From Rubripirellula tenax (GTDB taxonomy: Bacteria; Planctomycetota; Planctomycetia; Pirellulales; Pirellulaceae), in contig NZ_SJPW01000004.1 in the NCBI RefSeq assembly GCF_007860125.1, forward strand, positions 682,838 through 746,837: a stretch of 64,000 bases of DNA. The letters are read 5' to 3'. The position numbers were made by a program, and so were the translations under genes. Positions within the stretch are counted from its first letter, which is position 1. The number at the start of each line of letters is the position of its first letter. Below the pieces are notes generated by a model, which was not told the origin of the DNA, ran no database searches, and was given only the letters and a program-made list of their open reading frames with translations. Shown piece by piece: positions 1 through 64,000 of this stretch.

Positions 1-98
1 TGCGCGTCGATGCCGGAGTCACGGAGAAATGCAGCGAGCGAGTCAGCGTTCGGAAAATGGCGTGACCGATAGACGGTAGTTGGTTCGGGCAGCGTCAT
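1..98 (-). CDS. DUF2007-like small protein, partial (cassette gene)
   Basis: Only the first 32 codons are present; the gene runs off the left edge. The start ATG is at 98-96, about 20 bp inside the neighbouring attC-like site. The visible N-terminus reads TVYRSRHFPNADSLAAFL and then RDSGIDA. This has the hydrophobic/basic pattern of DUF2007 'putative signal-transducing' proteins, which begin with a beta strand, a helix over residues placed like 'NADSLAAFLRDSGI', and a following strand. The function of that family is not established. Position and orientation match the other cassette genes here. The assignment is inference from a short fragment; the reading frame is open to the edge. Confidence 0.45.
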   Translation of the reverse strand, partial: MTLPEPTTVYRSRHFPNADSLAAFLRDSGIDA

Positions 99-118
99 CG
101 GCGATGTCCTGATTCATT

Positions 119-210
119 CGGATAACGTTACCGATCACCGGGTCGGGAGTGTTGATGTTCCATTTGAAAACGGCCGCAAGCCCGACTCCGGTGCATCGGA
201 TGGTTATCCG
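119..210 (-). repeat. attC-like site A
   Basis: Palindromic 92-bp site. The outer arms are GGATAAC at the left and GTTATCC at the right, exact complements. The inner arms are CACCGGGTCGGG and CCCGACTCCGGTG, which pair except for one unpaired T on the plus strand. The centre is not palindromic. This is the layout of an integron attC site (R'', L'', L', R') with an extrahelical base on the strand opposite the cassette genes. It lies between the DUF2007-like gene and the next cassette gene, both on the minus strand. Confidence 0.8.
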
Positions 211-284
211 CCGTCATAAATCGGATCGAGAAATCGCCGGCGACAAACCTTAGCATACCGGAAAATGACAGTCATAACCGATCG

Positions 285-521
285 TTAAATACGACCAGTC
301 AAAGCACGATATATGTCGCCTTGTTCCTTGAGCCGAAACCGTTCGGGAATGCGTTCTGCGGGACGCGGAATAAATATGAGGAAGAACAGTGAGGCAAAGG
401 CAGCGGGTGATGCAAGCAAAGCGAAGTGGCGGTAATTATCTGTGCCGAGAAAGCCAAGAAAAGCGAGGAAGAAAAGGAAGGCCAGAAACGCAAAGAATCG
501 ACGATCGTAAGCGCGGGTCAT
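285..521 (-). CDS. Small membrane protein (cassette gene)
   Basis: A 78-aa protein that I do not recognise. Residues 8-27 are strongly hydrophobic and Phe/Leu-rich (FFAFLAFLFFLAFLGFLG), a second hydrophobic stretch lies near residues 33-52, and the C-terminal third is charged (RPAERIPERFRLKEQGD). It should be a two-helix membrane protein. It sits alone between attC-like sites A and B in the orientation shared by all cassette genes in the window. Its start is about 39 bp from site B. There is a 75-bp gap between its stop and site A, longer than for the other cassettes. Confidence 0.5.
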   Translation of the reverse strand: MTRAYDRRFFAFLAFLFFLAFLGFLGTDNYRHFALLASPAAFASLFFLIFIPRPAERIPERFRLKEQGDIYRALTGRI

Positions 522-559
522 GATTGTTCCAATCGAGTGTAGGGTAGAGAAAGTTCAGT

Positions 560-651
560 CGGATAACGTTGCCCGTCACCGGGCCGGGAAGATTTATTGT
601 CCATTCGTGAAACCGTGCAAGCCCGGCTCCGGTGCACGGGATGGTTACCCG
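560..651 (-). repeat. attC-like site B
   Basis: Same architecture as site A: outer arms CGGATAAC and GTTACCCG, inner arms CACCGGGCCGGG and CCCGGCTCCGGTG with one unpaired T. The inner-arm change GTCGGG to GCCGGG is matched by CCCGAC to CCCGGC on the other arm. That compensatory change supports selection on the folded structure rather than on the sequence. Confidence 0.82.
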
Positions 652-694
652 CCCTCATCAATTGGAGCAGGACGAGATTGCGTGAAGACAATGA

Positions 695-1045
695 TTAGTC
701 GTATATGAAGCCAAGAATTAATCGTGCACCCGGGAATGCAAGCAGGCCCGCGAGCGTTCCCGCGACCAATCCAAAACGCAGTTTCTGTTTCATGAAAAGA
801 ATCGAAGAATACAGGGAACCCACTGCGGAAACAGTAAAGATAGCAACAGAGGCCGCGTAAGCAGTTTGGGGAGCGCTGGGAGCAAATGCTCCGGTGACGT
901 AGCGATAGGTATTGTAAACGACGGCAAAAAGCGAGAACACGAAAACCGCGGCACACAAAGCGACACCAACCCACCGCAGAGGAGTTGGGGAATTCGGTTC
1001 AATGCCGAGTGCAGTGGGAGCGGAGTACGGGTTGCTGCTCATCAA
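695..1045 (-). CDS. Membrane protein with NPYxAP N-terminus (cassette gene)
   Basis: A 116-aa protein of unknown function. It begins MMSSNPYSAPTALG; an N-terminal NPY-(Q/S)-(S/A)-P motif is a frequent opening of small planctomycete membrane proteins. About four hydrophobic segments follow (near residues 24-46, 55-72, 76-88 and 93-113). Either the first or second Met (1045 or 1042) could be the start. Its 5' end is 20 bp from attC-like site C and its 3' end about 43 bp from site B, so one cassette holds exactly this gene. I prefer this frame to an overlapping 109-aa frame (645-974) because of its coherent membrane topology. Confidence 0.6.
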   Translation of the reverse strand: MMSSNPYSAPTALGIEPNSPTPLRWVGVALCAAVFVFSLFAVVYNTYRYVTGAFAPSAPQTAYAASVAIFTVSAVGSLYSSILFMKQKLRFGLVAGTLAGLLAFPGARLILGFIYD

Positions 1046-1065
1046 TTCTCACGGATGTTTTCAGT

Positions 1066-1136
1066 CGGGTAACGCTGGCCATCACCGGGCACGGAGAGTG
1101 ATGCTTCCATTTGTGAAAACGCGCAAGCCGTGCTCC
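1066..1136 (-). repeat. attC-like site C, left part (split by intron)
   Basis: Contains the left outer arm (CGGGTAAC), the inner arm CACCGGGCACGG and the returning arm CCGTGCTCC, then stops where the group II intron begins. The inner arms again co-vary (GGCACGG with CCGTGCT). Joining this to the sequence after 3096 restores a full-length site. Confidence 0.75.
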
Positions 1137-3096
1137 GTGTGCAGTACGCCCAGCATGGGCGTGATCTTATCAGGTGAAAGTCCTGTGTGTTTAATTCCAG
1201 TCATTTCAACAAGGGAGTCATCGTACCAGATGGATAGCTCGTAAGAAATCAACACGAGGTGAGGGCAACTGCGGCGAGGTGACAGACCGTGGAGAGGAAG
1301 CCTGCGATGCTCGATTGGTGTAGCAACCGGCAGCGTCTCACCAAGACCCACCAGGTTACGTACAGAAACCACATACAAGGCCGGTAACTCCAGGTGAGCG
1401 TGCTGCCTAACGCGAAACCGAACTGGAAGACGGAGTGCAGGTAGATGTGGAGCTTGGGTGGGGACAGATCACGTTCCCTTATCTGGGGAGATCTGAAGAC
1501 GTACCGGCGAGTAGAGCTTGCTCGAAAGGTCGGGCGATCGGGGTGACCCGAATCGTGTCTTCAGAAGTCAGCAGAGGTCGTAGTACCGAGCCTTGCAGTC
1601 CAAGCAAGACGGGAAGGACCAAACGTTTTAGCACAAGGAAGAACCATCGATGACCTCAAAGAAACCGAACGCATCGCGTCACACAGGCGCCGCGCACAAA
1701 CCTCAGCCGAGCCCTTCGACTTCGGCGGCCATCGAGAAGCCAGCCTTGGACTCACAACATCAAACCTCTTTGGTGGAAGAAGCTGTCGACGATCTCAACA
1801 TGGAAATGGCCTGGGCCAAAGTCAAAGCCAACTGCGGAGCCCCTGGCCCCGACGGTATTACGGTCGAAGACTTTGCCGATTGGTTCACCCCTCGTTGGCA
1901 ACAGATCAAAACACAACTTCTCGAAGGGACTTACCGCCCGGCCCCGGTCAGGCGGAAGTCCATTCCTAAACCCGATGGCGGCGAGCGACACCTCGGCATT
2001 CCAAACGTGGTCGATCGTCTCGTCCAACAAGCCATCGCACAAGTCCTGACACCGATCTTTGATCCGGAGTTCTCTGAATCGAGTTTCGGTTACCGGCCCT
2101 ATCGAGACGGCCACGGAGCAGTGAAGCAAATCCAAACGATCATCCGCAGTGGTTACCACTGGTGTGTCGATATGGACCTGTCGAAATTCTTCGACACGGT
2201 TCAGCACGACGTGCTGATGGCTCGCGTGAGCCGCAAGGTTCACGACAAGCAACTGTTGAAATTGATTGGCAAGTTTCTACGCGGCGGCGTGATGGTGCTG
2301 GGTTGTTTCCAACCAAGCAAGGAAGGAACGATGCAAGGCGGACCACTTTCACCACTGCTTGCGAACATCCTGCTGGATGATCTGGACAAGGAACTGGAGC
2401 AACGTGGCTTGCCATTCGTCCGCTACGCGGATGACTTCATCATCTTTGTGAAGTCCGAAGCAGCCGCTCACCGAGTCTTCGGATCGGTCGAGCGGTACTT
2501 GCAGCATACACTCAAACTGATCGTCAACCGCGAGAAAAGCTACGTCCGCCGAGCGGACGGAGTGGAGTTCGTGGGCTACGAGTTCCGTGGCTATGGCGGC
2601 AAGATTTGTGTGAGTGAAAAGAAGCTTCGCCACTTCAAGCGGCGAGCCAGCGAATTACTTGCCCGCAAGGGTGGTCGTTCGATGGTACGCCGAATGGCGG
2701 AGTTCACTCAGTACGCACGAGGTTGGATCGGCTACTTCGCATTGGAGCAGCGAAAGAGTGTTTTCACGAGCTTGGACAAATGGCTTCGTCGCCGCGTCCG
2801 AGCTTGTTACTGGAAGTCTTGGCGCTTACCACGCACCCGGATCCGAAAGTTGAAAGCACTCGGCATTTCGCACGAAGATGCGTACATGTTCGGCGCAAGT
2901 CACAAAGCCGTCTGGCGTCTTTCAATGACGTCGGGTGTGCAACGTGCCTTGTCAAACGACTGGCTGAAAGCCAACGGACTGTTTAGCCTCGAGGAAAGAT
3001 GGAGCGAGCTTGCTCCGCTAAGACGAACCGCCTAGTGCGGATCCGCATGCTAGGTGGTGTGGGAGGGTCCCGGAGCAATCCGGGCCCTATCCCGAT
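1137..3096 (+). mobile_element. Group II intron inserted in an attC-like site
   Basis: A retroelement of about 1.96 kb. The 5' end GTGTG (1137-1141) fits the GUGYG consensus, and a structured 5' region precedes the maturase gene. After the gene, 3032-3055 folds as a domain V-like hairpin (CCTAG...CTAGG around a TGCGGATCCGCA stem). Then comes a domain VI-like hairpin (GGGTCCCGG paired with CCGGGCCCT) ending CCCGAT. The exact ends are inferred from the interrupted attC repeat, so an error of 1-2 bases is possible. The intron points opposite to the cassette genes. That is the orientation known for group IIC-attC introns, which target the bottom strand of attC sites. Confidence 0.82.
1650..3035 (+). 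CDS. ltrA: Group II intron reverse transcriptase/maturase
   Basis: A 461-aa intron-encoded protein. It carries RT blocks in order: KVKANCGAPGPDG, RRKSIPKPDGGERHLGIP, SSFGYRPYRDGHGA, DLSKFFDTVQHD, GTMQGGPLSPLLANILL, and the catalytic YADD in FVRYADDFIIF (about residue 260). Domain X/maturase follows, with RGWIGYFAL and RRRVRACYWKSWRLPRTR, ending in a GLFSLEERW-type tail. There is no HNH endonuclease domain after the maturase. That fits introns that insert into single-stranded or structured DNA, such as class C. The ATG at 1650 follows an AAGGAAG ribosome-binding site. The gene lies wholly inside the intron and should serve splicing and mobility. Confidence 0.95.
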   Translation: MTSKKPNASRHTGAAHKPQPSPSTSAAIEKPALDSQHQTSLVEEAVDDLNMEMAWAKVKANCGAPGPDGITVEDFADWFTPRWQQIKTQLLEGTYRPAPVRRKSIPKPDGGERHLGIPNVVDRLVQQAIAQVLTPIFDPEFSESSFGYRPYRDGHGAVKQIQTIIRSGYHWCVDMDLSKFFDTVQHDVLMARVSRKVHDKQLLKLIGKFLRGGVMVLGCFQPSKEGTMQGGPLSPLLANILLDDLDKELEQRGLPFVRYADDFIIFVKSEAAAHRVFGSVERYLQHTLKLIVNREKSYVRRADGVEFVGYEFRGYGGKICVSEKKLRHFKRRASELLARKGGRSMVRRMAEFTQYARGWIGYFALEQRKSVFTSLDKWLRRRVRACYWKSWRLPRTRIRKLKALGISHEDAYMFGASHKAVWRLSMTSGVQRALSNDWLKANGLFSLEERWSELAPLRRTA

Positions 3097-3111
3097 TGGC
3101 TTTGTTATCCG
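3097..3111 (-). repeat. attC-like site C, right part
   Basis: TGGCTTTGTTATCCG carries the outer arm GTTATCC that complements the left arm at 1066. It is separated from the rest of the site by the group II intron. The minus-strand gene that follows ends with its TAA inside this box. Confidence 0.7.
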
Positions 3112-3305
3112 CATATTCGATAGACCGCCTTGCCGATATCGTCGCTATCGTATCCATAGTGTTCAATGCGCCCGTAGAACCGAAAGCATGCGATTAGAGC
3201 GATGCGTTGTTCGGGGGTGAGCAAGCGGTGGAATTTCGTTGCAGTGTATGATCCGTAGATCAGTCGGTCAATAAATCCGACATCAGCCGCATCAGTCAGC
3301 TCGCG
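3105..3305 (-). pseudogene. Truncated cassette gene (3' end only)
   Basis: A minus-strand frame without stops runs from about 3305 to a TAA at 3107-3105, which lies inside the attC outer box. The last 60 or so residues include GFIDRLIYGSYTATKFHRLL, then a TPEQRIALIACFRFYGRI segment, and end in AVYRICG. It reads like a real alpha-helical protein, but no start codon remains. The 5' part has been replaced by repeat sequence and the IS66 element. I do not recognise the family. Confidence 0.55.
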
Positions 3306-3404
3306 GGGGGGAATAACGGGACGGGAGTAGTTTCAGGTGATTTGGTCATTTATTACCCCCGTCCCATTTTCTTCATCGTCCCATTTTCTTCATTACGTCC
3401 CATT
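3306..3404. repeat. Palindrome remnant and 17-bp tandem repeat
   Basis: A 99-bp stretch with no gene. CGTCCCATTTTCTTCAT occurs twice in perfect tandem (3360-3376, 3377-3393), then a partial third copy ends at the IS66 terminus. Upstream, GGGGGAATAACGGGACGGG and TTATTACCCCCGTCCC form an imperfect inverted repeat. This looks like the edge of a REP-like or IS200-type element that was later cut by IS66. Confidence 0.5.
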
Positions 3405-3424
3405 GTAACAGTTTAGTCCCCGTG
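3405..3424 (+). repeat. IS66 left inverted repeat
   Basis: Twenty bases identical to the reverse complement of 5308-5327. They define the left end of the element. Confidence 0.92.
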
Positions 3425-3699
3425 TGCTTGTTCGAAAGCAGGGCTGGCGTGTTGCTGCGAGGCTGATCGAAGTGGTTGGTAACCTCAGACCTGCCCCGAC
3501 GCTACGCTCATCGTGGCTTCAGGCGACTTGCGAACGCTTCATTTTGTCTAGACACTGGGCTGAGTGAGCGTGAGCGCAGCGTCGAACTCAATTCAATGAA
3601 GTTGAATTGCCAACGCGGTCGTGCTTGCGATTCTCGCAGTGCGGCGTTTGATGGCCGCACAAGCTCGAAGATCGACGCTCGGCGAATCTTCGCCGGCAT

Positions 3700-5229
3700 T
3701 TAGGCATGCGGCTTCGCATAGAGCCGCGTGAGGACCGCGTCGGGAGGCCGCGTCAACAATTCGAAATAGATGTCACTGGCACGATGGCCTTGTCGTCGCG
3801 CCGTTTCGGCAACGCTCATTAACTTCGCCATCCGATTCGCTCCCGCTTCACTGCGATGACCAAAGGTGATCTTGCGAAGGACGACCAAGGGACGCAACGC
3901 ACGCTCGGCAAGATTGTTCGTTGGCGGAACACGCCGGTCGTCAACAAAGATCAACCACTCGGTGAAGTGGCGATTGATTCTGCCCTGAAGCGTCACCGCT
4001 TTCTCATGCGAAACCTCCATCGTGCTCAAGTACTTCAACCGCTCGCGCAGCCGGTATTCGGCGGCTCGCTGCTCATCAGTGTTAAGTGAACCTGCTGCTC
4101 GCTGGCGGTGAAAAGCACAAGCACGTTTAACGAACTCACGAACGTCTTTGAAGAATGCAAAATCAAGCGTTCCTTCTTTGGTCAACTTCTGCCAGTCTCT
4201 GGCCGTGCGAGCTAAGTGGGCAAGACACTTTTGTTTCTTGTCGGTCGTATGAGCGGCGTAACCGCTGTAGCAATCGGTGACCAAAGTGCCCGTAAAATGA
4301 GGCCCCAGAACGTCTCGTGAGACCTTGCCCGCCCGCGTCGTGTCGAACTGAAAATGAACGTACGCTTCATCGGCATGAACCCAGAAGTAGGCTCGGTCGC
4401 CATCAAGGGTCCAGTAGGTTTCGTCAGCGTGAACGGCCCCGTCGCTACTGCCAAGTTTCTTGGCAATATCGTCGACCACAGGCTTGGATTTCTCCGCCAT
4501 CTTTTCCTCAAATCCAAGCAACGCCGCCGGTGTAAAGGTGACCTTGAATAATTCATCAATCACCCTCGGAACTTTTCGGTAACTGATCCCGATGACGTTG
4601 CGAAGATAGATGGCCTTGCTTCGCAAGAAGGGACCGATGCGGCTGAGCAAGATTTCGTCTTTGCCCGCCTGCTCGACACGTCGATCGCACTGTCGGCAGT
4701 GACACGCGGCGTGCCGATACAGCACGACGCGATAGACGCCGTCAATGATGTCTTCTTGCAGATGCTCCGTTGGATCGGCGGAGGGTAATCCATCAACCGG
4801 CCCCAGACAGACTGGGCACCGACGCGGAGCAGGGACATTGACCTCCCAATCGTACTCGGTGGCGGTGGGACGAAACCAACCAGGGTGCCCGACGGGCGCG
4901 CCGCGTTTGTTTGTCGGTGGTTTGGCAGGCGGTGAGATTGAAGTTTCCGCTTCGGCTTGCTTTTGCTTGTTGGTGGCGAACTTGTTTTGCCGCTCCAATT
5001 TGAGTTCGAGTTTGACTTGCTCCAACTCGGCTTTCAGCTTTTCGTTTTCTTGGAACAACCGAATGTTGCGTTTTCGCTCGGCGTCGATGGTGCCGTGCAA
5101 ATAGTCTTGGAACTGCCCGTTGTCATTGCTTAATTGAACCAACGTAGCGATCGCCGCACCGCCAGCGTGTGGACAGTGTCCGACGTTGGGGCAAGGATCG
5201 TTTCTGCGTGGGTAAAAATCGAAGTTCAT
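3700..5229 (-). CDS. tnpC: IS66-type transposase (TnpC)
   Basis: A 509-aa transposase of normal length for the family. An N-terminal leucine-zipper-like coiled coil (about residues 45-90) precedes a zinc-binding segment with CPVC near residue 139 and CHCRQCDRR near residue 177. The DDE catalytic domain follows, including the acidic residue in HADETYW, the VTDCYSGY segment and NLAERALRPL near the C-terminus. The reading frame is intact. The gene occupies nearly all of the element, with its start about 80 bp from the right inverted repeat. Confidence 0.95.
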   Translation of the reverse strand: MNFDFYPRRNDPCPNVGHCPHAGGAAIATLVQLSNDNGQFQDYLHGTIDAERKRNIRLFQENEKLKAELEQVKLELKLERQNKFATNKQKQAEAETSISPPAKPPTNKRGAPVGHPGWFRPTATEYDWEVNVPAPRRCPVCLGPVDGLPSADPTEHLQEDIIDGVYRVVLYRHAACHCRQCDRRVEQAGKDEILLSRIGPFLRSKAIYLRNVIGISYRKVPRVIDELFKVTFTPAALLGFEEKMAEKSKPVVDDIAKKLGSSDGAVHADETYWTLDGDRAYFWVHADEAYVHFQFDTTRAGKVSRDVLGPHFTGTLVTDCYSGYAAHTTDKKQKCLAHLARTARDWQKLTKEGTLDFAFFKDVREFVKRACAFHRQRAAGSLNTDEQRAAEYRLRERLKYLSTMEVSHEKAVTLQGRINRHFTEWLIFVDDRRVPPTNNLAERALRPLVVLRKITFGHRSEAGANRMAKLMSVAETARRQGHRASDIYFELLTRPPDAVLTRLYAKPHA

Positions 5230-5307
5230 GTGAATTCCGTCCGTGAATTCAGCAACCTATCCCCATTCGCGATATGCCACCAAGGCCAGTTCTTGAGATC
5301 AGAAGGC

Positions 5308-5327
5308 CACGGGGACTAAACTGTTAC
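5308..5327 (-). repeat. IS66 right inverted repeat
   Basis: Exact inverted copy of 3405-3424. The last codons of the adjacent BlaI-like gene are read from this repeat. Confidence 0.92.
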
Positions 5328-5909
5328 GCACATGATCTGCAAAACAAAGAGGCCTGACCCCTTTGATTTCCTTGACCCCTTTGATTTCCTCTCGCCCCGA
5401 CTTTCGTCCCACATGTTGCAAGAAACTTCCATTGCGAGTTTGACGTTCGAGCGGTCAGCCCCCAATCGAATCAAATCAGGCTGAACTGAACTTGAAGCAC
5501 TCTCTAAACCGTCGGAAAGTGAACGCCCAGGATCAGGGTACTTATCCAGTATCGCGAGAATCTCGGCAGCTTCCTTTTTGCTGAGCCGCTTCTTATCAAC
5601 CAATTGCATGATGAGCGGTGCAATGGATTTGGTACCAAGCCGCTCCACTAGAGAATTCAGTTCTTCACCCAGCACATCCGCATGCGTGCATGCAGGTGAA
5701 AACTGGTGGACAAAGGAACTCCGGTCTCGCGATACCAATCCCTTTTTTTCTAGTCGCTGCAGAAACGAATGGACCGTTGCGAACTCCGACTCAGCACCGT
5801 CAGGGTACACCGACGCAGCAATGGCCTTGGCGGTGAGCGATTCCTCTCGCCAAAGCACCTTCAACACATCAAGTTCAGCATCCGTGACGGAGACCCTCTT
5901 CTTCACCAT
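5316..5909 (-). CDS. BlaI/MecI-type repressor with aberrant C-terminus
   Basis: The start at 5909 (MVKKRVSVTDAELDVLKVLW) gives a canonical BlaI/MecI winged-helix opening. The recognition region follows as SEFATVHSFLQRLEKKGLVS, with the dimerisation helices through KKEAAEILAILDKYPDP. That is about 130 residues, the usual full length. A further 65 or so residues run through repeat sequence into the IS66 end. Family members repress a divergent or downstream operon and are normally paired with a BlaR1/M56 metalloprotease sensor, which is missing here. Most likely the IS66 insertion or rearrangement removed the native stop and neighbour. It lies divergent from the molybdopterin oxidoreductase and could regulate it. 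Confidence 0.8.
   Translation of the reverse strand: MVKKRVSVTDAELDVLKVLWREESLTAKAIAASVYPDGAESEFATVHSFLQRLEKKGLVSRDRSSFVHQFSPACTHADVLGEELNSLVERLGTKSIAPLIMQLVDKKRLSKKEAAEILAILDKYPDPGRSLSDGLESASSSVQPDLIRLGADRSNVKLAMEVSCNMWDESRGERKSKGSRKSKGSGLFVLQIMCVTV
5355..5390. repeat. 18-bp perfect tandem repeat
   Basis: TGACCCCTTTGATTTCCT occurs twice in direct tandem (5355-5372 and 5373-5390), just outside the IS66 right end. It is translated as the repetitive KSKGSRKSKGS tail of the BlaI-like frame, so the tail probably comes from inserted repeat DNA and not from the ancestral gene. Confidence 0.8.
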
Positions 5910-6112
5910 AGCTAGACTCCCAACGCTCTCATAGGCATAGCGCATACGCGCAACAGGCGAGCCGCCGAATATCAAGCGATGTTTCCGAGCGCGAACCTGA
6001 GAGCAGCTGGAGTGGTCTGCAATGATTCTGGAAGCGTTGTCAGGCGACATTATCGGATAGACTGCGGCGGTTCACATGGTACGTGCATGCGACTATCTCC
6101 GATGGATTTCAA

Positions 6113-8140
6113 ATGACACTCGAATCAGAACCTGTACACCAGTCATCGACGACCACCTGTCCCCTGGACTGCCCTGATGCGTGCAAGTTAGTCGTGACGG
6201 TCCAAGACAACCGGGTCGTCAAGATCGATGGCGCCAAGGACGATCCTTACACGGATGGCTACATCTGCGGAAAAGTTCGCAAATACGCCAACCATGTTTA
6301 TTCCGATCTGCGCCTACGAACTCCCTTGCGCAGAAACGGTCCCAAGGGCCACGGCCAGTTCACACCCATTTCGTGGGACGAAGCTTTTTCGGAGATCGTC
6401 GATCGCATTAAGCAGGATCGTTCACGATTCGGTGCCGAGTCCATTCTTCCGCTTTGCTACGGCGGCTCCAATGGCAAGCTGACGCAAGACGCTCTTGATG
6501 CACGGTTCTTCTATCGCTTAGGGGCATCACGCCTGGCGCGAACGGTTTGTGCCGCACCTTCGGGCGCGGCTTACGATGCGCTCTACGGAAAGATGCCCGG
6601 TGTCTCCTGTCTTGACTATGACGACAGCAACCTGATTGTTATCTGGGGCAACAATCCTCATGCGTCCGGGATTCACCAGGTTCCGCACATTCAAAACGCT
6701 CAGCGGCGAGGAGCCAAGTTGGTCGTCGTTGACCCTAAGGAGACGCAACTAGCATCCACGGCAGACCTGCATCTACCGATCTTCCCCGGTAGCGACTTGG
6801 TCGTCGCACTCGCCATGATTCGTTGGTTGAATCAGGCAGGTTTCGTAGACGGTGAATTCATTCAGCAGCACACAAACGGTTTTGAGCAGTTACTTGGTCG
6901 CGCGGACGAGTGGACGGTTTCCCGAGCAGCTTCCGTGGCTCGCGTGCCGGAGTCTTCACTGGAAGAATTCTTTCAATGGTATGGTGAATCGGATCCCGCC
7001 GTGATCCGCTGCGGCTGGGGCCCAGAACGCAATCGAAATGGCGGAAGTGCCACGGCCGCGATTCTGGCAATCCCAGCCGTTGCGAACAAGTTCAAGCGTT
7101 CGGGTGGTTTCACAATGTCCAATTCTGCAGCTTGGCGTTTGAATCAACATTCAGTAATCAACGCTACACCGCCGCCAACACGCCGCATCAATATGAACTT
7201 GATCGGCGAGACGTTGTTGCACGCGGACAATCCGCCAATCTCGACGCTCTTCGTATACAACTGCAATCCGGTGGCAACGCTTCCCGAGCAAAACAAAGTG
7301 CTCAGCGGTCTGCAGCGGGAAGACTTGTTCACGGTGGTGTTTGATCAAGTTCTTACGGACACGGCGGTCTACGCGGACATCGTCTTGCCTGCGACTACGT
7401 TTCTAGAACACCACGATCTGCGAAGCGGTTACGGCAACACGCGTTTGGGGACTATCAGTCCTGCCATCGATCCCATCGGGCAATCCAAGAGTAACAACGA
7501 AGTCTTCGCAGAACTGCTTGATCGTTTGGAGTTGTCGCAACCAGGTGACGTGACCCGCGACAACGAACTCCTGGAAGCACTACTGGGTCCGCAAGCACAC
7601 CAACAAATTCAGCAATCAGCTGAGCTCATGCCCGATATTGGTTGTCGACCGATTCAAATGGAGGATGTCTTTCCCGCGACGCCCAGCGGCAAAATCGAGC
7701 TCTTTCCAGAGTCGCTTCAGCGCGAGTCCCGGGCCGGGCTTTATCGATACATCGACGATCAACCCAACGGCACCCAATATCCGCTTGCTCTGATCTCACC
7801 AGCAACTCGTCAATTGGTCAACTCATCGTTGGGATATCTGATCGAAAAGCAGGCCGTTGTCACAATGCATGCCTCCGACGCAGCCAAGCGCAACATCTGT
7901 GATGGCCAATCAGTTCGGATTTTCAATGCCAGTGGGGAAGTCATCGTCGACGCTCACGTGACGGAATCGATCGCTCCTGGAGTTGTCAGTCTACCCAAAG
8001 GAATTTGGATGAGGCATTCCAAGAACCATCGAACATCTAACGCTCTTTCGCCCGATACGCTCTCGGACATCGGAGCTGGTGCTTGCTTCAACGACGCTCG
8101 GGTGGAAATTAGCTTAACTTCGGAGAATCAGAACCAATGA
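6113..8140 (+). CDS. Molybdopterin oxidoreductase, BisC/formate-dehydrogenase-like
   Basis: A 675-aa protein (from ATG 6113; an in-frame GTG at 6083 is possible) of the Mo/W-bis-MGD oxidoreductase superfamily. The N-terminus has an iron-sulfur motif CPLDCPDAC and then GYICGKV (Cys 16, 20, 24 and 52), expected to bind a 4Fe-4S cluster. FTPISWDEAF, VIWGNNPHASG and VVVDPKETQLAS are typical cofactor-binding segments. The C-terminal molydop-binding domain covers roughly residues 560-670. No twin-arginine signal is seen, so it should be cytoplasmic. The substrate cannot be read from sequence. It overlaps the next gene by ATGA, suggesting co-translation. Confidence 0.9.
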   Translation: MTLESEPVHQSSTTTCPLDCPDACKLVVTVQDNRVVKIDGAKDDPYTDGYICGKVRKYANHVYSDLRLRTPLRRNGPKGHGQFTPISWDEAFSEIVDRIKQDRSRFGAESILPLCYGGSNGKLTQDALDARFFYRLGASRLARTVCAAPSGAAYDALYGKMPGVSCLDYDDSNLIVIWGNNPHASGIHQVPHIQNAQRRGAKLVVVDPKETQLASTADLHLPIFPGSDLVVALAMIRWLNQAGFVDGEFIQQHTNGFEQLLGRADEWTVSRAASVARVPESSLEEFFQWYGESDPAVIRCGWGPERNRNGGSATAAILAIPAVANKFKRSGGFTMSNSAAWRLNQHSVINATPPPTRRINMNLIGETLLHADNPPISTLFVYNCNPVATLPEQNKVLSGLQREDLFTVVFDQVLTDTAVYADIVLPATTFLEHHDLRSGYGNTRLGTISPAIDPIGQSKSNNEVFAELLDRLELSQPGDVTRDNELLEALLGPQAHQQIQQSAELMPDIGCRPIQMEDVFPATPSGKIELFPESLQRESRAGLYRYIDDQPNGTQYPLALISPATRQLVNSSLGYLIEKQAVVTMHASDAAKRNICDGQSVRIFNASGEVIVDAHVTESIAPGVVSLPKGIWMRHSKNHRTSNALSPDTLSDIGAGACFNDARVEISLTSENQNQ

Positions 8141-8865
8141 TTACTCTCACAGGCTACATCATCGTCTCCGAAGAAGAGATCGCCCAGATCCGCGAAGCGC
8201 TTCCCAAGCACATCGACGCAACGCGAGCGGAATCGGGATGCTTGCGCTTTGACGTCAATGAAAGCGAACACGAGCGGGGGCGGTTTGACGTTTACGAGCA
8301 ATTCAGAGACAGGGAGTCGTTCGAACAACACCAAGCACGCGCAAAAGCTTCCGAGTGGGCTAACATTTCGCGAAACGTTGAACGCCACTACACCGTCAGC
8401 GGCATGCCAAACATTTCTGACGCGACTGCATCCGCATTGCTGAACTCCGTGGCTGCAGCGCGTGATTGGCTGCTGGATCTGGACGATCAAACTGTCCGTC
8501 ATCGGCCGTCGCTTGATCGCTGGTCGATCATCGAAGTCCTTGGGCATCTCGTCGACTCTGCATGCAACAATCACCAGCGATTCGTTCGCGGCCAAGAATC
8601 AGATGAGCTCGTGTTCCCTAAGTACGAACAGAATTCATGGGTATCCAAGGGCTACTATCAACAAAGCGATTGGGTGGATCTAGTCGAGCTGTGGTCCCAT
8701 TACAACCGACACCTAGCACAAGTCATCAAGCACATTCCCGAGTCGCAGCTCGCCACGCCATGCACGATCACGCCCTACGAAACATGCTCGTTGGAATTCA
8801 TCGTCACCGACTACGTCACGCACCTGAACCACCACCTCAATCGCATCCGAGAGCGAGTGGCTTAG
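8137..8865 (+). CDS. ABM-like monooxygenase domain fused to DinB-like domain
   Basis: A 242-aa two-domain protein. Residues 1-92 resemble the dimeric alpha/beta-barrel ABM (antibiotic biosynthesis monooxygenase) fold, with ESGCLRFDVNE and FDVYEQFRDRESFEQHQ. Residues 95-242 resemble the DinB/YfiT four-helix bundle, with candidate metal-binding histidines in EVLGHLVDSACNNHQRF and in THLNHHLNRIRE near the end. Both families are small stress- or thiol-related enzymes of uncertain substrate. The start overlaps the oxidoreductase stop by 4 bp (ATGA), so the two are likely one operon. Confidence 0.82.
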   Translation: MITLTGYIIVSEEEIAQIREALPKHIDATRAESGCLRFDVNESEHERGRFDVYEQFRDRESFEQHQARAKASEWANISRNVERHYTVSGMPNISDATASALLNSVAAARDWLLDLDDQTVRHRPSLDRWSIIEVLGHLVDSACNNHQRFVRGQESDELVFPKYEQNSWVSKGYYQQSDWVDLVELWSHYNRHLAQVIKHIPESQLATPCTITPYETCSLEFIVTDYVTHLNHHLNRIRERVA

Positions 8866-8879
8866 TGCTTTTCTAATTC

Positions 8880-9465
8880 CTTTCGCCATTTACGGTTCAT
8901 GAGTGCTTGAGAAAGGAGCGCCAATGAAGCCACGACGATTCGCTCTGGCTTCTGCACTCTAGAGCGAGCGCGAAGGCATGGTTGTGTCGGCCTTCCAGGC
9001 CTTTGCTGTTCCTTCATTACTCTCGCCGGGGCCTGCGGCCCCGGCAGAGGATGTGCCAGCCCTGCGGGCTTAAGATCGCCTGGCATTACCCAAAGCAAAA
9101 GTGACTCTAAAGCAAGAACGAAGAAGTTGCTCGCGCAAGCCCGAAAGCGATAGTCAATCAAAACCGAAGGCAGCTTCTGCCAAAACCGAAGGCAGCTTCC
9201 GCGCAAGGCCGAAGGAAACTTACGCGCAAGCCCGAAGGGCTGGTACATCCTCTGCCGGTGGTGATAACCACCGGTTTCCAGAGCTGACCGTACACTAAAG
9301 CCCGAAGGGCTGACACACGCCTCACTGCTGGTGACAGCCCCATAACGTGCAGACTGGGCCTCCAAAACGTTTTTGGTTCGCTGTTGCGGCCAGGAATTTC
9401 GCCAGTGATGTTTCTCAGTCGCTGAAATCACTCAGCGAATCATCCTTTTACAAGGAGTCAGAGAA
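8880..9465. repeat. Intergenic REP-like repeat patch
   Basis: About 590 bp with no convincing gene. It holds perfect hairpins at 9025-9045 (GCCGGGGCC, loop TGC, GGCCCCGGC) and 9255-9274 (CCGGTGGT, loop GATA, ACCACCGG). It also holds direct repeats of AAAACCGAAGGCAGCTTC near 9159 and 9180, and AGCCCGAAGGGCTG near 9231 and 9300. The long frames that cross it are translations of these repeats. The pattern fits REP/BIME-type sequences mobilised by the transposase whose remnant lies just downstream. Confidence 0.7.
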
Positions 9466-9585
9466 ATGACGCTTCAACTCAACCATAAAACGTCTGAACG
9501 CTTCTCTGGGTCAGACCTTGTGTGCGGTATTCACGGGTGGTGCGTTCGTGGATCACTCATCGAACGTCCTGCACTGAAGGCCTGA
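9466..9585 (+). CDS. Possible 39-aa peptide or gene remnant
   Basis: ATG at 9466 follows an AAGGAGT ribosome-binding site at good spacing and opens a 39-codon frame (MTLQLNHKTSERFSGSDLV...) that stops at 9585. I do not recognise it. The good ribosome-binding site makes it either a real small protein or the surviving 5' end of a gene cut by the adjacent transposase insertion. Confidence 0.25.
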   Translation: MTLQLNHKTSERFSGSDLVCGIHGWCVRGSLIERPALKA

Positions 9586-9589
9586 TTCG

Positions 9590-9796
9590 ATGCCTCGTCC
9601 TCCACGGATTAGCTTTCCTCGCGCCAACTACGATATTGTCACGCGCGAGAGTAGGCGGCACCGGGTGTTCCACGATCAGGGATAATACAACGCTTCAAAA
9701 AAGAACTTTACAACGAGGTGCAGCGAAGCGAGTGGATTGTGCTGGCGTACTGCTGGTCGCCAAATTACATTCACGCCTTGCTTTATATCCCCTGAT
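9590..9796 (+). pseudogene. Decayed REP-associated tyrosine transposase (RAYT)
   Basis: The frame from ATG 9590 reads MPRPPRISFPRANYDIVTRE, then SRRHRVFHDQG and a stop. This matches the conserved RAYT opening (M-x-R-P-x-R-I, then a YHVTSRG-like strand). After a frame change it continues KKELYNEVQRSEWIVLAYC and WSPNYIHALL, corresponding to the 'AYCLMPNHYHLL' block of the Y1 transposase domain, with both HxH histidines altered. The rest of the gene is gone. RAYTs mobilise REP hairpins, and such hairpins lie immediately upstream. Confidence 0.72.
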
Positions 9797-9891
9797 GCCG
9801 AACGTTGTTCGGGGGCATCACAATCGGCAATTGAGTCCTGAAAATCGCGAAAGATCTACCCGATGGATCAGACGTGGGTGGATAGCCCGCA

Positions 9892-10842
9892 TCATTTGGG
9901 AGTGCCGATCATCAGCAATCTTTTTCCGTCAGGCGACCACGCGGCTCCTTCGATCCACCGAAAATCCGGTTGTTTGGCCAGTAGTTCTGGCTCAGCTTTG
10001 CCGTTTGAAGCCAGAGTGTAAAACTGTGGTTTACCTGCCGACTTGTTGGCCATGGAAAAGATCAGTGATCCGTCGGGATGCCAAGTGATTTGATCGCTGG
10101 TCTTTCCTGAGTAACAGACCTCAAATCCGTGATCAGATCCGTTCACATTCACAGTGGCGACTTCGTATTGTGCGTCGTCGTCAGTAGCATTGGCTTTCGG
10201 CTCGCGTAAGGATCCCTTGAAAGCCAGCGACTTGCTGTCTCGTGACCAATCGAACGACCAGAAGATGGTGCTATATCGATTGGCACGGTCACCATGGAGG
10301 AGCAGACGCACCTCTTTCCTTTCTGCGGGATCGTACAAGACAAAGTTTGCGCCACGAGTGTAGGCAATCCATTTTCCGTTGGGTGACCAGCGGGGTGACC
10401 ATCCCCTTGGATCGATGCATTCTTTTCCCGAACCATCAGCATTCATCAGCCAAACTCCGTGATTGGGCGAGTAGCGTGAAAAACAGATCCTGGAAGCGTC
10501 ATGCGAAAAACTCGGCATCGCTCCGTCGCCCAAATCAGCCCACTCCTTACCGTCGATGTCTGTCAAGAACACGTGGCATTCGCGAAACGTCTCGCCCGTC
10601 AGGGAACGGAATGAATCAAACCCAATCCGCGTGCCATCAGGTGACCAGACAGCAGAGCCTTGTCGGTCATACTCCGAATCCGCTTGCATCAGCACATCAG
10701 CTTTCGAAGCCCCCGTGTCCATGATGTAGACGAGCTTCTTCGGCATTCGATCCTGTGCCTCACTCGCTCCGACCATCGAAACTAGGAATGTCGTGAGTAC
10801 GACGGAAATGACATGGATATTGAAATGGCTGAGACTCATCAT
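9892..10842 (-). CDS. Exported TolB-like beta-propeller protein
   Basis: A 316-aa protein with an N-terminal signal-like hydrophobic segment (about residues 10-26, ending GASEAQ). It has repeated WD40-like/TolB blades marked by AVWSPDGTRIGFD, PRWSPNGKWIAYT, FDWSRDSKSLAFKG, ITWHPDGSLIFS and AAWSPDGKRLLMIG. Such propellers bind proteins or peptides in the periplasm; no catalytic site is evident. It lies 6 bp downstream of the prenyltransferase-repeat gene on the same strand, so the two are probably co-transcribed. A clear paralog at 30049-31053 sits at the far end of the neighbouring operon. Confidence 0.85.
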   Translation of the reverse strand: MMSLSHFNIHVISVVLTTFLVSMVGASEAQDRMPKKLVYIMDTGASKADVLMQADSEYDRQGSAVWSPDGTRIGFDSFRSLTGETFRECHVFLTDIDGKEWADLGDGAMPSFSHDASRICFSRYSPNHGVWLMNADGSGKECIDPRGWSPRWSPNGKWIAYTRGANFVLYDPAERKEVRLLLHGDRANRYSTIFWSFDWSRDSKSLAFKGSLREPKANATDDDAQYEVATVNVNGSDHGFEVCYSGKTSDQITWHPDGSLIFSMANKSAGKPQFYTLASNGKAEPELLAKQPDFRWIEGAAWSPDGKRLLMIGTPK

Positions 10843-10848
10843 TCGCCT

Positions 10849-12063
10849 TTATCGTTGGTAGATAGGAAGCAGTTGATACGGAGGCGTGAGCGCCAGGATC
10901 GCCATCGCGGTGGAGTACGTATCGCTGTACTCCCGATTGTGATGGTCTTCGTCCCAGTTGCCTCGCGCGTGTTGATGGGCGACGAGCGTCTCAGCAAGTG
11001 GCACGTACGTTTTCGACCAGTACTCACCACCGAGTTGGTAGGCCGCTTGGCTGCAATAGTACGCCGCATAGAAATAGCGGTCATGTTGCCGTGATTGGTT
11101 GTATCGAGTGAATTCCTGACGCAAGAGCCAAGCACCCGACTGACGTTCAATTCGATCGTCGTAGTTTCCTGTCAAAAACAGACACAGCACACCAGCACCG
11201 GTCATACCGCGAGTGATCTGTTCGCTGCGATGAGTGGCGTACTGAAAACCTCCGGTTGGTTCGTCAAAACACATTCGAACATAGTTGATGGCTTGATCGA
11301 TCGATTCTTTGGGAAAATCGAAGCCAGCATTGTGTGCAGAACGCATGAACATAATTTGCCAGCTCGTGACCGACAGATCCGACTGTGGTTGGCTAATAGG
11401 AACTTGTTTGATGTACCGCCATCCGCCTCGATCGAGATGTTCGTTGGCGCGAATCGGGCGTCGTTGATTCTCAGTGGCAAAAGCCAACGCTTTCTCAATC
11501 GCTGTTTCGATCCTTGCCGATCGCGTCGCGTCGGTCATGCCATAGACTTCGCCGAGCACCGTCCCGCAAATACCATGGTTGTACAATGCCAACTGCCCAG
11601 CCTTGTGGTCTTCCGGTCCTGTCAAGCTAACGCGTTCCAGCGTAAATAGTCCGTTTTCGATTTGGGTCGATAAGACATAGTCGATGGCGCGATTGAGTGA
11701 GTCACCGAGCGGGCCATCACCGGGTTCGTGTCCGGCTGACAAGGCTGCCATCACATAAAGCGCTGTCACTGCAGGCTTGGCTATTTCCATGGAAGGTATC
11801 GAGCCATCCGACTGCTGCCTTGAATGAAGGTAGTCCAGTGCACGATCGACAGAACGATCAATCGCAGCCCACTGGTGCTCGCTCACGACACTCAAGTCAG
11901 GCGGATTGTGGTGAGCGGACTGCGAATCAATCGACGCTTTAGCTGCGTTAGGCTCTTGAGCATTGGACGCCCCGACCGGAGGCCCGATGATGAGTCCCAG
12001 AACTAGGATCGAAATCACTCTCTTCGTAATCTCATCCAGCCGAAAGCGAGAAATTTCGTGCAT
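10849..12063 (-). CDS. Exported prenyltransferase/squalene-cyclase-repeat protein
   Basis: A 404-aa protein when started at ATG 12063, which follows an AGGAA ribosome-binding site and gives a signal peptide (KRVISILVLGLIIGPPVGA). The mature part has the alpha/alpha-toroid repeat pattern of prenyltransferases and squalene cyclases: ALDYLHSRQQSDGSIPS, AIDYVLSTQIENGLFTL, ALAFATENQRR, GGWRYIKQVP, QAINYVRMC, GGFQYA, RGMTGAGVLCL and NWDEDHHNREYSDTYSTAMA. Planctomycetes carry many such proteins of unknown substrate. No cyclase DxDD motif is apparent, so enzymatic activity is doubtful. It is divergent from the sigma-factor operon. Confidence 0.83.
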   Translation of the reverse strand: MHEISRFRLDEITKRVISILVLGLIIGPPVGASNAQEPNAAKASIDSQSAHHNPPDLSVVSEHQWAAIDRSVDRALDYLHSRQQSDGSIPSMEIAKPAVTALYVMAALSAGHEPGDGPLGDSLNRAIDYVLSTQIENGLFTLERVSLTGPEDHKAGQLALYNHGICGTVLGEVYGMTDATRSARIETAIEKALAFATENQRRPIRANEHLDRGGWRYIKQVPISQPQSDLSVTSWQIMFMRSAHNAGFDFPKESIDQAINYVRMCFDEPTGGFQYATHRSEQITRGMTGAGVLCLFLTGNYDDRIERQSGAWLLRQEFTRYNQSRQHDRYFYAAYYCSQAAYQLGGEYWSKTYVPLAETLVAHQHARGNWDEDHHNREYSDTYSTAMAILALTPPYQLLPIYQR

Positions 12064-12213
12064 CGTTATTCCTGTTGGACACGGAGTTGCTTGAACGTTC
12101 CATGGATTATGGGTTCCGGCAATACGGGCCAACAAGCGTAAAACGCAAAAAAAGATGTTTCTCAATTTCTTAGATTTTCATCGAGCGCTCAATGATCTGT
12201 TACCCTACTAGGC
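12064..12213. promoter_or_regulatory. Divergent intergenic control region
   Basis: 150 bp between the minus-strand prenyltransferase-repeat/TolB-like pair and the plus-strand sigma-factor operon. Both transcription units must start here or slightly upstream. I could not assign -35/-10 boxes with confidence. The encoded sigma factor may recognise its own promoter here (inference). Confidence 0.5.
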
Positions 12214-12921
12214 TTGCGGCTGAAGCTCCAAAGCGAGAAACGTAAATTGACCACCGCCCCTCCTGAAATCCTGAACGAGATCGTTGCGAGAGCAAAGCGC
12301 GGCGATCGAGAAGCGATTGGTCAACTTTATGAGTTGCTCAAGACATCGGTGTGGCATTGGGCCTTTCAATCGCTCGGCGATGAGTCGTTGACGGAAGAAG
12401 TGGTGGGTGATTCATTCATTGCTTTGATCAGTCAAGCCGACCAACTACCGGACGAGTTTCTGGCGGTGGCTGGTTGGCTACGCACGGTTGCCAAGCGAAA
12501 GGCTTGCAACGTGATTCAACGAGTGACGACCCAGCGTAAAGGCATGCAAGGCCTTGCGAGTGAAGAGACTCATATCAAACAAACGCCTCGAAACGGGGTG
12601 AACTCGTCAAACGACGATGGTGTTCCGGATTCGCTAGAACGAGTTGAAGCAGTGGCAGCCGTAACAGCGGCGATTGATCAGCTATCTCCCGAGTATCAGA
12701 TCGCGATCCAGTGGCGATACCTGGATGAGCTTTCGCTTGAGGAAGTTGGGCAACGGCTCGGTTTGAGTCAGTCGGCAACTAATTCATTGTTATTTCGAGC
12801 GCGGAACAAACTTCGCGAGACTCTTAGTAGGTGCTGGCACGGCGAAGAGCTGTCAGTGCCATCGCCGCCCCTTCAGCAGATTGACCGTGACGTGGCACCA
12901 GCCAAAAGAAGTTCAATATGA
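12214..12921 (+). CDS. ECF-like RNA polymerase sigma factor
   Basis: A 235-aa sigma-70-family protein. Region 2-like helices (ILNEIVARAKRGDREAIGQLY, then TEEVVGDSFIALI and FLAVAGWLRTVAKRKACN) are followed by a linker. Region 4 follows with PEYQIAIQWRYLDELSLEEV and GQRLGLSQSATNSLLFRARN as the helix-turn-helix. The N-terminal start is uncertain; later starts would remove up to about 12 residues. It overlaps the next gene by ATGA. The next protein starts with an anti-sigma-like cytoplasmic region and a transmembrane helix, so this looks like a sigma/anti-sigma pair heading its own operon. Confidence 0.88.
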   Translation: MRLKLQSEKRKLTTAPPEILNEIVARAKRGDREAIGQLYELLKTSVWHWAFQSLGDESLTEEVVGDSFIALISQADQLPDEFLAVAGWLRTVAKRKACNVIQRVTTQRKGMQGLASEETHIKQTPRNGVNSSNDDGVPDSLERVEAVAAVTAAIDQLSPEYQIAIQWRYLDELSLEEVGQRLGLSQSATNSLLFRARNKLRETLSRCWHGEELSVPSPPLQQIDRDVAPAKRSSI

Positions 12922-15455
12922 CAGTTCACGATCCAAGCAGCGGTTTTGATCGCGATGACGCGTCGCTACGAGAGCAACTTCGGTCGGTCGCGGAAACGAT
13001 GCGAATGCCAAGCGATGCAGACCAGCGAATTCGCGAGCGAATGGCGCAGTGCTACAAAGATGCGGAACAACACGCTGTACCCATTAACATTGAAGCGGCG
13101 CGATCCCAACGCCGTGCTCCTGCTTGGCTAGCGTTTGTTGTCGCGGCTAGTGTGATGCTGGCGTTCTTCTTGTTAGTGCCCAGCGGCAAGGCGTACAGTT
13201 TCGAAGCAATGCTCCGCGCCATTCGGGATCAGCCGCTCGTGCGAGCAATGCTAACGCAGGCTTCGGGTGCAGAATCGATCGGCTGGCTGCGGCAGCGGGG
13301 CGGTGTCGTGGTCGCCGTGGAAACACGTGATCGTGTCGTTTGGTGGGACGATGCGCAAAACAAACCCGGTGAATTCTCGCGAACGACGGGTGCCGTCCCC
13401 GCGCCAATGGACTCAGCGTCGACTGACTCACTCAGTGATGACCCGCAGATGATGCTGCTGCAGTTGTTGACGGCGATCCGAAGCCAATCGGGTGATCTAC
13501 ACTGGACCATTCGATCGGAAAGCTGGAAGGAGGTTGGCGATCTTGTTGAGTTGCGAGTTGAATTGGAATTTAATAACCATACCTCCAAGGAAACTACGTA
13601 CGTTTTTGGGATCGATCCCAAGTCGCAAGTGCCTCAGTGGGTGCGAATCGAGTCCAGCGGAATCACCTCCACAGTGCAGCTTCGTTATCCGGATTCAGGA
13701 CCGACTTCGCTGGCATCCTTGGGCGTCAAGCTACCTGCCGTTGAAATGTTGTTACCCAAGTCAGCGGACTCGATTGAGGTGAGTGAGCCTGAATTGATCG
13801 CGTCGTTGCCGACAACGCCCGCCGGCGAAACACCAAGGAGCAAGACTCCGGCTGATGAACCCAACGCATCCGCTGCGCCACTAGGTGACAACTCATCGTC
13901 GAGCCAAGCGAATCCGATGGTGGCCACGCGGCTAGCGGCGCGGCGCTGGCAGTCAACATCGGCCGTCGAAGTGCCCACGCTTACCCAAGACATGGTCTCG
14001 CGAGTGGACCAGCGACTAGAAGAACTGTGGCGTCAACGCTCCGTTGACCCCGTTGACCCTGCGGATTCTTATCAGCTCACGCGGCGTCTGTATCTGGATT
14101 TGACAGGTCGCGTGCCGCGAATTCACGAGATCAAAAGTTCGCTTGATCTTGAGCCGAGTGCATTGGTTGAAGAGTTGCTTGCATCGCGAGAATTCTCGAA
14201 CCACATGGCCACGGTGTGGAGTCGTTTGCTATTGCCCGAAGCTGTCGACTTGAGTCAGTTCGGCGGCGTGGAAGCCTTTAACGCTTGGTTGGCAAATCAG
14301 TTCGCTGACAATGTTGGCTACGACGAAATCGTGCGACAACTATTGCAAGCGGAAGGACGAGTCGGTGAATCGGGGCCGGTGTTGTTTTACACGGCGTTGC
14401 AACTGAAGCCAGACGAGTTGGCTAAGCAAACCGCACGTGTGTTTCTCGGATCCCGAATCGATTGCGCCCAGTGCCACGATCACCCGACGGACGATTGGAC
14501 TCAACAAGATTTCTGGGCTTATGCCGCTTTTTTTGCTCGGATTTCCAGACCCGAGGGACGAATGGAAGCCATGTCACCAGTGCTCCGCGTCCGCGATGTG
14601 CCCCGCGGTGATGTCAAGATTCCCGATACCGAACAAATTGTTCAACCGAGGTTTTTGGGTGGTGAGGCATTTGCCGAGCAACCCGGTGAGGCGCTTCGTC
14701 GTCAAGCATTGTCAAAGTGGATGACCAATTCTCGTCAGTTCTCGCGGGCGACCGTCAATCATGTGTGGACACATTTTTTTGGCGTCGGTTTGGTGGATCC
14801 GGCGGACGATTTTGGTCCCCACAACCCGTCCGTCTCCCCAGAACTATTGGACGAGTTGGCCGAGTTTCTGATTCAGTGCGATTTTGACCTACGCGAATTG
14901 GTTCGTGTGATCACCTCATCTGGCGCCTATCGGCTTGGTAGCGAGAGCGAAGTTCATTCCGCGGATCAACTGCGTTACTACGCTCAGATGAACACCAAGT
15001 GGCTAACGGCAGAACAGCTTTACGATGCGTTGATGACGTCTACTCGCAGTACTCAGAGTTTCGTAGCAACGGACGAAACGATGACATCGATGATGTTTGC
15101 TGATACGAGTCGAGCCGCGTTCATTGAGAAGTTCAAGGCCCCTCGGGGTTCCGCGATCGACTATCAAGCTGGGATTCCGCAGGCCCTTTCGATGATGAAT
15201 GGATTGCTGACGCTCCAGGCCACCGAGGCTGAGTCGAGCGGAATGATGAACGCGTTGTCTGCTCCGTTCTTTACGGATTCCCAGCGAGTAGAAACAATCT
15301 TCATGGCCGTTGTTTCTCGTCCGCCTGCGTCGGAAGAGCTCGACACGATCCTTCCGATGCTCGATTCAGCAGCCAGCGTCGAAGAAAAGCAACAGGTGTT
15401 GAGCGATTTGTTCTGGGCGATTTTGAACACGGCTGAATTCTCTACCAATCATTGA
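12918..15455 (+). CDS. Anti-sigma-like membrane protein fused to DUF1549-DUF1553
   Basis: An 845-aa protein. Residues 1-65 form a short charged cytoplasmic region resembling anti-sigma/zinc-less regulators. Residues 70-88 are one transmembrane helix (LAFVVAASVMLAFFLLVP). Residues 95-280 form an extracytoplasmic domain, then a Ser/Pro-rich linker. DUF1549 follows (RRLYLDLTGRVPRI near 392, CAQCHDHPTDDW near 516) and then DUF1553 (FSRATVNHVWTHFFGVGLV and AEFLIQCDFDLRELVRVI). DUF1549/DUF1553 proteins are planctomycete hallmarks, normally exported and often heme-associated. Fusion to a membrane anchor behind a sigma factor is unusual. It is followed by its usual partner DUF1501. Confidence 0.88.
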   Translation: MTVHDPSSGFDRDDASLREQLRSVAETMRMPSDADQRIRERMAQCYKDAEQHAVPINIEAARSQRRAPAWLAFVVAASVMLAFFLLVPSGKAYSFEAMLRAIRDQPLVRAMLTQASGAESIGWLRQRGGVVVAVETRDRVVWWDDAQNKPGEFSRTTGAVPAPMDSASTDSLSDDPQMMLLQLLTAIRSQSGDLHWTIRSESWKEVGDLVELRVELEFNNHTSKETTYVFGIDPKSQVPQWVRIESSGITSTVQLRYPDSGPTSLASLGVKLPAVEMLLPKSADSIEVSEPELIASLPTTPAGETPRSKTPADEPNASAAPLGDNSSSSQANPMVATRLAARRWQSTSAVEVPTLTQDMVSRVDQRLEELWRQRSVDPVDPADSYQLTRRLYLDLTGRVPRIHEIKSSLDLEPSALVEELLASREFSNHMATVWSRLLLPEAVDLSQFGGVEAFNAWLANQFADNVGYDEIVRQLLQAEGRVGESGPVLFYTALQLKPDELAKQTARVFLGSRIDCAQCHDHPTDDWTQQDFWAYAAFFARISRPEGRMEAMSPVLRVRDVPRGDVKIPDTEQIVQPRFLGGEAFAEQPGEALRRQALSKWMTNSRQFSRATVNHVWTHFFGVGLVDPADDFGPHNPSVSPELLDELAEFLIQCDFDLRELVRVITSSGAYRLGSESEVHSADQLRYYAQMNTKWLTAEQLYDALMTSTRSTQSFVATDETMTSMMFADTSRAAFIEKFKAPRGSAIDYQAGIPQALSMMNGLLTLQATEAESSGMMNALSAPFFTDSQRVETIFMAVVSRPPASEELDTILPMLDSAASVEEKQQVLSDLFWAILNTAEFSTNH

Positions 15456-15463
15456 GTTGCGAA

Positions 15464-16816
15464 ATGAAACGACGACAATTTCTGCGCACGTCGACGACCG
15501 CTTCGATCGTCAGCGCCAGTTCGCTGGGATGGTTGCCTCAATTGGCCGCCGCAGCGGAAGCGGGGGCCAGCCAAGGTCCACGCCGACATTGCATCGTGTT
15601 GTGGATGGGTGGTGCGCCGAGTCAGATCGATACGTTTGACATGAAGCCGAATCACGAGAACGGTGGCGAGTTCTCAGAAATCGCAACAAACGTACCTGGG
15701 GTCCGTTTCAGTGAGCATCTGCCGACGTTGGCCAAGCATGCTGATAAACTTGCAATTGTTCGATCGCTGACCAGTAAAGAAGGCGATCATGAACGGGCGA
15801 CTTATCTGGTCAAGACAGGCGTTGTTCCGATGGGGCCGATGGTGCGTCCGCAAGTTGCGGCGGCGCTCGCTCACGAACTTTGTGGCAGCCAGGATACGTT
15901 GCCGCCCGTGGTCCGAATTGCCTCGGGCGGCTTCCAGATTGGACGTCCGATCGGGCCAGCCTACTTGGGGCCACGCTTCCTGCCGCTCAATGTTGGCAGT
16001 GGCGCAGCTGGAATGGCTGGCGGCGGTGGCGGAGACGATGCAACGATCCACACTGGTGCAATCGCATCGTTACAGGTTGATTCGCTTGCTAGGCCTCCTG
16101 TGATCGACGATGTACGCGATCTTCGGCGCTCAACGTTGTGGTCAAAACTGGAAGGTCGATTCATGAAGTCGCACCCAGCCGATTCTGTGACAGCACATCA
16201 AACCGTGTACGAGAACGCGAGAACATTGATGACCAGCGGCGAAGCTGACGCGTTCGACTTGAGTCAAGAAGACGAGGCGCTTCGCAGGAGGTACGGTGTC
16301 GGCACTTTCGGGCAAGGATGTCTGCTGGCGCGGCGGCTTGTCGAAAGCGGTGTTTCATTTGTGGAAGTGGTCTTGGATCGCGCAACCCTTGGCGGCGCCA
16401 CGTGGGACACGCACTCAAACAATTTTAGGGATGTGGCGGCGCTCTCGGCCGAGTTGGATGCCGGATATGCGACACTGCTAGAAGATTTGGCTGATCGTGG
16501 ATTGCTTGAAACGACAACGGTAGTTTGGATGGGCGAGTTCGGTCGTACTCCCAATATCAATTCCAATGCAGGACGGGATCATTTTCCTGGCGCGTTCTGT
16601 GCCGTACTCGCAGGCGGCAAGACAAAAGCGGGCCAAGCGTATGGCATGACGTCCAGTGACGGATCCAAAATCGAGGAGAACCCGGTGACGGTTCCCGAAT
16701 TTTTGGCGACGGTCTGTGCGGCAACGGGAGTCGATCCTTCAACGATGATCATGAACGATGCTGGGCGCCCGGTTCCCATCGTTGATGCCTCTGCCATTAG
16801 CGAGATTGTCGGCTAA
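15464..16816 (+). CDS. DUF1501 protein, Tat-exported
   Basis: 450 aa from ATG 15464 (MKRRQFLRTST), which has a twin-arginine RRQFL motif and signal peptide ending near AAAAEAG; a TTG four codons earlier is also in frame. The body shows DUF1501/sulfatase-like features: HCIVLWMGGAPSQIDTFDMK, RSLTSKEGDHERATYLVKTG, WDTHSNNF, and TTVVWMGEFGRTPNINSNAG followed by GRDHF. DUF1501 belongs to the alkaline-phosphatase-like superfamily. It is nearly always encoded beside DUF1549/DUF1553 genes in planctomycetes, but its substrate is unknown. The gene starts 8 bp after the preceding stop and overlaps the next by one base (TAATG). Confidence 0.9.
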   Translation: MKRRQFLRTSTTASIVSASSLGWLPQLAAAAEAGASQGPRRHCIVLWMGGAPSQIDTFDMKPNHENGGEFSEIATNVPGVRFSEHLPTLAKHADKLAIVRSLTSKEGDHERATYLVKTGVVPMGPMVRPQVAAALAHELCGSQDTLPPVVRIASGGFQIGRPIGPAYLGPRFLPLNVGSGAAGMAGGGGGDDATIHTGAIASLQVDSLARPPVIDDVRDLRRSTLWSKLEGRFMKSHPADSVTAHQTVYENARTLMTSGEADAFDLSQEDEALRRRYGVGTFGQGCLLARRLVESGVSFVEVVLDRATLGGATWDTHSNNFRDVAALSAELDAGYATLLEDLADRGLLETTTVVWMGEFGRTPNINSNAGRDHFPGAFCAVLAGGKTKAGQAYGMTSSDGSKIEENPVTVPEFLATVCAATGVDPSTMIMNDAGRPVPIVDASAISEIVG

Positions 16817-18261
16817 TGATTTTGCGCGCCCTGTTCATCCTCGTGCTTGGCCTGTGTGCTTTCAGACAAGTTGTTGCGCAGTCTTCGACATCAAAAGACG
16901 AGCCCGGCGTTGCAGACATCAGTGTCTATGGTTCGTTTCAACACCCGGGGCAAGATGACGATTCGACGATGTTCTTTTATAGTGTGACGCCGACCGCTGA
17001 TACGACCATGACAGACTATGTGCGTGATTCGAGTGGTCAATGGTTGGCCGACGAAGGTGTCGACGATCCCGCGGCCGTCCATGTTCAGTTGCGAACGCCT
17101 GCAGGCGATTACCGCATCAAAGTGGTTATCACGATCGACGGTATTGCTTTCCGTACGCATCAAGAAAAGGGAATTGCGTCTGCGCTCGAACTGGCTCGTG
17201 CTCCAGCCCCCGCAGTAAACGAACCGGTAAACGAACCAATAATCAACGAACCAGCAAACAGTGAGGCAACCTCGCCGTCTGAAGCCAAACGAGTTTCAGC
17301 AACCAACTACCGACGAAGTGATGTCTCAAAACAACTCGCAGGCTTTCTCCGCTCTCAATCGGCCAACACCAGCTCTGCTGCAGATTTTAGTGAGTTGCAA
17401 TGGATGGTGACTCAGTGGTTGCCAGGCAGTCGAGTATTAGTCGCCGAAGAACGCTTCGGACTCCAGCACCGGAAAACGGCACCCCTGTTACGAACGATCT
17501 CACCAGAAAGCGCCACCATCTCAATTGCAGAACTCGATCGCGTGCCCAAGATCCTTATCGACGCAGATACCAATAGCGATCAAACGGTCAGCCTATCGGA
17601 AATCAGTGGAACCTCGGAACCATGGTGGAACGAGAATACGCTACTGACTTCAACAGGAAATCCAGAAGTCGTTGATCTAACGATCGCCTTGAACCTCAGT
17701 GGCGAGTCGAGTACGTGCTCGGTGGCAAGTGCGTCGCTTATCAGTCCGACGAAAGCGACTGGCGGTCGACTGATTCATGATGCTCCATTTGGCCAATTGA
17801 TTGTTGTACCTGTCCGAGACGACCGAACCGCCGACTCGTTTTTTGAATCGGGACAGATATCCATCAGCGTGGTGGTCATGCCGAATCCTTTGTTTACGTT
17901 TGCTGACAAACGTTCCGATGGAAGATTGGATTTGCGAGAGATCCGTGAGCTGCCTGATCGCATCCGATCACTCGACCGGAATAAGGACGGCCACGTCACG
18001 ACCGACGAACTGCCCGCTCAAGTCATGCTTGTCGTTTCTCAGGGGCCGTGGGCAAACCGCTTAGCGACACAGATTTCAGCGACCCCCGTTGTCGCTCCCG
18101 TTCCCCCGCAATCAGTTCCTATTCCAAGTTGGTTTTCCGGAATGGATGCCAACCAAGACGGTCTCGTCGCTCGCGCGGAGTTTTTTGGTAACGACGAGCA
18201 GTTTGACCAGTATGACACTGATGCTGATGGCATGATTAGCACCGAAGAAGTAGCAAAGTAA
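16816..18261 (+). CDS. Secreted EF-hand protein
   Basis: 481 aa with a signal peptide (LRALFILVLGLCAFRQVVAQ). Four EF-hand-type calcium loops are readable: DADTNSDQTVSLSEI (near 252), DRNKDGHVTTDEL (near 388), DANQDGLVARAEF (near 444) and DTDADGMISTEEV at the C-terminus. The N-terminal 100 residues form a separate beta-rich domain, and a Pro/Glu/Asn-rich linker lies near 130-165. Multi-EF-hand exported proteins commonly accompany DUF1501/DUF1549 genes in planctomycetes. The role is unknown; calcium binding is a safe inference. Confidence 0.85.
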   Translation: MILRALFILVLGLCAFRQVVAQSSTSKDEPGVADISVYGSFQHPGQDDDSTMFFYSVTPTADTTMTDYVRDSSGQWLADEGVDDPAAVHVQLRTPAGDYRIKVVITIDGIAFRTHQEKGIASALELARAPAPAVNEPVNEPIINEPANSEATSPSEAKRVSATNYRRSDVSKQLAGFLRSQSANTSSAADFSELQWMVTQWLPGSRVLVAEERFGLQHRKTAPLLRTISPESATISIAELDRVPKILIDADTNSDQTVSLSEISGTSEPWWNENTLLTSTGNPEVVDLTIALNLSGESSTCSVASASLISPTKATGGRLIHDAPFGQLIVVPVRDDRTADSFFESGQISISVVVMPNPLFTFADKRSDGRLDLREIRELPDRIRSLDRNKDGHVTTDELPAQVMLVVSQGPWANRLATQISATPVVAPVPPQSVPIPSWFSGMDANQDGLVARAEFFGNDEQFDQYDTDADGMISTEEVAK

Positions 18262-18285
18262 CAACCGAAACGCAAGGTTCTCTCA

Positions 18286-19359
18286 ATGACGTCTCCTATC
18301 AATCACCGTCCCTCGACGCAAACTGTTCTTGACGGTGCATCATCCGATGACGCACTCGCGCGCGCAGTTGCCGATCATCGGGCGACTTATCAGCAGATTT
18401 GTGACGAGCTAGCGAAGTCAATCGTGGGCATGGAGGACGTCATCGAACAATTGATGATCGCTATCTTGTGTCGTGGGCATTGTATTTTGCAGGGCATGCC
18501 TGGTTTAGCGAAGACGTTGTTGATTAGCCAGTTGGCTCAACTGATGGAAATGTCGTTCTCGCGAATTCAGTTCACTCCTGATCTCATGCCGGCAGACATC
18601 ACGGGCGGCGAAGTGTTGGAAGAAGACCGCACGACTGGTAAGCGAGCCTTTCGATTCGTGAAAGGGCCGGTGTTCAGCCACTTTCTGTTGGCCGATGAAA
18701 TCAACCGTACGCCGCCAAAGAGCCAAAGTGCACTGCTTGAAGCGATGGAGGAACGGCAACTGTCGATCGCTGGTACGACTCACCGATTGCCAGATCCGTT
18801 CTTTGTGTTGGCCACCCAGAACCCCGTTGAGGTCGAAGGTACTTACCCGTTACCCGAAGCGCAACTGGATCGTTTTCTTCTGAAGATCCACGTCAACTAT
18901 CCCAGTCGCGATGCGGAACTGGAGATTTGTCGGCGAGCGGCTCGTCGAGACAGTCATAAGCTTCGGCCCGTTCTCACCGCAGAGAAGTTACTCGCGATGC
19001 AAGACCTGACACGACGCGTCGTTGTGGGTGAACAAGTCTTCGCTGCTGCCGTCGATTTAGTCCGGATGACGCGTCCAGAAGAAGGCTTATTGCCCGCATC
19101 GCTCCAACCTTACATTCAGTACGGTGGCGGGCCGCGAGCAAGTTTAGCGCTCGTGAGCGCGGCGCGAGCCCGCGCGTTGCTACAAGGCCGACACCACGCG
19201 ACGACCAAAGACGTGTTGAGCGTAGCGAAACCAGTTCTACGGCACCGAATCATTCCTACGTTCAACGCAGAGTCGGATGGTTTTGACGCGGACGTGTTGA
19301 TTGAAAAGCTAATCAGCCACGCAACCAAAAAAGCCGTTACTCCACCACCCAAGGCTTGA
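18286..19359 (+). CDS. MoxR-family AAA+ ATPase
   Basis: A 357-aa ATPase with Walker A in LQGMPGLAKTLLISQ (about 69-80), Walker B in LLADEINRTPPKSQSALLEAM (about 131-152), a sensor-1 region in VLATQNPVEVEGTYPLPEAQ, and RHRIIPTFNAESDG near the C-terminus. MoxR proteins act as chaperones that activate vWA-domain partners. Here the partners are directly downstream: a DUF58 protein and two vWA membrane proteins. The 24-bp gap from the EF-hand gene fits a single transcript. Confidence 0.94.
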   Translation: MTSPINHRPSTQTVLDGASSDDALARAVADHRATYQQICDELAKSIVGMEDVIEQLMIAILCRGHCILQGMPGLAKTLLISQLAQLMEMSFSRIQFTPDLMPADITGGEVLEEDRTTGKRAFRFVKGPVFSHFLLADEINRTPPKSQSALLEAMEERQLSIAGTTHRLPDPFFVLATQNPVEVEGTYPLPEAQLDRFLLKIHVNYPSRDAELEICRRAARRDSHKLRPVLTAEKLLAMQDLTRRVVVGEQVFAAAVDLVRMTRPEEGLLPASLQPYIQYGGGPRASLALVSAARARALLQGRHHATTKDVLSVAKPVLRHRIIPTFNAESDGFDADVLIEKLISHATKKAVTPPPKA

Positions 19360-19365
19360 TCGCCT

Positions 19366-20403
19366 GTGCTGACGATTGACGCCATGTTTCAGAAATCAAC
19401 CGAAACGATTCGACGGTGGTTCAGCCGCTCGCAGGGCCGACCGGATTCAATGGATCCGGTTTTCGGTTCGGCATTGCCCCTCTCTGAAAACCCCCTCGCG
19501 GCGCTTGGTCAATTGGAAATGATTTCGCGTCGGATGGCAGACGGACTGCTATCGGGAAAACACCGTAGCACGCATCGCGGCGGTTGCACTGATTTCACGG
19601 AACATCGTCCCTACAGCAACGGCGACGACGTGCGAATGATTGATTGGCGAATGCATGCGAAAAACGATCGCTACCACATCAAACAATACGAAGACGAAAC
19701 AAATTTGAAGGCAATCTTGGCTGTGGATGCGTCAGGTTCGATGTCGTATTCAGGAAAACAACGTAACGGCGCAAACGCAGCTAGCAAGTTCGATATCGCT
19801 CGAACGGTCGCGTCCTGTTTGGCGCGGATTATGGTGCGACAACGCGATGCCGTCGGGCTTGCCATCATTGGTGAAACGATCAGCAATACTCTGCCACCAC
19901 GTTGCCGGCCCGAGACGATCATCCAGTTGAACGAAGCTCTGGCGGTCGCAAAATTGCAAGGGCGATCGAATCTTGGCGCTTGCCTAACGGAAACCGCCGC
20001 CAGAAATCGCAGTCGTGGAATGTTGATCCTGTTGTCGGATTGCCTATGTTCACTGCCTGATTTGAAGAAGGGACTGCTTGCATGGGCGCAAGCTGGGCAC
20101 GACGTGATCGTCGTTGAAGTTTTGGCTGCGGACGAAATCGACTTTTCTTTTCGCGGTAGCATGATCCTTGAGAATCTCGAACAACCCGGACAGAAACTCG
20201 ATATTGACCCAGGTAACGTTCGACATGCGTACCTAGAACGGATGCAAAAACATCGTGCAGCACTCCGCAATACAGTCACTTCCTGTCGTGGCGAACTGAT
20301 CTCCATTCGCAACGACGAATCCATCGGTGATGTGCTGAAGAGATTTCTTCAGCGTCGTGCATCCAGCGCTGGCGGCGCGTCGGCGGGGAGGGCTCGCCGA
20401 TGA
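19366..20403 (+). CDS. DUF58 protein with vWA/MIDAS motif
   Basis: A 345-aa cytoplasmic protein (GTG at 19366 or ATG at 19384). It carries the DUF58 signature HRPYSNGDDVRMIDWRMHAK, then KQYEDETNLKAILAVDASGS. DASGS supplies a DxSxS metal-ion-dependent adhesion site. It is the canonical partner of the MoxR ATPase encoded immediately upstream and overlaps the next gene by ATGA. Confidence 0.92.
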   Translation: MLTIDAMFQKSTETIRRWFSRSQGRPDSMDPVFGSALPLSENPLAALGQLEMISRRMADGLLSGKHRSTHRGGCTDFTEHRPYSNGDDVRMIDWRMHAKNDRYHIKQYEDETNLKAILAVDASGSMSYSGKQRNGANAASKFDIARTVASCLARIMVRQRDAVGLAIIGETISNTLPPRCRPETIIQLNEALAVAKLQGRSNLGACLTETAARNRSRGMLILLSDCLCSLPDLKKGLLAWAQAGHDVIVVEVLAADEIDFSFRGSMILENLEQPGQKLDIDPGNVRHAYLERMQKHRAALRNTVTSCRGELISIRNDESIGDVLKRFLQRRASSAGGASAGRARR

Positions 20404-22913
20404 GTTTTCTCGCTCCGTTGTTCATGTTGGCGTTGCCGCTGTTGGCGATTCCCATTGCGGTACATCTATGGCGCAAACGTCGCCGTGACACCATCGGCTG
20501 GGGCGCGATGCAGTTTCTGTTTCAAGATGATCATCGACAACAGCGATTCTCTAATATCGATAAATGGCTCGTGCTATTGGCGCGTTGCCTGCTATTGTTG
20601 CTGTTGATTTTTGCTCTTGCGCGGCCGCTCTTGCACAGCGAGAAATACGGAACCCTCGAGACTCGCACTGATGACGTTTTGGTGCTCGATCAGTCTCTTT
20701 CAACGTCATGTCTTGACGGTAAGGGCGAACCCTACATTGATTCATTGCGGGAACAGGCGAAGCAGTGGGTCGAGTCACGGCCACGGGGTGCATCGATCCG
20801 TATCTTGACCACGGCCGGGCGTCCCCAATGGCTTGGTGAGTCCGAGGTGGGTAAGTCGACGAGGAATGATGAGCTTGGGAAATCGACCTTGGTGAAAGCA
20901 CTGGAATCCGTCCGCCCAGTAGCGGCTCGCAGCGATTTGGCTGCAGCGATGCGTTTTGCAATGTCAACGGAGTTTGAATCCGATGATCCATCGAGCCGCC
21001 CCAAGCGACGTGTCTGGTTGTTGACGGACGGGCGAGCGACCGACTGGCGACTGGAGTCTGCGGAATCGGTCGCAGGCTTTTGCCAAACTCTACAGCAACA
21101 TGCGAATACTGAAATCCATCTAGGGTTATCGTCCGCCATGACGGAAACCGTTGTCAACGTCTCACTTGACCCGCTCTCGTCATTGGATTGGCGCAAAGCA
21201 CCTGGCGAGCGATTGCAAGTTTCAACGCGAGTGGTGAATCGATCGACGAGATCCTCACCGATGACCAGTGCCGTATGGTCGCTTGGCGGCAAAGAAGTCA
21301 GCCGCGTTGATGTGAAGTCGCTCGGTCCTGGTGAGAGTGAAACTTTGAGTTGCAGCATGGTCGTTCAAGATCCTGGCTCGCAAGTGGTCGCTTGCCAAAT
21401 CAGTGCCCGAGACTCGCTGATGGCGGACAATCGAAGTGACGCCGTCGTGCAGGTACTCGATCGGATACCGGTACTCATCGTTAGCGATCGTGAACCGAAT
21501 CGAACGCGTTTGGGTGCAGCTGATTTCTTATCCGCGGCACTGGGCGAACGAGACAAGCCGGGTTCGACTCGCATATCAACTCGTAGGGACAAGGAAAGCC
21601 CTGACGAAACGGAGCGTGAATATGACAGCTTGTTCAAAGTGGAGCGGTCAACTAACTCGCAGTTGGGTGACAAATCTCTTGACGCTTTCGATGCTGTTGT
21701 TTGGATGGACGCGACATCGCCGACCAAAGCAACCATACAGCGATTGACTGACTACGTTCGTGCCGGTGGCGGACTGTGGTTGGTGCTTGGGGACGAAACC
21801 GATGTGGAGACGTACAATCGCGATTGGTACGCGGGAGGCTTGGGCCTTTCTTCAGTGATGTTGAATTCGCTCGAAGTTGTACAAGTGGCTCGCGAAGATG
21901 AAGGCGTAGCGGCGAACGCAGGCATCCAATCGGATGTCATGGAATCATCTAGTTCACGCATTCATCCACCCACGCGGGATCATCCGATGGTCCAGTGGTT
22001 GTCGGAATCCTCTTTGACCGACTTGGATCAAGTTCTTATCGAGCGATTCTATTCCGTCACTCGTCCTGGTTCCGAGTCCTCAGCGCAAACCATCTTGCGT
22101 ACAGGTGGCGGCGATCCGTTGACGTTGTTGTCTGGCTACGGCAAGGGGAGAGTGGTTTTGCAAACGGTCGCGATCCATCCATCCTGGACAAATTGGCCAC
22201 TGACCGGATCGTTCGTCGTGATGGCCGATAGTTGGTTGCGGCATCTGTCCGCGCCGCGTCATAGCGTTGTCAACGTTGACGTTGGCACACCGCTGGAGAT
22301 GCGTTTGCCGGTTGATGTTGTGAGGGACTCAGAGAAACGGACGGTGACCACCGAGGTCATCACACCCGGTGGAGAGAAATTGGACGAGTCGGTCATCACA
22401 GACCATTGGCGTTATCCGTCAACGTTTGAAGCAGGGATTTACACTGTTCAAATTCCCATCAAGGGCAGCAAGCCAGACGATCGGCAGCGACAGCATTTTG
22501 CCGTCACTCGTCCGCCTGAAGAATCTGAACTTGCGCTGCTTTCTGCCAACGTTTCCAAACAGCTCGACAACCTGCCAAACGCCTCTGTGTACGACGTATC
22601 AAAGAACTTGCGAGGCTGGATTAAAGGGACTGGAGTCGGCGAAACCGATCGCGAACACATGCCGAAGCAAAACGACATCCCGAAGCTGCCAATCTGGACT
22701 CCGTTGCTGTACGGGCTGCTGGGCTTCCTCGTGTTGGAGCTGCTACTGGCGAGCTATGCCTCGATTCGTCGCTTTGGCCGGGCTGCCTTGAAACCAGCGG
22801 GTGAGATGCCTGCGACAGGGACCGATCTGAGCTCGCGTTCGTTGGATGCACCGATCCAACCGCCCGTTTTCAAGTCGCCCGTACTCAATCCGAAGTCGAG
22901 GGCAAAATCATGA
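20400..22913 (+). CDS. BatA/aerotolerance-type membrane protein with vWA domain
   Basis: 837 aa. The first 80 residues match the aerotolerance-regulator N-terminal region: a helix LAPLFMLALPLLAIPIAVHL, then WRKRRRD and a second helix LLARCLLLLLLIFALARPL. A vWA-like domain follows with DxSxS as DQSLS (near 96). The periplasmic middle includes a glutamine-amidotransferase-like region (FDAVVWMDA, VRAGGGLWLVLGDE). A C-terminal helix (WTPLLYGLLGFLVLELLLAS) lies near 760-785. It overlaps both neighbours by ATGA. It is likely the membrane component of the MoxR/DUF58/vWA complex. Confidence 0.88.
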   Translation: MSFLAPLFMLALPLLAIPIAVHLWRKRRRDTIGWGAMQFLFQDDHRQQRFSNIDKWLVLLARCLLLLLLIFALARPLLHSEKYGTLETRTDDVLVLDQSLSTSCLDGKGEPYIDSLREQAKQWVESRPRGASIRILTTAGRPQWLGESEVGKSTRNDELGKSTLVKALESVRPVAARSDLAAAMRFAMSTEFESDDPSSRPKRRVWLLTDGRATDWRLESAESVAGFCQTLQQHANTEIHLGLSSAMTETVVNVSLDPLSSLDWRKAPGERLQVSTRVVNRSTRSSPMTSAVWSLGGKEVSRVDVKSLGPGESETLSCSMVVQDPGSQVVACQISARDSLMADNRSDAVVQVLDRIPVLIVSDREPNRTRLGAADFLSAALGERDKPGSTRISTRRDKESPDETEREYDSLFKVERSTNSQLGDKSLDAFDAVVWMDATSPTKATIQRLTDYVRAGGGLWLVLGDETDVETYNRDWYAGGLGLSSVMLNSLEVVQVAREDEGVAANAGIQSDVMESSSSRIHPPTRDHPMVQWLSESSLTDLDQVLIERFYSVTRPGSESSAQTILRTGGGDPLTLLSGYGKGRVVLQTVAIHPSWTNWPLTGSFVVMADSWLRHLSAPRHSVVNVDVGTPLEMRLPVDVVRDSEKRTVTTEVITPGGEKLDESVITDHWRYPSTFEAGIYTVQIPIKGSKPDDRQRQHFAVTRPPEESELALLSANVSKQLDNLPNASVYDVSKNLRGWIKGTGVGETDREHMPKQNDIPKLPIWTPLLYGLLGFLVLELLLASYASIRRFGRAALKPAGEMPATGTDLSSRSLDAPIQPPVFKSPVLNPKSRAKS

Positions 22914-25765
22914 TGAATTTGTTGCTCGGTCAATCGAATTCGCAATCCGTGACTCGATGGGTCTTCGACGGAGCGCTTTCACCGACGACGGCAATCGCAA
23001 TCGGCGTGGCGTTGATGGTCTTGATGGGGACAATCTTGTGGGTCGAGCGTTCGGTCATCGGACGAGTCTGGACAATCGTGTTCGGATTACTAAGGCTCGT
23101 GGCGTTGCTGGCTGTCAGTTGGATGCTGCTGCAACCAAGCCAAGTTTCGGAGCAAACGATCACCCAAAAGCGAAGTATTGCGATTCTTGCTGATCGCAGC
23201 GAGAGCATGAACACGATCGACCAAACTCTGACTGCAGAGATGCTTCCGTGGGTCGAAAGCGGGGACTCAGCCATGACCGCGATCGACCAAGCAGCCATCG
23301 ATCTGCGTTTTGCAGCTGCAATTGTACGGGTCAACTGGCTGGAGTCCGCGACGTTGTCCAGTGCAGCGAAATCTCCACTTCTAGAGAGATTGGACTTCGC
23401 GCTGCAGCGATGCCTGCTGCATTTGAAGGCAATCAATACAGAATCGACTTCGCTTGATCGTGCACTGGCAAACCGACTGCAAGGGATTCATGACGAGGTT
23501 CGCGGAGTGCAAGCCGATCGCAAGCAACTCGACGACGCGGCTTCGAAACCCGATGGCGATACGAGTTTGTCAACGAAGAACGGGTCGCAGCGTGTCGCAG
23601 ACCGGCTCGTGGAAACGCTTGAGCAGCAAGCGGCAGATTTGGACGCCATCATTCATACCCTGCAGCGAGAGCGTCTCGCCAATCCGCCGAGCTTTACAGG
23701 TCGATCCCGCAAGGATTTCGTCGGCGATTGGCTAAAGGGTTGGGAGACAGGCATCTTGAATGATCTCGCCAAAACAACGCAAATTCGGCGGGCCGTTTTC
23801 GATTCTTCCGTGCAAACGCTTATCGGCACCGATTGGGAATCGGGTTTGACGGGGCCAGCGATTGTGGATGAGACCACGAGTGAGAATGCACGGACGGATT
23901 TGGCAGCAGCCATCGCGTGGTCTCAACCGACAGTAGCCAGCGATCGGCTTGCCGCTGTGTTTCTGGTTTCCGAAGGCGGACACAATGCGACAGGAACGTT
24001 GTCGCCCGTCGCTGCGGCTCGATCGCTTGGCGGAGTTCCCGTGGTAGCGGTCGGCATTGGCAATGCGATGAGAAGCCGCGACGCGGTACTCCATCAGCTT
24101 ACGGCACCTCGTGTGGTGGCAGTTGGCGATGACATCAAGATCGAAGCGATCGTCTCTGCCTATGACTGTGTCGACGTCTCAGCGGAAGTGGTGCTGAGAG
24201 AAGGTGATAAGGAAATCGAACGCCGCTCAATCCAGATTGAGTCGGTTGTTTCGGACACTCGCTTGGAGTTTCGTGTGCCCGCTGATGAACTCCGTACGCG
24301 CGAGTTCGATTTGGCGATTCTACCGATTGAAGGTGAAGTGAGCGAAAAAAACAATGTCTCGTCGCTCTCAGTCGAAACGGTTGTCGGCAAGACCCGGCTG
24401 TTGTTAGCGGATAGCGAATCACGTTGGGAATACCGGTATCTGCAGTTGTTGTTTGCTCGCGACTCACGTGTGGAAGCCGACGAGTATCTAGTCAAACCGC
24501 ACTCTCACGCAACTGGCGCGGTTTCGGCTTTAGGCGGATCGCTGCCAACGACGGTTGAAGATTGGGCGATGTACGACATCGTGATCTTGGGCGACCTTGA
24601 ACTGAGTGAGGCAAGCGAGTCGTCGCTCCAAGACTATGTGTCCCAGCGAGCAGGAAAAGTCATCTTCATCGCTGGCAAAAACTCGATGCCAGAAGCGTAT
24701 CTGAATCGACCTCTGTTTGACCTGCTGCCGATTCAGCCGACGCCGCATCCCAGTCCAACAATCGCGCCGTTAATTGCTCTCACTCGGGACGGGCAATTAC
24801 ATCCGGCGATGCAGATCGAGTCCAACGCGATTCAAAGCAAGCGGCAATGGGCGGTAACTTCATCGCGGGTGCCGCTCGGTTACGTTTCACCGTTCTCGGT
24901 CCCGCGAGACTCCTCTCGTGTGCTGGCTCGCATCGTCGATGCAAACTCGGAATTCGAACTAAGCAATGAGACACTCAATGAAGTGCCATCGAGCTTCGAA
25001 CCCTTCGCAAACGCCCAAGCTTGGCTGTGTTGGCACCGTGTTGGTTCAGGACATGTCGTTTACTTATCGTCGCCGTCTGCTTACAAGCTTCGCTTCCGCA
25101 GTGGCGACACTCGGCACCATCGTTTCTGGGGGCAGATGCTTCGTTGGCTCATGGCGTCAGACGTTGCAGCGGATCAGCAACTCGTCCAGTTGAAAACGGA
25201 CAAATCGAACTATGCGTTCGGTGATACGATCCAGGTTGTGGCTCAACTTCGCGGTGCTGATGGCCTGTTGGTCAGCGGTGGTGAAGTCTCGGTGCAGATT
25301 CGAGGAAGTGAAAGTGAATCAAACGCAGCATCTGGCCTGTCGCGAACCATTGACCTGCTTGAAGACGTTGGTCTTCCTGGGACGTACCGAACCGAACTTC
25401 GTGACCTAACGCCCGACCAGTACCAATTTGAGCCCGTTGGTCCCTATGTCGATCAAGTCCGTTCGGATGAATTGGTGGATCGCGTTTCACCACCCATTCG
25501 CATCACCGTCGAACAACTTGGCGACATCGAGCGAGTACTGACGACATCCAACCTTCCGTTCTTGGCTGAGATTTCGTCGGCCACGGGCGGTTACTTGCTC
25601 ACGCCATCCGCCGCTGAAGAAATGATGGCACTGCTACCGCTCGATGAAGAAGTCACCACGATTCAAGAACGGACGCCGATTTGGAATCGTTGGTCAATGC
25701 TATGGCTTGTTGCTGGATGCTTGTCGACTGAATGGATCATTCGCAAAACAAAGGGTTTGATATGA
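22910..25765 (+). CDS. Large vWA/glutamine-amidotransferase-like membrane protein
   Basis: 951 aa. Two N-terminal helices (TAIAIGVALMVLMGTILWV and IVFGLLRLVALLAVSWMLL) lead to a vWA-like domain with DRSES as the DxSxS motif (near 94-98). The large extracytoplasmic part includes DIVILGDLELSEASESSLQ and RAGKVIFIAGKNSMPEAY, which resemble the amidotransferase-like fold in this family, without an evident catalytic Cys. A last helix (WSMLWLVAGCLSTEWII) sits at the C-terminus. It is second of two related vWA proteins in the operon and overlaps the following gene by ATGA. Confidence 0.85.
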   Translation: MMNLLLGQSNSQSVTRWVFDGALSPTTAIAIGVALMVLMGTILWVERSVIGRVWTIVFGLLRLVALLAVSWMLLQPSQVSEQTITQKRSIAILADRSESMNTIDQTLTAEMLPWVESGDSAMTAIDQAAIDLRFAAAIVRVNWLESATLSSAAKSPLLERLDFALQRCLLHLKAINTESTSLDRALANRLQGIHDEVRGVQADRKQLDDAASKPDGDTSLSTKNGSQRVADRLVETLEQQAADLDAIIHTLQRERLANPPSFTGRSRKDFVGDWLKGWETGILNDLAKTTQIRRAVFDSSVQTLIGTDWESGLTGPAIVDETTSENARTDLAAAIAWSQPTVASDRLAAVFLVSEGGHNATGTLSPVAAARSLGGVPVVAVGIGNAMRSRDAVLHQLTAPRVVAVGDDIKIEAIVSAYDCVDVSAEVVLREGDKEIERRSIQIESVVSDTRLEFRVPADELRTREFDLAILPIEGEVSEKNNVSSLSVETVVGKTRLLLADSESRWEYRYLQLLFARDSRVEADEYLVKPHSHATGAVSALGGSLPTTVEDWAMYDIVILGDLELSEASESSLQDYVSQRAGKVIFIAGKNSMPEAYLNRPLFDLLPIQPTPHPSPTIAPLIALTRDGQLHPAMQIESNAIQSKRQWAVTSSRVPLGYVSPFSVPRDSSRVLARIVDANSEFELSNETLNEVPSSFEPFANAQAWLCWHRVGSGHVVYLSSPSAYKLRFRSGDTRHHRFWGQMLRWLMASDVAADQQLVQLKTDKSNYAFGDTIQVVAQLRGADGLLVSGGEVSVQIRGSESESNAASGLSRTIDLLEDVGLPGTYRTELRDLTPDQYQFEPVGPYVDQVRSDELVDRVSPPIRITVEQLGDIERVLTTSNLPFLAEISSATGGYLLTPSAAEEMMALLPLDEEVTTIQERTPIWNRWSMLWLVAGCLSTEWIIRKTKGLI

Positions 25766-28700
25766 TTGCGACCGCCCCTCATCCCCCCTTGATTCAGCGT
25801 GTTGAAGAAACGCTCCGCGAATTGCGCCGCAACAACGTCCGGTCAGGAATCGTATACGCGGTCACGATCGCGATTGCCGTGATCTTAGTTTTGGCACTGA
25901 TCGCGATTGCACTCGACTCAACGTTCGGTTGGCTCTCCCAATCGACGCGAATCGCCATCAGCACCACGGCACTCTTGATTACGATCGTTTCCTTTGCAAG
26001 CGTCACTCTTTGGGTCTTGAGACAGCGTCGCCAGTTCGTTGAACTTGCGGCCCAGGCAGATGGCGCCGCGCCGATGTTGGAAGAACGATTGCAAACGATT
26101 GTTTCTCTGAACAGTTCGGATCGCATCGTGCCCGATCGTCAAATGATGCACCGCGTATTGCTAGAAACACAATCGCTCTACGATCAAGTTGACCCTGCGG
26201 AGTTTGTCGAGCGGCACTCGTTTCGTATTCCACTTGCCACGATCGCTGTCTGCGGCGTGTTGTTGCTGGGATTGCTCGTTACGCAAACTCGATCCACTGC
26301 GGTGCTCCTGTCCCGGTTCGTTTGGCCATCGACGAAATTGACTCGAACAGTTGTCGACTCCGACTTTGCGAATGTCGTGATTGGCGTGGACGAACCATGG
26401 CAATTTGCGGCCGAAGTTTCTGGCGATCCCGTTGAATCTGCGCTGCTGGAGCAACGACTCAATGCATCGGAGATCGTTCAACGCACGCTCAGCCTTGTAG
26501 GTGCCAACGAAAACGAACTTCGATACCAAATCCCACGAGTGAAAGACTCCTTCGATTACCGCCTGACAGCGGGTGACTTCCGCAGTGATTGGATGAACGT
26601 CAAAGTTGCCAAACGTCCGAGGATTGTTCACAAAGAGGTCCGAATCATTTCACCCGCATATATCAATCGGCCCGAAAACGTTCTTACGAAAATCCCTCGT
26701 TCGATTACCGTCGTCAAAGGATCACAAGTCATTCTGGCACTGCAAGTCGAAGGTGAGGTTGAACGTGCAGAGTGGATCCTGCAACCCGAGCAGGGACTAC
26801 GTTCGATGTTTCCAACAGATGACCAGTGGTATCAGTGCACGCTATCGATTGAGGACTCTGTCAGCATGACGCCGCACCTCGTTGAACCCAACGGACTTGA
26901 AAACATCGACACCTTTGAACTCAGCATCAAAGCGGTCGAGGACGTTGCACCGACGGTCCGGATCACCAAACCCTCGCCAGATGCTGCCGTCCGGCCAGAC
27001 GATAAAGTGCGAATCGAATTCGAGGCACAGGACGACTTCGGTATCGAGCGAGCTGAGTTGATCGTGACCAAAACGAACCGCGAAACAGGGGAAACGACGC
27101 TGTTGCAATCGATTCCGATTTCAATGAACGACAAACGCGGGAATAAGCGATTGACGGCCGGCGCTGACTTGAATTTATCGGAACTCGGTTTGGAACATGG
27201 TGAAACGATTCAGTACCGCGTCGAGGTCTACGACAAGAAGCAACTGACCGGAGACAGCGAACAAGCTGGGGCAGTGGACCAAAATCAAACGTCGCAACCG
27301 ACTTCTGAAGACGAAAACAAAACTGCAAATGCACGAACTGAATCGAGTACGAAGACAACGAAGTCGAATTCCTCTGCAGACGCTCCGATTTCAGAGAAGT
27401 CTGAGACAACGACAGAAATGAACCGCAACGCGCCCGAGTCATCGCCATCGACAACTCAGGAATCCTCCCCGGACCCTCAATCTCAATCGAACGATCCCTC
27501 AATGGCTGCATCCTCGCAAATGAAGCAAACGGATCCTCAGAAGTCCAAGCCCGCTGCGATTTCGGATGCCGGTGCAAAGCAAGAGAAAGAGTCCAACCAG
27601 AGTACTCCTTCGGAACCGGCTGAGATGACCGACGAAAGTGCTTCGAACGAGGAAACTCCAAACGATCCGAAAACGCCTCCTGCCAATTCGCCAGCCAGTT
27701 CGTCATCCAAGAATCCGCAATCGGCACCGAATTCGCAATCGCAAAGCCAGCCATCGGAACCTTCGAAATCAAAATCTAGCCAACCTCAAGACGATTCATC
27801 CAAACGCCCAACCACTCGTGGACTTGATGTCGCCAAACCGTCCAAGAGTTCAACGATGGAACTTAAGATCGACAAATTTGCGGGAAGCTTTGAGGGACAA
27901 GCTCGAAAGAAGCTAGAGATCGCGATTGATCCGGTACTGCAAAGTTTGAAACTCTGGTTGACGGAGGCCGAGTTGCGTCTGGGCGAGGCCGGTCCCAGCG
28001 GTGGGACTGACCTTGCAGGGAATACTGGCGGTGAAAGTCCGCAACAGAAATCGCTATCCATCGCGATTGATCGCATTGGCGAATCAGTCGACGCAGTGGA
28101 TGCGCTGACTGCAAGAACGAATGGAACCCCCTATGCATTCGTCGGGCTACAAGTCTCCGACATTGCGCTGACGCATCTGGACCCAGCTTATAGCGATAGT
28201 GTGACAGCGAAGAAGACCACATCAGCTTCACGTTACACGTTGATCGACAGTGCTCGCGGACAAGTTCAACGTGCACTTACGCGGTTGGATGAATTGCAAA
28301 AACGATACGAACGCGAGAAACGAGCGCAATTGATGGAGGAGAAACTGCAGGAATTCCAAAAAGTCTACCGCGTCTACATCGAAGACACTTTGGCAAAGTT
28401 GCAGGCTCAACGTGATCGCATCAACGATTTGAAACGCAAGGGTGTGGAGTTCGAGCTCGATGACGAGTATCTAGCGAGGCTTCAAGAAATCCTCGAGGCC
28501 CGCCGCGATCTCGAAGCTGAACTGGCTCGAATACTCTCAGAAGATCCGCGACTGCTCAAACGCTTCAGCGAGTCGTCTCGCAACCAAGCAGATACGCTTC
28601 GAGACCAGTTCTCATTGCTTGCCCGCCGCCAGGCTCAACTGACGAAAATCGCTGAACAATTAACGATTCCCGACGATAAGATCAGAGAAACCGGTTCGGT

Positions 28701-29931
28701 TCCTGGCGCGAATCGCGTGGCGCTGCGAACGCTCGAAGTGGCCTACCGTTTGACAGGTGACTTGGCCGATTCATTGGATCGTTTCGATACTTGGATGCCA
28801 CTCAACCAAACCACGCCAACGGTGGAGGGCACTCAGGCGTTCGATGCATTCCGACAAGCATCCGCCGTGGCGCAACAGCTCCGTGTGGAAGTCCTCAAAC
28901 AGGCCCAACAGAGCGATAAAGACGCTGTTGAATATGACGAAGTCAAAGCATTGGCTGATGAACTCGTCAAGAAACTTGACGGACTACGACAGCGACTGAC
29001 GACGTTGGGAAGCAGCTCGACGCAGGCTGACCTTATTGCGAACGCCACAAACCGGTTGTTTGAAGTCACTCAGGTTCGTGCTCGGATCCTGGGATGGCGA
29101 TTCCAAATCGATGCGATTGCCAAGGACAGGCACGGCGAAGCTTTGGCCGTCGATCAACACCAGCTGATGGTCGACCTTCACGAGTATGCGGACAAGATGT
29201 CGACTCTGCCTCGTCAGATCGCGGCGCTGATGCCAGAAGCAGACGGGACTGTGCCTGAAGATATTGCCAAGTTGGCGGGTGCACTGCTCGCGAAGATTGA
29301 CACGGGAATCGAGCCCACCCAACTAGCCGGCGTGATGTCGCTTCGCAAAGAAGATCTACCAAAGGCAACGCTCAGGTTGAAGTCAGCTGATGATCAATTT
29401 GAGGAAGCTGAGTTGATCTTTGACGAGTTGATGGTCGCAGTCGTCAAGATCCTAGACGAGCTTCCCGTTGAAGATCCGATCGCGAGTTTGCTGCGTGATC
29501 CGACGCTCGAAGAGATTCTTGCAGATCTTGAGCGGGAACTTCCGCTCAATGAAATACTCGGGATCCCTAACCGCCCCAGCAACCTGCGAATCATCAGTGA
29601 TTGGCGCAGTCAACAGTCCGGCAACGGATCCAGCGGACAAGGTAGCGGCGACGGTTCCAGCATTGCTCAAATGATTCAAAAGATGATGGAAGCAGAGCAG
29701 AAGAAGCGCGAACAAGGACTGCGGTCATTTTCGGAAAAGATACAAATGCGAACTGGATCCAGAAGCCGGGATGACATGGACGGCGGCAAGTTAGAGCAAG
29801 CCGACGAGCGCTGGATCAAAGTTATCTCTCGACTCGGTGATGGCCTGCTGCAAGAGCAAGGCGACAACATCCCCGGCCGCTACCGCGCCGCCATCCGACA
29901 GTACTTCGAAACGATTAGTTCAGGCCGTTAG
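25762..29931 (+). CDS. Very large membrane-anchored coiled-coil protein (DUF4175-like)
   Basis: 1389 aa with ATG at 25762, preferred over one 30 bp earlier because it makes an ATGA overlap. Helices near 22-46, 58-80 and 158-176 anchor it. Residues 190-490 are beta-rich. Residues 492-696 are a low-complexity Ser/Gln/Pro/Lys/Glu linker (SSKNPQSAPNSQSQSQPSEP and similar). The remainder is long helical/coiled-coil segments (RTLEVAYRLTGDLADSLDRF, EEAELIFDELMVAVVKILDE). The layout resembles DUF4175-type membrane proteins that close MoxR-vWA operons. A scaffolding role with the vWA proteins is inference. Confidence 0.78.
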   Translation: MIATAPHPPLIQRVEETLRELRRNNVRSGIVYAVTIAIAVILVLALIAIALDSTFGWLSQSTRIAISTTALLITIVSFASVTLWVLRQRRQFVELAAQADGAAPMLEERLQTIVSLNSSDRIVPDRQMMHRVLLETQSLYDQVDPAEFVERHSFRIPLATIAVCGVLLLGLLVTQTRSTAVLLSRFVWPSTKLTRTVVDSDFANVVIGVDEPWQFAAEVSGDPVESALLEQRLNASEIVQRTLSLVGANENELRYQIPRVKDSFDYRLTAGDFRSDWMNVKVAKRPRIVHKEVRIISPAYINRPENVLTKIPRSITVVKGSQVILALQVEGEVERAEWILQPEQGLRSMFPTDDQWYQCTLSIEDSVSMTPHLVEPNGLENIDTFELSIKAVEDVAPTVRITKPSPDAAVRPDDKVRIEFEAQDDFGIERAELIVTKTNRETGETTLLQSIPISMNDKRGNKRLTAGADLNLSELGLEHGETIQYRVEVYDKKQLTGDSEQAGAVDQNQTSQPTSEDENKTANARTESSTKTTKSNSSADAPISEKSETTTEMNRNAPESSPSTTQESSPDPQSQSNDPSMAASSQMKQTDPQKSKPAAISDAGAKQEKESNQSTPSEPAEMTDESASNEETPNDPKTPPANSPASSSSKNPQSAPNSQSQSQPSEPSKSKSSQPQDDSSKRPTTRGLDVAKPSKSSTMELKIDKFAGSFEGQARKKLEIAIDPVLQSLKLWLTEAELRLGEAGPSGGTDLAGNTGGESPQQKSLSIAIDRIGESVDAVDALTARTNGTPYAFVGLQVSDIALTHLDPAYSDSVTAKKTTSASRYTLIDSARGQVQRALTRLDELQKRYEREKRAQLMEEKLQEFQKVYRVYIEDTLAKLQAQRDRINDLKRKGVEFELDDEYLARLQEILEARRDLEAELARILSEDPRLLKRFSESSRNQADTLRDQFSLLARRQAQLTKIAEQLTIPDDKIRETGSVPGANRVALRTLEVAYRLTGDLADSLDRFDTWMPLNQTTPTVEGTQAFDAFRQASAVAQQLRVEVLKQAQQSDKDAVEYDEVKALADELVKKLDGLRQRLTTLGSSSTQADLIANATNRLFEVTQVRARILGWRFQIDAIAKDRHGEALAVDQHQLMVDLHEYADKMSTLPRQIAALMPEADGTVPEDIAKLAGALLAKIDTGIEPTQLAGVMSLRKEDLPKATLRLKSADDQFEEAELIFDELMVAVVKILDELPVEDPIASLLRDPTLEEILADLERELPLNEILGIPNRPSNLRIISDWRSQQSGNGSSGQGSGDGSSIAQMIQKMMEAEQKKREQGLRSFSEKIQMRTGSRSRDDMDGGKLEQADERWIKVISRLGDGLLQEQGDNIPGRYRAAIRQYFETISSGR

Positions 29932-30048
29932 ACGGCAGTGGACCGACGGTCTGGTGAGCGCTGCTAGGGCGGTAATTGACTGTCCTAAGTCAAGTTCGTG
30001 AGTTGTCATTTTCCGAATGTTCCAAGCTACATCACCTAAGGAAACCCC

Positions 30049-31053
30049 ATGTTACGCGTGTTGACTCTTGTTCGGTCGGCCATTCTCGCCACTGCTCTCT
30101 CAACAACTGGTTTTGCTGAGGAACGTTTGGACGTGGATCCTTCGAAACCGAATCGTCTGCTTCTTCATGTTTGCGAGCGAAATGGGACACCCATCCGACC
30201 ACTCGTTCAAGATGTCACGCTAAGGCATAAGTTCGATCGCCAGGGCACTCCTGATGTCTCTGCCGATGGAAGCCATGTTGTCTTCGATGCATGGCCTGCC
30301 GACCTGGGGTTTGCCTGGCAAGAATCACGAGTCATCATGGTGAACTTCGATGGCACAGAGGCAAAAGACGTATGCGATGGCGTGATGCCCTCATTCTCGC
30401 CTGACGGAAAACAGATCGTTGTAAGTCGTGCAGCGGTGTTTGGAGAGCCGGACGGCGCCAAGGGAATGTCGATCTGGACGTTGAGCGTAGATGGCAGTGC
30501 GAAAAAGATGATCGCGGATAGGGGGGCTTGGGGCGGTCGCTGGTCACCGGACGGAAAGTCGATTGTCTTTCGTGGGGGCCGCGATGAAGACGGAAATGCA
30601 GTGCCACAGAACATCTTGCGCGTCTACGATCTCAAGAGTGGTGAAACAAGAAATGCGTTTTCAGAGGATGAATCTCCGTTCAATGAAATGAGCTTCCATT
30701 TCGAGTGGAGCAAGCACGGTCGACAAGTTGCTTGCACAGGAACGCTGAAAGAAAATGGTCAGCCGGGGCTCGTTGTCATTGACATTGATAAGGGAACCAA
30801 GTCGATCAAAATCATCAAGGCGGAAGACGAAAATGTCCGATTCATCTCCGGCTCGTCGATAGATTGGCACCCCGATGACAATCAGATTCTTGTGATGTCG
30901 TTTGTGAATGGCACGGTCGAGCCACGTAGTGTCGCGATCGATCGCGGTACACTACCAGTTCAAATTACCTACAAGCAGGAAAACGTCATGATTGTCGACG
31001 CCTGCTTCTCATCCGATGGAGAAAGTCTCATCGCGGCCGTGAGGGCTCGGTGA
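30049..31053 (+). CDS. Exported TolB-like beta-propeller protein (paralog)
   Basis: 334 aa with a signal peptide (VRSAILATALSTTGFAEE) and blades marked by PDVSADGSHVVFDAWP, PSFSPDGKQIVVSRA, GRWSPDGKSIVFRGG, FEWSKHGRQVACTG and IDWHPDDNQILVMS. The order and spacing of blades match the protein at 9892-10842, including a MPSFSxD blade, so the two are paralogs flanking one gene cluster. ATG 30049 follows a TAAGGAAA ribosome-binding site. The 117-bp gap from the operon suggests its own promoter or a loose operon tail. A terminator follows. Confidence 0.85.
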   Translation: MLRVLTLVRSAILATALSTTGFAEERLDVDPSKPNRLLLHVCERNGTPIRPLVQDVTLRHKFDRQGTPDVSADGSHVVFDAWPADLGFAWQESRVIMVNFDGTEAKDVCDGVMPSFSPDGKQIVVSRAAVFGEPDGAKGMSIWTLSVDGSAKKMIADRGAWGGRWSPDGKSIVFRGGRDEDGNAVPQNILRVYDLKSGETRNAFSEDESPFNEMSFHFEWSKHGRQVACTGTLKENGQPGLVVIDIDKGTKSIKIIKAEDENVRFISGSSIDWHPDDNQILVMSFVNGTVEPRSVAIDRGTLPVQITYKQENVMIVDACFSSDGESLIAAVRAR

Positions 31054-31084
31054 GTTCGCATTCGTTTCGAAAATCATCTCCCTT

Positions 31085-31107
31085 CAGCCGAAACACCGGC
31101 TGGTTTT
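31085..31107 (+). terminator. Rho-independent terminator
   Basis: A perfect 6-bp GC-rich stem CAGCCG/CGGCTG with a 6-base loop is followed by GTTTTG, 32 bp after the stop of the TolB-like gene. It closes the plus-strand cluster. Confidence 0.6.
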
Positions 31108-31469
31108 GCTCATGGACACAAACCGGCGGGGCGGCGAGCCAGTATCCGGCGACCAGACGACATGACCTTTTTGTGAGAACGAAGCTGGTCGCGCAACAGA
31201 CAGTGCCTGCAGAAGCAGATCGGTGCTAGGATGAGAAACGATGACGAAAGAAACGGAATGCATTCAGGACGTCATCAGCTTGCTCGCTCGGCTATGCGTG
31301 TGGAAACTTCGATGGCCCAAACGGCTCCGCATCGCACGGACCACCTCCGCACTACCCGCGAGGATGCATAACAACTAAGGACCGAGCGGAAAATTAGTGT
31401 CGGAGAAACGGGGTCCAAGTTGTAGAATGCGTCGATAGGTTCAATCCCCGATTCTACACGAGGCCAAGG
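31108..31469. other. Intergenic, no gene seen
   Basis: 362 bp between the terminator and the transposase remnant. No frame with protein-like composition was found. The left end of the ISAzo13-type element probably lies in its last 100 bp, but I could not identify terminal repeats. Confidence 0.5.
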
Positions 31470-32246
31470 ATGGCAATGCAACTGATGGAAACTCCGGCAA
31501 TTGAACGGTCCTTGCGAGAGTTTGCCGCAACACTGACAGAGAAGGATCGCCGAAGATTTGCTGCGGTCGAAGCAAAACAGCGAGGGCACGGCGGGATTCG
31601 CTACATCGCTAGAGTGATCGGATGCAGCGAGAAAACGATTGAACGTGGATTAGCAGAACTCGACAGCTTGACCGATGATCCAGCGGCCGGCCGCATTCGT
31701 CAGCCTGGTGCTGGTCGAAAAAAAAGATTGAATCGGAATCCGCCGAAGAAGAAAACTTGATCGCTTGCTTGGACGTGAGAACTGCGGGTGACCCTGACAA
31801 GGAAGATGTCTTTTACACTCACATGACACCCCGAGTACTCTCGTCTCGACTTACCCAGATGGGAACGCCGACAGGCCGTGACTCGATCGCAACTTGGCTC
31901 GATGATGCGGGCATTCGCCATCGGCAAATTGCGAAGGTAGTCGCCGGAGGCGAACACGCAGATCGTGACGCTCAGTTCGTTCGTATCGGAGAACTCATCG
32001 AGCAATACGAAACGGCTGGGAATCCTTGGTTTTCAATGGATACCAAAGCGAAGGAGCATTTGGGGACGATGTATCGCAAAGGGGCGGGTTCGTTGCAGCT
32101 CACCCTTCGAGGCGTTTGACCACGACTTTCCATCGTGGGCCGAAGGTGTCGTGATTCCTCATGGAATTTACGACCGCCGTGCAAATCTGGGGCACATCAA
32201 TCTCGGGCTCTCGCATGACACGAGCAAGTTTGCCTGTGACAGTTGA
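31470..32246 (+). pseudogene. Broken ISAzo13-family transposase
   Basis: Three frames make up the N-terminal half or so of an ISAzo13 (Rhodopirellula-type DDE) transposase. Frame 1 (31470-31760) holds ERSLREFAATLTEKDRRRFA and ARVIGCSEKTIERGLAEL. A -1 shift at eight As (31718-31725) leads to DPDKEDVFYTHMTPRVLSSR, GIRHRQIAKVVAGGEHADRD and the first catalytic Asp in FSMDTKAKEHLG. A second shift near 32105 leads to FDHDFPSWAEGVVIPHGIYD and then a stop. The remaining C-terminal half is missing. The element is dead. Confidence 0.85.
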
Positions 32247-32435
32247 AAACCAAGTCATTCAAGCTGCCACTCGACAAGCCAATCAAGACCGGACCTTTTT
32301 TATTCAAAACCAGACAAGTTGGGTCGTAAAACGTAGGTTCAAACCGACAACAAGCGTTCCAAATTCAATCATGAGCTGATAACGTGACTCGTATGGAAAG
32401 ATCGCTGCCTACAAGCGATCACGATCACTCATCAC

Positions 32436-33002
32436 ATGGCCAGAACGGTCGAAGACACGGTAAAAGACATGGGACAGGCTTTAGAAAACGTACGTAAGCT
32501 TTACTTAGAAGGCATCGCGGGAGGAGACGCGAGAGTGGCCGTCAACAAGTACACGGGCCATCGGTACACACAGCACTCTACCGGCGTTGAAGACGGAGCC
32601 GAAGGATTTCTCAAATTCTTTGAGCCCTTCCTTGAGCGTAACCCCAAACGCGAAATTGAGATCGTCCGCATCTTCGAAGATGGGCCCTGGGTTTTCTGCA
32701 GTGCCTATCAATCGCTGAACGACGGAGCCGCGCGCTGGGTAACGATGGACATGTTCTTTACCGACGCCAAAGGGTTAATCCTTGAGCATTGGGACACAAT
32801 CGCGCCCTATGTGGCTGAAACCAAGTCCGGTGAGGATATGGTCGGCGGTCCATCCGACGTGAATATGAGTGTCGACACCGCCGCCAGCAAATCGCTGGTG
32901 CTCGAGTACACCAAACAAGTCTTGCAGGAAGCCGAACATCACAAGATTGACCGGTTCATTTCCGAAGATCTTGTTCAGCACGCGGGCGCAATCGGGCGTT
33001 GA
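32436..33002 (+). CDS. SnoaL/NTF2-like protein, probably truncated
   Basis: 188 aa. Residues 10-130 form one SnoaL-like (NTF2-fold) domain with RKLYLEGIAGGDARVAVNKY, TQHSTGVEDGAEGFLKFFEP and EHWDTIAPYVAE, where the shared HWD strand is typical. Residues 150-183 start what looks like a second copy (LEYTKQVLQEAEHHKIDRFI, then SEDLVQHA), which breaks off at AGAIGR. Two-domain relatives would be nearly 100 residues longer, so the 3' end has probably been lost at a junction near 32990. The substrate is unknown. Confidence 0.65.
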   Translation: MARTVEDTVKDMGQALENVRKLYLEGIAGGDARVAVNKYTGHRYTQHSTGVEDGAEGFLKFFEPFLERNPKREIEIVRIFEDGPWVFCSAYQSLNDGAARWVTMDMFFTDAKGLILEHWDTIAPYVAETKSGEDMVGGPSDVNMSVDTAASKSLVLEYTKQVLQEAEHHKIDRFISEDLVQHAGAIGR

Positions 33003-33270
33003 CCGGGTCGGCAAGTAAACGGGCATTATCGTCCGACGGTGCTTGTTGACGGTGAACGAAGGATCGAAAACGCTGTCGTTGGATCAGCAAACGAAGACAG
33101 CGAACACGTTCAAGAATTGCGAGCGGCTTGGAGGGAGGAAAGCGCAAGCGGAGGATCAATACGTTTGAATCGCAGATTCGCTAACGCAAATGCCGAACGA
33201 CAACTTTCCAATCGGGCGTTGCAGCAATCGTTTGTGCAAGCAAATAAGCGGAACATCTGCGGAGTCAGTC
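33003..33270. other. Junction region, no supported gene
   Basis: 268 bp between the truncated SnoaL-like gene and attC-like site D. A 48-codon minus-strand frame opens at 33256 just outside the site, where a cassette gene would start, but its composition (MFRLFACTNDCCNARLES...) is not convincing. Confidence 0.4.
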
Positions 33271-33363
33271 CGATAACGTCCGGATTCACCGGGTCGGGAG
33301 AGTGAAGTCAACCATTTGGAAACGGCCGCAAGCCCGACTCCGGTGCAATCCATGGTTATCCCC
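33271..33363 (-). repeat. attC-like site D
   Basis: Outer arms GATAAC/GTTATC, inner arms CACCGGGTCGGG and CCCGACTCCGGTG with the same unpaired T as site A. It is almost identical to A over the whole 92 bp, including the unpaired centre (AACGGCCGCAAG), although it lies 33 kb away. Confidence 0.8.
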
Positions 33364-33573
33364 GAGTATGTGTTGCGATGCGGACCGCCAGCGAGCATGG
33401 GCCGCGCTAGCGGAAAGCAACGACGGAACGTCGCCAGCATGAACCCCGCGAGGGGAAAACAACGGCGGGACGCCGCCATCTGGACTTCGTCAAGATGGGT
33501 GACGCTCGACCGAGTGTGATCGTATCAAAGTGCGGCCGGTCAGGCAAGTTTCGGAAATCCAAGTTCGGAGCGA

Positions 33574-33707
33574 ATCGAGCGTAGCATTCAATGAGCATTG
33601 AGGGAGCGCACAGATCATCGAGCATTGAGTCGAGCGCACCAATCATCGAGTGCAGGGGAAGTGCACCAATTTCGGGCATGAGATCACGCGCACCAATGAC
33701 CGAGCAT
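33574..33707. repeat. Degenerate ~27-bp tandem repeats inside a cassette
   Basis: About five imperfect units of 26-28 bp, read on the minus strand as variants of ATGCTCGATGATTGGTGCG followed by CTCGACTC. They fill most of the cassette between sites D and E (33364-33735), which otherwise has no convincing gene. The frame across them (MPEIGALPLHSMIGALDSML...) reflects the repeat. Confidence 0.6.
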
Positions 33708-33735
33708 GAAGAACGCGCAACTTCACGCGCCCAGT

Positions 33736-33827
33736 CGGATAACGGTGGGCATCACCGGGTGGCGGCGAAAATCGTGATTTCGAGAAAACCGCACCACCGC
33801 CACTCCGGTGCATGCCTTGGTTATCCG
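33736..33827 (-). repeat. attC-like site E
   Basis: Outer arms CGGATAAC/GTTATCCG. The inner arms are changed to CACCGGGTGGCGG and CCGCCACTCCGGTG, again co-varying and again with an unpaired T. The TAA stop of the adjacent minus-strand gene lies inside the right outer arm. Confidence 0.8.
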
Positions 33828-34348
33828 CCGTCATAATCCTCGGTGTAAGTAGCAGAACCGCCAAGCGGCCCCCACACTCCATACGACCGGTTTGAAAGCG
33901 TTGCATCGGGGTGAAGAGCCTTGAATCGATCTTCAGCGCCAGCTGCAAGCGACATTCCGTTTAGGTTGACAGATTCGATCATAGGTAACGATCCAAGAGC
34001 GTCAAGACAGTTGGTGTCAAACGCATCTGGCAGCAGGTGAACGCCGGTGATCCGCGTAAATAGATAGCGACGCAGTGGTTCCGGAAGAAGAATTAACGAA
34101 CGAGGAGTTGCTTGGCCCCGGTATGCAACGCCGCCACAGCCAGTTGGCATGGCAACGCCACCGGAATGATGCGGGGGTGGTGTGGGATCGCAGATGTAAA
34201 TCCAGGTTTGGTTGTCGTCAGCAAGTTTCCGTAGAATTGCTTCGTCATATCGCAAGCGAGAATGAGCATGATGTGCGAAACCGAATGCGACGGCCAGAGC
34301 GGTAATCGCGGCAAGCAACGTCTTCAGTTTGAAGCGGAGGAATTGCAT
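33821..34348 (-). CDS. Membrane-anchored protein of unknown function (cassette gene)
   Basis: 175 aa from ATG 34348 (MQFLRFKLKTLLAAITALAV), only 12 bp from site F. The longer frame reads into the repeat and is rejected. One N-terminal helix (LLAAITALAVAFGFA) follows a basic FRFKLKTLL-type segment often seen in planctomycete type IV pilin-like or 'rfkl' leader proteins. The rest is soluble, with LRRYLFTRITGVHLLPDAF and LGSLPMIESVNLNGMSLA resembling a leucine-rich pattern. It ends EDYDGG with its TAA inside attC-like site E. I do not recognise a family. Confidence 0.7.
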   Translation of the reverse strand: MQFLRFKLKTLLAAITALAVAFGFAHHAHSRLRYDEAILRKLADDNQTWIYICDPTPPPHHSGGVAMPTGCGGVAYRGQATPRSLILLPEPLRRYLFTRITGVHLLPDAFDTNCLDALGSLPMIESVNLNGMSLAAGAEDRFKALHPDATLSNRSYGVWGPLGGSATYTEDYDGG

Positions 34349-34359
34349 ACAATGCTGGT

Positions 34360-34445
34360 CGGATAACGGCCGCGGTAACGGGGCCGCCGCCAAAAAACTA
34401 TGATTTCAAAACCCGCGTCATCGGCGGCTCCCGTTCACCGCTTTG

Positions 34446-34452
<7 letters not shown>
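34360..34452 (-). repeat. attC-like site F
   Basis: Outer arms CGGATAAC/GTTATCCG; inner arms GTAACGGGGCCGCCG and CGGCGGCTCCCGTT, co-varying with respect to the other sites and keeping one unpaired T. The stop codon of the gene at 34446-34778 lies inside its right outer arm. Confidence 0.8.
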
Positions 34453-34778
<326 letters not shown>

Positions 34779-34844
34779 TTCGGTGTCCTATTCGATGAGA
34801 TGCGAACGGATGTAAGTAAATCTCCAACGTCAGCATGCTTCAGT

Positions 34845-34936
34845 CGGATAACGACACGCATCAGCGGGCCGGCGCGAGACGCTTTGATTTCAAAACCGAC
34901 CCGACCGCTGGCTCCGTTGCATGCGATTGTTCGCCG
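34845..34936 (-). repeat. attC-like site G
   Basis: Left outer arm CGGATAAC is intact, but the right one has drifted to GTTCGCCG. The inner arms are CAGCGGGCCGG and CCGACCGCTGGCTCCG, more degenerate than at other sites. It may be the least active member. Confidence 0.65.
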
Positions 34937-34940
34937 AGTT

Positions 34941-35369
34941 TCACTCCCAGTGTAAATTTCCAGATTTCACGACGCGACACTCTGTAAGGTCAAAGGACGT
35001 CGCGCCCGGTGTTCCGTCCCTATTCACCTTGATCGTAATTGGTGAGGCAGAGACTGGAACGGTGCACTCGTAGGTCGTGTATCCGCCTTCGATCTCCGGA
35101 GTGTATAAGAATGTCAAATGACTGTCCTTAACTTCGATCGTCTCGAGCGTGACCGATCCCTGGCCGATACCAAAACTTTGTCTTTGGCGGGGTGGAATCC
35201 GGGTATCCAGGGAAACAACCCCGCCTGCTTCGTCAAAGTTGATAGCGCTGACCGATTGCGATGGCTCGGCATCCGCGATGATCGTCGAAGAAACATCCGT
35301 GGGCGTACTGGCAGATTGTCCGCAACCGTATGCGAAGACAAGTGACAGTAACAAAGTGGTACGGAACAC
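34941..35369 (-). CDS. Small lipoprotein (cassette gene)
   Basis: 142 aa from GTG 35369 (VFRTTLLLSLVFAYGCGQSA), which gives a short lipoprotein signal peptide with the lipobox FAYGC. Longer versions of the frame would run through attC-like site H, so they are rejected. The mature part is beta-rich (GSVTLETIEVKDSHLTFLYT, then EGGYTTYECTVPV) and I do not recognise it. It stops 4 bp before site G. An exported cassette protein anchored at a membrane is the likely product. Confidence 0.68.
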   Translation of the reverse strand: MFRTTLLLSLVFAYGCGQSASTPTDVSSTIIADAEPSQSVSAINFDEAGGVVSLDTRIPPRQRQSFGIGQGSVTLETIEVKDSHLTFLYTPEIEGGYTTYECTVPVSASPITIKVNRDGTPGATSFDLTECRVVKSGNLHWE

Positions 35370-35387
35370 GGTGAATCCTCTGTTTGT

Positions 35388-35479
35388 CGGCGAACGATTG
35401 GGATCACGTGGTCGCCGCGAGCGATCAACCACTTCAAAGACCTCAGCTCGGCGACTCACGTGCATCCCTTGGTTCCCCG
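35388..35479 (-). repeat. attC-like site H
   Basis: Divergent member with outer arms CGGCGAAC and GTTCCCCG. The inner arms are CACGTGGTCGCCGCGAG and CTCGGCGACTCACGTG, which pair well with an unpaired T. Its flanks match cassette boundaries on both sides. Confidence 0.7.
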
Positions 35480-35484
35480 TCCCA

Positions 35485-35994
35485 TTATCGTTGACAGGCG
35501 TAGACGGAATCGCTGTGATCATAGCCGTCGAGTAACACATCACCATCATATTGCATCCCCAGTTTCTCTGCGACACGAATCGAGCGCAAATTGTCCGGCT
35601 CAATAATCGCAATCAGGCGATCCAACTCATAGTGCGAAAAGGCCAGATCACGGACCGCCACCGCGACTTCCGTAGCATAGCCCTTGTCCCAGTATGTGCG
35701 GGCCAGCCGGTATCCAACTTCAATTTCTGGGCGACCACTGATATTCGGGAACCAAGTTAGCCCGCAGTAACCAATCGCCAGCGCGTCGATCGTCTGTGTG
35801 ACAATCCAGAGCCCATATCCGAGCTCGTTGTAGTTGTAGTTCATACGAGTGATCCACGATTGAATCCAATCATCCGTTTGCGGCCCGTCTCCATGTCGCA
35901 TTACCTCCGGGTCGCAGAATACCGCTCGCATTGCAATTGCGTCATCGGGCGAAGCGTGTCGAAGCGTTAATCGCTCTGTTTCGGCAACGATCAT
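35485..35994 (-). CDS. GNAT family N-acetyltransferase (cassette gene)
   Basis: 169 aa, full length for a RimJ/RimL-type GNAT. It has TERLTLRHASPDDAIAMRAV at the N-terminus, a middle strand GYCGLTWFPNISGRPEIEVG, and the acetyl-CoA region YRLARTYWDKGYATEVAVAV (motif A in the form R/Q-x-x-G-x-A/G). It ends with DRLIAIIEPDNLRSIRVAEK and LGMQYDG. It would acetylate an unknown amine, protein N-terminus or drug. Acetyltransferases are common integron cargo. Its start is 10 bp from site I and its stop 6 bp from site H. Confidence 0.9.
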   Translation of the reverse strand: MIVAETERLTLRHASPDDAIAMRAVFCDPEVMRHGDGPQTDDWIQSWITRMNYNYNELGYGLWIVTQTIDALAIGYCGLTWFPNISGRPEIEVGYRLARTYWDKGYATEVAVAVRDLAFSHYELDRLIAIIEPDNLRSIRVAEKLGMQYDGDVLLDGYDHSDSVYACQR

Positions 35995-36003
35995 TGCTTC
36001 AGT

Positions 36004-36101
36004 CGGGGAACGTCCGTGATCACCGAGCCGGAACGATAGACCTGCAAGCAGAAAAAAGCACGCGCAAGTCCGGCTTCGCGTGCATCACATTGTTATCGGG
36101 C
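36004..36101 (-). repeat. attC-like site I
   Basis: Last recognisable site of the second block: outer arms CGGGGAAC and GTTATCGG, inner arms CACCGAGCCGGA and TCCGGCTTCG. The pairing is less perfect and the centre longer (98 bp in all). Confidence 0.65.
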
Positions 36102-36191
36102 CAGATTTGCCTCACCACTCGACATTGGATCTTCATTCCGAATGACCAAGCTGTGATGGCGCACTCCGTTCCCGTGGGTGATTATTATCAA
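36093..36191 (-). pseudogene. Possible cassette-gene remnant
   Basis: A short minus-strand frame (ending RNEDPMSSGEANLAR, TAA at 36095-36093) stops inside the outer box of site I, as the intact cassette genes do. It is open for only about 33 codons and has no start, so it is at best a 3' fragment. Confidence 0.3.
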
Positions 36192-36675
36192 TCATGGGAA
36201 TGACCAAAGCAAGTCAGCGATAAACGGGTATGATCCGAGCCTCCCCGTACAGGACGCTCTCGGCAAGTCGTCTCTGCCTGCGCATTGATTTGACCTGCTT
36301 TTCTGCATGACTTCGTGGTTTCGTATCCCGTCAGGTTGCCACTTCGGGCATTGGGACAATCAGGCATGATTTGCGAAAGGGGTTAACAGCAACCTGTTAA
36401 CCGGCGGTCTGTTACTGCTACCGCAAAATTTATCGGCGTGTGCGGTTAACAGACACGCGAGTTTGAAGAGGCCGATACCGAGTCTCGTAGTCGTTGGCTT
36501 TGCCGATTGAATCAATCGATCGGCGGCGAGAGATTCGATATCGCCGCTGAGTCTTGCTACGCAGTCGGTTGGCGATTGCGAGGAACGGATCGGCCGATAG
36601 GCTCATCGTTTCAGCGGGGTACAAATACTCTGCCACTCCGATTATTACAGGATTTGCAAGGATTTTCAGCTCTCG
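36192..36675. other. Intergenic with GGTTAACAG hairpin
   Basis: 484 bp without a supported gene. It contains a perfect hairpin at 36381-36402 (GGTTAACAG, loop CAAC, CTGTTAACC) and a further direct copy of GGTTAACAG at 36444-36452. The repeats lie upstream of the DDE transposase gene and may belong to the end of that element. I could not find matching sequence downstream of the gene. Confidence 0.5.
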
Positions 36676-37752
36676 ATGGTCAACATTGTCCACCCGCTTT
36701 TGACACTGCTGGCGTCGTTGACACGGCAGGAACTTGCTCAGCAAATTCGCTACCTGAAAGCAGAGAATGAAATCCTTCGCTCCAAGTTACCCAGCCGAGT
36801 CACGTTGGACAATCGTGAAAGGAACACGCTCCTCAAACACGGCAGGAAACTGGGCGGGAAGATCAAGGATGTAATGACCATCGTGTCGTATTCGACGTTT
36901 CGCCGTTGGGTTCGCAAAATGGAGAGCAACACGCCAACCCCTGAGAAGCGATCAGCCAAACGCGGTACCGGCCGGCCGAAGGTTGAGGAGGACGTGCGAG
37001 ACACGATCATCCGGATCCGAAAAGAAACCGGGTTCGGCTACACGAAGATTCTGCAAGAGTTGCGCCGAATGGGCGTTCACGTTTCTCGGCAAACAGTGAA
37101 GAACGTGATCGTCGCCGCGGGATTTGAACCTGCGCCCGGCGATCATCCAGATACTTGGCACAAGTTCCTGAAACGCCACGCCGAAACACTCTGGCAATGC
37201 GACTTTGCGTGCAAGAAGAAATGGACAATGAAAGGTTTGGTCGATGTCTACTTCATCGTCTTCATCCATATCGGATCGCGGCAGATTTGGATTTCGCCAT
37301 GCACCGAGAATCCAAATGCCGACTGGACGACGCAGCAAGGCCGCAACTTCCAGATGCACATCGACGATCACAAGCTCAGATGCGAAACGCTCATGCGGGA
37401 TCGCGACCGCAAATACACCGCTGAGTTTGACAACGTGTTCAAGTCGAGCGAATGCAAAATCAAACTCACCCCAATCCGTTCACCGAACCTACAGGCTCAC
37501 GTCGAGCGTGTGATCCAAACAATCAAACACGAGGTGCTCAACGCGTTCTGCATTGTGACGAACGAGCATCTCGACGGAATCCTTCGTACCACGCAAGACT
37601 GGTACAACAAACGACGGGGCCATTCTGGGCGAGACCATCTGCCACCCATTCGTGACGAATCTGTGACGTTGCCGATCAAATTCTCGAAACAGAACGTCAC
37701 GTGCGAGTCGGAACTCGGTGGGCATTTGCTGTCGTACCGACAAGTTGCCTGA
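36676..37752 (+). CDS. DDE integrase-core transposase
   Basis: 358 aa. The N-terminal 120 residues carry two helix-turn-helix-like parts (LTRQELAQQIRYLKAENEIL, TGFGYTKILQELRRMGVHVS). The rve/integrase catalytic domain shows D in LWQCDFACKK (near 176), D in LMRDRDRKYTAEFD (near 240) and E in LQAHVERVIQTIKHEVL (near 277). This fits IS3/IS481-like elements encoding one continuous protein. The frame is intact. Terminal repeats were not identified, and the ATG at 36676 may not be the true start. Confidence 0.85.
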   Translation: MVNIVHPLLTLLASLTRQELAQQIRYLKAENEILRSKLPSRVTLDNRERNTLLKHGRKLGGKIKDVMTIVSYSTFRRWVRKMESNTPTPEKRSAKRGTGRPKVEEDVRDTIIRIRKETGFGYTKILQELRRMGVHVSRQTVKNVIVAAGFEPAPGDHPDTWHKFLKRHAETLWQCDFACKKKWTMKGLVDVYFIVFIHIGSRQIWISPCTENPNADWTTQQGRNFQMHIDDHKLRCETLMRDRDRKYTAEFDNVFKSSECKIKLTPIRSPNLQAHVERVIQTIKHEVLNAFCIVTNEHLDGILRTTQDWYNKRRGHSGRDHLPPIRDESVTLPIKFSKQNVTCESELGGHLLSYRQVA

Positions 37753-37845
37753 CACATCGTGCTCATCTGAGTGAGTCGTTTGGGATTCTGTCGTTTTGTA
37801 AAAAAGGGGCGCTGTTGGTGAGCCGAGGCAGGCTCTCGGAGAAGT

Positions 37846-38565
37846 ATGGAAGTCACCAAGCTTGCGTCGCAAATACCGATCTTCCCGCTATTCATCGCGG
37901 TGAGCTTGGTCGTGGGTTGGTTCATTCCGGGTTTCTACACTTGGACGGACTCCGATCAGAGTCGTCCGTCGCCACTTCTCTGGAAGGTGCCGATGTGGTC
38001 AGCGATTGCCTCGGCAGCGTTTTGCTTAGTCCTGCCATGGCTACCCATCACGACCAAATCGTCGATCGACACCTCGCGGCCGAAAATGCGTTTCTCACTC
38101 CGCTTGTTGCTGGCGATCACGACTGCCATCGCTGTCGCGACGGCGCTACTCACCAAGTTTCCGCTCTTCACTAGCGGGGTCATCTGTGCTGGCGCGTATG
38201 CCTATTTCATTGCCTCCTGCGTGCGTAACCCGCAGCATCGAATGGCATCCGCGGCACTGCTTGCCTGCATGATCCTGCCTTACGCATGGGTCGTCAGTTA
38301 CAAGGAGCTTGATCGGATCCTGCCAGCTTTCGCCCTCATGATTTCAGGGATGCCGGCCTTTGTTCCGGCTGCATTGATCGGTCAGCTATTCGGCCAAAAT
38401 ATGCGAGATACGACCTGGCTCACGTTTCTCTTGACTGCAATGGAACTCACGATTGGAGTCTTGATGATACGACTTGGTCCAAAGCGAACGATCGCGTACC
38501 TGCTGCTCGTCATGCAGATATCGGTTCTTGGATCACTCGCCTTCCACATGCTTTGCCTTGCTTGA
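37846..38565 (+). CDS. Polytopic membrane protein
   Basis: 239 aa of unknown function with about six to seven predicted membrane helices (for example IFPLFIAVSLVVGWFIPGF, SAIASAAFCLVLPWLPI, FALMISGMPAFVPAALIGQL, TIAYLLLVMQISVLGSLAF). The loop FSLRLLLAITTAIAVATALL resembles the basic 'FSLRxLL' motif of many planctomycete membrane proteins. It stands alone between the transposase and the HNH-repeat operon. It is not flanked by attC-like sites. Confidence 0.65.
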   Translation: MEVTKLASQIPIFPLFIAVSLVVGWFIPGFYTWTDSDQSRPSPLLWKVPMWSAIASAAFCLVLPWLPITTKSSIDTSRPKMRFSLRLLLAITTAIAVATALLTKFPLFTSGVICAGAYAYFIASCVRNPQHRMASAALLACMILPYAWVVSYKELDRILPAFALMISGMPAFVPAALIGQLFGQNMRDTTWLTFLLTAMELTIGVLMIRLGPKRTIAYLLLVMQISVLGSLAFHMLCLA

Positions 38566-38605
38566 AAGGGCGTTTCGGCGACACGGGCACTGAGTTCGCC
38601 ATCTC

Positions 38606-39154
38606 TCATTTGTCTGTCGGCGGAAAAGCCGCTTCGATAGCTTTGACCCAGCTGCGGAACTCGCGACGGATCGCTAGGGCGTGGGCTCGATTTTCTAGGC
38701 AGACTTCGCTGTAGATGAGAGTTTGTCCGGCGACTTGGCGTTCGCGTAGCCAAAGGATCATGGCCTCTCGGTCGAAGTGGTCGGGGCGACGACGGAAGAC
38801 GTTGGCTAAGTTGACGCCGGCGGCCGTCAGGGCGGCTCGCCACGATCCGTGGTAGCGAAGGGCGGCATCGTAAAGGCCGCGATCGCGGCTGCGGTTCACC
38901 ATGGCCCCGAGGTCGTAGCCTGTCGTACACAAACGGCGGAGTTGTTGTTCGACGCGGGCTTGCGTCAGGTCGCGACTGTGGGCGACGTGTCGCGTGTTGA
39001 CGCCCGCGTATTGCAATGCCGTTTCCCACGAGCCAAAGTCTTCGATTGCGGCGGCTAAGAGAAGTTCGTCGTCGCGGCGGAGATCGTTTTCGCGAAGGCT
39101 CTCGCCGGCAAGGTCGCGTTCAACAATTTTGCGAATGATGGCTTCTCGGATCAT
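38606..39154 (-). CDS. HNH_repeat-type (homing-endonuclease-associated repeat) protein
   Basis: 182 aa built of about three modules of 50-60 residues: a helix, then D-x-x-L-x-x-A-A-x-x-x-F-G-S-W-x-x-A-L-x-x-A-G-V. Readable copies are LLLAAAIEDFGSWETALQYA, GLYDAALRYHGSWRAALTAA, and a degenerate third (HALAIRREFRSWVKAIEAAF). This pattern matches the homing-endonuclease-associated repeat, thought to bind DNA in tandem. No nuclease motif is present. It overlaps the upstream gene by ATGA and is last in the recombinase operon. Confidence 0.75.
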   Translation of the reverse strand: MIREAIIRKIVERDLAGESLRENDLRRDDELLLAAAIEDFGSWETALQYAGVNTRHVAHSRDLTQARVEQQLRRLCTTGYDLGAMVNRSRDRGLYDAALRYHGSWRAALTAAGVNLANVFRRRPDHFDREAMILWLRERQVAGQTLIYSEVCLENRAHALAIRREFRSWVKAIEAAFPPTDK

Positions 39155-40032
39155 GACGCCACCCTCCGCCGTGTTTGCTTCGTTGTTAGTCCAGCAACTT
39201 GCAGGGCTTTGGCAAGCGTTCCAAATCGTTTTTCAGCGGCATAGGCCAAGTTACTGTCGTGCCTGCGAATCTTTTCACCGGGGTGTTTCGCAATCAGCAT
39301 TCGCAGTCGCTCAATGACTTTCTCCTCGTTCCATCGCTGGCGCGCGGTTTCGTTGATCCCGGCCGCCTGGAGAGCTTTTTCCCAGTTGCCGAAATGCTTG
39401 ATTCCGGCACGGAATAGAGTCTTGTCCTCGCCGCACGTTTTGTACAACCGATAGCCAGAAGCGCGTCGCTCAAGGATCGCTTCGACGACGGACTGCTTGG
39501 TCCAACGTCTGGGCAGCTCGCTTCCCAGGCCGAGTGATTCGACGGCCTTGCGCCAACCGCCGAAATGCTTGATTGCCGATCGGCGTAGATTCGCATCGCG
39601 ATGGGAGCCGAACTTCAGCGGTAGCTCTCGTTCGTAAAGGTCGATGATCGCTAGACGCACTTCATCAGGCGAATAGAACTCGCGTGTCGGCTTAGGGAAT
39701 CCCGCCGCGGCGCGTGCAGCGGTCCAGGTTCCGAAATGTCTTTTAGCGGCTTCGTACAGCCCGCGATCATCGAGGTGGGTTCGCCACAGGCTTTTCCTGT
39801 TTCGATGACGCTCACGAATCGCCTCGATGACCGTTTCCTGCGACCAACCTTGGTTCAGCGGTGGGCGTCGCCCGCACGGCAAGCCCGCAACTTCCAACGC
39901 TGCTCGCAAGCTGCCAAAGCATCGCCTTGCAGCATCATCGAGCTTTCGGTTTGCTCTCGGTCCATTGCGGCGAGTTCGCTTGAGTTCCTCGATCACTTTT
40001 TCGGGGGTCCAATGTTTCTTCGGCATGTTCAT
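39151..40032 (-). CDS. HNH_repeat-type DNA-binding-repeat protein, five modules
   Basis: 293 aa from ATG 40032 (MNMPKKHWTPEKVIEELKRT), chosen because it makes an ATGA overlap with the ParB-like gene. The longer frame would run inside that gene. About five tandem modules each begin W(T/S)xExVIExIxxR and end in a (K/R)-x-F-G-x-(W/L)-x-x-A-x-x-x-A-G box. Examples are DDAARRCFGSLRAALEVAGL, GLYEAAKRHFGTWTAARAAA, LRRSAIKHFGGWRKAVESLG and LFRAGIKHFGNWEKALQAAG. There is no HNH or GIY catalytic motif. I infer a sequence-specific DNA-binding accessory protein of the recombinase element. Confidence 0.75.
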   Translation of the reverse strand: MNMPKKHWTPEKVIEELKRTRRNGPRANRKLDDAARRCFGSLRAALEVAGLPCGRRPPLNQGWSQETVIEAIRERHRNRKSLWRTHLDDRGLYEAAKRHFGTWTAARAAAGFPKPTREFYSPDEVRLAIIDLYERELPLKFGSHRDANLRRSAIKHFGGWRKAVESLGLGSELPRRWTKQSVVEAILERRASGYRLYKTCGEDKTLFRAGIKHFGNWEKALQAAGINETARQRWNEEKVIERLRMLIAKHPGEKIRRHDSNLAYAAEKRFGTLAKALQVAGLTTKQTRRRVAS

Positions 40033-40874
40033 CCCTCCGTGCTTTCGAGGATCTCCTCGAAGACTCGAGCTAGATCCGCATGATTGGTTTGTAGATACGC
40101 TTTCACCTCGGGGTTGTTGAGCAGCGTGCGGACGTAGATGACCAACTTCAACAGATTCGTCGTGTATTGCCGATACAGACCGGAATAGAAATCCTGTTGC
40201 TGTTCGGCATCCTGCAACTTCTTCAACAGTTGGCTTTTCTTCTCGTCGGATTGCGACCACGGGGTCTTGGTACCGTTGGCTTTTGTCCGTTTATTCGCCG
40301 ACGTCTTCAATACCAGTCCGCGAGCGAACGTTGTCGAGTAGTCGTTACACGATTCCATCAACTTCAAGATCTCATGCTGGCGATCTTCCTTGACGTTCGT
40401 CAGCTCCTTCGCTGTTTGCAAATTGATCTTGTTGGTATTGAATGCTTTGACAACGGCCGGATGAAGCTTGGCGAGCAAGCCATTGTTGAGTCGGTGCCCA
40501 ATGCCCTGCATTCCGAGAGCATTTGCGATCGTCTTCTCGTCGAGTTCTTCAAGCGATTTGCGAAGCATTCGCATCTCTTGCGAAGCACTCAGTTGATTGA
40601 CCATCCGGTTACCAGTGAAACCGTCGCGGACGTTGTGGATCAGACAAGGCACCGTTTCGACGCCGTGGTCCAGCAGGATCCGATACCGAAGAGCTCCGTC
40701 CAAAATCTCGTAGCCGTCATCGAGCGGGAACACGATCAGTGGTTCAATTAACCCGACCGCTCGCAAGCTCGCTTCGATCCGTTGCCGATACTTCTTGGCG
40801 ACCTTGCGTTCGCTCCTCGGTACTAGCTTGACGATCGAAATGTCGACGCCTTTGGGTTTGCCGTTGGCACTCAT
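40029..40874 (-). CDS. ParB/RepB-like protein (second of pair)
   Basis: 281 aa. The N-terminal half has a ParB-like nuclease-fold segment: LIEPLIVFPLDDGYEILDGA, then LRYRILLDHGVETVPCLI. The usual GERR box is changed to DGALRYR. A helix-turn-helix region follows (LEELDEKTIANALGMQGIGH) and a helical C-terminus resembling RepB C-terminal regions (KEDRQHEILKLMESCNDYST). With no ParA nearby, plasmid partition is unlikely. Its ATGA overlaps on both sides tie it tightly to the other ParB-like protein and the HNH_repeat protein. Confidence 0.78.
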   Translation of the reverse strand: MSANGKPKGVDISIVKLVPRSERKVAKKYRQRIEASLRAVGLIEPLIVFPLDDGYEILDGALRYRILLDHGVETVPCLIHNVRDGFTGNRMVNQLSASQEMRMLRKSLEELDEKTIANALGMQGIGHRLNNGLLAKLHPAVVKAFNTNKINLQTAKELTNVKEDRQHEILKLMESCNDYSTTFARGLVLKTSANKRTKANGTKTPWSQSDEKKSQLLKKLQDAEQQQDFYSGLYRQYTTNLLKLVIYVRTLLNNPEVKAYLQTNHADLARVFEEILESTEG

Positions 40875-41776
40875 GACGACACCTCCGAGCTCATGGTTGG
40901 ATCGAATTTGAAATCGCCCGCCAGTTCTGGACGCTTGTCGAGTTGTTGCCGCCGCAGCAATGACACCAGGTCCGTGTCTTGAAACAGCGTATTGACGCCG
41001 GCGAGCAGCGTCATGAAGCGGCTCTCTTTCGATTTTGCCTCACGCACATAGCCGGTTTTGACTCGGGTTGTTTCGGCAATGTCATGCCGCAGTTGCCCGA
41101 CCGTGTAATCGCGGCTGGCAGGTGACTTCTTCGATTGCTTGGCCCGCGCCGAGATGATCCGCCGAGCCTGACCAAAGTTGTTGGTCGTCACCAGCCCATC
41201 GGCGAACGCGTCCATCAACACCGCTTGGATTTGCGAATCGTCGGTGGAGGCGACCTGGATCGCAAACTTGATCGGAAAGATGCCGGATTCGACCCCTTGG
41301 ATCAAGCGTTCTTCACCCTGTTCGACCAGTCGGATGTATTCCCGAATGTACTTCTCGGTTTTACAGGCGACTTTGGCGATTCGTGAATACTCCCAGCCTT
41401 CGTCGTGCAATCGCTTCAATTCACGGGCAAAGTCCATGCTGCCGGGTTTGGTGCGAGCGATGTTCTCAATCAGCGATTGAAGGAGCGCTTCTTTGCGAGT
41501 GCAGCTCACGACCTCGGCCGGCACGTGCGTCTTATTGAGCTGTTTGTGGGCCAACAGACGGCCTTCGCCGCAGATCAGTTCGTACTTTCCGGTCGACTCA
41601 AGAAACTTGTCGTTGACGCGGATCGGTTTCATCAAGCCGACGCCCCCGATACTCTCGACATTCATGTCAAATTGCTCTTGGTCGCGGTTGCGTGAGTTGA
41701 TCACCTTCACCTTGTCGATGGGGACGTCTTCGTACCGCCGATCGGCGATGGGGCAAATGTTATTGAGTGGTTCCAT
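40871..41776 (-). CDS. ParB/RepB-like protein (first of pair)
   Basis: 301 aa. It starts with a ParB-type domain: PIDKVKVINSRNRDQEQFDM, GLMKPIRV, YELICGEGRLLAHKQL (matching the GERR box), and SLIENIARTKPGSMDFAREL. A helix-turn-helix follows (WEYSRIAKVACKTEKYIREY) and a RepB-like C-terminus. It is 15 bp downstream of the recombinase stop and overlaps the second ParB-like gene by ATGA. Paired ParB-like proteins without ParA beside a serine recombinase suggest a role in site recognition or control of recombination (inference). Confidence 0.82.
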   Translation of the reverse strand: MEPLNNICPIADRRYEDVPIDKVKVINSRNRDQEQFDMNVESIGGVGLMKPIRVNDKFLESTGKYELICGEGRLLAHKQLNKTHVPAEVVSCTRKEALLQSLIENIARTKPGSMDFARELKRLHDEGWEYSRIAKVACKTEKYIREYIRLVEQGEERLIQGVESGIFPIKFAIQVASTDDSQIQAVLMDAFADGLVTTNNFGQARRIISARAKQSKKSPASRDYTVGQLRHDIAETTRVKTGYVREAKSKESRFMTLLAGVNTLFQDTDLVSLLRRQQLDKRPELAGDFKFDPTMSSEVSS

Positions 41777-41791
41777 GGTTGGTTGTCTCCG

Positions 41792-43279
41792 TTAGAGAAG
41801 TTGTTGAAGGAATTGAAGATCCGTCCGGCCGAACAGTTCGGTGCGGATGGAAGAGCTGGTGTAGCGCATCGGTTTGGAGTCCGAGCCGAACCGCGGCAGC
41901 GCAATGAACCCGAGGATGTTGAAGTCGGCCGGTTCGGAAAGAAGGACGCCAAGCGTCATGTCGATGACAGGGCGCGGGTCACGGCGGATGGGCCAGTACG
42001 TCTCGTAACCGTGTGGCATTGGCACAGCCGGTTGAATCGAAACGGTCAGCTTCTGGTCGAGTACCAAGAAGTCGGAATAGGCCTGCGTCTCGGGGACATG
42101 TCCAAGAATCTGTTCGTGAACCGCCGAACGTGCCTTGTCGCGTTCGCCATCAAACAGTTTTTGAAACGCTTGATCGAGGGATCCAAACTCGCGAGTGTAC
42201 GCACAGGTCGAGGGAAGGTTCTCATCCAACCGGATCAATCCTGGTCGCACCATCCCGCGAGACCGATACAAGGCATCGAGCATCCGTAGCATGTAGTCCG
42301 GATCGTAACGCTGCCTGCGTTTCTCAAAGATCTCTTGGGCTCGGATGAACAGATCGAACTCAATGACTCCGGTGAACGCATCAGTCGTCCGAACCCATTC
42401 TTCGATCGGGTTGGGCACGCTCGGCGTTTTAAGCTTGCCAGACGTCCGGTTGTAAACCATCGTCCCGGCGTACTTCTCATTGCGTAGCCGCGCGAGCACG
42501 CTGCCTGCGCCCCAGCGTCCGTTGCTTGGCGAGGGAATTCCGTCGTCGTTGAGTCCCTCGGCGATCTTGAACTCCGACCAGCCACGTACAACGAACTCGT
42601 CAAAGATCCTCTGAATCACGGCAACCTGTTCCGGCGGCCCTTCGGTCAGCGTTACTCGCTGGTTTTGGATACCCTTGTGTTGGCCGGCTTCCAATACATG
42701 CAGCGGTTCACGTTTCTCGTCGAGCAACAACCGCGACAAGCCATAAGGTGGCTTGCCGCCGGCGAGATACCCTTGCTCGGCGATTTTCACGCATCCCCGC
42801 CAAACCTTGTCGCTCAATTCGCGACTGTATTGGGCGGCCCGAAACCGCTCGAACTGGACGTAGACCGGATAAAGCGGATCATTCTCTTTCGGCTTGCCGA
42901 TCGTCGTGTAGATGACCTGCTTCTTGTTCTTCTTGCAGATCGCCGAGAACTGGGCCGACAAGTCGATGTCTTGAAACCGGCCCCACCGCGATACGTCCAA
43001 ACACAGAACGTATTCAAAGTCGGTACGTTTGGCGATCCATTCCTCCATCATCTCTGTGAACGCCGGCCGTCCTTCGGAGTTCAGCCCCGATCGTCCGGCG
43101 TCGCAGAACTCGCGGATGATTTCGACGCCGTGTTCCCGTGCCCACGCACGAACCTGATCCTGTTGAATCGGGATCGAGTTCTCTTGTCGGTCTTGCGCCG
43201 AATGCCGGTAGTACGCCACCGCTCGAACGAGCGTCGGCGAATCCGGATCGGGCACACCGATCTCCCACCAATTATTCAC
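41792..43279 (-). CDS. Large serine recombinase
   Basis: 495 aa starting at GTG. The resolvase/invertase catalytic domain (about 18-165) has the nucleophile Ser27 in AVAYYRHSAQDRQ, plus EIIREFCDAGRSGLNSEGRP and YVLCLDVSRWGR. The recombinase domain (about 180-330) follows with GYLAGGKPPYGLSRL, QRIFDEFVVRGWSEFKIAEG and GAGSVLARLRNEKYAGTMVY. No clear zinc-ribbon cysteine cluster is seen. Such enzymes integrate phages, ICEs and related elements. It heads a five-gene operon with two ParB-like and two repeat proteins. Confidence 0.93.
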   Translation of the reverse strand: MNNWWEIGVPDPDSPTLVRAVAYYRHSAQDRQENSIPIQQDQVRAWAREHGVEIIREFCDAGRSGLNSEGRPAFTEMMEEWIAKRTDFEYVLCLDVSRWGRFQDIDLSAQFSAICKKNKKQVIYTTIGKPKENDPLYPVYVQFERFRAAQYSRELSDKVWRGCVKIAEQGYLAGGKPPYGLSRLLLDEKREPLHVLEAGQHKGIQNQRVTLTEGPPEQVAVIQRIFDEFVVRGWSEFKIAEGLNDDGIPSPSNGRWGAGSVLARLRNEKYAGTMVYNRTSGKLKTPSVPNPIEEWVRTTDAFTGVIEFDLFIRAQEIFEKRRQRYDPDYMLRMLDALYRSRGMVRPGLIRLDENLPSTCAYTREFGSLDQAFQKLFDGERDKARSAVHEQILGHVPETQAYSDFLVLDQKLTVSIQPAVPMPHGYETYWPIRRDPRPVIDMTLGVLLSEPADFNILGFIALPRFGSDSKPMRYTSSSIRTELFGRTDLQFLQQLL

Positions 43280-43304
43280 TTGTAAACCTCTCGCAAAAAA
43301 TCAT

Positions 43305-43425
43305 CGTCGTCGCCTCGAACCCAACGTTCGCGGCATCGACAACACAGTTACGAGAGCACCCAAGCAGGCCTCAAGCGGCTAAGTCACACCTGTCGCCCAG
43401 ATTTCCGAGACTTTGTCACACGATG
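43305..43425. repeat. Duplicated upstream sequence, copy 1
   Basis: Directly upstream of the recombinase start. Its core (43341-43379, containing TTACGAGAG, then CCAAGCAGGCCTCAAGCGGC) is nearly identical to 43941-43979, exactly 600 bp away and in the same orientation. The similarity extends about 120 bp through GAGACTNTGTCACAC. It may be a promoter/operator or a recombinase att-type site. Confidence 0.85.
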
Positions 43426-43508
43426 TTCTTTCGGTGCCCCAATCTCGCCGCGGAATTCTCACCGACAGCCAGACCATCGGCGAGAACCACGGCAAACATC
43501 GCGAGGAT

Positions 43509-43880
43509 TTACGCGACACCAGCGACAACAATCCGCTTGCCGTTTTCTTCGCAAACAACTGCAAGAGAGTCACCACTATCGTCGCAAGCTCGCCCAAGTC
43601 GGCTCAAATCAAAACAGAGGACGACATCAAAATCATCGCGCCGACTGATCCAATCCTCGACCATTTCCGTCAGCGCAGGCCGATCATCTGCCGAAACCTT
43701 CGCCGGCCCCACATCGCAAAACTCGCGAATGATCTCCACGTCGTTCGCAGCCGCCCATCGGCGAACGCGATCGTGCTGCATTATCAACGCCCGCCGATCT
43801 CCGTCATCCGCCGAACAGCGATAGTAAGCCACCGCTCGCGCGCCAATCGGCACCAAGCCAACATTCAATTTATCAACCAC
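43509..43880 (-). CDS. Serine recombinase catalytic domain, stand-alone
   Basis: 123 aa starting at GTG. It aligns with the first 135 residues of the adjacent recombinase (ARAVAYYRCSADDGDRRALI with Ser23, EIIREFCDVGPAKVSADDRP, ALTEMVEDWISRRDDFDVVL, CFDLSRLGRA), then stops after ENGKRIVVAGVA. The catalytic residues and fold core remain, but no DNA-binding recombinase domain follows. It may be the 5' remnant of a duplicated recombinase gene or a functional small resolvase. Its upstream DNA is a copy of that of the full-length gene. Confidence 0.75.
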   Translation of the reverse strand: MVDKLNVGLVPIGARAVAYYRCSADDGDRRALIMQHDRVRRWAAANDVEIIREFCDVGPAKVSADDRPALTEMVEDWISRRDDFDVVLCFDLSRLGRACDDSGDSLAVVCEENGKRIVVAGVA

Positions 43881-43904
43881 AAGAATCTCTCCCTCGCAAA
43901 GTCA

Positions 43905-44022
43905 TCATCACGCCGCGAGCCCAACGCCCGCGGACACAACAAGACAGTTACGAGAGAACCCAAGCAGGCCTCAAGCGGCCAAATGATACCAGTGGCGAAA
44001 GATTCGGAGACTCTGTCACACC
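43905..44022. repeat. Duplicated upstream sequence, copy 2
   Basis: Second copy, upstream of the stand-alone catalytic-domain gene and facing the McrB-like gene on the other side. The bases ACAGTTACGAGAG and CCCAAGCAGGCCTCAAGCGG are conserved with copy 1. Confidence 0.85.
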
Positions 44023-44149
44023 AGATCTGTCTGTCGCGAAAACTATTCTGAGACGCCTCGCGAAGTGTGTTCGATGCTCCCCCAGTTGTGACGCTCGCTG
44101 TTGCCTGGGATCATATTGCGAAACGCAAGCAAACCATTGGGCGCAACGA

Positions 44150-46489
44150 ATGAACTCTGACGAACTATCTGCCAAAGCATTGACGCAAATATCAGCTACC
44201 GGTCTTGAATTCGACGCGCCACCACTCGGCGAGAAGCTGAAACGGAATGCCGGCAAAGTAATGAAGGAAATTCCCCTTCAGCGCTTGCAGGCGGGAGGAG
44301 AGCCTCTCAATCAGCAACGTGGTTCGCGATATCAGTGGGGCGAAGGAATCATCCTGAATCGTAACTCACGCGTTGGAGGCGGGTTCTGGACAAACATGCC
44401 GCCCTCACAACTTGAAGACTTGCGTCAGGTAACCGCCGACCATCCCGCGATCTTTCTTTTCTGTTACTACGAGATCACTGACGGCAAATTACATGTTTGG
44501 GCGATTCCGGACGAAGTTGCGTTTCGGAGCCTTGCGACCGTTCAAGAGAATCAATCTGGCGTGAAGACGGTCTTCATTGATCTTCGTACTCAGCGATTCA
44601 GTTACGCCAGTGACGCTCCGGACCTGACGTCCTACTACCGTGAAATCAATCTTTCTGATGCGGAGATTGAGGCTTTGGCGGCGAGCGTCAAGCAAGATGC
44701 TGCGGCGAAGGAGTTAGCCGTAAGTCAAAGCGACGATGAAGAAGACAGTCTGGACGATGAATCATTGGACTCGGAACGATACAACCAGCAAACCGTGGAT
44801 TACTTGCTTGAGCTACCAGAACATACGACGGACGGCGAATGGCACGTTGCAAACAAGGAGCGTTTTGAACTAGTTTTGAGAGATCCAACAAATCATCTTC
44901 TTGAAGCCCTACGAGAAGATTGCATTTCCAGACTTGATCCAGCAGTGGCTGGCACTACCCACAATGTGTCAAAGCTAAAGAAGAATGACTTCGGCCGGGG
45001 AGGCTACAACGATCACTATTGGGCAGCTTTCTTTGACCCGAACGCGAAATCGAAGATCAAGAGTTGCCAGCTGTTCTTTCGGATGCTTGGGAATCAGCGT
45101 CATTTCAACTATGGCTTCGCATTCGGCAACGACTGTGACGTATACATTGCTAACCTGCACGCCGCGATTGCGGGGAATAGGCCTGCGGTCCAAGAATACT
45201 TGTTGAGCGCCCCGGACGGCACCGTGGTCGGGCTTGATGCGTCTGACGATAGGCTACCGATCGACGTCCGGGTTTTTGCGGCTCAGATTGGGGAGGCCGA
45301 TAGCGAGTCTGGTCAGCCAACCATTTCGCCCTCGGCACCGATCAGCATCATTCGTCAATTTGCGCTGGAAGAGCTTCCTCGGCTCGCGGAAACATTGGCC
45401 AACGATATCGGCGAGTTTTTCCGTTGGGCCTGGCCTTTCTTCGATGCAGCGAGAACAGGAGTTTGGAGCACAGGAAGTCGAGGCCGGGTCGTGATCGACG
45501 AAGACGAATCTGAAATCGAAGTCGATGAAGACGCTCCGAGAACCCTTCAACAACTAAGTGAACTCTCCGCGTTGTCAATCAACCGGCTGCAAGAGATTGA
45601 AGATGCATTGCTGACCAAACAGCAAGTAATTCTCACCGGACCTCCAGGTACAAGCAAAACCTACATTGCACAGTTGTTCGCGCGATATTTCGCAGCCGAT
45701 CGAGAAACGAATTCACAAGGTGACCACACGACTCTCTACATGCATGCAAACTGGGCGTACGAGGATTTTTTCGAGGGCATCAAACCGTTCACCGCAGACG
45801 GCGTTTTGAAGTTCGAGCCGAAGCTGGGTTGTTTCTTGGAATGGATCGAATCGTTAAGGAGCTTCCGTCCGAACGCGAGGCACGTGCTTGTCATGGATGA
45901 AATCAATCGTTGCGACACGGCGGCAGTGCTCGGCGAATTGCTGCAACTGCTTGAATACCGCGGTCGTGCGGTGCGTTTGCTTTCCGGGCGCATGTTTCGT
46001 TTTCCCAGCAACGTTTACATCATCGGTACGATGAACAGTGCCGATCGTTCGATTGGACGCATGGACCTTGCCCTTCGTCGGCGCTTTCTGTGGCTCGATC
46101 TTGTTCCTGACTACGACATCTTGCGCACATGGCTGAAGAGACCGGGCAATAACCCCGCAAGATTTTCTTGCGACGCTCTCAGGTCGTGCAATCAGTTGCT
46201 CCAAGATCGCGGTATCGCGCCCGAACAACAGGTGGGCCACGCACTATTCATGGTCCAAACGTTCGGAAATGAAACTCAAGCGTCCGAAGACAAACCGTTG
46301 ATCCCGCAAGCGTTGAAACGGATCGTCCGCTTCAGCGTGCTTCCGTACGTGAAAGAGCTCTGCGTGATGCAATTCGGACGGGTCGATGCGAGCCTTGTAT
46401 CTCAAATCGAGCAAGTGTTACTGGAATGCTTGACGGAAAATCCCGATCAACCCGCGATAACCGATCCATTGAGCGAGCCGGACGCGTGA
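44150..46489 (+). CDS. mcrB: McrB-like AAA+ GTPase/ATPase
   Basis: 779 aa. The C-terminal third is an McrB-type AAA+ domain: Walker A in ILTGPPGTSKTYIAQLFA (about 495-510), Walker B in HVLVMDEINRCDTAAVLGEL (about 578-597), and IIGTMNSADRSIGRMDLALR, corresponding to the McrB MNTADRS signature, then RRFLWLDLVPDY. The N-terminal 450 residues, expected to recognise the DNA target, are not recognisable to me and include an acidic stretch (DDEEDSLDDESLDSE). McrB partners with the McrC nuclease, encoded next with a GTGA overlap. Together they would cut modified or otherwise marked foreign DNA. Confidence 0.92.
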   Translation: MNSDELSAKALTQISATGLEFDAPPLGEKLKRNAGKVMKEIPLQRLQAGGEPLNQQRGSRYQWGEGIILNRNSRVGGGFWTNMPPSQLEDLRQVTADHPAIFLFCYYEITDGKLHVWAIPDEVAFRSLATVQENQSGVKTVFIDLRTQRFSYASDAPDLTSYYREINLSDAEIEALAASVKQDAAAKELAVSQSDDEEDSLDDESLDSERYNQQTVDYLLELPEHTTDGEWHVANKERFELVLRDPTNHLLEALREDCISRLDPAVAGTTHNVSKLKKNDFGRGGYNDHYWAAFFDPNAKSKIKSCQLFFRMLGNQRHFNYGFAFGNDCDVYIANLHAAIAGNRPAVQEYLLSAPDGTVVGLDASDDRLPIDVRVFAAQIGEADSESGQPTISPSAPISIIRQFALEELPRLAETLANDIGEFFRWAWPFFDAARTGVWSTGSRGRVVIDEDESEIEVDEDAPRTLQQLSELSALSINRLQEIEDALLTKQQVILTGPPGTSKTYIAQLFARYFAADRETNSQGDHTTLYMHANWAYEDFFEGIKPFTADGVLKFEPKLGCFLEWIESLRSFRPNARHVLVMDEINRCDTAAVLGELLQLLEYRGRAVRLLSGRMFRFPSNVYIIGTMNSADRSIGRMDLALRRRFLWLDLVPDYDILRTWLKRPGNNPARFSCDALRSCNQLLQDRGIAPEQQVGHALFMVQTFGNETQASEDKPLIPQALKRIVRFSVLPYVKELCVMQFGRVDASLVSQIEQVLLECLTENPDQPAITDPLSEPDA

Positions 46490-47742
46490 CTCAAACACTC
46501 GCCGCGCCGCCGAGGCCTCGTAGCTCAACCGACATCGTGTGCGATGAAGCCGGCACAGCGAACCCGCGCCATTGGGAAGGACCCGTCAGCGAGATCGGAT
46601 CGGACTACAACGCGATTCTCTCGCATGCACAGAACAAAACGATACGAATCGTCGAACACACAAATAGGATTGAGATTCGAGGTCGTGACCGTGTCGGCGT
46701 GATTGAACTACCGAGTGGACGGCGGATACTGCTCAGCACCAAGATCCCTGGTGTCATATTGCTCGATTGGCTCGTCTATTTGCAAGAATTTCCTGACCTT
46801 CAGCTCTGGGCGTCGGGCGGCAGTGTTCAGCAGAGTGACAGTTGGCAAACGGTGCTCGCTCGGCTTTTCCTGCGAGAGCTTGAAATCGTCACACGTTGCC
46901 ACCTGCGTAAAGGCTTCGTGCAAATGAGCGTCGACTCACCGCACGTTCGCGGACGCATCCTTGCCGGACGACTTTCGCAACGAATGTGGCGATTGCCAGC
47001 GATACCACAAGTCGTACGCAGCCGCAGTTTAGACACGCCGGCAAACCAGATGCTTGCCGCAGCGCTCGACCAACTCGTCCTTTTCCAGTCGGATCTCGGT
47101 CCAGACGAAGTTCGATTGTTCCAACAACTACGCAACGAGTGGTCCGCGGTTTCACGCGAGAGCGTCGATCGCCAAACCGTCATCCACACCAGTCTTTCCG
47201 CGCCGCCGGATGGATATCGTTCGGCACTGCAACTCGGAAGACTTCTGCTCACCGGAGCAACGATAGATCAAACCAGCGGCTTCGGCGGCCACACATTTAC
47301 GCTCTCGCTATCGCGGATCTGGGAGCTAGCGCTCACTCGCATGTGCCAAGACCTATCGCCACAAACCGGATGGAATGTCACGTCACGTTCCAAATCCGTC
47401 CGACTCTGGGACGACGCACTCGGTACAGACGATCCCTACCGGTCCCTGATCGCCGACACGTTGCTAGAACGCGAAAGCGAACGTTGGATACTCGATGCAA
47501 AATACAAACGGGGCTTCGGCAACGAGGACCGCAACGACCGATTCCAAATGTGTGCCTACGCATTGGGCTTCGGTGCAAAGCGTGCGACCCTCGTCTACCC
47601 GTTTGCCAATGATGATCAGCCTACACTTCGCACTCTATTGTCGACCACCTATGGCAGTGCCCCCGTGAATATTGATGCGATCGCACTGCCGATGGCAGAA
47701 GGTCCAGTTTCGTGCAAGGCAGGTTTGGAAGTTCAACTGTAG
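46486..47742 (+). CDS. mcrC: McrC-like nuclease subunit
   Basis: 418 aa when started at GTG 46486, which overlaps the McrB stop as GTGA; a longer frame from 46426 lies inside mcrB. The N-terminal McrC region has GVIELPSGRRILLSTKIPGV and LLDWLVYLQEFPDL. The C-terminal PD-(D/E)xK nuclease motif is seen as IADTLLERESERWILDAKYK (about 322-340), where DAKYK supplies the D-x-K. It should form the cleavage subunit with the McrB-like ring. It converges on the helicase operon with a 42-bp gap. Confidence 0.9.
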   Translation: MTQTLAAPPRPRSSTDIVCDEAGTANPRHWEGPVSEIGSDYNAILSHAQNKTIRIVEHTNRIEIRGRDRVGVIELPSGRRILLSTKIPGVILLDWLVYLQEFPDLQLWASGGSVQQSDSWQTVLARLFLRELEIVTRCHLRKGFVQMSVDSPHVRGRILAGRLSQRMWRLPAIPQVVRSRSLDTPANQMLAAALDQLVLFQSDLGPDEVRLFQQLRNEWSAVSRESVDRQTVIHTSLSAPPDGYRSALQLGRLLLTGATIDQTSGFGGHTFTLSLSRIWELALTRMCQDLSPQTGWNVTSRSKSVRLWDDALGTDDPYRSLIADTLLERESERWILDAKYKRGFGNEDRNDRFQMCAYALGFGAKRATLVYPFANDDQPTLRTLLSTTYGSAPVNIDAIALPMAEGPVSCKAGLEVQL

Positions 47743-47784
47743 CAGTGTGGTGTAGAGTCTATTCACTTTTACGTTCCGTCTCAG

Positions 47785-50583
47785 CTAGGCTTCAAGTCGG
47801 AAGGAAAGCTCGCGAGCGGCTGACTCTGGAAAGGGAATGCGACTAGCCAACTTGTCTGTTGTCTTCGCATCAATGCGGTAGTCTTCGCCCATCACAACGT
47901 TGAACCATCGCTCGCGATCCATCACAACTCGATACATCTTTTCGTCTTGTGTTTCTGCGATGAACGGCAGGAAGACCTGGATAGATTGCCCTGCTCTTTC
48001 CGCCTTCGCTCCGATTCGGTCGATCCGGCCGGTGCGCTGTTCTAAATTGCTGGGGTTCCAGCACAGGTCGTGGTGAATCATGTATCGGCAATTCAAATGT
48101 AGGTCGACTCCTTCGGACAACACACTGCTGGCCACGAGTACCTCCGGATAGAACGGCGTGTTGAAGGTCAGCATCAGGCGTTGGCGAGTTTCCGACCGCG
48201 TCTGTCCATTGACTAACCGAACGTTGGGTAGTAGCTGCTCTGCCTTGTCGCCTTGCAATTCATCGTCCTCGTATTCATTGACGTCATTTGCGTCGGCGAC
48301 GTCGGCCCCAAAATGCGATCCTGTTTGGATTCGATTAACCGCGTCGACGTATTTGCGTCGTTGTTCGTCACTGCAGCGATTGGTTAAGAATGAGAAAAAG
48401 TCGATCACAATTTGCCGCAGAGAAATTCCGGACAAGTCGACTGCATCGAATGAGTGCTGAATCTGCTGCACTGCATCAAGCTCGCTACCGAGTGGGAAGA
48501 AACGAACCAGGAAAGACGGCGTTCGCAAGTTGCGTCGAACGATCCCAAGCAATGATTCCGCATCATCTTTCAATGAAGGGAATTCGCTGAGGAGTCGCAT
48601 GACCTCGGTATCACACGCTTGGCGTAACGGACGGTCAGCGTCAAAAAATGTGTTGCCAATTCGATTCAGCTCGGCGCTCACGTCGGTTGTCTCGCAATTG
48701 AGTTTTTCGCAGCCCATTCGTCGAATTTCCGCGTCGAGCGCAGCAGATATTGAACGACGCAGCGCCCGACCCGTCTGTACGTAGTGGCAAAACACAACGG
48801 CCTTCTCGCCACGTTTCCAAATGTCGAGAACGCGGGCGACGGTTGCATCCACTTTCGGATGCTCCGTCTGGGCGGCGCGGTTCCGCGGAATGAGCTTTTC
48901 CAAGTGATCCAGATACCAGGTGGCTGCATCGTCGGTGGTCGCAATCACCACGCCGTCATCGTCGTCCTCATCAACGGAGCGTTCGCCCTCTTTGTTTCGC
49001 GTATGCAAGAACGCTTCGTAGCTCGACGCCAAGCCTTCCGCAAATACCGGACGCGATTCCGGATTGCATGTCGATGCACGAGAGGCAAGCAGGAACGGCA
49101 GCAACGCTTCACCTGAAACAGCGATGCCCGTGTCGTCGTTGGTTGTTGAATCCAACGAGATTGCGTTGCCAGAGCGTCTTTCGCGGCGTGGCACATCCGG
49201 GTAGTCCGGCAGTGATCGCAGCTTCATGTGCCGCAGGACCCAGGGGCGAAGCAGGCTTTCAGTTTCCTTCAATCGTGTTTTTGCTTGCCCAAATCTTGCT
49301 TTGACATCGCTGGTCAACGGAGCCAGATCGTCAGTCGCTTGAACCGCCATCCACCACTGCTCAACGCTCGCGTAACGGTCGTCGCCGATAACCAAGTCAT
49401 CTTCTCGAAGTTTTCCCCAAACATGATCCAAACCAACGGCGGTTTCCTGAGCTCGATCCAAACTCGTTCGCAGCGTTTGCTTGGCGACTGCGTATCCGTC
49501 GCGTCCCATCGAAGGTGCAGACGGCCCCGTCCAATTCACGCCATCGAACCGATCCATCACGTTGCATAGCTCACCGTGTCCGAGCTGAAACGGTGTCGCG
49601 GTCAGAAAGAGCATGCGTTCAAACACGCCAGCCAATGCTCCCTGCATCGCGACCGCGTCGGCCTGCGAATCTTCACTACGAAATAGCGATGCCAACCGTG
49701 TGCCAGAGTTCTTCAGGTGGTGGGCTTCGTCGAGGATCAGCAACGGCAGGCTGTCATGGAACTTAGCCAGACACTCTTTCCATACTTCACTCAGACGACT
49801 CTTGATCTCCTGTCTTGCTTTGACCACTTTTTCAGGGTAGTGCTTCGTTCGGCGGATCGGGATTTGCTGCACGGCTTCAAATGCAAACGATAAATCCAAG
49901 TCCGGCAGAACATCTGTAATGGCCTCGGGAACCGGATCGTCAGTCAACTCAACCAAACCTTCTAATAATCTGCGCCAACGCGTCGGCGGTGATTGAAGTA
50001 GCTTGCTCCAGATCGTTTCATCGCGATTGGTGAGCCATTTCATTCGCAGCAAGTCACCGAGGTTTCGCCCCATCGCTCGCTTCAAGTCGTCGATGTTTCG
50101 GCGGCGATGCAGGCTTCTTTGTATCAATGCCAACGTCACCCAGGGATCATCCAATCCCCGACTCATCGCTCCGTGAGTCATGAAGATTAACGAGCATCGT
50201 TCGCTTGGTGAGTCATCAAGTAGTTTCAGAAAATCGACGCCTTTCTCGACCAATTTTGATCGCAGTCCACCCGCAACCTCGCTCGGCAAACACGCTTGGC
50301 AAAACAATGAAAAGTCACCCGGCCACTTTTCCTTGAGCGACGAAGGCACCATCACCACGACCGGCCGATTGCCTTGATTGGCCAAGGCTGTCGAAACGGC
50401 CACAGCGAGTGCGACGAACGTTTTCCCCGTACCCACTTCATCGGCCAGGATCATCCCCGGCTGATTCGCTAATCGTTTCAGAGTTTCCTCCGCCCAAACG
50501 CGTTGGCGATCAGCATCCTGTGTTGAGATACGGCCTTCGACATGCAAGTTGATAGATTGATGGAACGGATAGAGCGTACTCAT
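47785..50583 (-). CDS. SNF2/RapA-like helicase
   Basis: 932 aa from ATG 50583 (MSTLYPFHQSINLHVEGRIS), which overlaps the PLD-protein stop as ATGA; longer frames read through the neighbouring gene. It is a superfamily 2 ATPase with Walker A GMILADEVGTGKTFVAL (about 43-60), DEAH in LLILDEAHHLKNSGTRLAS (about 280), and motif III-like FLTATPFQLGH. The helicase C domain has VASSVLSEGVDLHLNCRY, then NPSNLEQRTGRIDRIG as motif VI. Last gene of the eight-gene defence operon, probably a translocase acting on DNA with the PLD protein. Confidence 0.92.
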   Translation of the reverse strand: MSTLYPFHQSINLHVEGRISTQDADRQRVWAEETLKRLANQPGMILADEVGTGKTFVALAVAVSTALANQGNRPVVVMVPSSLKEKWPGDFSLFCQACLPSEVAGGLRSKLVEKGVDFLKLLDDSPSERCSLIFMTHGAMSRGLDDPWVTLALIQRSLHRRRNIDDLKRAMGRNLGDLLRMKWLTNRDETIWSKLLQSPPTRWRRLLEGLVELTDDPVPEAITDVLPDLDLSFAFEAVQQIPIRRTKHYPEKVVKARQEIKSRLSEVWKECLAKFHDSLPLLILDEAHHLKNSGTRLASLFRSEDSQADAVAMQGALAGVFERMLFLTATPFQLGHGELCNVMDRFDGVNWTGPSAPSMGRDGYAVAKQTLRTSLDRAQETAVGLDHVWGKLREDDLVIGDDRYASVEQWWMAVQATDDLAPLTSDVKARFGQAKTRLKETESLLRPWVLRHMKLRSLPDYPDVPRRERRSGNAISLDSTTNDDTGIAVSGEALLPFLLASRASTCNPESRPVFAEGLASSYEAFLHTRNKEGERSVDEDDDDGVVIATTDDAATWYLDHLEKLIPRNRAAQTEHPKVDATVARVLDIWKRGEKAVVFCHYVQTGRALRRSISAALDAEIRRMGCEKLNCETTDVSAELNRIGNTFFDADRPLRQACDTEVMRLLSEFPSLKDDAESLLGIVRRNLRTPSFLVRFFPLGSELDAVQQIQHSFDAVDLSGISLRQIVIDFFSFLTNRCSDEQRRKYVDAVNRIQTGSHFGADVADANDVNEYEDDELQGDKAEQLLPNVRLVNGQTRSETRQRLMLTFNTPFYPEVLVASSVLSEGVDLHLNCRYMIHHDLCWNPSNLEQRTGRIDRIGAKAERAGQSIQVFLPFIAETQDEKMYRVVMDRERWFNVVMGEDYRIDAKTTDKLASRIPFPESAARELSFRLEA

Positions 50584-52655
50584 GACTTCACCGCCTCGAA
50601 CACCGATTGAACATACTGATTCAAATTGACAGGGCCGCCCTCGTTGGTATGCATTACTCGCGTTCGCAATGCTTCGATGACTTTTTGGATCTCTTCGCGA
50701 TGCTGTTTGGGCGGGATGCATCCGAGCATGTGTTGCACCTTCACGCGGGAAAGTTCCAATGTCAATTCGGCCAACAAGAAGTTGGATTCGTCTGGCGATT
50801 TCGCTTCCCGAATGATCGCGTCGGCGAGTCCCAAAACACCGACCGGACCGAGCAACCGCCATCGCAGCATTTCCACCGTCGCCGCAGGGCGTTGCACCCG
50901 CTCGCGGATCGTTCGCAAGGCCCATGATAGCCGTCGGGTGCGTTGCAACAGAAAGCCACTCGTATCGACTCTTTTGTGCGGATCAACCGCCGTCACGTTA
51001 CCCGCCGAATCTATCTTCGCCTGCTGTTTTAAGAACCGACGAATAGTCACATGGGGCGGTCTTGCTGAACTAAGTATTTCAAGCAAAACCTCAAGCGGCA
51101 GATCCTTCAATTCGTCCGGTGGCGGCAACGCGTCCGGCGAAGCCACGTTCACTGGCCACCACGACGTCGCCGTGTCGGATTCCAATCGCACGTCGAAACC
51201 CGATGGCGGACGAGACAACGACCACGGCAATTCCATCCGCATCGGCGAACCGCTGGCCGCCCATCTCACTGAATCAAACCAAGCGCCCTTCACGCCCTCG
51301 GCATCTATCGAGAACGCGGGAACTTGGCTGCTGGTGAACTCAAGTGTCACGATCGGACCGGCATTCGAGTCAATCGAAAACACCGCATCGCCAAAACAAA
51401 CCGGCAGCGTCTTTTGCAACAGGTCTCCCTCGCCATCTTCGCTCGGCAGCGGTTTCCAACGTTGCTCGTCTTCGCCAACCGATTCGCTTTTCGGAAACGC
51501 TAGGTCGGCAGCCTTACGAGACTTCGCCGCGCGCTTGCCGTCGATCACGTAGACCAAGTTCGCCTCCAAATTGGAGCGTTTGCCGAGTCCCGTTCCAGGG
51601 CTGGTGAAATTGCTCGACCCGATTTGGTAAATCAACCAGCGATCATCTTCGAGCCAGATTCCCTTGGCATGAAGCGGACGGCCATCCGGCGGCATGACGC
51701 GAAGCATTTCAACCGTCGCGCTATCGCGTGGTGCTGACTTGGTCAACGATTCCGGCGCATGCAGCAACACCTTGCCGACATCGACCGACGCCGCGTCAAA
51801 ACAATCTTCGGCAGTGACATGAAAACCAACACTCACCTCGCCACGCTTCCGCAGCAACTCCCAAATCTCGCTCGCCGGTTGATTCGCGGCTTCTGGCGGA
51901 TCAAAGAACGGGCTGACCACATCCGCGGATAACGCCGGTGATGATCCAGGCCACAGGCTTACCAATTGAGCAAAGCAAGATTTCGCCTTGCCCTGATTGG
52001 GTTCGATGAACAACGGATGCACGCGAACACCCGACCGCTTCAAGTCGGCGGCGGCAACTCCCCAGTCGGCGCAGTCCTTTTCAACCCGTTCAATCAAGTC
52101 GTCCCAACGCTTGGCAGCGGGAGTGACGCTACCGGATGACGGACGACTGTAGCTCGACGCTCGCCGAAGAAACCCGAGCGTTTCAGTCAAGCAACCAATC
52201 GGAGCCTCGCCGCCATCGAAATAGTCCAGCACTCCGAACACTTCCAAGTTGCGACGGTAGCCATCCTCGGTCAAGTTCGCCGAGCCGATGATCAACCGCA
52301 CCCAACCGGACCAAACCAGCAAGGTGACTTTGGCGTGTTGGATGCCCGGCAATCGCGCCGGCATCAAATCCCAACGCAGGCTGCGGGTGCCGCGGCAATG
52401 ATGGGCGTCAACCAGGACCGCGGCGCACGCCAACTTGGCCAGTTTGTCTTCTCGCTCGATCAAATACGCCGGCCCGTCGTCGGTGGGATTGGTTTCGAGT
52501 CCGATGAAGCTACCCAGGCACTCTTCTTCAAAGAACGCCGCGTTGAACGTGAACGATGTTGCGATGCAGCCGATGGCATCACCGGCCTCGTCGGGCGGCA
52601 CCCACGCATCGAGCAGTTTGCCGACACCGGGCTGAAGAGCTTTCTTTTTTGCCAT
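50580..52655 (-). CDS. Phospholipase D-like protein with two HKN motifs
   Basis: 691 aa. It contains two PLD-superfamily active-site halves in one chain: HAK at 107-109 with GSANLT at 124-129, and HAK at about 327 with GSSNFT near 347. The HxK-(about 18)-N form resembles tyrosyl-DNA phosphodiesterase (Tdp1) more than the HKD form of classic PLD nucleases. A C-terminal helical region (about 560-690) has no recognised domain. Adjacent stop/start with the 441-aa protein, and ATGA overlap with the helicase, mark it as an operon partner. A nuclease or DNA-end-processing role is inferred. Confidence 0.85.
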   Translation of the reverse strand: MAKKKALQPGVGKLLDAWVPPDEAGDAIGCIATSFTFNAAFFEEECLGSFIGLETNPTDDGPAYLIEREDKLAKLACAAVLVDAHHCRGTRSLRWDLMPARLPGIQHAKVTLLVWSGWVRLIIGSANLTEDGYRRNLEVFGVLDYFDGGEAPIGCLTETLGFLRRASSYSRPSSGSVTPAAKRWDDLIERVEKDCADWGVAAADLKRSGVRVHPLFIEPNQGKAKSCFAQLVSLWPGSSPALSADVVSPFFDPPEAANQPASEIWELLRKRGEVSVGFHVTAEDCFDAASVDVGKVLLHAPESLTKSAPRDSATVEMLRVMPPDGRPLHAKGIWLEDDRWLIYQIGSSNFTSPGTGLGKRSNLEANLVYVIDGKRAAKSRKAADLAFPKSESVGEDEQRWKPLPSEDGEGDLLQKTLPVCFGDAVFSIDSNAGPIVTLEFTSSQVPAFSIDAEGVKGAWFDSVRWAASGSPMRMELPWSLSRPPSGFDVRLESDTATSWWPVNVASPDALPPPDELKDLPLEVLLEILSSARPPHVTIRRFLKQQAKIDSAGNVTAVDPHKRVDTSGFLLQRTRRLSWALRTIRERVQRPAATVEMLRWRLLGPVGVLGLADAIIREAKSPDESNFLLAELTLELSRVKVQHMLGCIPPKQHREEIQKVIEALRTRVMHTNEGGPVNLNQYVQSVFEAVKS

Positions 52656-53981
52656 CTATACAACCAGCCCTAAATCACTCGCGAACGACCACAACGAATT
52701 CGTTCGGTAGGCATGCACATAGGCGTCATCACAACGCGGCGAATACTCGCGAATGTAGCCTGGCCGAATCAGAAACGAACCATCATCAAACCGATCCAGC
52801 CACGGCAACTTGCCCGCCGGCGGTTTGTCTTTTTGAACTTTGACGTGGAAGGCAAGCAAACGCTCTACCCAGTCTTTCGCATCGCTGGGCTCAGAGAACA
52901 CTTCAAATTGTCGTGCGAACCGATCCGCAAGGTTGAGCGGCGAAAGGGTCTCGACAACTTGTGGATACACTTTCGGCAGTATCGTCGCCGCCTCCACGAC
53001 CGACGCCAAGCTTGCCAGTTCGCTTGTCTTGATACGCTGCTTGTGCAAAGCCATGAATCGAAGCGATTCTTCCCACGCATCTTGCAGGTAGCGACTGAAT
53101 CGCTCGTATGCAGCAATCGCGGTCAGCAGCTCAGCAAGCGGCACACTCGCGTTTCCAATCAACCACTCATGAAATCGTCTTTCCGACGCATCGTCAGTCG
53201 CGACTTGGACCGACCAAACCTGCTGGCCAGCCTCGGACGTCAACAAATCGAAGATTTCGCCACGATGTCCAAGGCCCGACTTGTTGCCAGCGTCTTTTGC
53301 AATGGAAAGTCGAATCTGTTGCGACTCTTGAATCTCAGCTCCATAGATCCCGAAGTGCTCGGCAAAGAAACCGCCCCAAGTCTTTCTTGCCGTTGCTCCG
53401 TGCTTCAAGCCATCTGTGATTCCGTCAATCAATCGCTGACGGTGCGAACGTCCCGGCCCATCGCCATTGCCCAGAAAACCCTGCAGCCCTTGCTCTGTCT
53501 CCCAAGCCAGCAACACCTCATATCCCGCGTCACCAAGCCGGCCCGACGTTTCAATCCCGATCTCTTTTGCCAACGCTCGATATATCCCGTGAAAGCCGAA
53601 CGTGCGGGCACCCTTCAAGTAACGACGTTCCGAAAGTGGCACGCCATCGGCCCGGGCCTTGTCCGCCTTATCACGTCCCGGTAAGCCACGCAGCAACTTC
53701 GGATCGTTCGTTGCCCGAGCCAACCCTTCGACGACGTACCATTCAAACACCTGCCAAGGTTCGCTCACCCCATCATCGGCAACCGTGTCCTCATCAAAAA
53801 CACTGCACAATGAAAGCGACGCCGCGATCGTGGTCAGGAATCGCGGATGCGTTTGCCGCTCCCGCACCCCCGGCACCATCCGCGACGCCAACGCATCGGC
53901 AATCGGATACATCCCCAACGGATCAATCGACCCCTCCGCCGATTCCGTTGGGTCGGCTTCGCTCAACATCGGCATTAGCAT
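52656..53981 (-). CDS. Unrecognised defence-operon protein
   Basis: 441 aa, not recognised. The N-terminal stretch DPLGMYPIADALASRMVPGV, then RERQTHPRFLTTIA, resembles in layout the opening of DUF6361-type proteins (a DxxG...PG-x-x-x-x-x-x-R-x-R/P-F pattern), which are also found beside PLD and helicase genes; this is only a weak resemblance. The body is mostly alpha-helical (RYLKGARTFGFHGIYRALAK, then PSDAKDWVERLLAFHVKVQK) with no catalytic motif I can point to. It starts 63 bp after the AlbA_2-like gene and abuts the PLD gene without a gap. It may be a target-binding or regulatory subunit. Confidence 0.7.
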   Translation of the reverse strand: MLMPMLSEADPTESAEGSIDPLGMYPIADALASRMVPGVRERQTHPRFLTTIAASLSLCSVFDEDTVADDGVSEPWQVFEWYVVEGLARATNDPKLLRGLPGRDKADKARADGVPLSERRYLKGARTFGFHGIYRALAKEIGIETSGRLGDAGYEVLLAWETEQGLQGFLGNGDGPGRSHRQRLIDGITDGLKHGATARKTWGGFFAEHFGIYGAEIQESQQIRLSIAKDAGNKSGLGHRGEIFDLLTSEAGQQVWSVQVATDDASERRFHEWLIGNASVPLAELLTAIAAYERFSRYLQDAWEESLRFMALHKQRIKTSELASLASVVEAATILPKVYPQVVETLSPLNLADRFARQFEVFSEPSDAKDWVERLLAFHVKVQKDKPPAGKLPWLDRFDDGSFLIRPGYIREYSPRCDDAYVHAYRTNSLWSFASDLGLVV

Positions 53982-54044
53982 TGGCGTAAATCCGCGTCGT
54001 TGTATTTGTCGTTATAGTCGGATGGTAATGTTCTTTCTCGGAAG

Positions 54045-54995
54045 TCAATCTTGCGGTAACACAGAACTGATTTGTCTCTCAAACTCATTCATGGCAACAG
54101 TCGTCTTGATTCCATCCGGCCAATCGCCAAATCGAACTGGCTGACCGACATGATTTTGCGTCACCGGGCGAAACGAAAACCCAACGCTTTTCCACAACTT
54201 ATTGATCGCCTGCAACGCACCTGACTGGTCGTAAGCTCGTCCGCGTAGTGGAATGCATAGTTTCGTTGATGCTTGTGGCAGCAATGGTGTGGGCGAACCC
54301 AGAAAACATCGAGTCTCATCGAAATGCTCCCCAGTGGTACGGATTTCCCAGCAGTCATCTTGCTTTGTGTGTTCAACAAGCACACCCCAGCTCGCCGCAG
54401 ATTGAAACGAGACATTGCGGATATGAAGCACCATCAAGATTTCAACAATACCCGTCTCTGTTCCGAGAAACTTTTCAACATGATATTCGACAAGTAGAAT
54501 TTCTAAGACGGCGCGAGTTTCTCTCTGCCGAAGCAATTCAACGTGGAAATGGGGTGCTGGCTTCGTGTGCCCGTCAATTCGGTAGTAGTAGTGCTTGTCA
54601 GACTTTGCCTGGTGAGGTGCCGCAGGGCTGTCTTCAACTGCAATGACAAAGATGGAATTCGTGTTATCACCAGTAAGCGGAATTCGATGTATCCTAAAAT
54701 GTCGTAGCGGATATTCCACCGATTGCTCGACCATCGTTGCGAGATAGTCCTTCATTGGCTGATTGCCAACTGTTTGCTCGCATGGCTCAACGCTCTTGCG
54801 GTCGCTCAGTCCAAAGACGAGGTTGCCGCCACCCGAATTGGCAAATGCCGAAACCTGTTTTGATAACACTTTCAAAAACTCGTTCTTACTTGACGCCTCA
54901 AGCAACGTCGCACTCTTGAACTCCCAGCGATCGTCTTCGGCTGGCGGAATGCTTTGCAGAAGATCATCGGTCGTGCAAGTTGCCCAATCAATCAT
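54045..54995 (-). CDS. AlbA_2/Schlafen-like nucleic-acid-binding protein
   Basis: 316 aa. The N-terminal 130 residues match the AlbA_2 (Schlafen-type) domain: SIPPAEDDRWEFKSATLL, VLSKQVSAFANSGGGNLVFG, and later THYYYRIDGHTK-like (DKHYYYRIDGHTKPAP). The C-terminal half is beta-rich and unknown. The domain occurs in transcription regulators and in defence-associated proteins. Placed between two helicase modules, 12 bp from the PLD-SNF2 helicase gene, it may sense nucleic acid or regulate the operon. No ATPase domain is fused here, unlike many relatives. Confidence 0.83.
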   Translation of the reverse strand: MIDWATCTTDDLLQSIPPAEDDRWEFKSATLLEASSKNEFLKVLSKQVSAFANSGGGNLVFGLSDRKSVEPCEQTVGNQPMKDYLATMVEQSVEYPLRHFRIHRIPLTGDNTNSIFVIAVEDSPAAPHQAKSDKHYYYRIDGHTKPAPHFHVELLRQRETRAVLEILLVEYHVEKFLGTETGIVEILMVLHIRNVSFQSAASWGVLVEHTKQDDCWEIRTTGEHFDETRCFLGSPTPLLPQASTKLCIPLRGRAYDQSGALQAINKLWKSVGFSFRPVTQNHVGQPVRFGDWPDGIKTTVAMNEFERQISSVLPQD

Positions 54996-55007
54996 TGTAC
55001 TAATCCT

Positions 55008-57722
55008 TTACCAGGGCTCGGACAAACGATCGACGATATCGTGGCGAGATAAGACTCGCGAACAGGTCTCCCAACGGTTGGCGTCGGCATCGACCGTGTC
55101 TTGGTATCGCATCTCGAAGACATCACGAGCTTTTTTTCGCAAGTGAATGTATTCGTCCATCTTGTCTTCGAGCTGTTCGATATCCTCGATCCAATCGTCG
55201 TCGATGGTGTCAGGCAACCCACCAAAAATGTCGTAACGATCTTTCATTCGACGCGACAGCACTTGATACACACGCTCGTCTTGTGTGTCGTGGTAAACCA
55301 AATTCAGCATGTCCACGGTTCGGCGTGCCTGATTAAACCGTTTGATGCGACCGAGTCGCTGCTCCAACCTGGATGGGTTCCAAGGTAAGTCGACATTGAT
55401 CAACGTGCCGAGTGTTTGCAGGTTTAGCCCCTCGCAAGCCGCGTCCGTCGCGACAAGCAATCTAAGGTCTCTCTTCTTCACAGCGTGCTTGAGTTCCTCT
55501 CGTTCAACGCTCGCAAAATCCGCGTTACGGAACAATCCGCTTTTGCCCGTCCCCGCGTAGACACCGACCGGTTCATTCGGAAGTACCGCTGCCAATTCTT
55601 TTGCGACCGAAAACGCCGTATCGAAATACTGGCTGAAGACGATGCACCCGTGTTCCAACCAAGTTTTCCCTTCGGTGCGATGCTGGGTGAGAAAATATCG
55701 TATCGCCGCCAACTTCGGATCGCGGGCTTCCGGTCGTGATAACTCCTCAACAATCGTTTTGAGATGTTGAATTTCGGCTGGAGTCGTGTCTTGCAGAGTT
55801 TGCTCAATCAAGAGTGGCTGTTCTTCTTCTTCTTCATTGTCGGCGACATCGTTATGAAGCAACTTTCGCGCAGTCGATTCTCCTGACGCAAAACTGGAAC
55901 AAATACGCTGCAACAACAGCGACTTCATGAACCCCGCCGCCTTGGTTCGTTTCTTTAGTTCATCGGTGTACGCCTCTGCGGCCTCGTAAGCCAAGTCGAA
56001 TGGATGATTCGTCATCAAGCCCAAGCCGCTAAACCCAACACCGGTATACGACGACGCTGGAGCGTCTGGATCGGGGTGAATGTCAACGCCCACCTTCTCC
56101 ATCAAGCCGGCTTCTTCGAGCGTTTGCCGGCGTCGCAATACAGTGTGGCGAACGATTGGGTTGTGTTGTTGCAAGAATCCCGGCTCGAGTGACTGGCCAA
56201 CCGCTTGTTGTTCCAAATACTCCAGCGATCCGAATCCACGGTCGGTGAAAAACTGGGAATCGGGTAAACCAAGTCCTAAACGAAGCGTCGCGAACAATGC
56301 ATCTTCTTTCGCCGGTGGCAGTGGATTGCGTAGCCATTCCCAAGCGTCTTGTTCGTTGTCCGGAACCTTGTCGCCTTTGACGACCGGCAATGATCGCTGG
56401 AAATCAGCCCATCGACCATAAAGTTCACGCCCCAGTACAAAATCCGCACCCTTATTCAGGATGCTCATCAAGTCCCAAACTTCCTGTACTTCGGTTTGGA
56501 TCGGTGTCGCTGTTCCAAGCACCATGTTGCGAACCCGAGGCCCGATCTTCAGCATGAAGTCCAGCAAATTATTGGGCTGTCCGCTTTTCGGACCCACGCC
56601 GCCGCTTCGCCGAGCCTTGTGAGCCTCGTCTAGGATCAACGTGCCGTACTTGCGTTCCAGCAACAGTTGACGTTCCTTTGTGTGCTGAACGAGCAACCCG
56701 GTCGACACGATCGCGATGTGGAACGGACATCGCAGGATGTCTTCCGCGCCACGCGTTTTGATCAAATGCCCTTTGGGATCGACCCACATCTTTTTGTTAG
56801 ACAGCCAAACCGCACTTGGAACGCCCAATTTGTCCTGCAACTCGACCTGCCACTGTAGCGTCAACGTGGACGGGCACAGAATCAGAACCGGCCCGTCGCC
56901 CAGAAGCGCTGCGACCATCGCACTGGCCGCCATCGAAAGCGTCTTGCCAACTCCGACTTCGTCGGCCAATAGCAACCTCGCCTTCCCGTAAATTTCACGA
57001 TGCTCCAAAAACATCGTCACAAACGATCGCTGCCAAGGCTGCAACTGTTCGCCACCGCGATAGATCGGGCTTTCGGCCAGTGCCGCGCCAGGCAACTCTT
57101 TCGTTTTTACATCCTCGAAACGGATCTCCACACGATCGGCAACCCGTTTCACCTCCTCGATGATCGCATCCGGAAGCGCAAAGGAGTCTTCCCAGAGTGC
57201 GTCGAACTCTTCCTCCACCCACGCAACGCCTTCGTCTGACCGATCCTCCCAAAGAATCTCATAGTTGTGGGCAAACGCGCTTTTGGTTTCATTGATCGAA
57301 CCCAGAAAACACGTCTTTGATCCATCGCCTGCTTCAATCACACCCGCTTTGCCGTGAATAAAGACGCGGTCCTTTGGGACAACTCGGATCTCCACTCGAC
57401 CCGAGGTCAGTAGCTCGTGCAATTGCCGATAACGATCCCGATGCAACAACGCCTCGACTTCTGAGGGCGCCTCATTCCAACGTTCCTTCAGCGCCGTATC
57501 GCGAACGTGTTTGGAGATGACCACATCGGCAGCGTCCAGTTCACTGTTGCAGATAATCTGCACCTTGGGGATCGAAGCGACTTGTTCGCCGACAAGCTCA
57601 AAGATCGAACTGCGGAAATAGCCCGCGATCCGTTTGTACGACTTGGCGTTTTGCAAACGCTGAGCTAGAAAGGCATGATCCAAGCGTTCGCGACGCGATG
57701 AAAAGCGAGAGATGTTAGTCAT
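55008..57722 (-). CDS. PLD-SNF2 helicase of a DUF1156/DUF499 defence system
   Basis: 904 aa. The N-terminus (1-180) is a PLD-like nuclease fold with HGK at 123-125 (FIHGKAGVIEAG) and FLGSINETKSAFAHNYEILW. The SF2 helicase core follows with Walker A LLADEVGVGKTLSMAAS (about 251-267), DEAH in LILDEAHKARRS (about 363-374), TATPIQTEVQEVWDLM, and motif VI as WNPSRLEQRLGRIKRFNQ. Similar helicases sit in DISARM- and DUF1156-type defence loci. It likely translocates on and cuts invading DNA. Only 3 bp separate it from the methyltransferase gene. Confidence 0.92.
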   Translation of the reverse strand: MTNISRFSSRRERLDHAFLAQRLQNAKSYKRIAGYFRSSIFELVGEQVASIPKVQIICNSELDAADVVISKHVRDTALKERWNEAPSEVEALLHRDRYRQLHELLTSGRVEIRVVPKDRVFIHGKAGVIEAGDGSKTCFLGSINETKSAFAHNYEILWEDRSDEGVAWVEEEFDALWEDSFALPDAIIEEVKRVADRVEIRFEDVKTKELPGAALAESPIYRGGEQLQPWQRSFVTMFLEHREIYGKARLLLADEVGVGKTLSMAASAMVAALLGDGPVLILCPSTLTLQWQVELQDKLGVPSAVWLSNKKMWVDPKGHLIKTRGAEDILRCPFHIAIVSTGLLVQHTKERQLLLERKYGTLILDEAHKARRSGGVGPKSGQPNNLLDFMLKIGPRVRNMVLGTATPIQTEVQEVWDLMSILNKGADFVLGRELYGRWADFQRSLPVVKGDKVPDNEQDAWEWLRNPLPPAKEDALFATLRLGLGLPDSQFFTDRGFGSLEYLEQQAVGQSLEPGFLQQHNPIVRHTVLRRRQTLEEAGLMEKVGVDIHPDPDAPASSYTGVGFSGLGLMTNHPFDLAYEAAEAYTDELKKRTKAAGFMKSLLLQRICSSFASGESTARKLLHNDVADNEEEEEQPLLIEQTLQDTTPAEIQHLKTIVEELSRPEARDPKLAAIRYFLTQHRTEGKTWLEHGCIVFSQYFDTAFSVAKELAAVLPNEPVGVYAGTGKSGLFRNADFASVEREELKHAVKKRDLRLLVATDAACEGLNLQTLGTLINVDLPWNPSRLEQRLGRIKRFNQARRTVDMLNLVYHDTQDERVYQVLSRRMKDRYDIFGGLPDTIDDDWIEDIEQLEDKMDEYIHLRKKARDVFEMRYQDTVDADANRWETCSRVLSRHDIVDRLSEPW

Positions 57723-57725
57723 GCG

Positions 57726-60700
57726 TTATCCAATTCGTTGGTTCCGAATCAAATCACGCAGCACCCGCGCCGAGGCCGCTTCTTCAGGACGAACCTCTTC
57801 GAGCCGCTTGGCAAGGTAGTCGGCAAACTCCCTAGCCATTTCTCGTTGGTTCATGTCACCAAACCAATTCGGGACGTTCATCGTCAGGTGGGCCAGCACA
57901 TCATCGCCCTCTATATCGCCGGTTAATTCCATGACCGCGTATAAGACCGCACGGAGAACCGATTGATGCAGCTCCGATCCTTCGCCCATTTCTGATCGTG
58001 CCAATTCGACGGCGCTCTTGAGCCGTGCCGAGTTCGCGCGGCGACTAGCCATGAACGCTTGGAAGTCACGCACCTTGAAAGCTTTGGCAAAGTTCTGGTA
58101 GTTGTCCAGCGTCTTGAAGCCGCGAGCCTCCATGTCGATCATCTTCAAGATAAATCGCTCCGCCCCCATCAGTTTGTCCCAGTGCGATTTCGCGACGCCT
58201 TGCGGGACCAAGCACTGATTAGCTGTGTTGACTGCGTAGCCGATCAAGTCGTCCACGAACGTGATTTCACCTTTGACGCGGGGGCGGATAGATTCGCTGG
58301 CCATGTCGCGTCCGTCGATCGTCGAGTAACGCGTCAGCACACGTAGGGCGGCAGCGTAACCAGCCATCTGAATGTCGGCATCCTCGAACACGTTTTCATC
58401 GCGGTATAACCCTTTGGCTTGCTGGTTCAGTCCTGTCAGTGATTCAACTTGCGACTGCACTTCTTCCTCGATTTCCCAAGCCAATTCATCGCGAGTCGTC
58501 TTGTGCTTGCCGAGTCGCTTGCGGCAGACCAACAGCACTGTTCCTTTGACGTTATTGCCATCCCGCAACGCGCTTTCTGTCTCGGTTACGACATACCAAG
58601 CGGCAGTGACCTGCAACCCAGAGGCCCAGACAATGTTCGCCATGTCGGCCCAGATCGAGCCGGACTGGTGAGTGAACATGATGACTTGAATGCCGTGATC
58701 GGGCATGCACTCGGTCATCCGTTTGTAGGCCGCAACCATTCCACGACGAAAGTCCTCGTCTTCGCCTTTGATCGCCATCGACCGCCGACTATCCCAAACC
58801 CAATCAGCAAACTCGGCAGGTGGATTCTTTCGCAGCCATGCGATGAAGAATTCGAGAATCTCCTCATATTTTACCGCGTCGCCATACGGCGGGTCAGTGA
58901 CGTAAATGTCATGCATGCCGTCGATCTGGTCGCACGGGTGAGCATTGACAGTCACTGAAACGCCATCAACGAACGCAAAGTTCTTAAAGTTTTGAGTTAA
59001 GAATGGAGCCGCGTACTTGAACCCTCGGCACCCATAATTGGAAAGAGTGTTCAAGGCTTGATTGTCGAAGACGCCCTTGACGATCCCACCGCCTCCGCGA
59101 GTGTTGTTCCATCGGCTCAGACGAGAGTTGACGTTCATCATTTGCGAAAAACCAAACGCGAGACGCGCATCTTGCCCAATGCGACTTCGTACCATCATTC
59201 CCAGCAGCAACTGACGCGGGTTGAATAAGTGGTGCCAATAAGTCCATCCGCGTGTGCGAATCGGCTCGGAAGTCTTCTCACCGATCTCAATCTTCATATC
59301 AGGAATGAAACCTTCGGATTGCCATTCTGTAAGGTGTTTAGCAACCTCAGCCTCGACCACCTTTTCTCGTCGCAAGTCATCTTTTGTAACGCTGCGAAAC
59401 TCGTAGTAAAAGCTCCGCCCGCTAGCCTTCGGTTTCATCCACTCAATTGCGAATAGCCGTTCTTGATATAGGTCATCTTTGTGCGGAACGAAATCTGAAC
59501 GATTCCATTTCCGTAGTTTGTTTCCGGACTCTCCGCTGTCGTCACGAAAGTCACCGCGAAGAGTTGACAGTTTTGTGCGATGTTCGACTCCGTCGACGGA
59601 ATGAGATAGATAGGGATCTGCTCCGCGCCCATCCGAGCGAACAGTCCCGATGGCTGCATCCTTCATGTCTTCGGCGTCACGTATAGCGCGAACCTCAATT
59701 TCATATCGCTTGTTTTTCGGATCGGGGATCAAATCAACTCGTGAATGGTATCCAACGCTTACAACCAGTGTCGGCAAAAGTGGCACCATCCATCCGGTCT
59801 GCGGACAACGCACTTCAAAGCAATACAAAAAGACCTTGGCACTCCATCCGTCACCGTCAGATTCAATTCCAAGCTGATCAATTTCACGTTGCACATCTTT
59901 AACGAGAGTTTTTTGATTCGACGCGAGATCGCGTATCCCTTCGGACTTGGAGCCAACAATGTTGAAATTCCCCCACGTCAGCATGCACGCAATAGGGTTG
60001 ATATCCGATGCGTACGAATTGCAGCCGATTCTCGCTGCTTCAAACGGTATCTGTCCCGAACCGGCGAACGTATCGGCAAAATTAGCTCGATGGCCAAATC
60101 GCATGACTCCGAGTTGCTCAACAACTTCTTGAAAGCTGTTCGCATTAGTCCCGAGGTGAGAATTGACCGAAGCCCAAATGTGGTCATTGACGATCTCCGC
60201 CACTTCCTCTGGGCGGCTAACCTGGGCCACCAACTCACGGTAGGTTTCATCAGGTAGCATTTTAACCAAGAGCTTCCGTTGGTCTAACTTAGAGAGGTCG
60301 TCTCGCCATTGAACGGCTACACCTTCATACGCTTCATCACTCCAGTCGATCGGTGAGGACTCCGGTAGCGAGCCATCAGGTTCAACGATAAAAAAATCGC
60401 GAATGTTTTTGATTGATAGCTTCTCCAATATCTCTTTGGGTCGATGGTCTCGCTTCCAACGCGCGGCGAGCGATTCAATGTCCATCGCCATGAGCTGCTC
60501 GAAAACAATCAGGTCTTGAGAGGGATTATCTGTTGCCGGCATCAAACATCCCAAGATGCAAGCTCGATTCAGAATCAGCGGCTTTCGACCTTTCCAGTAA
60601 GATCCCAGCGACGTCAAGGTTTTTCCAATATGAGCCATTTGCTCCTTGTACGACTCCGCCGACAGCTTCTGCACAGGGAACAATTTTTCAATCAACGATG

Positions 60701-60740
60701 GTGCGTCTTTCAACGAAAAGGGGACGATCTTGTTGCTCAT
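57726..60740 (-). CDS. DUF1156-type DNA methyltransferase
   Basis: 1004 aa. The SAM-binding motif I is seen as TFAGSGQIPFEAARIG (about 224-239), with SYASDINPIACML next. The catalytic DPPY motif is in DIYVTDPPYGDAVKYEEILE (about 611-630). Motif I before DPPY and the large inserted region are typical of DUF1156 proteins, amino-methyltransferases (N6-adenine or N4-cytosine) found in anti-phage clusters with DUF499 and DUF3780. It should mark host DNA so that the helicase/nuclease partners spare it. It overlaps the DUF3780-like gene by 4 bp. Confidence 0.92.
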   Translation of the reverse strand: MSNKIVPFSLKDAPSLIEKLFPVQKLSAESYKEQMAHIGKTLTSLGSYWKGRKPLILNRACILGCLMPATDNPSQDLIVFEQLMAMDIESLAARWKRDHRPKEILEKLSIKNIRDFFIVEPDGSLPESSPIDWSDEAYEGVAVQWRDDLSKLDQRKLLVKMLPDETYRELVAQVSRPEEVAEIVNDHIWASVNSHLGTNANSFQEVVEQLGVMRFGHRANFADTFAGSGQIPFEAARIGCNSYASDINPIACMLTWGNFNIVGSKSEGIRDLASNQKTLVKDVQREIDQLGIESDGDGWSAKVFLYCFEVRCPQTGWMVPLLPTLVVSVGYHSRVDLIPDPKNKRYEIEVRAIRDAEDMKDAAIGTVRSDGRGADPYLSHSVDGVEHRTKLSTLRGDFRDDSGESGNKLRKWNRSDFVPHKDDLYQERLFAIEWMKPKASGRSFYYEFRSVTKDDLRREKVVEAEVAKHLTEWQSEGFIPDMKIEIGEKTSEPIRTRGWTYWHHLFNPRQLLLGMMVRSRIGQDARLAFGFSQMMNVNSRLSRWNNTRGGGGIVKGVFDNQALNTLSNYGCRGFKYAAPFLTQNFKNFAFVDGVSVTVNAHPCDQIDGMHDIYVTDPPYGDAVKYEEILEFFIAWLRKNPPAEFADWVWDSRRSMAIKGEDEDFRRGMVAAYKRMTECMPDHGIQVIMFTHQSGSIWADMANIVWASGLQVTAAWYVVTETESALRDGNNVKGTVLLVCRKRLGKHKTTRDELAWEIEEEVQSQVESLTGLNQQAKGLYRDENVFEDADIQMAGYAAALRVLTRYSTIDGRDMASESIRPRVKGEITFVDDLIGYAVNTANQCLVPQGVAKSHWDKLMGAERFILKMIDMEARGFKTLDNYQNFAKAFKVRDFQAFMASRRANSARLKSAVELARSEMGEGSELHQSVLRAVLYAVMELTGDIEGDDVLAHLTMNVPNWFGDMNQREMAREFADYLAKRLEEVRPEEAASARVLRDLIRNQRIG

Positions 60741-61306
60741 TCGGCTTCCTTGAACAATGGCATCAGAGTGCGTTCGACAGGGCGACGACGCTTCTTGGCT
60801 GGGTTGGGTTTTTCTCCATCAGAGAGCGCGTGGTAGAGCGCTCGTCGCCAACCACGCTGAGTGTCCTCGGGCAGTCCTGCTTCGGCGACCGTCATCGCAA
60901 ATAACCACCAGCGTTCTTCCGGCCGCAAGGCGGCCCACTTGCCACAGATCACGGGCAGTTGTTCCGCGGTTGCTGTTTCGGCGGCCCAGGCCAACACACA
61001 GAGTTCCTTGCCGAGCAAGCGGTCGACCAGGTTTGTCCCCGAATGCCAGCGGCCCGTCGTCACCTTTGCAGCTTTGAGGCGCGTATTGAACTCGGCTCGC
61101 GATGCCGCAGTGATCGCGGACCAAGTTGGTCGTTTGAGACGAACGCGGTCTTCGTCTTGCGGCGATCCGTTCTCCATCCCGCCATAACCATAGTCCTCGA
61201 CAATCAAAATCGACTCGTTGCGTGACGACGGAATCTCGACACGAAACAAGTGTGCCCCGAAAGTATCGGGGGCGCCAAAATCAACAGTTTTGGTTTTCTT
61301 ACTCAT
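60737..61306 (-). CDS. DUF3780-like protein
   Basis: 189 aa. Recognised mainly from its content and its fixed place between DUF499- and DUF1156-type genes. Conserved-looking parts are FLGAPDTFGAHLFRVEIP-like (FGAPDTFGAHLFRVEIPSSR), RLKRPTWSAITAASRAEFNT, CVLAWAAETATAEQLPVICG, and WAALRPEERWWLFAMTVAEA followed by GLPEDTQRGWRRAL. No catalytic motif. It overlaps both neighbours by 4 bp, arguing for a stoichiometric subunit of the system. Confidence 0.8.
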   Translation of the reverse strand: MSKKTKTVDFGAPDTFGAHLFRVEIPSSRNESILIVEDYGYGGMENGSPQDEDRVRLKRPTWSAITAASRAEFNTRLKAAKVTTGRWHSGTNLVDRLLGKELCVLAWAAETATAEQLPVICGKWAALRPEERWWLFAMTVAEAGLPEDTQRGWRRALYHALSDGEKPNPAKKRRRPVERTLMPLFKEAE

Positions 61307-64000
61307 CCTTGCTCAACGTCTTCAGTTTTCAATTCAATCCCTAACTTGCCGGCAAATTCCTTCAAATCATGGCCCGATGAAAAATGACCTTTGCGGAATG
61401 ACATCGTCACTGGCGTCTCGGGAGTGAACTTCGTTAATACTTGAGTCAAAAGCGCCTCGATAAAGTCAGCTTCTACAGCGACCTCGCCGATGTTGACACC
61501 GATGACTTGGTTGCCTTGCCCAATCGTCAACTGGACGCCCTCAAACGTGACTTTCTTTTCGGCGGCCCGCGTCAGACCATCGAACACTTTGTTACGCGAG
61601 TCAAGCTTGCGACCGGTTTTGGAAATCATGACGCCGGGCTTAACGTCATCAATCTGTACGCCCGTTTTGCCAACAGCGGGAAACTTGAAATCTTTCTTGA
61701 CCGATATGTCCTTGAATTCATCGACTTCGGCAAAGGCGCGTACCAACACATCCCCGTCCTCGATGGCAAACGGTTCGGTGTACGGTGTCCCTTCCCGTGG
61801 CTCGCTACCGTTGGTGGTGTAACGGATCGTTCCACGCGGTGCGACGTACAAGGCGATCTTGCGCCCCGGACCCGATCCGATTTCTTCGGTTCGCAACACA
61901 AGCTGGTTGGGCCATTCAACGGGGTCACCGGTTTCGTACAGCCCGGACGGGTCGGCAACGAGCAAGTTCAGCTTCAACGCCTTGGTCTCGAAATAGGCAT
62001 CGCTCAGTACGGGACTCTTCTCGGTCACTGGGCCGTCTTCGGCATAGTGAATGCGAGCGGCGGGACCAGCATTGAGAGCCGAAATACGCAACCTGACTTT
62101 GCCTTCGTCATCGGGTCCGCTCTCGGGCGTGACTTGCGCGGACGTGCGTTTCTTCTTTGGGGATTTGGTCACATAACCATTGCCCAAGTCTTCCCACAGG
62201 CCGCGGTTACACGCGATCATCTTGAGGCTTTCAAGCCCCTTGGGAACGAGCCAGCACATCCCGGACTTCTCCGCTGACCGTTCGACGACGTCGGCCCAAC
62301 GTGCTTCGTCTTGACCGTCGTTCCACAGCAGGTCTTGGGCCTTATCTCGGACGGTATCAAAGTCGGCTTCGACATCAAGGAACAGTTTGATCGGGTTGGA
62401 CGTGAGCGTCTTTTCGATTTGCTCTTCGCCATCGAACGGCTTGCTGGTGTCGCGGGCAGACTCGAGTGGCTTGTGGACGAGTTTTGGCTGCTGGCCACTA
62501 CGCTGGATCGGAAACAGCACCTTGTCGAATAGGTTCAAAATGGTGCTGTTGAAATCTTGCTCGTAAGACTGCTGCTTTTCTTCGAGATCTTTTCTTTGCG
62601 GGTGACCCTCAGGGATACGTTTGTCGGCGACGCCGGTGGCATAAAATTGGCGTGCAGCTTTGTCGATGCTTCCCATCGCCGATTTATCGCCGGTGAGGAT
62701 GCATAGATTGTTCTTCCGAGTAAGTCCGTCAAAGAACTTTTGAACTTCCTCGGGCGGGATTTTTGAGTCTGGACTAACGATCAACAGGACACGTCCTTTG
62801 CGAACACGATCAGCGACGTCTTCAAGTTTTGGCAACGGCAAAACATCGTCGTAAACGGTCTTTCGGGTTGGTGCGAACATCTCCTTGAGTCGTTTGTCGA
62901 TCAGGGCATCAATTTGATTTTGTGGTGCCTTTTCAGCGAGACTCTGCAATAGCTTGGTCAGGTTCTCTTGGCGATCGAAGTAAAAGCGACCTTCACCGGT
63001 GTGGTGCAGATACCAAGCGATTTTTTCGAGTTCATCAAAGGCGCTGCGAAAGTCGGACGGTTCACGCAGCGGCGAAATCAAGCACTCGACCATTTCCTCC
63101 ACAGTCAACCCTTTGACGGAATTGACTGCGGTCGAAAGACTGGCCGTCAGCAATAGCGATCCCACTTGCGAAGCCGATTCCTGTCCGCTTTGCAAATCAA
63201 TGATTTGAGCATGGGCGGATTTTTGCTTGTCCCAAAGATCTTTGGCGATAACATCGCGGAAGCCGGATATCTCGGTCAACTTCTCGCGAACTTCCTTGAT
63301 CGAAAGATCGAAGTGCTGAGGTCCGATCAGGAAGACGTCATTGGCGTCGCGTTCCCAAACCGATCGCAACAGACGCGAGACCAACTCAATCAGGCCGCGT
63401 GTTTGACGAAAGTTTTCGTTCTCTTTGAACAGTGCGATGACGTTCTTGAGTTGCGGATGAAACGGATAGGTCGCGGAAATCTCATCGGCGATCGCTTCCG
63501 CTCCGCGATTGACACTCTTGCTCTTGGCGGCTTCTTCAAGTTTGCGTCCGAACGCATCGGCGATATCCTCGATCTCCGCGATGTCGGGTAGCGACGCGAA
63601 CAGGCGTTTGCGAAGGATGTCGTAGATTTCGTTGTTGGATAAATCGACCGGCGTGATACTGCGTTCCTGTCGCCCCAATTCATTGCGGGCATCGGTGAGC
63701 GCTTTTTGGATCAACTTTCCGCCGGTGTCGTATGCGGCATCAAGGTCGGAGACGACGATGCATACGTTCTTCTTTTTGCCAGCCGCAGTCAGCAAATTGG
63801 CGAACGCGCGGGTGACAATGTCGGCGACGGTGCCGTTACCGACGCTCTGCGTGTCGTAGTACTGGAAGTACGGTGGCATTTCATCGAGCAGAATCAATAC
63901 GGGATCGTCGCCATCGAGTAATTCCAGCCAAGCCTTCTCGTCGGGCGCTTTGGGGCCGTTGGTCCAGTACTTATTGAAGGTCTCCGCTTTGTCGAGTTGC
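61303..64000 (-). CDS. DUF499-like ATPase, partial
   Basis: The frame is open to the right edge, so the N-terminus, including any Walker A motif, is outside the window; 898 codons are visible. A Walker B-like strand PVLILLDEMPPYFQYYDTQS lies about 40 codons from the edge. NVCIVVSDLDAAYDTGGK and AEAIADEISATYPFHPQLKN are typical of DUF499 ATPases of defence clusters. The C-terminal part includes beta-sandwich-like segments (GTIRYTTNGSEPREGTPYTE). It would be the large ATPase of the DUF1156 system, comparable in role to PglY/BrxC-type ATPases (inference). Confidence 0.88.
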   Translation of the reverse strand, partial: QLDKAETFNKYWTNGPKAPDEKAWLELLDGDDPVLILLDEMPPYFQYYDTQSVGNGTVADIVTRAFANLLTAAGKKKNVCIVVSDLDAAYDTGGKLIQKALTDARNELGRQERSITPVDLSNNEIYDILRKRLFASLPDIAEIEDIADAFGRKLEEAAKSKSVNRGAEAIADEISATYPFHPQLKNVIALFKENENFRQTRGLIELVSRLLRSVWERDANDVFLIGPQHFDLSIKEVREKLTEISGFRDVIAKDLWDKQKSAHAQIIDLQSGQESASQVGSLLLTASLSTAVNSVKGLTVEEMVECLISPLREPSDFRSAFDELEKIAWYLHHTGEGRFYFDRQENLTKLLQSLAEKAPQNQIDALIDKRLKEMFAPTRKTVYDDVLPLPKLEDVADRVRKGRVLLIVSPDSKIPPEEVQKFFDGLTRKNNLCILTGDKSAMGSIDKAARQFYATGVADKRIPEGHPQRKDLEEKQQSYEQDFNSTILNLFDKVLFPIQRSGQQPKLVHKPLESARDTSKPFDGEEQIEKTLTSNPIKLFLDVEADFDTVRDKAQDLLWNDGQDEARWADVVERSAEKSGMCWLVPKGLESLKMIACNRGLWEDLGNGYVTKSPKKKRTSAQVTPESGPDDEGKVRLRISALNAGPAARIHYAEDGPVTEKSPVLSDAYFETKALKLNLLVADPSGLYETGDPVEWPNQLVLRTEEIGSGPGRKIALYVAPRGTIRYTTNGSEPREGTPYTEPFAIEDGDVLVRAFAEVDEFKDISVKKDFKFPAVGKTGVQIDDVKPGVMISKTGRKLDSRNKVFDGLTRAAEKKVTFEGVQLTIGQGNQVIGVNIGEVAVEADFIEALLTQVLTKFTPETPVTMSFRKGHFSSGHDLKEFAGKLGIELKTEDVEQG

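Follow-up and report, generated by a model that had tools for sequence, protein, structure and literature searches.

A probable compact integrative element with a zinc-ribbon-less serine recombinase, paired ParB paralogues and clade-specific repeat proteins in Rubripirellula tenax

The region at 38.6–43.4 kb of the window (the whole 64,000-nucleotide stretch of Rubripirellula tenax DNA that was analysed) is probably a compact integrative element that combines a serine recombinase without zinc ribbon, two ParB paralogues and clade-specific repeat proteins, and that moves by the mechanism proposed below. Elements of this kind are apparently widespread and undescribed; a search of the open PMC literature found no description of the recombinase–ParB1–ParB2 triad or of HNH-repeat operons. 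If this reading is correct, these loci would represent a widespread class of very small mobile elements that apparently has no name yet. In it, ParB proteins would be the constant companions of a serine recombinase devoid of the usual domain for site recognition, and a role of ParB beyond partitioning would become directly testable.

The five-gene operon described in the earlier note was confirmed at its coordinates, with all genes on the minus strand: the serine recombinase (41792..43279; 495 aa, Resolvase and Recombinase domains, without zinc ribbon); ParB1 (40871..41776; ParB_N domain with a CGEGR motif) and ParB2 (40029..40874; ParB_N domain with DGALR replacing CGEGR), both with a sub-threshold RepB-like C-terminus; HNH-repeat protein 1 (39151..40032, start ATGAACATG at 40032; five repeats of ~57 aa, without nuclease domain); and HNH-repeat protein 2 (38606..39154; three repeats), the operon's last gene. 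The genes are as tightly coupled as that note had described, with a 15 bp gap between recombinase and ParB1 and then three 4-base ATGA overlaps. Its statements of absence were borne out as well: HNH_repeat (PF18780) is the sole Pfam match above cut-off in both repeat proteins (P0001 and P0002, 42 and 61 bits), with no HNH nuclease domain in either, and neither ParA nor phage structural genes were found among the 18 window proteins scanned with Pfam, the operon itself having no ParA. The ParB_N domain (PF02195) scored above cut-off in ParB1 and ParB2, and both match ParB/Spo0J and Noc structures by sequence. The signatures of the two proteins (CGEGR vs. DGALR) were distinct in seven of seven pairs, and they stand in a row as diverged ParB/RepB-like paralogues.

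The recombinase (P0005) matched the Pfam domains PF00239 (58 bits) and PF07508 (74 bits), both above cut-off, and contains the motifs YYRHSA and SRWGR, which we take to be catalytic. The zinc ribbon PF13408 was not detected in this protein by Pfam; as a positive control, it was detected in the ordinary recombinase that neighbours the L077 locus. All 21 recombinase family members have only 0–3 cysteines beyond residue 322. The C-terminal segment carries a weak HNH-repeat-like motif, the predicted structure is poor (mean pLDDT 54), and TnpX is one of four solved sequences that the recombinase matched (E 2e-5).

The triad of recombinase, ParB1 and ParB2 is conserved in Planctomycetota, Kiritimatiellota and Pseudomonadota. 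When the recombinase and ParB2 tables for 99 related genomes (the window's own included) were matched by eye, a ParB2 homologue adjoined 18 of 21 recombinase homologues (at least 235 bits), and a recombinase adjoined 18 of 20 ParB2 homologues (at least 80 bits). The three recombinases without neighbouring ParB2 are G021:C252, where ParB2 is deleted, and those of G039 and G069, where no ParB2 was found; further exceptions are a ParB2 fragment (G058:C5) and a contig edge (G041). The linkage between recombinase and ParB exceeds chance. Rarity of these genes' co-occurrence elsewhere, which the earlier note had named as an argument against its own reading, was thus not observed for the triad. The five-gene targeting complex that it had proposed receives no such support: the triad co-occurs widely and keeps its order, but the HNH-repeat genes are lineage-specific. 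By sequence comparison, the conserved core is three genes, and the number of repeat genes varies. One relative, L174, lies on a viral contig and has the order recombinase–ParB1–ParB2–HNH-repeat; no structural gene was recognised by eye among the open reading frames listed for this contig.

Only in the window's clade were HNH-repeat genes found beside the triad, in all 11 related genomes whose ParB2 is at least 47% identical. HNH-repeat relatives occurred in 12 of the 99 genomes, and in the 11 with close ParB2 they were on the same contig and nearby each time. No HNH repeats were found at 22 loci from other lineages, of which 21 have the whole triad in order and one, L053, has a 45%-identical ParB2. 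Distant repeat relatives on 22 Bacillus-type or haloarchaeal plasmid records indicate that the repeat family as such is not confined to the window's clade. An origin of the HNH repeats as phage nuclease parts was considered and rejected, P0002 having no match at E<=0.001 in 50,697 phage records. Each locus has 3–28 repeats in a varying number of genes, and the genes are exchangeable between elements. Sequence comparison indicates that they evolve faster than the triad, though not uniformly; their dN exceeds that of the triad genes by a factor of 1.4 to 8, which differs with the pair and the gene compared. In two of three pairs, HNH-repeat gene 1 is saturated at synonymous sites, and its repeats may therefore be out of register. 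Diversifying selection on the repeats is unsupported (dN/dS 0.20–0.31 in three pairs); the three exposed helix-3 positions nevertheless change relatively more than the scaffold (pooled pN 0.18 vs. 0.05, from 51 and 308 codons). In the predicted model of the repeat protein, each repeat would consist of three helices. Foldseek returned no match to this model at E<=0.001, and VIA-align gave weak matches (best Z 4.1), with TetR-type HTH and ribosomal proteins alike. In the excerpt of PMC8078820, HNH_repeat is merely listed among repeat families modelled without known structure.

Several distant copies point to mobility of the triad as a small unit. Two Pontiella copies have 4.5 kb in common at 96.8% identity within unrelated flanks, and the Agrobacterium plasmids pAtC58 and pAt1D1460 have 3.9 kb in common at 96.9% in different contexts. 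In Sinorhizobium K101, an insert of 3,887 bp that contains the triad lies in comM/yifB and is absent from S. meliloti Ak57, with a 4-bp overlap TGCT; this filled vs. empty comM site is comparative evidence that suggests attP × attB recombination by this kind of recombinase. The apparent mobile unit measures about 4–5 kb: 3.9–4.5 kb in the distant lineages, where it consists of the triad, at most one short extra gene and non-coding DNA, and ~4.8 kb in the window. No virion, relaxase or conjugation genes were found inside the 3.9–4.5-kb units, which are too small for virion or conjugation genes and therefore do not represent a standard prophage or ICE, the other outcome that would have counted against the earlier note. 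Its designation of an unclassified integrative element gains support from wide co-occurrence, several genomic contexts, a sharp left end and the empty site of a distant relative. The empty-site comparison that it had suggested succeeded for the Sinorhizobium copy but not for the window's own: relatives of the right-flank gene occur in G011 and G018, where no contiguous empty site was seen. Most empty-site and unrelated-flank cases belong to other lineages, whose ends are not those of the window's clade, and segmental duplication could account for some of the multi-context copies. A 20-bp Agrobacterium motif was discarded as an attachment repeat: each plasmid has 10–18 scattered copies, some of which border other cassettes.

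Within the window's clade, homology begins abruptly just upstream of the recombinase. The left end in the window (43344..43420, minus strand) is a conserved block, TGTGACAAAGTCTC...C|GCTTGAGGCCTGC...CGTAACTGT, which may perhaps double as the recombinase promoter. Across 30 left junctions, which were selected by the motif and are not independent, mean information is 0.35 bit at positions -24 to -2 vs. 1.4–2.0 bits at -1 to +5, the right-hand values arising partly by construction and the left-side drop not. The motif (up to 3 mismatches) was found in 10 of the 99 related genomes, and a reversed-pattern control gave none. Sorted by eye, the 26 motif places comprise 10 before an operon recombinase (some of them damaged), 13 before a truncated recombinase, two solo ends and one contig end; one genome has 11 left-end motifs, at least five of them with unrelated left flanks. 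Four of the 11 operon genomes (G038, G053, G058 and G072) lack the motif at up to 3 mismatches, and in two of these four genomes (loci L086 and L087) it is absent even at 7 mismatches. The window also holds a feature that the earlier note did not mention: at 43421..44020 (minus strand), a similar left-end block is followed by a recombinase cut off after ~120 aa, so that the open reading frame 43880-43509 is a second, truncated recombinase copy with its own upstream block. As their sequences indicate, such truncated recombinase N-termini persist as scars of older copies. The right end of the window's element is probably at or near the 3' end of the HNH-repeat protein 2 gene, judging from relatives; the left-end motif was not found to recur consistently at the right end in either direct or inverted orientation, and an inverted CTTGA spotted there by eye in the window is not common to relatives.

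In the proposed mechanism, the recombinase would exchange strands near the left-end core (C|GCTTGA in the window's clade) and thereby join element and target, and the ParB1/ParB2 pair, operating without ParA, would substitute for the zinc-ribbon/coiled-coil module by holding or orienting the synapse. The HNH-repeat proteins would be tandem helix-turn-helix-like modules that bind DNA at ends or targets. These roles, the ParB pair in synapsis and the repeats reading DNA, are our inference. New copies would often insert next to an older copy, of which the left end and the first recombinase codons stay behind as a scar. A further step, which we regard as unlikely, is that the repeat arrays are modular DNA readers that give the zinc-ribbon-less recombinase and the ParB pair an exchangeable target choice, with retargeting by gain, loss or swap of repeats aiding homing into defence islands. 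If the arrays do bind DNA in this modular fashion, their repeats could be a novel family of DNA-binding modules whose specificity can be read, and might help to explain the location of the elements in antiviral defence islands.

This location allows a different delimitation of the mobile unit, in which the operon is the mere integration module of a larger mobile defence island (McrBC, helicases, BREX-related genes) and not a 4.8-kb unit of its own; we consider this doubtful. In the window and in Stieleria tagensis (L037), the operon abuts McrBC-like genes; in the window these are a gene pair in the flank outside the element (44150..47742, plus strand), for which the McrBC-like name is suggested by AAA_5 in the L037 homologue and by the gene arrangement. 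A BREX-related system (55008..63897, minus strand; PLD_Helicase, DUF1156 methyltransferase, DUF3780, DUF499) follows ~11 kb away, likewise outside the element, and genes homologous to the window's helicase and PLD genes lie on the corresponding side in R. obstinata L076. At L132, a scar precedes the recombinase, and DrmA and DrmB (PADLOC), together with a PLD protein regarded as DrmC (Pfam), end ~170 bp from the left end of this scar. Defence genes (DISARM, BREX-related, McrBC-like, GmrSD or similar) are among the nearest open reading frames at seven of 14 loci examined, a count made without control loci. Yet the mobile unit itself contains no defence genes, the defence systems vary by locus, with none among the neighbours tested at six loci, the common unit ends at the triad in Pontiella, Agrobacterium and Sinorhizobium, and left-end homology in the window's clade stops abruptly at differing neighbours.

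The proximity to defence and toxin-antitoxin genes would also suit a resident module that serves the host or acts against invaders, for example in exclusion, segregation or defence by recombination, and that is duplicated and horizontally transferred without transposition of its own, and the consulted portion of PMC12839542 places ParB-superfamily proteins in defence systems. The precise comM insertion with its 4-bp overlap, the sharp left end across many contexts and the truncated scars make such a module highly improbable. A side question, compatible with the compact integrative element preferred here, is whether the truncated recombinase upstream works as a regulator gene instead of being a scar. 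The truncated frame is uninterrupted in the window and, by eye, in the two R. obstinata copies, and a similar terminator-like hairpin follows it in the window, L037 and L076; but the L037 copy has an in-frame stop, dN/dS is ~0.5 over the 76 codons of the truncated copy vs. 0.06 for the recombinase of the same pair, truncation points vary (about 68 to 120 aa, or a divergent tail), and the solo left end of L140 runs into an unrelated gene. A regulatory function is distinctly unlikely on this balance.

Among known systems, TALE-like proteins are modular DNA readers. Like them, the HNH-repeat proteins have tandem repeats, helical in the model, in which the scaffold is conserved and the exposed positions vary; they differ in a predicted three-helix repeat, another sequence family and the lack of diversifying selection, and base-by-base reading is here an analogy only. 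HNH homing endonucleases, to which we take PF18780 repeats to be tied by the Pfam family name, have the same repeat family, but here the repeats stand alone, without HNH nuclease and with up to 28 repeats per locus. RepABC/ParABS systems likewise have ParB_N domains; in contrast to them, the operon has no ParA, carries two diverged ParBs in tandem and is linked to a recombinase. Elements of the TnpX/TndX type (Tn4451, IMEs) are also small and moved by one serine recombinase; the 3.9–4.8 kb unit differs by its lack of relaxase and resistance cargo and by its ParB pair and repeat proteins, and in the excerpted text of PMC5704250 ParB appears solely as a putative partition gene of certain streptococcal IMEs. 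Large serine integrases (phage A118/LI integrase type) have the same succession of Resolvase catalytic domain and Recombinase domain, and the Sinorhizobium insertion with its very short common core is similar to theirs. According to the available section of PMC3783163, their usual C-terminal part consists of recombinase domain, zinc ribbon and coiled coil, and they require no accessory proteins; the window recombinase, in contrast, is without the C-terminal zinc ribbon, and recombinases of its family are nearly always followed by two ParB genes.

The five minus-strand genes at 38606-43279 in the 8.0 Mb Rubripirellula tenax genome (42 contigs) have the layout that the earlier note had described, one 15-bp gap followed by three ATGA overlaps. 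The serine recombinase (41792-43279) carries Resolvase and Recombinase domains in Pfam; ParB1 (40871-41776) and ParB2 (40029-40874) each contain ParB_N, with RepB below threshold; and in the last two proteins (gene 1, 39151-40032, starting at 40032 on the minus strand; gene 2, 38606-39154) HNH_repeat is the sole domain above cut-off. The named relatives of the operon belong to the Planctomycetota; the nearest, in Stieleria tagensis (L037), matches the recombinase at 94%, ParB1 at 92%, ParB2 at 93%, and the repeat proteins at 65% and 74%.

Among 99 related genomes, R. tenax included, ParB2 and the recombinase (at E<=1e-20) each found matches in 23; by-eye comparison of the tables placed ParB2 beside 18 of 21 strong recombinase matches, and a recombinase beside 18 of 20 strong ParB2 matches. 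Plasmids from Agrobacterium, Methylibium, Sphingobium and Roseomonas carry this triad in their annotation too, the usual ParB name there being 'plasmid partitioning protein RepB C-terminal domain-containing protein'. With the window proteins as tblastn queries, the three genes occurred in the same order at 21 of 22 loci from other lineages; the remaining locus, L094, begins within ParB1 at a contig edge. One of the 22 is from a record with the label Lactiplantibacillus (L151), and the set is not independent, five loci being from Sphingobium, two from Roseomonas and two from Pontiella. A gut scaffold labelled as phage (L101) has the same order. Since the distinct signatures CG[EQ]GR in ParB1 and DG..R in ParB2 recur in 7/7 aligned pairs, the ParB pair is ancient and did not arise by a recent duplication.

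No zinc ribbon was found by Pfam in the window recombinase; the same search detected one in an ordinary recombinase adjoining a related locus (L077). The C-terminus has 0-3 cysteines in all 21 family members and contains instead a conserved segment ending FGS... Run at maximum sensitivity with those 21 sequences as the database, the HNH-repeat profile matched this segment weakly (full-sequence E 0.003-0.03 in the best six of 21; 0.052 for the window recombinase), and a low-confidence structural model has a similar helix pattern; a resemblance to the HNH repeat is a lead and not a claim of homology.

Comparison of insertion contexts suggests that the triad unit behaves as a mobile element. In Pontiella sulfatireligans, two copies have 4.53 kb in common at 96.8% between unrelated flanks, and 3' parts alone remain at two more sites. 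In Sinorhizobium sp. K101, comM/yifB is interrupted by 3,887 bp (L100, 4976-8862) with the triad inside; the uninterrupted gene of S. meliloti Ak57 represents the empty site, the alignments overlapping by 4 bp, TGCT. A stretch of Agrobacterium plasmid pAtC58 (5017-8920) recurs at 96.9% identity between different genes of pAt1D1460. On Agrobacterium pAt plasmids (L097, L103, L104, L105), the 20-bp motif GCCTTGANNGGAATCGAACC, with up to 3 mismatches allowed, occurs at 10-18 places in each plasmid (control 0-1) and within a region mostly keeps one orientation; besides the recombinase-RepB-RepB unit it borders toxin-antitoxin genes (VapBC, Fic, AbiEii). In Pontiella, a dispersed repeat, ATGCGGAAAACATCATTTCATAGGACTGACCCCTT (L054, 9356-9437), lies at the elements' right end and at many other sites across that genome. 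The R. tenax genome yielded six Recombinase-domain genes, five of them within ~230 kb on one contig (C4, 619-851 kb), so that the window seems to sit in a hot spot of integration.

Upstream of the recombinase lies a conserved left-end block (43344-43420). In the window's clade, homology starts abruptly at about C|GCTTGA, or in the window's closest relatives ~45 bp farther outward (TGTGACAAAGTCTC), with unrelated sequence before it. With up to 3 mismatches allowed, the motif occurred in 10 of the 99 genomes (control 0 matches); seven of these have the operon, and the other three (G033, G037, G068) have nothing but left-end remnants. It was absent at that threshold from operon genomes G038, G053, G058 and G072, present at 4 mismatches at the G058 locus, and absent even at 7 mismatches from L086 and L087. 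Sorted by eye, the 26 motif places comprise 10 before an operon recombinase (at least two being damaged genes), 13 before a truncated recombinase, 2 solo (L135, L141) and 1 at a contig end. More distant relatives (L086, L087, L089, L092, L093) have in common a small upstream gene (cluster c5), its product winged-helix-like at the C-terminus by eye.

Truncated N-terminal parts of a recombinase, each with a left-end block of its own, precede the recombinase in the window (43421-44020) and at L037, L076, L132, L045 and L051; the last has two in tandem, one resembling by eye another recombinase subfamily. A further N-terminus, at L050, is cut by the contig end, and at L140 a solo left end and ~90 recombinase codons run into an unrelated gene. 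The L037 copy stops after 76 codons, over which dN/dS is ~0.5; the recombinase from that pair gives 0.06. These truncated genes can be read as remains of earlier element copies.

Relatives of the repeat protein P0002 (E<=1e-6) occur in 12/99 genomes, 11 of which are those with ParB2 at >=47% identity, on the same contig and mostly <200 bp from ParB2; G034 has such a relative and no ParB2 match. None was found at the 22 other-lineage loci, including L053 with a 45% identical ParB2. In an alignment of 244 repeats from 23 loci (3 to 28 per locus, except a single repeat at one contig end), the scaffold W...VI..I......G..L...L..AA...FGSW..AL.AAG is conserved, and variation falls at exposed helix and loop positions. 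The AlphaFold model of repeat protein 1 (mean pLDDT 83, pTM 0.37) predicts three main helices per repeat. In structure comparison it drew no Foldseek match at E<=0.001 and weak VIA-align matches (Z up to 4.1), to TetR-type HTH and to ribosomal proteins. Between the window and L037, dN was 0.04 for the recombinase, 0.05 for ParB1, 0.03 for ParB2, and 0.26 and 0.18 for the repeat genes; between L078 and L042 the excess over ParB1 was only 1.4- to 2-fold. The repeat proteins change more than the triad proteins, by an excess that varies between pairs, and are under purifying selection (dN/dS 0.20-0.31, three pairs). Because two elements in one genome have 89% DNA identity in the last repeat gene vs 72-76% in the recombinase and ParB region, repeat genes can be exchanged between elements. 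Distant relatives of P0002, annotated as hypothetical proteins, occur on Halobacterium and Bacillus subtilis plasmids (e.g., NZ_CP103996.1), the Bacillus plasmids with up to nine HNH-repeat places each.

Large serine recombinases can reportedly serve anti-phage islands (PMC6002521). At 14 clade loci, one or more flanking proteins each, never all, were searched (20 in Pfam, 10 of these also in PADLOC), the window's own proteins were scanned, and neighbors were matched by similarity to them. At 7/14 loci the nearest ORFs included defense genes, a raw count without a background rate for random planctomycete loci: McrBC-like genes adjoining the window operon and at L037, genes related to the helicase and PLD proteins of the window at L076, DrmA, DrmB and a PLD protein at L132, DrmD and ABC-3C at L086, TmtA at L049, and GmrSD at L040. 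L042 was borderline (partial MkoA match, E 3e-11), and the flanking proteins tested at L047, L051, L077, L078, L081 and L087 included no defense genes. A DUF499/DUF3780/DUF1156/PLD-helicase set 11 kb from the window operon matches 'Type-2 BR' as presented in PMC12839542. Also close to the operon, at 32980-36130, ~95-bp repeats (GGATAAC...GTTATCC; one folded as DNA, z -4.85) alternate with small genes in an integron-like cassette array; many more copies occur across the genome and genus.

Sequence comparison shows that the operon is conserved, that near-identical units lie in unrelated contexts, that an empty site exists for one unit and that the left boundary is sharp. In the proposed mechanism, the recombinase would exchange strands near the left-end core, its promoter may lie inside the left-end block, and the repeat proteins would act as DNA-binding modules. 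ParB1 and ParB2 could be synapsis or direction partners, standing in for the absent zinc-ribbon/coiled-coil module; PMC3783163 describes what that module does in ordinary integrases. No description of triad or HNH-repeat operons was found in searches of an open-access library; the domains are already known, and their combination is new, as a variant of the serine-recombinase mobile element.
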